Notes under the pieces: model-generated
Seen by the model: the letters and a program-made list of their open reading frames with translations, nothing else
What the model was told of the DNA's origin: nothing
The model's database searches: none
From: a virus
DNA: 29,511 nucleotides
Direction: 5' to 3' (one strand)
Virus record (IMG/VR): IMGVR_UViG_3300025853_000457
Span: 1 to 29,511 of that record
Part shown: piece after piece, positions 1-29,511 of the stretch
Layout of the letters: each line of letters begins with the position of its first letter
Numbering within the stretch: the stretch's first letter is position 1
Program-made: the position numbers and the translations under genes

Positions 1-4
1 CAAT

Positions 5-181
5 ATGCAAAAAAATCCGGACAAAAATTTTGTGACCGTAGAGGTTGATCCAGCAACAGACGAATATTATGTTACAATACCTGAGTGGATCATCAATGAT
101 CTTGGATGGTATGAAGGTACTGAGGTTGAGTGGGTCATTGATGGTGACGAATTGTTATTAAAAGAGGTTCAAGATGAATGA
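5..181 (+). CDS. AbrB/MazE-like swapped-hairpin small protein
   Basis: This 58-residue ORF begins four bases into the window, so the true start could lie further upstream. Its second half, from VTIPEWIINDLGW at about residues 23-35 to the end (EGTEVEW, then a short DGDELLLKEV strand), follows the SpoVT/AbrB/MazE pattern of a 'TIP' strand, a short helix ending in LG, 'EGDEVEW', and a closing strand. Proteins with this fold bind DNA as dimers, as transition-state regulators or as antitoxins. It is acidic and lacks the basic patch many AbrB DNA binders have, so DNA binding is inferred, not shown. Its last 8 bases overlap the next gene (174), which implies translational coupling. No toxin-like partner is recognised downstream. 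The fold call is fairly secure; the role is open. Confidence 0.6.
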   Translation: MQKNPDKNFVTVEVDPATDEYYVTIPEWIINDLGWYEGTEVEWVIDGDELLLKEVQDE

Positions 182-377
182 AATAATGGGCACTATGTAT
201 CACATTTATCTAAAAGATAGATGTTTACATTATGGATTAACAGAAGAAGAATTTCCAAAGGCTTGGGAGACTGCCAAGGGAATGATAGTTCTCATGAAAA
301 CCGAGTACACGATTGATGACCTGAGTTATGAGGAACTCAACTACTCAAAGAATGCAATACTCGACTCATCACACTGA
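174..377 (+). CDS. Conserved small cyanophage protein, function unknown
   Basis: This is a 67-residue acidic protein with no signal peptide or membrane segment. It starts inside the end of the AbrB-like gene, overlapping it by 8 bases. An AGAGG at 164-168 gives suitable spacing for the ATG at 174; in-frame ATGs at 186 and 195 are possible alternatives, since the core seems to begin at YHIYLKD (residues 9-15). The pattern YHIYLKD...LTEEEF...W...KTEYT.DDLSYEEL resembles small ORFs I recall next to structural clusters of T4-like cyanophages, where no function is known. It looks mostly helical. I do not recognise a catalytic or binding motif. Confidence 0.65.
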   Translation: MNEIMGTMYHIYLKDRCLHYGLTEEEFPKAWETAKGMIVLMKTEYTIDDLSYEELNYSKNAILDSSH

Positions 378-406
378 TTGACTAACCACTATATAAGTGG
401 TATGAT
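378..406 (+). promoter_or_regulatory. Sigma70-like promoter with inverted repeat in the spacer
   Basis: TTGACT (378-383) and TATGAT (401-406) are separated by exactly 17 bases, close to the bacterial housekeeping consensus. Transcription would start near 413, just before the glycosyltransferase ATG at 430. The spacer carries a perfect 6-bp inverted repeat, ACCACT-ATATA-AGTGGT (385-401), which touches the first base of the -10 box. That is a natural position for an operator. This promoter type differs from the T4-type late promoters further along and suggests host RNA polymerase use before late transcription begins. Confidence 0.65.
385..401. repeat. Inverted repeat, possible operator
   Basis: The left arm ACCACT (385-390) and right arm AGTGGT (396-401) are perfectly complementary around the 5-base centre ATATA. 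The element fills most of the gap between the -35 and -10 boxes. As DNA it could be a dimeric repressor site. It lies upstream of the predicted transcription start, so it would not form a hairpin in mRNA from this promoter, though it could in read-through transcripts. Confidence 0.55.
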
Positions 407-429
407 ACTGAAGTAAAAATCATTCGATT

Positions 430-1188
430 ATGACAAAAGGATTCACTGTAAAAGCAAAGGCACCGATTCCACAAAAATCAGAGCAAGAGTGGGATTATGA
501 TCTTGCGAAACAAATGATTCGAGGAAAGACAGTTGTATTTTGTCTACCTGGGAGGGGTGTTTCGTACACATATCTAAAAAGTTTTGTACAATTATGCTTT
601 GATCTTGTACAAGCAGGTGCAAGTATTCAGATTAGTCAAGACTACAGTTCCATGGTGAACTTTGCCCGTTGTAAGTGTCTCGGTGCAAATGTTCTACGTG
701 GTCCAGATCAAAAACCATGGGATGGTAAATTGGAATATGACTATCAACTATGGATTGATAGTGACATCGTATTCAATACTCAAAAGTTTTGGCAAATTCT
801 TTTAATGGATAAGGATATTGCCGCTGGTTGGTATGCAACAGAAGATGGATCAACCACATCCGTTGCACATTGGTTAGACGAAGACGATTTCCGTGGTAAT
901 GGTGGTGTAATGAATCACGAAACGGTTGACAGTATTTCAAAGCGTCGTAAACCATTTACCGTTGATTACACTGGATTCGGATGGCTTCTCATTAAAAACG
1001 GTGTCTTTGAGCACTCTGAGATGAAGTATCCATGGTTTGCACCAAAGATGCAGGTCTTTGAGTCTGGTGAAGTTCAAGACATGTGTGGTGAGGACGTTTC
1101 ATTCTGTCTCGATGCCAAGGAAGCAGGTTTTGAGATCTGGTGTGATCCTCGTGTTCGTGTTGGTCACGAAAAAACTCGTATCATCTGA
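430..1188 (+). CDS. Glycosyltransferase, GT-A fold type
   Basis: This is a 252-residue soluble protein. A hydrophobic strand (TVVFCLPGRG, about residues 34-43) opens a Rossmann-like fold. LWIDSDIVF carries the DxD metal/nucleotide-sugar motif at residues 110-112. GWYATEDG follows at 133-140, the acceptor-side segment VDYTGFGWLLIK at 178-189, then CGEDVSFC (219-226) and a final H at 246 (RVGHEK). The GED motif and the late His fit the catalytic-base and metal-ligand layout of GT2-like GT-A enzymes. It probably moves a sugar from a nucleotide-sugar donor; donor and acceptor cannot be read from sequence. Similar enzymes sit beside tail genes in marine T4-like phages, so virion or host-surface glycans are plausible targets. 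It has its own sigma70-like promoter and no clear Shine-Dalgarno. Arginine is almost always CGT, unlike the late genes. Confidence 0.75.
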   Translation: MTKGFTVKAKAPIPQKSEQEWDYDLAKQMIRGKTVVFCLPGRGVSYTYLKSFVQLCFDLVQAGASIQISQDYSSMVNFARCKCLGANVLRGPDQKPWDGKLEYDYQLWIDSDIVFNTQKFWQILLMDKDIAAGWYATEDGSTTSVAHWLDEDDFRGNGGVMNHETVDSISKRRKPFTVDYTGFGWLLIKNGVFEHSEMKYPWFAPKMQVFESGEVQDMCGEDVSFCLDAKEAGFEIWCDPRVRVGHEKTRII

Positions 1189-1193
1189 GTCTT

Positions 1194-1361
1194 ATGAGCA
1201 AAGAAGAATTTTACACTGTCTATGTCGATGGTGTTGAAACTCATAAAAATCTTACAGAAGATGAATATTTTGATCTGATGGAAGACTTTGCGATAAAATA
1301 CTATGAGTCGGGAGGTACAAATCCCGTCAAGGTTACTTTTAAAATCACTCAAGGAGATTAA
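1194..1361 (+). CDS. Small acidic protein, function unknown
   Basis: This is a 55-residue ORF starting 5 bases after the glycosyltransferase stop. It reads as a beta strand (FYTVYVDGVE), an acidic helix (LTEDEYFDLMEDFAIKYYE) and a closing strand (VKVTFKITQGD). That is a compact alpha/beta fold of a type common among short conserved cyanophage ORFs. No enzymatic motif is visible. Its last codons hold the AAGGAG that serves the next gene, so the two are probably translated from one message. Codon choice (GTC, CTG) matches the glycosyltransferase gene rather than the late genes. The ORF is well supported by context; the function is unknown. Confidence 0.6.
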   Translation: MSKEEFYTVYVDGVETHKNLTEDEYFDLMEDFAIKYYESGGTNPVKVTFKITQGD

Positions 1362-1366
1362 TTCTT

Positions 1367-1504
1367 ATGGCAATGCGTAAAGGTGGTGGGTATGTCAAGG
1401 GCGCACCCAAAAAATCTCGTCAAGGCTGTGGCATGAATACCAAATATGCCGCATCTTCTCGTAATAAAGCACGAAAGAAGTATCGTGGTCAAGGTAAAGG
1501 TTAA
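1367..1504 (+). CDS. Small, very basic Gly/Lys/Arg-rich protein
   Basis: This is a 45-residue protein, MAMRKGGGYVKGAPKKSRQG at the start and KARKKYRGQGKG at the end, with about a third Lys/Arg and no acidic residue. An AAGGAG at 1351-1356 supports the ATG at 1367; a second ATG lies two codons in, at 1373. Near-identical tiny basic ORFs occur, as I recall, in many T4-like cyanophages, none with a known role. Nucleic-acid binding is the natural guess from charge alone. It lies 5 bases after the preceding gene and is followed directly by a terminator, so it closes the first transcription unit. Arginine codons are CGT or CGA, as in its upstream neighbours. Confidence 0.7.
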   Translation: MAMRKGGGYVKGAPKKSRQGCGMNTKYAASSRNKARKKYRGQGKG

Positions 1505-1516
1505 TTAATACTGCAC

Positions 1517-1540
1517 GGGCGGGTTTATACCCGCCTTTTT
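1517..1540 (+). terminator. Rho-independent terminator
   Basis: GGCGGGT (1518-1524) pairs perfectly with ACCCGCC (1529-1535) around a TTAT loop and is followed by five T residues (1536-1540). It lies 13 bases after the stop of the basic ORF and ends the glycosyltransferase transcription unit before the late genes. Confidence 0.9.
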
Positions 1541-1546
1541 ACTAAA

Positions 1547-1554
1547 AATAAATA
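1547..1554 (+). promoter_or_regulatory. Weak T4-type late promoter candidate
   Basis: AATAAATA differs in the first base from the T4 late -10 box TATAAATA. It lies directly after the terminator and 66 bases before the ATG at 1620, where a new promoter would be expected. In A-rich DNA this match could be chance. Confidence 0.3.
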
Positions 1555-1583
1555 CGATTTAGGGATAGGAACCCCTTAAAAAG

Positions 1584-1615
1584 TTCTGTTTTGTCAAGAA
1601 AAGACCAAACAGGAG
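1584..1615 (+). promoter_or_regulatory. Hairpin covering the ribosome binding site of the 82-aa ORF
   Basis: Bases 1584-1595 (TTCTGTTTTGTC) can pair with 1603-1614 (GACCAAACAGGA) across the 7-base loop AAGAAAA: ten Watson-Crick pairs, one G-U and one mismatch. The Shine-Dalgarno AGGAG is at 1611-1615, so four of its five bases are in the stem. This could hold translation of the 1620 ORF low until the stem is opened. Pairing was worked out by hand; no folding energy was computed. Confidence 0.45.
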
Positions 1616-1619
1616 CAAA

Positions 1620-1868
1620 ATGTACTACAAACAAGTAGACAGGGATGTCAATTACATGTACAAAATGTGGGGAACAACCAAATTAATAACTGATTATTGG
1701 TCACTTCCGCAACAATCCAATGATCCAGAAGAATTTACAACCGAAGAATTAGAAAAACAACCGCATAATCTTAAAATACAGTCAGAATTGCACCAAAAAA
1801 TAAGAAATGATGACGATTATGATGACTGGTCGTATGGAACGGAACCAAATTATGGAGTTTCCTGGTAA
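1620..1868 (+). CDS. Hypothetical protein, 82 aa
   Basis: This is an 82-residue hydrophilic protein rich in Asp, Glu, Gln and Tyr, with no membrane segment or signal peptide. AGGAG at 1611-1615 precedes the ATG at suitable spacing and decides the start. The N-terminal part (about 1-30: MYYKQVDRDVNYMYKMWGTT, then KLITDYW) looks helical and aromatic; the rest is acidic and probably flexible (NDDDYDDWSYG near the end). It sits alone between the terminator at 1540 and the late promoter at 1873. I do not recognise a family. Its place directly before gene 25 hints at a virion or assembly role, but nothing in the sequence shows this. Confidence 0.6.
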   Translation: MYYKQVDRDVNYMYKMWGTTKLITDYWSLPQQSNDPEEFTTEELEKQPHNLKIQSELHQKIRNDDDYDDWSYGTEPNYGVSW

Positions 1869-1872
1869 TACT

Positions 1873-1880
1873 CATAAATA
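1873..1880 (+). promoter_or_regulatory. T4-type late promoter for the gp25-gp6-gp7 unit
   Basis: CATAAATA is a one-base variant of the T4 late -10 consensus TATAAATA, read by RNA polymerase carrying the phage late sigma factor (gp55 type) with the sliding clamp. No -35 is needed. Transcription would begin near 1886, leaving a leader of about 18 bases before the gp25 ATG at 1904. The distance from box to ATG (24 bases) matches the other two late promoters in the window. Confidence 0.6.
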
Positions 1881-1903
1881 AATGCAGAAAAAAGTCCTTT
1901 CCA

Positions 1904-2305
1904 ATGTCCATTAAAAGGGTATCGAGATCATTTAAGGATATTAGTTTATCATTTGAACCACATCCAGTCACTAAAGACTTACCTATTCTTAAAAATGAGC
2001 GAGCAATCATTCGATCTGTTCGAAATATTGTAGAAACTATACCTTCTGAGCGATTTTTTAACTTAGATTTTGGAAGTGATGCAAGATCTTCACTATTTTC
2101 AATCATCGACTATGGAACAATTGCAATTATTGAAGATCAAATCATAAGATCAATCAAAAATTATGAACCAAGAGTCGAAAATGTAAGAGTTAATGTGAGT
2201 TCTACCTATGATGATAATACTGTTGAAGTAGAAGTGATCTTTGATATTATTGGACAGGACTTTCCAACACAAGAGTTTACATTTATTCTAGAGGCAACGA
2301 GATAA
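1904..2305 (+). CDS. 25: Baseplate wedge protein gp25
   Basis: At 133 residues this matches T4 gp25 (132). It has the GPW/gp25 family layout: an N-terminal segment (SRSFKDISLSFEPHPVTKDL), a helix that places the wedge (LKNERAIIRSVRNIVETIPSERFF), an LDFG.DARSSLF segment, then a helix into the conserved EPR core (IKNYEPRVENVRV, about residues 88-100) and two closing beta strands. In T4, gp25 binds the gp6 ring and helps start sheath polymerisation; the EPR triad is a structural core and the old lysozyme label is not supported. The stop is one base before the gp6 ATG. There is no clear Shine-Dalgarno and the leader is short. Arginine codons are mixed CGA/AGA, between the upstream block and the later genes. 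Confidence 0.93.
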   Translation: MSIKRVSRSFKDISLSFEPHPVTKDLPILKNERAIIRSVRNIVETIPSERFFNLDFGSDARSSLFSIIDYGTIAIIEDQIIRSIKNYEPRVENVRVNVSSTYDDNTVEVEVIFDIIGQDFPTQEFTFILEATR

Positions 2306-2306
2306 A

Positions 2307-4226
2307 ATGCCTTTTACAAATTACACAAATCTAGATTTTGATCAGATAAAAACCTCGATCAAAGATTATCTTAGAGCAAATTCAAATTTCACAGATTTTG
2401 ATTTTGAAGGATCAAATTTTTCTGTATTGATTGATGTACTAGCATACAATACTTACATCAATGCATTCAATACAAATTTGACCATAAATGAAGCCTTCTT
2501 AGATTCTGCAACTGTAAGAGAGAATGTAGTATCACTGGCAAGAAATATTGGATATGTGCCCAGATCTAGAAAGTGCTCTACGGCAACAGTTTCTTTTGAT
2601 ATTGAAACAAATGAAACTGGATTATTATATCTACAACCAGAGTTATTGTGTGTTGGTTCAGTCAAAGATTCTTCGTACATATTCTCAATTGCAGATGAAA
2701 TAACTGCATCCATTATTGATGGAGTAGCGTCATTTAACAATATCACAATTTATCAAGGGAGACATATAAAACAAACTTTTAATGTTGATACTTCCCTAGA
2801 TCAGAGATTTATTCTACCAAACTCCTTTATAGATACTTCTACAATTAGAGTCTATGTCAAAGGTCCAAATGACATTGGGACTGGTAAGAAATATTCTTTA
2901 ATCGATAATATTATTACAGTAGATCAAAATTCTGAAATTTTCTTGATTCAAGAAGTTAAAGATGAGAGATATGAATTATTATTTGGTGATGGTATAATTG
3001 GTAAAAAACTAGAAAATGGATCCAGAATCGTCGTTACTTACATTGTAACTGATGGTCGTGAAGGAAATGGAGCTTCTGAGTTTTCTTTTGCAGGGTCTAT
3101 AAAAAATTCGAATGGTGTTTTAGTAGTACCAACGAATGAAACCATCACAATTACTACAGTACAAGAATCAAAAGATGGATCCGAAATTGAAACTGTAGAT
3201 TCAATTAAATATTATGCCCCAAGAATATATTCGTCCCAATATAGAGCAGTTACCGCTAGTGATTATGAAGCTTTAATTAAAACAGAGATCTATCCAAACG
3301 CAGATATTGTGACCGTAGTTGGTGGAGAAGAACTAAATCCACCAGAATATGGTTCTGTATCTATATCAATTAAACCAAAAAATGGTTTATACATTTCCGA
3401 TTTTGATAAAGAACTTATCTTATCAAAATTAAAGAAATACTCTATTACTGGAATCAATCAAAAACTAATTGATATCAAAGTTCTCTATGTTGAATTGGAT
3501 TCTTTTGTTTATTATAATCCTGTCAAATCATCTTCTCCTTTGGCAGTAAAGACAAAGATACAAAAGTCTTTAACAACACTTGCAGAATCTTTATATTCAA
3601 CTAAGATTGGTGGTAGATTTAAATATAGTAAAGTTATTAATATAATAGATGACTCTGATAGTTCAATAACATCAAACATTACCAAGATAATTATAAGAAG
3701 AAATCTAAACTGTTTATTGAATCAATTTGCAGAATATGAATTGTGTTATGGAAATAGATTCCATGTAGATTCTGATGGTGGAAACATTAAGTCTACAGGA
3801 TTTAAAATTCCATCCCAATCTGGATATGTAAATCAAGATGGATATCTTTATTTTACAGATATTCCAAATGCAGATAAAAAAACAGGTATTATTGCAGTTA
3901 TCAAACCATCACTAGTACCTGATGTAAAACCACAAACAATACTTCAGTCGGCAGGAACTGTTGATTATGTAACTGGTGAGATACGTTTAAATGCATTAAA
4001 TATCATTTCAACAGAAAAACCAAATGGTGTGGTTGAGATACAGGCTTTCCCAGAATCGAATGATGTAATAGGATTGAAAGACTTGTATCTATCAATCGAT
4101 ATCGAAAAAAGTAAAATAAATATGGCTAAAGATGTTATTACATCTGGAGAGAATACCTCTGGTGTTCTTTTCACTTCAGATTATTACAAATCAAGTTACT
4201 CTAACGGAAGTCTAATAAGGAATTAA
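2307..4226 (+). CDS. 6: Baseplate wedge protein gp6 (baseplate J-like)
   Basis: At 639 residues it is close to T4 gp6 (660). The N-terminus (FTNYTNLDFDQIKTSIKDYL, then FTDFDFEGSNFSVLIDVLAY at about 30-49) is the typical gp6/J-family start, and the segment NAFNTNLTINEAFLDSATVRENVVSLARNIGY (about 53-84) is the conserved helical core. KYYAPRIYSSQYRAVTASDYEALI (about 301-324) is the hallmark of the baseplate J domain. The C-terminal third is beta-rich. gp6 dimers of the T4 wedge form the inner ring that opens on contraction, held by gp25, gp53 and gp7. The gene starts one base after gp25 and ends one base before the gp7-like gene, so the three are translated from one message. Length and motifs are complete; no frameshift is seen. 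Confidence 0.93.
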   Translation: MPFTNYTNLDFDQIKTSIKDYLRANSNFTDFDFEGSNFSVLIDVLAYNTYINAFNTNLTINEAFLDSATVRENVVSLARNIGYVPRSRKCSTATVSFDIETNETGLLYLQPELLCVGSVKDSSYIFSIADEITASIIDGVASFNNITIYQGRHIKQTFNVDTSLDQRFILPNSFIDTSTIRVYVKGPNDIGTGKKYSLIDNIITVDQNSEIFLIQEVKDERYELLFGDGIIGKKLENGSRIVVTYIVTDGREGNGASEFSFAGSIKNSNGVLVVPTNETITITTVQESKDGSEIETVDSIKYYAPRIYSSQYRAVTASDYEALIKTEIYPNADIVTVVGGEELNPPEYGSVSISIKPKNGLYISDFDKELILSKLKKYSITGINQKLIDIKVLYVELDSFVYYNPVKSSSPLAVKTKIQKSLTTLAESLYSTKIGGRFKYSKVINIIDDSDSSITSNITKIIIRRNLNCLLNQFAEYELCYGNRFHVDSDGGNIKSTGFKIPSQSGYVNQDGYLYFTDIPNADKKTGIIAVIKPSLVPDVKPQTILQSAGTVDYVTGEIRLNALNIISTEKPNGVVEIQAFPESNDVIGLKDLYLSIDIEKSKINMAKDVITSGENTSGVLFTSDYYKSSYSNGSLIRN

Positions 4227-4227
4227 T

Positions 4228-7200
4228 ATGATACACGATAGTTTTGAAAATAGAGTTAAGATTCAGGATCTCATAGAAAATCAAATACCTGAATTTATAT
4301 CTTCTGAAAACCCTAAATTCTCAGAATTTTTAAAACAGTATTATATTTCTCAAGAAATACAAGGTGGAAATATAGACCTTGTAGAAAATCTTATTGATTA
4401 TTTGAGGTTAGACAATTTAAATAATAGTACTTTAAATCAATCAACAACGTTATCTGCAGACGTTTCTTCCACAAATATTACTGGTGGAATAACATCTGAG
4501 ATTTTTGTTGCTAGTACTAAGGGATTTCCAGCAAAGTATGGTTTGATTCAGATTGGAACTGAAATTATAACATATAAGTCAAAAACTTCTACAAGTTTTG
4601 TAGACTGTGTTAGAGGATTTAGTGGCATAACAGAGTATAAAGATGCATTAAAATTTTCATCTTCTTCAATATCCTCACACAATTCAGGAAGTAGTGTAAT
4701 TAATTTAAGCGTACTATTTCTTCAAGAGTTTTACACCAAAATAAAATCACTAATTTTACCAGAATTACAATCTTCAGATCTATATTCAGAACTGAACATT
4801 AATAATTTTCTAAAGAATACCACGTCATTATATAAGTCTAAGGGTAGTAGAGAATCATTTAAAATACTTTTTAGAGCATTATTTGGAATTACACCTACTA
4901 TCGTTGACTTAGAAAATTATATTATAAAATTATCAAATGCTGATTATTTGAGAAGAATTGAACTTTTAGTTCAATTACTATCGGAAACTGGTGATCCTTC
5001 AAAATTAGTTGGACAGCAAATACAAAAAACAAATAATCCAGATGTATTTGGGTCAGTATCCGAAGTAGAAATTTTAAGTAGATCTGGAAGAACTTACTAT
5101 AAAATCTTTTTATATGTTGGAAATGATGATTCCCATATCAACTATGAGGATCTATTTGAAAGTACTCCAGTTACTAAAACAATAATACCAATTTTATCTT
5201 CAGATAATTATGATACAATTACTGTAGATTCTACAATTGGATTTCCTGCTTCTGGTAGTTTTTTATTTGGAACCAATGAAATATTTTACACCAATAAAAG
5301 TGTAAATCAATTTTTTGGATGTTATACTGCAGGACATTCTCATGTTAATTTAAATATTCCAACAAAATCTATTATAAACTCTAAAGATACCTATTTTGGG
5401 TATGAAAATGGTGATGTTACAAAAAAACTTGAATTTTTATTACTATCAAATATTTCAGATATTATAATTGACAATACTGCAGAAAATGCCAAGCATGTAT
5501 TTTCAAATGAAGATCTTTATGTCGGTAGTTTGGGAAAACTGATTAGGAATAGGGAAAATATTCCTACAGAAATTTTTTCAAACAGCCTAGTTTACAATAC
5601 TAGCGTCAGAATTAAATTATCTAGTTATAATAAACCTTCGGCATCAGCGACAGTTGATATTGAATTAGATAAAAGTTTTCTAAAGGTAGGTGATACTGTA
5701 GAATTTTTAGAAAGGAATACCGAGATTTTAGTACAATCACTATCAAACGCTACAATTGAATCTATTAATGGATCCGAAATAAGATTCTCATCATCTCTTG
5801 ATAGTTTAAATGATTTAAAAACATATGATATTCGTAGAAAATTAAAAACCTCAACTAGTTCATTTATACCATTATCTTTTGATAGTATTACTAGTGATGT
5901 ATCAAATTTATATTATGAAGATGATAATACCTTATATATTGCATCCAATTCACTTCCATCATATCCGATTCAAAATGATATCATTAAATCGACAGTATCT
6001 TCACTAAAGAATTATGATTCTATAGAGGAAAAATACACTACTTTAGAATTAACTCAGTTATCTTCATTTGTTACTGGGGATAAAGTATATTATTCATATA
6101 CTGGAGATCCTATTGGTGGACTGATAGAAGGTGAATACTATCTTTCAATAACAAATTACAAAGACATAAAATTATACAATTCAACATCAGGTATAGTTGT
6201 TGATAATCACATTTATTTTTCATCTTTGCCAGGTGGAACCCATACATTCACATTAGTATCTCAAAAAACTGATGATGATAAGTTGTATCCAGCAAAGATA
6301 TTGAAAAAAATATCTTTAAATCAAAATTATCTTGATGTTAGTAATGATGAAATTGGATCAGATACCATAGGAATTATGGTTAATGGTGTGGAAATATTGA
6401 GTCCAAAATCTACAGATAAAATATATTATGGACCATTAGAAAGTGTTCAGATATTTAAGCAAGGATCTGGATATGATGTTATAAATCCACCATTTCTTAA
6501 AGTGGAAGGTAATGCCAAATTGCAACCTGTAGTTCAGGGTGGTATAGAAAAAGTTTTTGTAGATCCTGTTTATTTTGATGTTAGGGAACCATTGGTACTT
6601 AAAGTAATTGGTGGAAATGGAAAAAATGCTACATTAAAACCAGTATTAAAAAATAAGTCTAGGGAGATATCTTTTAATGCAAGAACAATAGATGATGGTG
6701 GTGGTTTAAGTTATGATGATGAGACTATTACATTTTTAACTGATCATAATCTTTATGATGGACAAAAGGTTTACTATTCTTTTGATGAAAATAAAAATCA
6801 AAAAATAGGAATATCTACAGCATACGGTCTAAATCAAAAAACTGGTTACTTAGAAAATAACCAGGGATTTCATATTGAAATAATAAATTCAAAAACAGTA
6901 AAACTTTTTACAACATTAAATGATTACCGTGCAGGAATAAACACTGTAGGATTTTCAACCGAAGGAAATTTTGGTATACACAGATTTAGAACTGAACCAA
7001 GAAAAACATTAGATTCTGTAGTAGTAGTAAATCCCGGTGAAGGGTATACAAATAGAAAATTAATTGTAAGTCAAAGTGGTATATCGACCGTATCCGATTC
7101 AATTACCTTTAAAAATCATGGATTTTCAACAGGAGAATTGGTAACTTATGATTATGAAACTACTAATATTGGAGGATTAACAAGATCCAATCAATATTAT

Positions 7201-10200
7201 ATTTTAAAAATAGATTCAAACTCTTTCAGATTATGTGATGCTGGTCCAAGTGGGACAGATAGTTCAAATTATAATAGAGAGAAATATGTAGACTTAACTT
7301 CTACTGGATCTGGTTATCAGTACTTTAATTATCCTGACATACAGGTAACAGTAACTTATCAACCTGGTCAAAATAATCAAATTAATCCAATTACATTAAC
7401 TCCTGTAGTTAAAGGATCTATAGTAGATACTTATGTATATGATAATGGTGTTGGATATGGGTCAACAATATTAAATGTAGAAATTATTCCTTCAGTATCT
7501 GTTTTACAAGGCAAAGAAGCCTCTATGAGTGCAATCTTGGTTGATGGGGTGATAGATCGTGTAAATATTTTTTATGGTGGATATGATTTTTATTCTGTAC
7601 CAGATCTAATAGTTGAAAGTGAAAAAGGAATTGGTGCAGTATTAAGAGCAGAAATATCTAATGGACAAATTACAAACGTAGTAGTTATAGATGGTGGTAA
7701 AGGATATAGTGAAGATGATATCACAATAAAATTTTCTTTCTCAGGAAAGGATTATTTGCCATATCCAAGAATTCGACAATTAACTGTAGATAATTGTTTT
7801 AAATATGGAAAACAATATCAAACACGCAGAGATCCTTCATTAGACTTATTGTATAAAAATATTAAAAATCAATTACAATATGTTGTTTGTGGTTACTTTG
7901 ATAAATTAAGTGAATATTTTAATGAGTCATCAAATATTCACTCACCAATAATTGGATGGGCTTATGATGGAAATCCAATTTATGGTCCTTATGGTTACTC
8001 AGATCCTTTAACAATATCACCAATAAAACAACTAAATCCTAGTTATGTTCAAAGTACTAGTGACATTGTTAATAGACCTAGTGAATTTGCATCTGGATAT
8101 TTTATTGATGATTATAAATTTGATGGATCTGGAGATTTGGACATCTACAACGGAAGATGGTGTGTAACCCCAGAATATCCAAATGGAATTTATGCATATT
8201 TTGCAACAATTAAAGTAAATGCAGATAATGAGATTATTGGAAAGTTCCCATACTTTGTTGGTACAAAATATAGATCAAAGAAAATAATAGAAAATAGTAA
8301 TGATAAATTAGATCAAACTTATGACTTCAAAAATTCATCTTTATTAAGAAATACCTTACCATTTGGTCCAAATGATCAAAATTCTCTTTATGATTTCTAC
8401 AGTAGCAATTTAGATAAGCAAATAACAAAAATTACATCAACATCTAAAGGATCTGTAACTAAAATTGAAGTTGTTGATCCAGGATTAAATTATAAAGTTG
8501 GTGATAAGTTAAACTTTAAAAATTATTCTTTAAACAATAAAGGATTTGGAGCAACTGCATCGGTAAAGACTCTTAAAGGTAAAACTATTGATGCTATCAA
8601 TAATGTAAGTAAAACATACTTAAATGCAAAGTTATATTCATCCACAGTTGATGGAACTAAAATCTCTATATTACCAAATCATGAAATAAAACCAAACACT
8701 AAAATAGAAGTTACCGGTTTCACAAGTTCATTTTCAAAATTAAATGGTACTTATGAAGCTAAGGTTAATAATTTTTATTCAACACTGATCGATTCAATAC
8801 CAGAATATAGTGCGGGCATAGTAACAGATATCAAAGTTTCTGCATATCCTGCTATAGTTTCTATTGGAAGTTCTATCAAAATTACAACTGGTACAAGTAG
8901 TTCAAGTTATGATCAATATTTTAATATTTTAAATTATTATGAAGATTACTCCATAATAAGATGCAAAAAAGTTGGTGATAGTGGACTAAGTACATCTAAT
9001 TCTCCAGTTCATTTTTTACCAAACTTTATAGATATAAATTATGGAGATAGTAGTTTTAAATCTTCAACAAACTATAAAAGATATTTTAATCCACAACAAT
9101 CTGTAGGTGTTGGAACTTTTACAGGATCTCAATACAGAAGAAATTTCTATGTTGGAAATAATTTAGTATCCAAAGATATACCAATTCAAACGATTTATTT
9201 GCCAAATCATGGATTGCGAACAGGACAAAAAGTTCTCTTTGAAAAACCTACGACAGGATCTGCTATATTGGTACAAAATAGTCCTGATGGAAGCTCTTGG
9301 AATATTCCAGAGACTGGAGATCAAATAGAGTTATATATTATTAATAAAAACAGTGATCATATTGGAATAACAACTCAAGTTGGATTTACAACAAGTACAA
9401 ATGGATTGTATTTCCCAAGTATCTTAAATTCGGGATCAGATAATAATGAATACTCATTTAATACTCTTTATACTGAGGAATCATGTAAAATATCCCAAAA
9501 TATAACAACAGTCTCAATTTCAACAGTACACAATTTGAAAGATACTGATAAAATTGAATTGAACGTAGTTTCAAATCAAAGTGTTGGTATTGGTACTAGT
9601 GGATATCTTAATGTTAAGTATTTTTCAGATACTAAATCTTTATCTTTAAGAGAATTGCAATTTGATCCTTCGAATGTTTCTATTAGTGAGAACACACTAT
9701 CAATACAAGACCACAGATTAAACAATGGAGATAAAGTATATTATATTTCTACTTCTGCACCATCAGGAATAACTACTGGAGTTTATCATGTCAATAGGCT
9801 TGATGATAATACATTAAGATTGTCGGAAACTTTTAAAGACTCTACAGTTTATCCGTATAATACTTTACAGGTTACAACCCAAGGAATTGGTACACAATCC
9901 ATATTTGTATTACATCCCGAAATTAGTATAATTCGAAATAATGATTTAGTATTTGATGTTTCAGATTCTTCATTGCAAGGATATCAATTAAAATTCTATT
10001 ATGATGAAGAATTTAAAAATGAATTTAAATCGCCATTTATTGTTGGTGTAGGAACAGTTGGAGTAACATCAACATCTAGACTAAATTTAAATTATGATGC
10101 ATCTCTTCCAAAAGAACTTTACTACACAATAGTGGATTCATCTTTAAATAAAATAACTTCTTCAATATCAAACAATAATAATTCAAAGATTAAATATATT

Positions 10201-13200
10201 AATAGCATTTATTCAAATGAATATGACATATTTGGCGTAACTGATACAACATATCAAATTTATCTCCAAGAAAACCCTGAGATAAACAGTTATGCTAAAG
10301 AAGATTGTGATATTTTAGAGTATACAACAAATTCAATCAATGCAAATGGATCAGTAAACGAAATAACTCTTACTGATGGCGGAAACATTTATTCAGACCT
10401 ACCATATTTCTATGATTCTGATAGTGTAAATGGTACAGGACTGGTTGTTAATTTATCTTCAAATAACATTGGTAAAATTTTATCAAAAGAAATTATGAAT
10501 GGTGGTTTTGAGTATCCTACAGATCCAACTTTATTGCCATCATTAAAAACATCCAAAAATTGTTACATCAATAACTCATATTATTTGAAGGATGTTAGTG
10601 TAATTTCGGGCGGTTCAAATTATCCATCTGCGCCAAATTTGGTGGTCATTGATACTGATACTAGAGATCTGATTGATCAAGGGATCCTAATACCAGAAAT
10701 GTCTGGATCTGAATTTGGAAATTCTAATATATTTAATGTTACGATCGACAGTACTCCACGTGGATTACCAATTACACCAGTAACAGTTGTTGCAGTAGAC
10801 AATTCTAATGGAATAAGAATTGATAGAGTAACTTCAAGTTCTTCTGGAATTATGACTTGTATACTAAAAACTCCAATTATAGGATTCCCAGAAGATCCAT
10901 TTGCCGCTGGTGATCAAGTTTATGTTGAAAATATCGATATTATTCCTGATTCTGGTATAGGATGGAACTCTAAAGATCATGGGTATGTATTATTTGATGT
11001 TATTAAGTATACTGCACAGTCAGACCCGGGAGAAATGGAAATTAAAATTCCAAAGTTATATGGAAATCCCGGCATAGCAGTAACCTTCCAAATTAACACA
11101 TTTGCTTCTATAGTTAAAAAAGAAAACTATCCAGTATTTAAAACAACTCATGAGTACTCACCTTTCATTGATGGGGAGAGTATTTTAATTATTGAATCTG
11201 ACGAGTCTTTAACCAAAACTGATCTTGTTGTTAAAAGTTATTCTCAAAACTATGTAAAATTATTTGGATCTACCGATATCAGTAAGGGTACAAAAATTAA
11301 AGGAAGTACATCTAATTCAATAGCAACTGTGTATGATGTGACTCAAGCTTCTGGAAGTTATGATGTATCTTCATCAAGATTAGTTGAGTATGGATGGAAG
11401 TCTGATTCTGGAAAATTAAATTATGATACTCAATTTATTGCTGATAATGATTATTATCAAAATTTATCATATACAATAAAGAGTGAAAAAACATGGGAAG
11501 AAATAAAGACTCCCGTAAATTCACTTGTTCACCCATTAGGAACCAAGAATTTTGCAGATACACAGATACAAGATAAAGTAACTAGAATAATTGATAGTGT
11601 TGGTATAAATTCAAGTGCCACATTAGAAATAACAAAGATATTAGATACCCAAGTGAGGGTTGATACTATAAAGAATTTTGATATGGTAGTAGATTATGAT
11701 CCAACATCACAATCATCAAAACTATTAAAGTTCAATACTGTGCAACTTTCAGACTACTTTGGATCAAGATCTAATAGAGTCTTGAATATTGATAACATTA
11801 GTGGACTATTTTCCAGTTCTGACGATGCAAATTTCTCAGAAGATTTGGTAATTAAGTCACTTTCACCAGAAGTATCATATTATAAAGTATTAGTCCAAAT
11901 AAAGAGTAGTCCTGAAAATATAGAGCGGGGTATAAATCATCATCAATTAACTGAGGCAGTTCTTTTGCATGATGGAATTTTTACTTCATATATTTCTGAA
12001 AAGACTGTTTACACAAATGATACATATGGATATTCTTATGGAAAACTTGATGTAGAATCTTTTGGTAGTGGAATCTATAATTTATTATTCATTCCGAATG
12101 ATCCATATAATTATAATTACGATATTAAAATATTATCATCATATTTTGGGATAAATTCAGGAAATTCTGAAAATTATTCAGACCTTTATCTTGGACCAGT
12201 TTTTGTGAGAGGGACAACAAATTACATTCAAAGTAATGACTCAGATATTAATATATTATCTTTAGATAAATCAACATATAATAGTTTTATTGTTGAGGTT
12301 TATCTTCACAATAGAACTACCAATACATCAAGGTATGTTGAATTATTTGGGCTCTATGGTGGTACAGGTTCAGATGTAATATTAGCAGAGTCTAGTTTCA
12401 CTGCAAATGATGATGATCTTTCAATATTTACTGGAATTAGTACTTTTGGAGCCTCAATTGATGGGAGCAATCTTGTTCTTTCTTTTGATAATTATGAAAA
12501 TAACACTTTTAATATAAAAACAAAAATTTATGGTTTTGGAGATTCATCTGTTGGTGTTGGCACTTACAAATTTTCCGATTATCTTCAAGATCAAGAATCT
12601 GTAAGAACTGCAAGAATTGATACATCAGTACATGATACTGGAACTAGCGCAGGAATTTCTACTATTAGAGAGTATGATGGAAGCCTGTTTAGTTCCATAA
12701 AATCTTTAGTGCGGGTAAGTGTGGGCGATAATCTATCACTTCATCAAGTTGCTACATTATATGATGGTGATAATATTTTTATAACTGAAGCACCCTTAGT
12801 TTCTACAGGTTCTTCTATTGGACACTTTAGTTCATCTCTAGATCAAAAAACTATAAAGTTGGAATTTACTAGAAATACCGAATTTTCTAATGAAAATGTT
12901 AATATTACACATCTAGACTATTCATTCTACGAATTTTTGGATGAACTAAATGAACCTGAAGAATTAAATCTGGGATATTTTGTTGAAGATCACTCGATAG
13001 GAAAATATTATGGATTTAATAGTGCAGAAATTAATAGGTTGAAATTCCCACTAAATTATCAAAAAACTCCCATTTTTGAAAAATCTTTTGATCCAAATAA
13101 TAACTTAATTTTAGATCAAAGCACTGGTATAATTACAATTGATGATCATTTCTTTAGTACGGGAGAAAGATTGATTTATAGACCAGATTCATCTTTTACT

Positions 13201-16200
13201 GGAATTGGATATAGTTCTATACACATTCAAGATTCTATAAATTCATCCGGCGTGACAACAACCGTTTTACCAGAAGATGTTTATGCAATAAGAATTGATA
13301 GTAATCAGTTTAAACTCGCATCAAATTATGAAAATTCTATAAGTGGTATTGGAGTAACAATTACCTATCTTGGAGAAGGTAATGCCCATAAACTTGAAAT
13401 GTATAAAAAGAATGAAAAATCATTAATTACTATTAATAATTTAGTTCAATATCCATTAACATACACTGGTATAGGTTATTCACTAACTAATAATAATGGT
13501 AGTATTGGTGTAGGAAATTCTTTCTTTAACCTGACTGGTATAAGTTCAATTTCTCCAATTGACATATTAAAAGTTGATGATGAATATATGAAGGTTATTA
13601 ATGTTGGCATAGGAACAACAGATGGATCTATAAATTATTTAAATGGAGATTTAAATATTGTAGAGGTTGAAAGAGGATTCTTTGGATCAATATCATCCTC
13701 ACATACAGATCAATCTAGAGTTGACTTGTACAAAGGTGCTTATAATATAAGTGGTGATAGTATTTACTTTGCAGAACCTCCAAGAGGAAATATTGGCGAT
13801 CTTATAACTAAAGATGAAAGAAATCTCTTCTATCCAAGAGCATCATTTAGCGGTAGGGTCTTCCTAAAACAAGATTATTCACAAAATGAAATTTATGATG
13901 ACATTTCATATGAATTTGATGGTAAAACATCAGAATTTACTTTAACCAGACTGGGAATAAACACTGCAGGATTTACTACAGAAACTCAAGGTGGAAGTGG
14001 TGTTTTATTCATCAATGGGATTTTACAAACCCCACTCACCAATAATTTAGGCGATTATTACAATTATAGTCTGGATCAAGATGTTCAATCGGGAATAACA
14101 ACAATTAAGTTCACTGGTCTTACAACTGAAGGTGGAATTTATGTAAGTGACTCCGATGTAAATCAAAACCAATTACCTAGAGGGGGATTAATTGTTTCTC
14201 TTGGTTCAACTTCTGGTCTCGGTTATGCTCCTCTTGTAGGAGCTCGGGTTAAGTTAAATGTTGATGAGTATGGAACTATAGTAGATCCTGTAGTTTCAAT
14301 TGCAAGAACTGGAAAGGAAATTGGAATTACTACAGCAGAATATGATCATATCAATGGAATTCTAACTATTGAATCGGAATCCTCGGAAATTTATAAATTA
14401 AGAGAATCTAATTCAAATTATGTTAAATTAGTTGGTCTAGGATTCACTTGTGATAGTCAAGCTGGTATTATATCTTACTTCCCATACACCCGAAATGAAG
14501 AATATCCTTTTGGTGTTATTGGATTGGGAACAAATACAGTTTCCTTGAATGTCGGTGTTAGTACACTTAAACATTATTATGTTGGATATGGCACTGCTTT
14601 TGTATGGTTACATGGTCTTACACCAGGATCTGGATACAGAGAACCGCTATCTTATGTGATAAGAGATGCAGCTTCCGAATACATTCACAGATTTGTTGAT
14701 GCTGAAGTAGATTCTATTTACACATCAACAAATACTTATGAACCAATATTTGCAGAATATAATCAAAAAACCGGAGATTTGATTCTTTCTATAGAGGATC
14801 ATGGACTAACAACTAGTGATACTGTTGGAATCAAAACTGGATCTATTAGATTTACTTGTTCATCTGATGGATATCTTGTCCCATATGCATATCCAAGATC
14901 AACAGATCCAGTTGCTGGCATATCTACTGAGATTCTTAGTTACACTACAAATTCCATAACAGTTAATGTTGGTGGAATGGGTGGTTCTGGTGCCGAAATT
15001 GATATTGTTGTTGGTGCGGGTGGTACATTAGGATTTACTGTTTCCGCTGGAGGAACAAATTATATAAATCCCATTTTAGATATAGAACCACCATCATATG
15101 ATAATCTTGAAATGATTGGTGTTTCAAGATTATCTGTTGGACTTACAACAGAAACTGGAACGGGTATGTCTATAAATGTGGATGTTATACCTTCCAGGGT
15201 ATATAATGATGATGGTACTGTTGGAATTGGATCTACTTTATTTGAAGTATCTTCATTCGAAATTTCTAGAAATGGATATGGATTTAGACGTGGGGATATT
15301 ATAAAACCAGTTGGACTAGTTACTGCTGCTGGATTGTCTGAACCAATTGAAGAGTTTAAACTGTACGTGTTATCAACTTACACTGACAACTTTGCTGCTT
15401 GGCAATTTGGTGAAATGGACCTTATGGATAACATAAAACCATATCAAAATGGTATTAGAAAACAATTCCCATTATACTACAATGGTGATTTAGTATCTTT
15501 CCAAAGAGATGAAAATAATCTTGAGCAATCGCAAGATATTGATTTTAATTCTGTTTTGGTTGTATTTGTAAATGGAATTTTACAAGATCCTGGAATTTCT
15601 TATGAATTTGAAGGTGGAACATCTTTCAGATTCTTAGAAGCACCAAAACCAGAAGATGTGATTCAAATTTACTTCTATGTGGGCACTTCTAACGTAGACT
15701 CTAGTTTAGTTCTTATTGATGAAACTATTCAACCCGGTGATCAACTTAAAGTAAAATCTATTAATAGTAGATTAGATGAAACTGAGGATCAAAATTCTAG
15801 AATGGTATTTGATATATTATCTACTGATATTGTTGAAACTAATTTATACTTTGGGGATGGAATAAACTCTGAGATTCTTCGACCCGTTGATTGGGTTAAA
15901 CAAAAAGGAGATCTTTATATAAATGAAGTTTTCTATTCAAAATCTAGAGAATCCATAAAAGCACAAATTTATCCAACAGCAAAAGTAATATATGATTTTA
16001 ATGAAACAGATGGATTTATATATGTTGATAATGCAGAGTTATTTGCATATGAAGGCGATTCTGCAGTATCTAGTGATAAACTAGATTTGATATTAGCTCC
16101 ATACCAAGACAATAATCAAACTGGAATTGTTACTGCAACTGTTTCAGCAGATGGAACTATTTCAACATTTAATATTGTTAATTCTGGTTTTGGATATACA

Positions 16201-16959
16201 GCAACAACTAGAATTGATGTTTCAAATCCAATCATAGGAATTGGAAGTAATAGAAGTTGGTACAATGTTGGAATTGGAACTATAGGAGACGTTGGTATTG
16301 GTACAACGGCTACGGGTTCAGTTACTATTGTTGATGGTGCTATTGGTAGTGTTAGTGTTGTTAACGCTGGATCTGGATACACATTTACAAATCCACCACA
16401 AGTTATGTTAGATTCTCCACCTTTTGAGTTGGAGTTACTCACTACTGCAAATTCTATAACCGGATTTAATGGCACTATTGTTGGTATTGCTACTACTAAC
16501 GGAATAAATTCTACTTTGGCTTTAGAATTTACTATAAGAACTGAGGGAGATATCTTTACCGACCTGACAGTAGGAACTCCAATTTATGTTTATGATACAA
16601 GAATTGGATCTGGGGTAACGTCAATTGAATCTTCTGATACTGATATCATAGGAATATCTACAGAATACTTAAATAATGTCTATAAAGTTCATGATATATC
16701 TGTTACCAGTCCTACTGCCACGATTAAGTGTAATATTATTGATGATCCAAATCTTTATGGACTTACTGCTACAGGATTTTCCACAGATCCTGTAGGAAGA
16801 TACTCTTTTGGTAAAATTAGTGGTTTTACAAGATCATCGAATCCAATATCAATAGGAGTAACTTCATATACCGTTAGTGGATTATCAACATATCCAACAA
16901 TACAACGTAGAGGTAAAACTAGCGGTACTCTTGGAATGAGGAGAACTGGATCCTTGTAA
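4228..16959 (+). CDS. 7: Giant gp7-like baseplate wedge protein, 4243 aa
   Basis: This single open frame is about four times T4 gp7 (1032 residues). Residues 1-330 match the conserved C-terminal core of T4 gp7: an opening PEFI...F.EFLKQYY...NLIDYL, then SLYKSKGSRESFKILFRALFGI (about 204-225, compare T4 'FYSTKGIEASYKFLFKVLY') and a KLVGQ motif. The remaining ~3900 residues are an extension of repeated beta modules: about eight HG-x-TG-x2-V-x-Y units (first near 616, last near 3521), about a dozen GG-x-GY units (about 739 to 4041), RG-x2-G...H units (89-158, 329-380, 3107-3170), three beta-sandwich-like copies (2545-2905), two NGILQ units (about 3259 and 3777) and a YHYH-family domain (1238-1326). 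It ends in a basic tail (RRGKTSGTLGMRRTGSL). AAGGAA at 4217-4222 serves the ATG. In T4, gp7 forms the wedge periphery. Composition is very AT-rich and arginine is mostly AGA. Homology to gp7 is recalled, not computed. Confidence 0.8.
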   Translation: MIHDSFENRVKIQDLIENQIPEFISSENPKFSEFLKQYYISQEIQGGNIDLVENLIDYLRLDNLNNSTLNQSTTLSADVSSTNITGGITSEIFVASTKGFPAKYGLIQIGTEIITYKSKTSTSFVDCVRGFSGITEYKDALKFSSSSISSHNSGSSVINLSVLFLQEFYTKIKSLILPELQSSDLYSELNINNFLKNTTSLYKSKGSRESFKILFRALFGITPTIVDLENYIIKLSNADYLRRIELLVQLLSETGDPSKLVGQQIQKTNNPDVFGSVSEVEILSRSGRTYYKIFLYVGNDDSHINYEDLFESTPVTKTIIPILSSDNYDTITVDSTIGFPASGSFLFGTNEIFYTNKSVNQFFGCYTAGHSHVNLNIPTKSIINSKDTYFGYENGDVTKKLEFLLLSNISDIIIDNTAENAKHVFSNEDLYVGSLGKLIRNRENIPTEIFSNSLVYNTSVRIKLSSYNKPSASATVDIELDKSFLKVGDTVEFLERNTEILVQSLSNATIESINGSEIRFSSSLDSLNDLKTYDIRRKLKTSTSSFIPLSFDSITSDVSNLYYEDDNTLYIASNSLPSYPIQNDIIKSTVSSLKNYDSIEEKYTTLELTQLSSFVTGDKVYYSYTGDPIGGLIEGEYYLSITNYKDIKLYNSTSGIVVDNHIYFSSLPGGTHTFTLVSQKTDDDKLYPAKILKKISLNQNYLDVSNDEIGSDTIGIMVNGVEILSPKSTDKIYYGPLESVQIFKQGSGYDVINPPFLKVEGNAKLQPVVQGGIEKVFVDPVYFDVREPLVLKVIGGNGKNATLKPVLKNKSREISFNARTIDDGGGLSYDDETITFLTDHNLYDGQKVYYSFDENKNQKIGISTAYGLNQKTGYLENNQGFHIEIINSKTVKLFTTLNDYRAGINTVGFSTEGNFGIHRFRTEPRKTLDSVVVVNPGEGYTNRKLIVSQSGISTVSDSITFKNHGFSTGELVTYDYETTNIGGLTRSNQYYILKIDSNSFRLCDAGPSGTDSSNYNREKYVDLTSTGSGYQYFNYPDIQVTVTYQPGQNNQINPITLTPVVKGSIVDTYVYDNGVGYGSTILNVEIIPSVSVLQGKEASMSAILVDGVIDRVNIFYGGYDFYSVPDLIVESEKGIGAVLRAEISNGQITNVVVIDGGKGYSEDDITIKFSFSGKDYLPYPRIRQLTVDNCFKYGKQYQTRRDPSLDLLYKNIKNQLQYVVCGYFDKLSEYFNESSNIHSPIIGWAYDGNPIYGPYGYSDPLTISPIKQLNPSYVQSTSDIVNRPSEFASGYFIDDYKFDGSGDLDIYNGRWCVTPEYPNGIYAYFATIKVNADNEIIGKFPYFVGTKYRSKKIIENSNDKLDQTYDFKNSSLLRNTLPFGPNDQNSLYDFYSSNLDKQITKITSTSKGSVTKIEVVDPGLNYKVGDKLNFKNYSLNNKGFGATASVKTLKGKTIDAINNVSKTYLNAKLYSSTVDGTKISILPNHEIKPNTKIEVTGFTSSFSKLNGTYEAKVNNFYSTLIDSIPEYSAGIVTDIKVSAYPAIVSIGSSIKITTGTSSSSYDQYFNILNYYEDYSIIRCKKVGDSGLSTSNSPVHFLPNFIDINYGDSSFKSSTNYKRYFNPQQSVGVGTFTGSQYRRNFYVGNNLVSKDIPIQTIYLPNHGLRTGQKVLFEKPTTGSAILVQNSPDGSSWNIPETGDQIELYIINKNSDHIGITTQVGFTTSTNGLYFPSILNSGSDNNEYSFNTLYTEESCKISQNITTVSISTVHNLKDTDKIELNVVSNQSVGIGTSGYLNVKYFSDTKSLSLRELQFDPSNVSISENTLSIQDHRLNNGDKVYYISTSAPSGITTGVYHVNRLDDNTLRLSETFKDSTVYPYNTLQVTTQGIGTQSIFVLHPEISIIRNNDLVFDVSDSSLQGYQLKFYYDEEFKNEFKSPFIVGVGTVGVTSTSRLNLNYDASLPKELYYTIVDSSLNKITSSISNNNNSKIKYINSIYSNEYDIFGVTDTTYQIYLQENPEINSYAKEDCDILEYTTNSINANGSVNEITLTDGGNIYSDLPYFYDSDSVNGTGLVVNLSSNNIGKILSKEIMNGGFEYPTDPTLLPSLKTSKNCYINNSYYLKDVSVISGGSNYPSAPNLVVIDTDTRDLIDQGILIPEMSGSEFGNSNIFNVTIDSTPRGLPITPVTVVAVDNSNGIRIDRVTSSSSGIMTCILKTPIIGFPEDPFAAGDQVYVENIDIIPDSGIGWNSKDHGYVLFDVIKYTAQSDPGEMEIKIPKLYGNPGIAVTFQINTFASIVKKENYPVFKTTHEYSPFIDGESILIIESDESLTKTDLVVKSYSQNYVKLFGSTDISKGTKIKGSTSNSIATVYDVTQASGSYDVSSSRLVEYGWKSDSGKLNYDTQFIADNDYYQNLSYTIKSEKTWEEIKTPVNSLVHPLGTKNFADTQIQDKVTRIIDSVGINSSATLEITKILDTQVRVDTIKNFDMVVDYDPTSQSSKLLKFNTVQLSDYFGSRSNRVLNIDNISGLFSSSDDANFSEDLVIKSLSPEVSYYKVLVQIKSSPENIERGINHHQLTEAVLLHDGIFTSYISEKTVYTNDTYGYSYGKLDVESFGSGIYNLLFIPNDPYNYNYDIKILSSYFGINSGNSENYSDLYLGPVFVRGTTNYIQSNDSDINILSLDKSTYNSFIVEVYLHNRTTNTSRYVELFGLYGGTGSDVILAESSFTANDDDLSIFTGISTFGASIDGSNLVLSFDNYENNTFNIKTKIYGFGDSSVGVGTYKFSDYLQDQESVRTARIDTSVHDTGTSAGISTIREYDGSLFSSIKSLVRVSVGDNLSLHQVATLYDGDNIFITEAPLVSTGSSIGHFSSSLDQKTIKLEFTRNTEFSNENVNITHLDYSFYEFLDELNEPEELNLGYFVEDHSIGKYYGFNSAEINRLKFPLNYQKTPIFEKSFDPNNNLILDQSTGIITIDDHFFSTGERLIYRPDSSFTGIGYSSIHIQDSINSSGVTTTVLPEDVYAIRIDSNQFKLASNYENSISGIGVTITYLGEGNAHKLEMYKKNEKSLITINNLVQYPLTYTGIGYSLTNNNGSIGVGNSFFNLTGISSISPIDILKVDDEYMKVINVGIGTTDGSINYLNGDLNIVEVERGFFGSISSSHTDQSRVDLYKGAYNISGDSIYFAEPPRGNIGDLITKDERNLFYPRASFSGRVFLKQDYSQNEIYDDISYEFDGKTSEFTLTRLGINTAGFTTETQGGSGVLFINGILQTPLTNNLGDYYNYSLDQDVQSGITTIKFTGLTTEGGIYVSDSDVNQNQLPRGGLIVSLGSTSGLGYAPLVGARVKLNVDEYGTIVDPVVSIARTGKEIGITTAEYDHINGILTIESESSEIYKLRESNSNYVKLVGLGFTCDSQAGIISYFPYTRNEEYPFGVIGLGTNTVSLNVGVSTLKHYYVGYGTAFVWLHGLTPGSGYREPLSYVIRDAASEYIHRFVDAEVDSIYTSTNTYEPIFAEYNQKTGDLILSIEDHGLTTSDTVGIKTGSIRFTCSSDGYLVPYAYPRSTDPVAGISTEILSYTTNSITVNVGGMGGSGAEIDIVVGAGGTLGFTVSAGGTNYINPILDIEPPSYDNLEMIGVSRLSVGLTTETGTGMSINVDVIPSRVYNDDGTVGIGSTLFEVSSFEISRNGYGFRRGDIIKPVGLVTAAGLSEPIEEFKLYVLSTYTDNFAAWQFGEMDLMDNIKPYQNGIRKQFPLYYNGDLVSFQRDENNLEQSQDIDFNSVLVVFVNGILQDPGISYEFEGGTSFRFLEAPKPEDVIQIYFYVGTSNVDSSLVLIDETIQPGDQLKVKSINSRLDETEDQNSRMVFDILSTDIVETNLYFGDGINSEILRPVDWVKQKGDLYINEVFYSKSRESIKAQIYPTAKVIYDFNETDGFIYVDNAELFAYEGDSAVSSDKLDLILAPYQDNNQTGIVTATVSADGTISTFNIVNSGFGYTATTRIDVSNPIIGIGSNRSWYNVGIGTIGDVGIGTTATGSVTIVDGAIGSVSVVNAGSGYTFTNPPQVMLDSPPFELELLTTANSITGFNGTIVGIATTNGINSTLALEFTIRTEGDIFTDLTVGTPIYVYDTRIGSGVTSIESSDTDIIGISTEYLNNVYKVHDISVTSPTATIKCNIIDDPNLYGLTATGFSTDPVGRYSFGKISGFTRSSNPISIGVTSYTVSGLSTYPTIQRRGKTSGTLGMRRTGSL
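4492..4704 (+). repeat. RG-x2-G...H module inserted in the gp7-like core (copy 1)
   Basis: Residues 89-158 (STKGFPAKYGLIQIGTEII, then CVRGFSG and SSHNSGS) form a unit that separates two parts of the gp7 core. Related units occur at residues 329-380 and 3107-3170 of the same protein and near residues 2090-2140 of the DUF4815 protein. The shared pattern is GFP..G.I.IG.EI..Y, then a Cys or Val before RG..G, then a His-Ser/Asn turn. Confidence 0.5.
7939..8205 (+). other. YHYH-family domain inside the gp7-like protein
   Basis: Residues 1238-1326 read HSPIIGWAYDGNPIYGPYGY, then a spacer with GYFIDDYKFDGSGDLD, then GRWCVTPEYPNGIYAYFAT. This is the pattern of the Pfam YHYH family (IIG.A.DG.PIYGP ... 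NGR...TPEYPNGTYAYF). The YHYH tetrapeptide that names the family is absent upstream. Its function is unknown; family members occur in secreted and virion proteins, which suggests a role on the outside of the particle. Confidence 0.7.
11862..12960 (+). repeat. Three diverged beta-sandwich-like modules in tandem (gp7-like residues about 2545-2905)
   Basis: Copies start near residues 2545 (SYYKVLVQIK...QLTEAVLLHDG), 2681 (NSFIVEVYLHN...RYVELFGLYGG) and 2821 (KSLVRVSVGD...HQVATLYDGD). Each follows strand, turn, strand ending in a hydrophobic LxxxDG or LYGG, then an I-x-T-x-G segment and a last strand (NLLFIPND, LVLSFDNY, IKLEFTRN). Conservation is at the pattern level only. They look like ancient duplications of one domain. 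Confidence 0.5.
16150..16420 (+). repeat. C-terminal GG-x-GYT repeats of the gp7-like protein
   Basis: Two units are easy to see: FNIVNSGFGYTATTRIDV (near residue 3980) and VSVVNAGSGYTFTNPPQVML (near 4041). Between them is a run of glycine-rich GIGT motifs (GNVGIGT-like, about 16225-16320) that also repeats at DNA level (GGAATTGGAAC / GGTATTGGTAC). The same unit type fills the insert in gp14. Confidence 0.6.
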
Positions 16960-16965
16960 AACAAG

Positions 16966-16973
16966 TATAAATA
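16966..16973 (+). promoter_or_regulatory. T4-type late promoter for gp8 and the DUF4815 gene
   Basis: An exact TATAAATA lies in the 33-base gap between the gp7-like stop and the gp8 ATG, which is the only long gap in this stretch. Predicted transcription start is near 16979, 14 bases before the gp8 start. The leader has no Shine-Dalgarno; it is mostly A and holds a two-codon ATG GTT TAA at 16983-16991. Confidence 0.75.
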
Positions 16974-16992
16974 GTAAAAAAAATGGTTTAAA

Positions 16993-18567
16993 ATGTCTGC
17001 TTTTGTAACGGATCAATTTAGAATTTTAAATACCAATAATTTTATTGATTCTATTACTAATGAAACCGATTACTATTATGTTTTTGTTGGGTTGTCTAAC
17101 CCAAAAGGGTCTCTAATAGGAAGAAATCCTAATTGGGAGGGTTCCGAGGGGGTTTCATCTGGGGATGCAGTTGTTCCTGCCCCTGTAGATAACTATGACT
17201 ATCTTACACATTATGGTGATCTAATTCAATATGGTAAAAGAGTAATACCTGAAAATGTAAGAAGATGTATTAGAAAAATTGAATGGAAACAAGGTACAAA
17301 ATATGATATGTACCGACATGATTATAGTGTTACAAATAGAAGTCCGATTACTGACCGAGCGAGAATTTATGATACAAATTACTATGTGATTAATAGTTTA
17401 TATCAAGTCTATATTTGTATAAGTAACGGATCTAGTGGTACTGATCCAACAGGAAAAGAATCTCAAGATGAACCAACATTTACCGATTTAGAACCCTCAA
17501 AAGCAGGTAATAGTGGAGATGGTTATATTTGGAAATATTTGTTTACTGTACCACCAACAGACATTATAAAATTTGATTCAATTGAATTTATACCTTTACC
17601 AAATGATTGGAGTACTTCAACAAGCACTCAAATTGCAAATGTTAGAAATAATGGCAATTCTGATTTAAATAATAATCAAATAAAATTTGTTTACATTGAT
17701 AATTCCGGAAGTGGTGGTTATTCTGATGGTGAAGTTGATATACTGGGTGATGGATCTGGAGCTAGAGTATTCATAAACACTGATGACAATGGAAAAATTA
17801 TAAAGACTACTGTGACCACTGGTGGGTCTGGATATACTTATGGAATTGTCGATTTAGGACCACTTCAACAAACACAAAATTTCACCCAACCAGCAAAATT
17901 AATTCCAATAATTCCACCGTCTAGGGGGCATGGATATGATTTATACCGGGAACTAGGTTCAGATAGAGTTTTAGTTTATAGTAGATTTGATTCTTCAACG
18001 AAAGATTTCCCATCAGATTGTAAGTTTGCACAAATTGGAATACTAAGAAATCCTTCAAGTTTCATATCTGATAATAGATACACAAATTCAACTTTCTCTG
18101 GATTATATTCCCTTAAAGTTACTCTCGGCAGTTCAACATTGCCTGTAGTTGGTGAATTGATGCAACAACAGGTAGCTGGTGGATATGCTTATGGTTATGT
18201 TGCATCATTTGACACTGAAACATCAATTTTAAAATATTTTAAAGATAGATCAATAGTTTATAATACTAGCACTGCAGATCAAACAGATTATGTTGGTATT
18301 TCCACTTTCTCAAAAAATTTAGAATTCTCTAGTACAAATATAATTTCGGGAGCAAACGGATTTACTGCTACTATTGATACAACATTTAATGCATCATCAT
18401 TAACTGTAAACAATAAAGTAATTAATCTAGATTCTAGTTTTATAAGTGGAGCATCAAGTCCTGAAATAAATAAAACATCTGGAGATATTATCTTTATCGA
18501 TAATAGACCTTTAGTAACAAGAAGCTCTAGACAAAAAGAAGATATTAAAATCATTCTAGAATTTTAA
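16993..18567 (+). CDS. 8: Baseplate wedge protein gp8
   Basis: This has 524 residues against 334 in T4, the longer form seen in cyanophages. The N-terminus is diagnostic: VTDQFRILNTNNFIDSI, then YYVFVGLSNP (about 28-37), YDYLTHYGDLIQYGKRV, the IRKIEWKQGTKYDMYRHDYS block (about 93-112) and DEPTFTDLEPS...GDGYIWKYLFTVPPTDIIKFDS (about 158-196). In T4, gp8 dimers tie gp6, gp7 and gp10 together in the wedge. About 100 residues after the core there is one GG-x-GY unit (VTTGGSGYTYGIVDL, near 276-290), the same repeat type as in gp7 and gp14. A late promoter lies just upstream; the start is in an A-rich context without a Shine-Dalgarno. The stop is 3 bases before the next ATG. Confidence 0.88.
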   Translation: MSAFVTDQFRILNTNNFIDSITNETDYYYVFVGLSNPKGSLIGRNPNWEGSEGVSSGDAVVPAPVDNYDYLTHYGDLIQYGKRVIPENVRRCIRKIEWKQGTKYDMYRHDYSVTNRSPITDRARIYDTNYYVINSLYQVYICISNGSSGTDPTGKESQDEPTFTDLEPSKAGNSGDGYIWKYLFTVPPTDIIKFDSIEFIPLPNDWSTSTSTQIANVRNNGNSDLNNNQIKFVYIDNSGSGGYSDGEVDILGDGSGARVFINTDDNGKIIKTTVTTGGSGYTYGIVDLGPLQQTQNFTQPAKLIPIIPPSRGHGYDLYRELGSDRVLVYSRFDSSTKDFPSDCKFAQIGILRNPSSFISDNRYTNSTFSGLYSLKVTLGSSTLPVVGELMQQQVAGGYAYGYVASFDTETSILKYFKDRSIVYNTSTADQTDYVGISTFSKNLEFSSTNIISGANGFTATIDTTFNASSLTVNNKVINLDSSFISGASSPEINKTSGDIIFIDNRPLVTRSSRQKEDIKIILEF

Positions 18568-18570
18568 AAA

Positions 18571-21500
18571 ATGGCACAAAAAACAAATCTCAACATCAAT
18601 CCATATTTTGATGATTTTAATGCGGACAAAAATTATTACAAGGTTCTTTTTAATCCAGGAAGACCTATACAGTCTAGAGAATTAAATACAATTCAATCTA
18701 TTCTACAAAATCAGATTGAATCTTTTGGTAGTCATATTTTTAAAGAAGGATCTATGGTGATTCCTGGTGGAACTCACTATGATTCATCATTTCATGCAGT
18801 AAAATTAAATACAACTTCTTTTGGTGTAGATATTAACCAATATATCGAAAAATATGTTGGTAAGAAAATAGTAGGTCAATCTTCTGGTCTAACGGCAGTA
18901 GTTAAAAAAGTGGTACTGCCCAATGAACAGATAGATGAGATTACATTATATGTAAAATATTTAACTTCAGGTTCTAATTTTGATTTTACAACATTTTTAG
19001 ATGGAGAATCTTTATCATCCACAGAAACTATTGCGTATGGAATCAATAATACCACAATATCTGATGGTACACCATTTGCATCTTTAGTATCTACAAGTGC
19101 TACCGAAATTGGAAGTTCTGTATCTATTGAGAATGGTATTTATTTTGTAAGGGGATGTTTTGCCTCTGTAGAAAAACAAACTTTAATATTAGATTATTAT
19201 ACAAATATATCTTCTTATAGAGTTGGACTGAGTATTTTAGAGGAAATTGTTACTGCAAAGGATGATTCTACACTTTATGATAATGCTAGTGGATTTAATA
19301 ATTTCTCATCACCCGGAGCAGATAGATTTAGAATTAGATTAGTTTTATCAAAAAAATCGTTAACTGATTTTAATGATACTAACTTTATAGAATTACTTCG
19401 TGTAGAAAACGGAGTACTTAGAAAATTAGAAACGAAGACTGATTATAATTTAATCAAAGATTATTTAGCTAAAAGAACTTATGATGAATCTGGAAATTAT
19501 ACTACAAATAACTTTAGCGTATCTTTAAATTCTTCTTTAAATAATCTACTAGGCAACAATGGAAAATATTATGATGGAGATGTAACTACTCAAGGAAATA
19601 CACCATCTGACGATTTGATGTGTGTTACTATTGGACCAGGAAAAGCTTATGTTAAGGGTTATGATATTCAAAAAAATGTAGGTACAGTACTTGATATTGA
19701 AAAACCAAGAGATACTGAAGAAATTAATAATATTCTTGTCCCATTTGATATGGGAAATATTCTCAAAGTAAATAACGTATATGGATCAGCAATAACAAAA
19801 TCTACAGTATCATTTTATAAGAGAAGAAGAGGATCTTCAGACACACCAACTGGTGATGTAATTGGTAATGCTAGAGTTTATCTATTTAAATTATCTGATA
19901 TTGCATACACCGGAGAAACGTCAATTTGGGATTTGTATCTTTATGACATTAGAATGTACACAGAACTTACTCTCGGTACTACTTTATCATCCGCTGAAAT
20001 TAAATCTGGTTCAAGAGTTGTTGGTCAATCTAGTGGTGCAATTGGATATTCCGTTAGTGATGGTGATGGATCAAATACAATATATGTTAGACAAGAATCC
20101 GGAACATTTTTACAAAATGAAACTATAACCATTGGTGGGATTGATGCAAACCACCGAAGCATTGTTTCTATAATAGCACATAGTACAAATGATATTAAAT
20201 GTGTATATAATTCAGATTATTCAACAACTTTTATAGCAGATGCGGTATTGGACAAAGTTCTTGTACCAGGATTTAATGCCTTTGATACTGTAACTGTCGA
20301 TGGTAGTTCATTAGTTTCATCCAAACCCCTATCAGGAATAACTACAGATACTATAATTGCATATAGAAAACCAGGAGATATAGTAGATACTTATAATAGA
20401 GTTACATCCGTCTTTGCAAACACACTAACTCTTGCAACTACTACAGCAACAAGTGGTGTAAATACTGGAACTTTGAGTGCTACAGAAACTGATGTTGGGT
20501 TTAGAATAGCTAGATCATCCATAAAAAATCCAGAAAAAAGTTATCTATATGCAATTCTTCCTAATAGTAATATTGCATCTACAAGGCTGAGTGATTCTGA
20601 ATACAATTTTTCCTCTCAAGCACTGTTAAGTATCACCCAAAGTTCTTCAGAATTAATATTATCTACTTCTGATTTTGATCTTCCTGCAGATAGTGCATCA
20701 GTTAGATTTAATACATTTTCTCCAGATAGATATTCTATTCACTATAGTGACGGAACTATTGAACCATTAACCGCTGACCAAGTTACGTTTAATTTACAAT
20801 ATACTACTGTAACTTTTAAGAATGTTTCAAACAGTAAGACTGTTAGTGTAGTCAATGGATCATTTATAAAGTCTGGAATACAAAGTAAGGCAAAAGTTCT
20901 TAAAAAGAGTAATATTTTAGATATATCTTTATCTAAGTATGAAGGGTCGGGATCGGATGTCAATAGTAGTAGAAATGATGGACTCACATATAACAGATAT
21001 TATGGACTTAGAGTGCAAGATGAAGAAATATGTTTGAGAAATCCTGATGTATCAAAAATTATTGCCATATATGAAGAAGTTTCAAATGGAATTATCTTTG
21101 ATAAATTAACATTTTCTGCGACTTATGGTATACAAAGTAATGCAATTATTGGTGAAAATATTATTGGACAGTCATCCCGATCAGTTGCAAGAATTGTTGG
21201 GAAATCTGCAAACACAGTTGAATTTGTGTATTTAAATGGATCTAAATTTACTCTAGGTGAAGTAATTAAATTTGAAGATTCTAATATTAATGCCGAATTA
21301 GAGTCAATCACATTTGGTTCATATAAAAATGTTACTTCTGGTTTCAGATTAAATAAAGGACAAAAGGATGAGTATTATGACTATTCATCTATAGTGAGAA
21401 ATAAAAATTATCCGGAACCATCTAGAAAGTTGAAGGTAGTATATGACTATTATGATGTATCTTCTCAAGATAATGGTGATGTGTATACTGTGTCTAGTTA

Positions 21501-24500
21501 TACTGAGGAGAATTATGGATTTGATATACCAAGGATTGGAAAATATAATATCAGAGCATCTGATATTTTAGATTTTAGACCAAGAGTAGCAGAATTTACA
21601 GGATCTTCTTCATCACCTTTTGATTTTACATCAAGAACTTTTAGTACTTCACAAAAAATATTCCCAACACCAAATCAAGCTTCTCTGATTTCATATAATG
21701 TGTACTTAGCAAGGATTGATACTTTATATTTGGACTATAATGGAAGTTTTGCCTTAGAAAAAGGTACATCATCATTAAGTCCAAAAAGACCAAGAAAGGG
21801 ATCAGATTTTCTGGAGTTGGCATCAATTATATTACCACCCTATCTTTATGATACCTCTGATGCTGTTATTGATATGGTTGATAATAAGAGATTTACTATG
21901 AGAGACATAGGTTCTATGGAAAATAGAATCGAAAAACTTGAAAAGGTAACATCACTATCACTATTAGAGTTAAGCACACAAGCATTCCAAATTAAAGATT
22001 CTGATGGTCTTGATAGATTTAAAACTGGATTTTTTGCAGACTCTTTTAATGATAATTCATTCATAAAAGATAGATCTTTATGTCAAGTTAATGAAGATGG
22101 TGAAATGACACCTCTAATTAGTGAGTATACTATTTTCAATAAACCACTAACTGATCAAAATATTACAGCATCTGACTATGACAGCACAACTAATTATAAA
22201 TTATTAGATCCTAGAGTAAGAATAAACAGAAATGTTGTAACTCTCGATTATACTAATAATGATTGGATTGAGCAAAACTTTGCAACTAGACTTGAAAATG
22301 TAAACCCATTCCATGTTATTCAATATGTTGGTGACATTAGATTAAATCCATTCAGAGATACTTGGACTAGAACTGAAAAGTTATCCGATGAGACAATTAG
22401 ACACTCATTATCGTTAAATCTTCGATCATCTGTTAATACTTTAGATCTTAATTTGGTTAACCAAGGTGGTGCCCAAGCAGGAAATCAAGGTTTAGGTGAA
22501 AATGAAGTTAGAGATACATTCTTAAATTTAAATCTATCATCTCCACAAATCACACAGACAGAAAGAACAGAGGATTTTGATACTAGTACTGCAACAACAA
22601 CTGAGACAACATTTGTTGACAGTAAAAATGATAATTTTATGAGATCCAGAAACACTGAATTCTCTTCATCAAATCTGACAGCATTTACCAGATATTATGC
22701 CTTCTTGGATGGAAATAGTTCTGTTGATATTGTACCAAAATTAGTAGAAGTTACTAGTGATAGACAATTGACTAATAGTGGTGCAAATGGTGTTTTTGAA
22801 ATTGGAGAAAAAGTAACTGCATATAGTGCCGAGGGAGATGAACTCGGCACATTTAGACTTGCATCCCCCAACCACAAATCTGGACCATTTAATAATCCCA
22901 CATTAAAGTATGATACTAATCCTTATAACAAGGAAGAAACTTTATCTGAAGCATATACACAGTCATCATCAGTTTTAAATATTGATACAAGATCTTTATC
23001 TGATGATGCAACTGGAACTCTTTATACTGGATATATAACAAAAGGTTGTAGTTTGGTTGGTGAAAATGGTGCATTAGCATACGTAAAAGATATAAGACTT
23101 GTAACAGACAATTATGGCGATTTGATCGGCACTTTCTTTATAAGAGATCCAAATTCATCACCACCTCCACCATTAAGAATTCCAACGGGATCAAAAACAT
23201 TTAAATTATCATCTACTCCCAATAATAGAAATGGTTTGATTGGAGATACCTCAATTTCTTCAGCAGAAGCATCCTATGTTTCTGAGGGAACAGTAAATCA
23301 AATTAGAAATACTACTAGAGTTACCTCAGTAACCGCATCTCTAGAAACAATTAACAATATTAGAACCAGAAATCTTGAGGCAATAAGGCAGGAAGAAATT
23401 TCTACAGTTGATACGCCAACACCAGTAATTAACAATATTACAAATATTACTCAAAACATTACTCAAATTCTAGGAAGACAAGCTCATGCTGACCCTTTAG
23501 CACAAACATTCTTAGTTGGAACTGCCAGAGGATTAAACTCATTTAATGATGATGAGAATGGTGCATTTTTGACTGCAGTTGATTTATTCTTCCAATCGGT
23601 AGATTCTGGAAATGCTGAAATTACCATTCAGGTAAGAACTACAGAGTTTGGTATTCCAACTCTACAAATTATAGGTGATCCAGTAACACTTAGACCAACT
23701 GATGTTGTTTCTGGAACTACGATTTTCCGAGATAATGTTTCTGAAGATGGATCTGTAGCAACAAGAGTAACTTTCCCATACCCAATATTTTTACCACCCG
23801 GACTGGAATATGCAATAGTATTGATGGCTCCACAGAGTGATGAATATAGAGTATTTACTGCAAGAATGGGTGAAAAAACAATAAGTACCCAAAATCTACC
23901 CGATGTTGAAAGTGTAAGATATACAAGTCAATTTGCTATTGGCAGTTTATTCAAATCCCAGAATGGTTCCACATGGACACCAGATCAATATGAGGACCTG
24001 AAGTTTAAATTATATAAAGCAAACTTTACTCAAACTGAAGGAATACTATACTTAGGTAATAGTGATCAAGATAATCGTTATCTTAGTTGGAGAAGATTAA
24101 AAAATAATGACATAAAGATTTTACCCAAAAAGGTAAAAGTTGGAATTGACACTATCACTGATGCTGGATTATTGAATATACTCTCTCCAGGAAGAAAAAT
24201 TGGTGATGCTAGCAAAAATTATGTTTATGGTACAATCGAAAAAGTGGGTAGTAAAGCAACCGCTGTTGGAATTGATACTGGAGGAAGAAATTATCCATCA
24301 GGATCTACATCAAATGTATCTACCTTTAATGTAACTGGCAATGGTAGTGGTTTAACACTAGATATAACAGCAGGATCTAATAACACCATAACAGGTGCCA
24401 CTCCAAATAATCTCGGAAACGGATATGCAATTGGAGATGTCGTTGGAATTGTAACATCAGATGTTACTGGAAATAGTGGTCAAAATGCATTATTTACTAT

Positions 24501-26034
24501 TACCAGCAATTCAAACAGTCTTGATACATTATATCTAACGAATGTATCTGCTCAGAGCTTTACAGAAGGAGTTGATGTAACTTACTATGATAACGGATCA
24601 CTAGTTAGTTTAGCAAATACACATGTTACATCATATTCTTCATATGCTGGTGATTTCTATAATGGAAAACATTTTAAAGTAAGTCAGTTTGACCATGGAA
24701 TGTATGCTCAAAATAATCTGGTTACAATAACTGGAATAGATCCAGATACTCCAACAGTAAAATTAACATCAGATCTATCATCAAATGGGCAAGCATTTAA
24801 TATCAATTCAAGTGATATTACATATTTCTCTACTTTTGAGGGTATAACGGTATCTTCTACTAATCCAGGATATATTAAGATTGGAAGTGAAATTGTACAA
24901 TACTCTTCAGCTGTTGGATCTGAGATTAGTGGATTAAATAGAGGTCAATTTGGAACTCAAGCAATTCCACATTTCCAAGGAATGGCAATCCAAAAATATG
25001 AATGTGGTGGAGTTTCTCTTGGAAGAATAAACAGAACTCACAATATTGTTGATAATGGTATTGAAATTGATAGTTATTATGTTGAAATTGAAACTGTTGG
25101 AACTTCTGCTTTAAATGCAGAATTTTTAGGACAAAATAGATCTATTGACGATGGTACTAACCCAGAACTATCTTTCAATACGGAAAGTAATATTCCATCA
25201 AGTAATGCTTTTGCAACTGAAAACATTCTATATGACACAATCACTCCTTGGGTCGATGCAATTATACCAGGTCAAGTATGTTCTATTCAAACGCAGTTAA
25301 GATCAATTACTGGAACTAGCTGTGATGGAACAGAAGTATCATTTGTAGATCTTGGATATGAAAATGTTCAACCAAATGTAAAAAATAAATTAAATTCTAT
25401 TAGAATGATTGCATCAAAACCGAATGCAGATGAGTACTTGACCAATATCCCCAGAAATAGATCCCAAACTTTATCTATCAGATTATCAACTAGAAATTAT
25501 AATTTATCGCCAATGATCTTTGTTGATGATGCTAGTTGGTCAAAGTATGAAAAAGCTAGAATTAGTAATCCAATTTCAAATTATATTGATGACTATAAAC
25601 CATCTTCGATACTAACAGATCCTCATGAAGCATCATATACATCAAAAAATATTATGCTTTCACAACCATCAAATACATTGAAAGTAATTTTAACTGCCCA
25701 TAGAGATGATGCTGCTGATTTTAGAGTAATGTATTCTTTACTAAGACCAGAAAGTGGAAGAAATCTGTTAACATACGAATTATTCCCTGGATATAATAAT
25801 CTAACATCAGACCTGAATCAAGATGGATATTTGGATGTAGTTGATATAAACAGCAATAGTGGACTTCCAGATAAATTTGTATCTGCAAATTCTCGAAATC
25901 AATTTTCCGAATATGAGTATACTGCACCAAATGTAGGACCATTTATTGGATTTGCAATAAAAATTGTAATGTCTTCAACTAAGATGGATAAATATCCAAG
26001 ATTTAGAGACATTAGAGCAATTGCACTAGCATGA
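18571..26034 (+). CDS. Giant DUF4815-type virion structural protein, 2487 aa
   Basis: The N-terminus (NINPYFDDFNADKNYYKVLF, then PGRPIQSRELNTIQSILQNQ at about 28-47, then FKEGSMVIPGG) is the hallmark of DUF4815 tail/baseplate proteins of T4-like marine phages. ITIGPGKAYVKGYDIQK-type sequence near 350-365 belongs to the same region. Later parts: SYTEENYGFDIPRIGKYNIR and DILDFRPRVAEF (about 970-1015); a coiled-coil-like helix after GSMENRIEKLEK (about 1113-1140); a linker with NNITNITQNITQI (about 1615-1630) leading to ADPLAQTFLVG (about 1636), which opens a beta-sandwich-like domain to about 1770; GG-x-GY and RG-x2-GT-x3-H units (about 1895 and 2090-2140); and an EF-hand-like loop (2414-2425) before a conserved end (PRFRDIRAIALA). 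By position it replaces T4 genes 9-12, so a wedge-periphery or fibre-connector role is inferred. Its stop overlaps the next start (ATGA). Confidence 0.8.
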   Translation: MAQKTNLNINPYFDDFNADKNYYKVLFNPGRPIQSRELNTIQSILQNQIESFGSHIFKEGSMVIPGGTHYDSSFHAVKLNTTSFGVDINQYIEKYVGKKIVGQSSGLTAVVKKVVLPNEQIDEITLYVKYLTSGSNFDFTTFLDGESLSSTETIAYGINNTTISDGTPFASLVSTSATEIGSSVSIENGIYFVRGCFASVEKQTLILDYYTNISSYRVGLSILEEIVTAKDDSTLYDNASGFNNFSSPGADRFRIRLVLSKKSLTDFNDTNFIELLRVENGVLRKLETKTDYNLIKDYLAKRTYDESGNYTTNNFSVSLNSSLNNLLGNNGKYYDGDVTTQGNTPSDDLMCVTIGPGKAYVKGYDIQKNVGTVLDIEKPRDTEEINNILVPFDMGNILKVNNVYGSAITKSTVSFYKRRRGSSDTPTGDVIGNARVYLFKLSDIAYTGETSIWDLYLYDIRMYTELTLGTTLSSAEIKSGSRVVGQSSGAIGYSVSDGDGSNTIYVRQESGTFLQNETITIGGIDANHRSIVSIIAHSTNDIKCVYNSDYSTTFIADAVLDKVLVPGFNAFDTVTVDGSSLVSSKPLSGITTDTIIAYRKPGDIVDTYNRVTSVFANTLTLATTTATSGVNTGTLSATETDVGFRIARSSIKNPEKSYLYAILPNSNIASTRLSDSEYNFSSQALLSITQSSSELILSTSDFDLPADSASVRFNTFSPDRYSIHYSDGTIEPLTADQVTFNLQYTTVTFKNVSNSKTVSVVNGSFIKSGIQSKAKVLKKSNILDISLSKYEGSGSDVNSSRNDGLTYNRYYGLRVQDEEICLRNPDVSKIIAIYEEVSNGIIFDKLTFSATYGIQSNAIIGENIIGQSSRSVARIVGKSANTVEFVYLNGSKFTLGEVIKFEDSNINAELESITFGSYKNVTSGFRLNKGQKDEYYDYSSIVRNKNYPEPSRKLKVVYDYYDVSSQDNGDVYTVSSYTEENYGFDIPRIGKYNIRASDILDFRPRVAEFTGSSSSPFDFTSRTFSTSQKIFPTPNQASLISYNVYLARIDTLYLDYNGSFALEKGTSSLSPKRPRKGSDFLELASIILPPYLYDTSDAVIDMVDNKRFTMRDIGSMENRIEKLEKVTSLSLLELSTQAFQIKDSDGLDRFKTGFFADSFNDNSFIKDRSLCQVNEDGEMTPLISEYTIFNKPLTDQNITASDYDSTTNYKLLDPRVRINRNVVTLDYTNNDWIEQNFATRLENVNPFHVIQYVGDIRLNPFRDTWTRTEKLSDETIRHSLSLNLRSSVNTLDLNLVNQGGAQAGNQGLGENEVRDTFLNLNLSSPQITQTERTEDFDTSTATTTETTFVDSKNDNFMRSRNTEFSSSNLTAFTRYYAFLDGNSSVDIVPKLVEVTSDRQLTNSGANGVFEIGEKVTAYSAEGDELGTFRLASPNHKSGPFNNPTLKYDTNPYNKEETLSEAYTQSSSVLNIDTRSLSDDATGTLYTGYITKGCSLVGENGALAYVKDIRLVTDNYGDLIGTFFIRDPNSSPPPPLRIPTGSKTFKLSSTPNNRNGLIGDTSISSAEASYVSEGTVNQIRNTTRVTSVTASLETINNIRTRNLEAIRQEEISTVDTPTPVINNITNITQNITQILGRQAHADPLAQTFLVGTARGLNSFNDDENGAFLTAVDLFFQSVDSGNAEITIQVRTTEFGIPTLQIIGDPVTLRPTDVVSGTTIFRDNVSEDGSVATRVTFPYPIFLPPGLEYAIVLMAPQSDEYRVFTARMGEKTISTQNLPDVESVRYTSQFAIGSLFKSQNGSTWTPDQYEDLKFKLYKANFTQTEGILYLGNSDQDNRYLSWRRLKNNDIKILPKKVKVGIDTITDAGLLNILSPGRKIGDASKNYVYGTIEKVGSKATAVGIDTGGRNYPSGSTSNVSTFNVTGNGSGLTLDITAGSNNTITGATPNNLGNGYAIGDVVGIVTSDVTGNSGQNALFTITSNSNSLDTLYLTNVSAQSFTEGVDVTYYDNGSLVSLANTHVTSYSSYAGDFYNGKHFKVSQFDHGMYAQNNLVTITGIDPDTPTVKLTSDLSSNGQAFNINSSDITYFSTFEGITVSSTNPGYIKIGSEIVQYSSAVGSEISGLNRGQFGTQAIPHFQGMAIQKYECGGVSLGRINRTHNIVDNGIEIDSYYVEIETVGTSALNAEFLGQNRSIDDGTNPELSFNTESNIPSSNAFATENILYDTITPWVDAIIPGQVCSIQTQLRSITGTSCDGTEVSFVDLGYENVQPNVKNKLNSIRMIASKPNADEYLTNIPRNRSQTLSIRLSTRNYNLSPMIFVDDASWSKYEKARISNPISNYIDDYKPSSILTDPHEASYTSKNIMLSQPSNTLKVILTAHRDDAADFRVMYSLLRPESGRNLLTYELFPGYNNLTSDLNQDGYLDVVDINSNSGLPDKFVSANSRNQFSEYEYTAPNVGPFIGFAIKIVMSSTKMDKYPRFRDIRAIALA
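24826..24990 (+). repeat. RG-x2-GT-x-H module in the DUF4815 protein
   Basis: STNPGYIKIGSEIVQYSS followed by LNRGQFGTQAIPHFQG matches the module seen three times in the gp7-like protein (G-x-I-x-IG-x-EI-x2-Y ... RG-x2-GT ... H). It is the clearest case of a unit shared between the two giant proteins. Confidence 0.55.
25810..25845 (+). other. EF-hand/dockerin-like calcium loop in the DUF4815 protein
   Basis: DLNQDGYLDVVD (residues 2414-2425) fits the 12-residue calcium loop DxNxDGxxxxxD, with oxygen ligands at positions 1, 3, 5 and 12. It lies in the conserved C-terminal domain, between PGYNNL and NSGLPDKF. There is no second EF helix, so it may be a single structural calcium site or a loop that resembles one. 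Confidence 0.4.
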
Positions 26035-26246
26035 TGGATCTAGTTAGAGTTGATGGACATACAAATCTCTACCGAGATATTAGTACTGGTGCCATCGTAA
26101 ATGTCGATAATATGTCCTATGAACAGTATTTGAATGGAGTTTCATCTAGAATGAATACGAAAAAAGAAATACATCAGTTAAAATCTGATGTAAATGAAAT
26201 TAAATCCCTACTAAAGGAGTTGATCAATGAATCCAAACGAAATTGA
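26031..26246 (+). CDS. Small conserved protein with C-terminal coiled coil
   Basis: This 71-residue ORF overlaps the DUF4815 stop by 4 bases (ATGA), a classic coupling arrangement; a second in-frame ATG follows immediately. The N-terminal part (DLVRVDGHTNLYRDISTGAIVN, about 3-24) has the pattern of a small domain found in many cyanophage ORFs at this position. The rest (KKEIHQLKSDVNEIKSLLKELI, about 44-65) has heptad spacing of Ile/Leu/Val and should form a coiled coil, probably an oligomer. No function is known to me. Its last 20 bases overlap the next ORF and contain that gene's ribosome binding site. It may be a small baseplate or assembly component, judging only by location. Confidence 0.75.
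   Translation: MMDLVRVDGHTNLYRDISTGAIVNVDNMSYEQYLNGVSSRMNTKKEIHQLKSDVNEIKSLLKELINESKRN
26213..26219 (+). promoter_or_regulatory. Strong ribosome binding site for the 56-aa ORF
   Basis: AAAGGAG lies 7 bases before the ATG at 26227, inside the end of the preceding gene. It is one of the few good Shine-Dalgarno sequences in the late region and is the main support for the start of this short ORF. Confidence 0.7.
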
Positions 26247-26397
26247 ACTTGAAGATTTAAGTAAGAATTTTGAATATCATAAAATATCTATAGAGATAGA
26301 CTCTTGCGATTGTATTGAAACTCTTAAAAATGTTGCAAAGTCTTATGTGAAATTATATTTTAAACAGCAGGAGGTTGTATCTTCATTTAAAATATAA
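26227..26397 (+). CDS. Small helical protein, function unknown, 56 aa
   Basis: This 56-residue ORF starts within the previous gene (20-base overlap) behind a strong AAAGGAG. It is acidic at the N-terminus (NPNEIELEDLSKNFEYHKIS) and then carries an IDSCDCIETLKNVAKSYVKLYFKQQEVV segment (about 25-51) that should be helical and amphipathic. I recall similar ORFs ending in YVKLYLKQQEVV-like sequence at this site in other cyanophages, all without known function. Two closely spaced Cys (27 and 29) are visible. Its stop lies inside the TATAAATA late promoter of the next unit, so it closes the gp8 transcription unit. Confidence 0.7.
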   Translation: MNPNEIELEDLSKNFEYHKISIEIDSCDCIETLKNVAKSYVKLYFKQQEVVSSFKI

Positions 26398-26400
26398 ATA
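26393..26400 (+). promoter_or_regulatory. T4-type late promoter for the neck gene unit
   Basis: An exact TATAAATA overlaps the stop codon of the 56-aa ORF (TAA at 26395-26397). Predicted transcription start is near 26406, giving a leader of about 19 bases before the ATG at 26425. A 6-bp inverted repeat (ACTTAA 26401-26406, TTAAGT 26417-26422) spans that leader, but its left arm is mostly outside the transcript. Confidence 0.75.
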
Positions 26401-26424
26401 ACTTAAGAACATAAATTTAAGTAG

Positions 26425-26766
26425 ATGGCAGCACCTTTTGCATTAAATTTGACAGTTAATACCTCAACATCTTTTTCACAGACTTTTTCTTTGGAAGATG
26501 ATAATGGTGCACCATTAAATTTATCCAATTATACATATCAATCCCAACTAAGAAAGCATTCATCAAGTAACACATACGTTAGTTTTGCAACAACGGCGGT
26601 ATCAGCATCAGAAGGAGAATTGAAATTAACATTAGATCCCTCAGACACTGCAGACCTAAAACCTGGAAGATATGTATATGATATCGTATTAACAAAAATA
26701 GGTGATGGATCAAAACTTAGAGTTTTAGAGGGATCTGTCATAGTTTCACAGACCGTAACTAGGTAA
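26425..26766 (+). CDS. Small beta-sandwich-like virion protein, 113 aa
   Basis: This 113-residue, strand-rich protein starts MAAPFALNLTVNTSTSFSQT. The pattern DDNGAPLNLSNYTYQSQLRK (about 25-44), a middle strand pair, LTLDPSDTADLKPGRYVYDIV (about 69-89) and LEGSVIVSQTVTR at the end is that of immunoglobulin-like or BppU-N-type domains found in small phage tail and head-decoration proteins. There is no signal peptide. It lies 6 bases before gp13, in the slot occupied by wac (fibritin) in T4, but has no fibritin coiled coil. Structural role inferred: a fibre-tip, baseplate or decoration protein. The start follows the late promoter at 26393 and has no Shine-Dalgarno. Confidence 0.7.
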   Translation: MAAPFALNLTVNTSTSFSQTFSLEDDNGAPLNLSNYTYQSQLRKHSSSNTYVSFATTAVSASEGELKLTLDPSDTADLKPGRYVYDIVLTKIGDGSKLRVLEGSVIVSQTVTR

Positions 26767-26772
26767 TAAAAA

Positions 26773-27615
26773 ATGGCAAAACCATCAACCAGACAAGGAT
26801 TGATAGATTATTGTTTACGAAGACTTGGATATCCTGTTTTAGAAATAAACGTAGATGATGATCAATTAGATGATTTAGTTGATGATGCTATACAATATTT
26901 TAATGAGAGACATTTTGATGGTGTTGAAAGAATGTATCTCAAATATAAAATTTCTCAAGATGATGTTAATCGTGGGACCGCAAAAAATACAAGTGGGGTT
27001 GGAATTGTAACTACTACAGCAACCTCCGTAGACACTGGAGCAGGAACATTTAGTTCTAGTTTTTATGAAACATCAAATTTTATTCAAGTTCCAGATTCTG
27101 TAATTGGTATAGAAAAAATATTTAAATTTGACACTAGTTCCATTTCTGGTGGAATGTTTAGTATAAAATATCAATTATTCTTAAATGACTTATATTATTT
27201 TAACTCTGTCGAATTACTTCAATACGCAATGACGAAGAGTTATCTTGAAGATATTGATCATTTATTGACTACAGATAAGCAAGTAAGATTTAATAAAAGG
27301 CAAGATAGATTATATTTAGATATAGATTGGGGATCACAAACTGTTGGAGACTTTATTGTAATTGATTGTTATAGAGCACTTGATCCAGCATCATTTACAC
27401 AAATATATAATGATAGTTTTTTGAAGCAGTATTTAACATCACTGATCAAAAGACAGTGGGGTCAAAATCTTCTCAAGTTTAGAGGTGTTAAATTACCTGG
27501 AGGAGTGGAATTAAATGGTAGAGAAATATATGATGATGCAGAAAAAGAATTGCAAGCATTAAAACAACGAATGGCTGCAGAATATGAATTGCCACCTTAT
27601 GATTTTGTAGGATAA
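26773..27615 (+). CDS. 13: Neck protein gp13
   Basis: This has 280 residues (T4 gp13 has 309). The first 60 residues (STRQGLIDYCLRRLGYPVLE, then INVDDDQLDDLVDDAIQYFNERHFDG) are the conserved helical start of T4-type gp13. The middle has the usual YQLFLNDLYYFNSVELLQYAMTKSYLEDIDHLL segment (about 135-167), and the end carries FLKQYLTSLIKRQWGQNLLKF and the GREIYDDAEKEL helix. In T4, gp13 and gp14 together form the neck that seals the filled head and receives the tail. It starts 6 bases after the 113-aa gene in the context AATAAAAAATGG and ends 3 bases before gp14. Arginine codons are nearly all AGA. Confidence 0.92.
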   Translation: MAKPSTRQGLIDYCLRRLGYPVLEINVDDDQLDDLVDDAIQYFNERHFDGVERMYLKYKISQDDVNRGTAKNTSGVGIVTTTATSVDTGAGTFSSSFYETSNFIQVPDSVIGIEKIFKFDTSSISGGMFSIKYQLFLNDLYYFNSVELLQYAMTKSYLEDIDHLLTTDKQVRFNKRQDRLYLDIDWGSQTVGDFIVIDCYRALDPASFTQIYNDSFLKQYLTSLIKRQWGQNLLKFRGVKLPGGVELNGREIYDDAEKELQALKQRMAAEYELPPYDFVG

Positions 27616-27618
27616 AAA

Positions 27619-29277
27619 ATGTCTTTAAATCCTTTTTTTCTACACGGATCAGAATCCGAACAAAAACTAATACAGTCTTTGATTAATGAACAATTAAGTA
27701 TGTATGGAATTGAAGTTTCATACTTACCACAAAGATTTATTAGAAAAGAAACTATACTAAGAGAGGTTAGCACCTCACAGTTTACGGAGCAATATAAAAT
27801 TGAAGCTTATTTGAGTAATTATGGTGGTTATTCTGGGTCTGGAGACATACTTAGCAAATTCGGAATGCAATTAAAAGATGAAGTGACATTAATTATATCC
27901 AAAGAAAGATTTGAAGACTTTATCTCTCCATTTTTAGGTGAGATACCTGATGCAGAGAATGGTATTAGTTTAAGACCGAGAGAAGGAGATTTAATCTGGT
28001 TTCCTTTAGGGCAAAGATTATTTGAAATTAAATTTGTTGAGCATGAACAACCATTTTATCAATTGGGAAAAACATACGTATATGAACTAAAATGTGAACT
28101 ATTTGAATATAGCGATAGAACTGTAATTAATACTACTCTTGATGAAGTTGATGACGTATTAGAAGACTTTGGATACATAAAATCTTTGACATTAGTAGGA
28201 TCAGCAGTTACTGCAACAGCATCTGCAACAATTCACAATTCTTATGGTTATGTTAGAAATATAAAACTTATTGATGATGGATATGGTTATACAACTGTAC
28301 CCACTGTAACAATAGATCCTCCTCCTGCAGGAGGATCTGCCGCAACTGCAGTTGCTATCACATCATGTAGAGGAAATTATTGTTCTGTAAATTCTATCTA
28401 TCTGACAAATGCTGGATCTGGTTATACTACCGTTCCAAATGTAGTTATTTCTGGAACAACTGGTATTGGAGCTACTGCTGTTGCAGAAATGATTTTTGAA
28501 AAATCCTTAGGAATATCAACAATATCTATAGGAAACTCTGGATCAAACTACACCTCTGCTCCGATAGTAACATTCTCATCGCCAACTGGTGGTCAGGCTT
28601 TTGCAACCGCTACGGTAAGCGGGTTAGGTACAGTATCCTCAATAACAGTAATTGATGGTGGATGGGGATATAGTAGTTCTCCAGAAATAGTAATAGAAGA
28701 AGGGACCAGCGAGGGTTCTATTCTTGCTACTGCAGTCGCTACAGTAAGTGGTCTTGGTACAATATCCTCGATAACGGTAACTAATGGTGGTACTAACTAT
28801 GATCCACTTGATTTCCCAGATGTAACAATATCAAATGATATACAATATAAGTCTGGACTTTCCACTGCAACTGGAATTTCTGTAATAAATTCTAATGGAT
28901 TTGTTACATCAGTGCTAATGTCTTCTGCTGGGTATGGGTATACCACTGCACCAACATTGCAGTTTAGTTCTCCAATTTCTATAACTGGTGTAGGAACCTA
29001 TATATTTAATGAAGTTGTAACAGGCGGAACTTCTGGAGCAACAGCTTACGTTAAAGATTGGAATTCAGTCTCTGGTATTCTCAAAATAGGTAATGTATCA
29101 GGAACTTATATTGATGGAGAAACTATAACAGGATCATCTTCTTCTGCACAGTATATGATTTATGATGTAGGAGAAAATCCTGAGTATTTGGATAAATATG
29201 AACAAAATGATGAAATACAAACAGAATCGAATTCTATAATTGACTTTACCGAGAAAAATCTATTTGGGAATTACTAA
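27619..29277 (+). CDS. 14: Neck protein gp14 with a large repeat insert
   Basis: It has 552 residues, about twice T4 gp14 (256). Residues 1-195 are the gp14 core: LNPFFLHGSESEQKLIQSLI at the start, GIEVSYLPQRFIRKETILRE (about 31-50), the EAYLSNY.GYSGSGD.LSKFG segment, REGDLIWFPLGQRLFEIKFVEHEQPFYQLG and ELKCELFEYS. About 200-445 hold six GG-x-GYT-x3-P units, followed by a G-x-TSGATAYVKDW module. The last 28 residues (NDEIQTESNSIIDFTEKN) return to gp14-type sequence, so the repeats are an insertion, not a tail fusion. gp14 joins gp13 at the neck; the insert should project from it. I recall similar repeats in other cyanophage gp14 proteins, so this is probably a group trait. The stop overlaps the gp15 start by one base. 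Confidence 0.88.
   Translation: MSLNPFFLHGSESEQKLIQSLINEQLSMYGIEVSYLPQRFIRKETILREVSTSQFTEQYKIEAYLSNYGGYSGSGDILSKFGMQLKDEVTLIISKERFEDFISPFLGEIPDAENGISLRPREGDLIWFPLGQRLFEIKFVEHEQPFYQLGKTYVYELKCELFEYSDRTVINTTLDEVDDVLEDFGYIKSLTLVGSAVTATASATIHNSYGYVRNIKLIDDGYGYTTVPTVTIDPPPAGGSAATAVAITSCRGNYCSVNSIYLTNAGSGYTTVPNVVISGTTGIGATAVAEMIFEKSLGISTISIGNSGSNYTSAPIVTFSSPTGGQAFATATVSGLGTVSSITVIDGGWGYSSSPEIVIEEGTSEGSILATAVATVSGLGTISSITVTNGGTNYDPLDFPDVTISNDIQYKSGLSTATGISVINSNGFVTSVLMSSAGYGYTTAPTLQFSSPISITGVGTYIFNEVVTGGTSGATAYVKDWNSVSGILKIGNVSGTYIDGETITGSSSSAQYMIYDVGENPEYLDKYEQNDEIQTESNSIIDFTEKNLFGNY
28225..28990 (+). repeat. Six GG-x-GYT-x3-P beta repeats in gp14
   Basis: Units begin near residues 214, 259, 302, 341, 384 and 432, roughly 39-48 residues apart. 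Each reads strand, then [DN]-x-G-x-[GN]-Y-[TS]-[TS]-x-P, strand, then an Ala/Thr-rich strand (ATAVA, TATVSG). Units four and five are close copies at DNA level: 28615-28661 and 28744-28790 match with few changes at an offset of 129 bases (43 codons), which points to a recent in-frame duplication. Confidence 0.8.
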
Positions 29278-29511
29278 TGCTAGGGACTTATTTTTATCAT
29301 CAAAACATAAGAAAAACAATTATTGCATTTGGCAATCTTTTTAACAATATTACTGTTAGGTCAAAAGATGCTGATGGTGATACATTTAGTGAAATAAGAG
29401 TTCCACTTTCTTATGGACCAACCCAAAAGTTTTTGGCAAGATTAGAGCAACAAGAAAAATTAAACAAACCTGTTGCAATTACATTGCCAAGAATATCTTT
29501 TGAGATGAATT
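29277..29511 (+). CDS. 15: Tail completion/sheath stabiliser gp15 (partial, cut by window end)
   Basis: The first 78 codons are present. MLGTYFYHQNIRKTIIAFGN at the start, then FNNITVRS, RVPLSYGPTQKFLARLEQQE (about 43-62) and ITLPRISFEM (about 68-77) fit the N-terminus of T4 gp15 (272 residues: FYNSSFRR..., ...RVPITYASKEHF..., ...LPRINLHL). gp15 forms the hexameric ring that ends the tail tube and sheath and connects to the gp13-gp14 neck. The ATG shares its A with the gp14 stop (TAATG), so translation is probably coupled. It is intact as far as seen; the frame continues past the window. Confidence 0.9.
   Translation, partial: MLGTYFYHQNIRKTIIAFGNLFNNITVRSKDADGDTFSEIRVPLSYGPTQKFLARLEQQEKLNKPVAITLPRISFEMN

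Follow-up and report, generated by a model that had tools for sequence, protein, structure and literature searches.

The analysed stretch of 29,511 nucleotides (IMGVR_UViG_3300025853_000457, hereafter the window) is a fragment of a T4-like cyanophage. Its bases 1-1620 have DNA matches in 191 phage records, 187 of them from Synechococcus phages, Prochlorococcus phages or cyanophages and four from marine viruses. The genes downstream in the window encode a baseplate wedge and other virion proteins. Two ORFs are giant, one at 4228-16959 (4243 aa, phrog_2885, baseplate wedge) and one at 18571-26034 (2487 aa, phrog_358, function unassigned in the PHROG annotation). The features relevant to this study are the following.

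5-181, + strand: gene of a small acidic AbrB/MazE-like protein (PF04014; phrog_661), the upstream neighbour
378-383, + strand: -35 element TTGACT, five of six consensus bases; TTGAC is conserved in the family
385-401, no strand: inverted repeat with perfect 6-bp arms (ACCACT and AGTGGT around ATATA), poorly kept across relatives
390-396, + strand: spacer box TATATAA; family core TANATA, usually TA[G/T/C]ATAAT
401-406, + strand: -10 element TATGAT, five of six consensus bases; A402 and T406 are the bases demanded by the rule for the conservation counts
413-420, + strand: predicted transcription start G413 with conserved first bases, family consensus GTAA
430-1188, + strand: glycosyltransferase-like gene with a DSD (DxD-like) motif (phrog_1574; orthologue of T4-GC 102)
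1194-1361, + strand: small ORF (phrog_3252), probably in the unit of the glycosyltransferase-like gene
1367-1504, + strand: small ORF (phrog_516; residues 1367-1501 plus stop), probably in the same unit
1517-1536, + strand: terminator-like hairpin followed by TTTTT, the probable end of the unit
1873-1880, + strand: canonical late-type motif CATAAATA ahead of gp25, used as comparison site

The orthology of the 430-1188 gene to T4-GC 102 follows the annotation of P-SSM2 and S-SSM7, and some phage records label the orthologue "glycosyltransferase". Among 28 aligned proteins, 24 have a WIDSD motif and the remaining four WIDND. Searches with the protein returned no Pfam family at 0.001, no NCBIfam family at 1 and, by profile, no relative of solved structure at E 0.1; the AlphaFold model was uninformative (mean pLDDT 39.5). 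In S-SKS1 (HQ633071.1, ~143926-144680) the gene matches as two separate pieces. By eye, the window's leader of 17 bases shows no Shine-Dalgarno sequence. The hairpin is not significant by itself, as bases 1-20000 contain six terminator-like sites with 6.4 expected. Right after it, a late-type ATAAATA (1548-1554) lies ahead of an ORF at 1620, from which late transcription may restart past the hairpin.

A TTGACT/TATGAT pair with 17-base spacing, enclosing a perfect 6-bp repeat that reaches the -10 element, had been predicted from the letters of this DNA, and both are present exactly as described. The spacer between the hexamers (384-400, AACCACTATATAAGTGG) is 17 bp long, within the 16-18 bp of a sigma70-type promoter; a TG is present at -15/-14, and the final T of the repeat doubles as the first base of the -10 element. 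Judged from the window sequence alone, promoter and repeat are within chance. Six 17-spaced pairs with five of six matches in both hexamers occur in the window, compared with a mean of 8.35 across 40 shuffles, and arms of 6 bp or longer (loops 0-9) were found at 9 of ~334 such sites in shuffled sequence. A looser promoter scan of bases 1-20000 gave 120 sites with 122.5 expected. The exact palindromic 17-mer is single-copy in the window record, which spans only 29.5 kb, and a match with at most three mismatches arose in 12 of 100 shuffles. An Rfam scan of the window returned zero families at the gathering score. Since these statistics are unremarkable, the promoter is credited on the basis of its conservation in relatives.

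Conservation was assessed in 101 loci, comprising the window, its 80 best-scoring IMG/VR relatives by protein similarity (a non-random sample with shared ancestry) and 20 loci from named phages. Three loci were dropped for too little upstream DNA, and the remaining 98 yielded 92 distinct upstream regions. Only loci fetched by similarity entered the conservation counts, those retrieved through palindrome or box searches being excluded; the charge and gp25 tallies given below are based on a wider locus set including such loci. The layout TTGAC-N16-18-TAnnnT was present in 80 of the 92 upstream regions: 65 of 71 from IMG/VR, 14 of 20 from named phages (P-SSM2, S-SRM01, S-SKS1, S-T4 and Bellamy among them) and the window. 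The spacer measures 17 bp in 76 of these promoters and 18 bp in four. This conservation strongly supports a real sigma70-type promoter of the glycosyltransferase-like gene, widely shared among cyanophages. At the predicted start, columns 413-416 read G, T, A and A in 61, 57, 68 and 58 of 76 promoters, respectively. The first transcribed bases form the palindrome GTAATTAC in 24 of 107 relatives in a partly selected set, and the window itself does not have it.

The layout was not found in 12 of the 92 upstream regions. These belong to six named phages (ACG-2014f, S-CAM7, S-SSM7, S-TIM5, Sf-FS3 and B23) and six IMG/VR loci (L009, L013, L053, L054, L067 and L068). ACG-2014f retains the CTACATACTAGTATGA run and has no TTGAC. 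In L009 and L013 an inserted ORF, which by eye resembles an HNH homing endonuclease, separates the box promoter from the gene. In the subgroup of L053, L054, L067 and L068, TATAATTAC plus a GAATCGATTC run precede the gene in place of the promoter layout. When phage records were searched with the consensus sequence, P-SSM2, P-SSM5 and S-SKS1 matched at the gene, and the rest of the matches were at chance level.

As judged from the aligned upstream regions, the conserved feature inside the spacer is a TATA-like box, which in 19 cyanophage genomes is nearly specific to the promoter of the glycosyltransferase-like gene. Although the box was no condition for entry into the promoter set, TANATA lies within the spacer of 75 of the 80 promoters, five being without it. 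The third base is free (27 G, 24 T, 22 C and 2 A in 75 boxes). Counted from TTGAC, the box offset is 11 in 60 cases, 12 in ten, 9 in three, and 13 and 15 in one each, and the box begins mostly 11-12 bp ahead of the -10 element. Pairwise identity over 389-396, excluding the free base, is 68% (2850 pairs, 76 loci), compared with 33% at 383-387, 34% at 397-399, 26% at the free base 391 and 40% at four-fold codon positions of the glycosyltransferase-like gene.

The specificity of the box was evaluated in 19 named cyanophage genomes, 16 of which carry the glycosyltransferase-like gene; no copy was detected in Syn9, S-PM2 and P-HM2. Together they contain 315 sites (145 + 170) with the pattern TTGAC-N17-19-TATNAT. 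The reversed pattern occurs 88 times, so that some of the 306 sites used for comparison are expected to be chance matches. A box 10-14 bp from TTGAC is present in seven of nine TATNAT promoters of the glycosyltransferase-like gene versus 4 of the 306 other sites (Fisher p 2e-10), in a tally that drew on a whole-genome box search of the same genomes; the remaining two of the nine have the box at offset 9. With any TANNAT as -10 element the box pattern gave 18 matches, ten of them at the glycosyltransferase-like gene. The eight away from it are about what chance would provide, as the reversed control gave seven. Each of the 19 genomes holds 6-34 TTGAC-N17-19-TATNAT sites, and the promoter is thus moderately, rather than strikingly, unusual amid late genes, where the original prediction had called it unusual. 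Mimicry of a host promoter was rejected: among 51 bacterial or archaeal genome matches to a close pattern, none was titled as a cyanobacterium (titles as listed). A description of the box was not found in those portions of the literature that the search made available.

In other phage contigs, the box pattern search also hit promoters of phrog_4973, an unrelated gene of HTH-like type. Relatives of this gene were fetched by protein similarity, and 77 of 80 loci were used, giving 41 distinct upstream regions. All 41 have a sigma70-like promoter, 26 have TANATA in the spacer, and the other 15 mostly read TAAGTA at the box position. Three named records contain relatives of the HTH-like protein, two of Pelagibacter phage HTVC008M and one of Stenotrophomonas phage DLP_6. 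Downstream of its promoter, the HTH-like gene (~90 aa; L289-L368) carries a long leader that contains a short hairpin (e.g. CTTGC..GCAAG).

The layout of the window site had been read as a repressible promoter. The promoter is borne out by its relatives; the palindrome as an operator is not. The 6-bp palindrome itself would, in that proposal, be bound by a dimeric repressor, and a dyad of this kind should be kept or co-vary among relatives, a behaviour that was not found in 74 distinct promoters with 17-bp spacers. Their mean best arm length is 3.72, against 3.65±0.07 under a null in which left and right halves were reshuffled within the same box register (500 shuffles). Arms of at least 5 bp occur in 14 promoters versus 10.9±2.4 under this null, a value reached by 13% of the 500 shuffles, and arms of at least 6 bp in one versus 1.8±1.2. 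A larger, biased locus set agrees in that pairing is no better than in shuffled halves. The arms also flank the box in differing registers. On the other side, some relatives hold differing palindromes in the same spacer, e.g. L040 and L061 with 7-bp arms, neither of which counts as at least 6 bp in the pairing test (the arms of L040 enter the -35 element, and the spacer of L061 is 18 bp long). In IMG/VR the exact 17-mer is matched 16 times, five times elsewhere and 11 times at the glycosyltransferase-gene promoter. All of the latter fall into two clades whose glycosyltransferase-like genes are 81-84% identical, and the identity of the repeat across them makes a small case for a local function. 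With arm pairing not above the null, we regard a palindromic operator as highly improbable. In the window clade the box is shifted by one base (it starts at 390, and at 389 in most relatives), and box plus flanks form the palindrome. Going by these alignments, the palindrome is a clade-specific sequence built on the box and its flanks, not a conserved feature.

The AbrB/MazE-like protein encoded upstream had been named as a tempting candidate to bind the spacer and repress the promoter. Its gene is indeed often adjacent, adjoining the promoter in 62 of 72 upstream regions with a box versus 7 of 17 without (three upstream regions with short DNA left out; Fisher p 0.0003, uncorrected for ancestry). 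However, box and gene are separable, the box being kept without the gene in ten upstream regions and the gene without the box in seven, and the proteins are strongly acidic, with a mean net charge of -9.6 (range -14 to -4) in 117 distinct sequences from a set partly selected by box or palindrome. The match to PF04014 lies at the cut-off (24.8 bits, cut-off 24.7), that to the NCBIfam AbrB family TIGR01439 lies below it (16.5, cut-off 28.3), and a PDB search with the protein gave no AbrB/MazE relative and two chance-level matches. In an alignment to MazE made by eye, the N-terminal strand columns hold mostly acidic or hydrophobic residues, and the lysine and arginine positions which we take to be the DNA contacts of MazE appear not to be kept. 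The E. coli mazEF promoter is repressed by MazE. Its promoter region contains GATATATACTGTATCTACATATGATAG, a TATATA...TACATATGATA run that loosely resembles the box, a likeness to which we give little weight. Altogether the AbrB/MazE-like protein is a weak candidate, and repression by it appears very unlikely.

The box also invites comparison with late promoters. TAAATA is present in all 107 distinct gp25 upstream regions (anywhere in ~60 bases; a few matches are partial), whereas the free base of the box is A in 2 of 75 cases and the window reads TATATA. By this difference, the spacer box is not the canonical late box. A further reading is an overlapping early/late (middle-like) promoter, in which the box would serve as a weak -10 element for the late sigma factor gp55, the promoter being read early by sigma70 and later by gp55. 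Such overlap has reportedly been proposed earlier for RB49 and S-PM2. Box and late motif ATAAATAA have TA-ATA in common, P-TIM68 and DSL-LC03 read exactly TAAATA at the box position, and TTGACTANATA promoters, with A, T, G or C as the free base, recur in the same genomes (16 matches versus none in the reversed control). Overlapping early/late promoters are also a published idea for cyanomyoviruses, as stated in an excerpt of PMC2984593. Against it stands the near absence of A at the free base, which, next to the TAAATA of every gp25 upstream region, suggests that a late box is being avoided; we hold early/late overlap to be unlikely. The box could be a degenerate element of late type; alternatively, its non-A base is kept so as to prevent capture by the late sigma factor, an option that we weakly favour.

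The TTGACTANATA sequences constitute a second promoter type, in which TTGAC is fused to TANATA (TTGACTANATA-N10-13-TATNAT). It was found in 13 of the 19 cyanophage genomes, at L274-L288 (e.g. L288, 1537-1588). A CGTTCA leader lies within the first bases after 13 of the 16 fused promoters, and one of five such loci tested reached the Rfam cut-off of the glutamine riboswitch.

Conservation identifies two real sequence features of the locus, the TTGAC/TATGAT pair with its 17-bp spacing and the spacer box. Their interpretation as a whole, a host-sigma70 early promoter with a gene-specific spacer box, is in our judgement rather probable. Host RNA polymerase with sigma70 would read the promoter, which, being of sigma70 type, would make the unit an early one. 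It would drive a short unit of the glycosyltransferase-like gene and the two small ORFs, ending at the terminator-like hairpin, and this early unit would sit within a region of late baseplate genes. The box would be a gene-specific site for a phage-encoded trans-acting factor. Because it lies between the -35 and -10 elements, binding would exclude polymerase and, at a later stage of infection, silence or retune the early unit. We put forward the box as binding site of such a putative factor tentatively, as a serious possibility that falls short of an even chance. The drift in box offset is easier to reconcile with a factor site than with a rigid polymerase contact, but the similar box in the spacer of the unrelated HTH-like gene is a counterpoint, as it would also fit an intrinsic effect of polymerase and spacer. 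Polymerase itself would then read the box, whether by contacts near -17/-18, by an additional hexamer of -10 type or by ready melting, and the box would set promoter strength with no factor involved. NATAAT, which resembles a -10 hexamer and sits roughly one turn upstream of the real one, is usually part of the box; spacer sequence alters promoter strength (excerpt of PMC8695583), polymerase touches the -17/-18 region (excerpt of PMC5101437), and a similar box is found in other phages. The rarity of the box at the 306 other sigma70-like sites of the 19 cyanophages, some of them chance sites, and its drifting position argue against an intrinsic effect, which we consider rather unlikely.

Returning to the factor-bound box, its most far-reaching form is possible, yet on the doubtful side: TA[G/T/C]ATAAT would be an undescribed element of T4-like marine phages, also present in the HTH-gene promoters of other phage lineages, through which a phage factor switches the unit separately from the general early and late programmes and whose non-A base bars the late sigma factor. 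Control of early and middle genes in cyanophages is described as unclear in an excerpt of PMC2984593. The strong and largely gene-specific constraint on the box provides a defined 29-bp target for finding either a factor or a property of polymerase. The box also makes it easy to test whether the early promoters of cyanophages are shielded from the phages' own late sigma factor.

Among known systems, the MazE-repressed mazEF promoter of E. coli is similar in its A/T-rich TATATA/TACATA in the promoter region and in the MazE-like gene nearby; in the phage, however, the promoter follows this gene instead of preceding it, and the encoded protein is very acidic. With the T4-like late promoter (TATAAATA, gp55) the box shares the TA-ATA core and the A/T context, and it differs in its free third base, rarely A, and in sitting inside a sigma70 promoter. 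The T4 middle promoter (MotA/AsiA) likewise combines a sigma70 -10 element with an extra upstream element. Its Mot box, defined in an excerpt of PMC1524935 as GCTT at -30 to -27, is absent from window positions 370-400, and according to an excerpt of PMC2984593 cyanomyoviruses have neither motA nor asi. Closest are the sigma70-type early promoters of the T4-like cyanophages S-PM2 and Syn9, which have the same TTGAC, ~17 bp, TATNAT layout, are believed to be transcribed by host polymerase and have no MotA-type box. To this layout the window promoter adds a conserved spacer box with a TANATA core, which is rare at other such sites of the cyanophage genomes examined.
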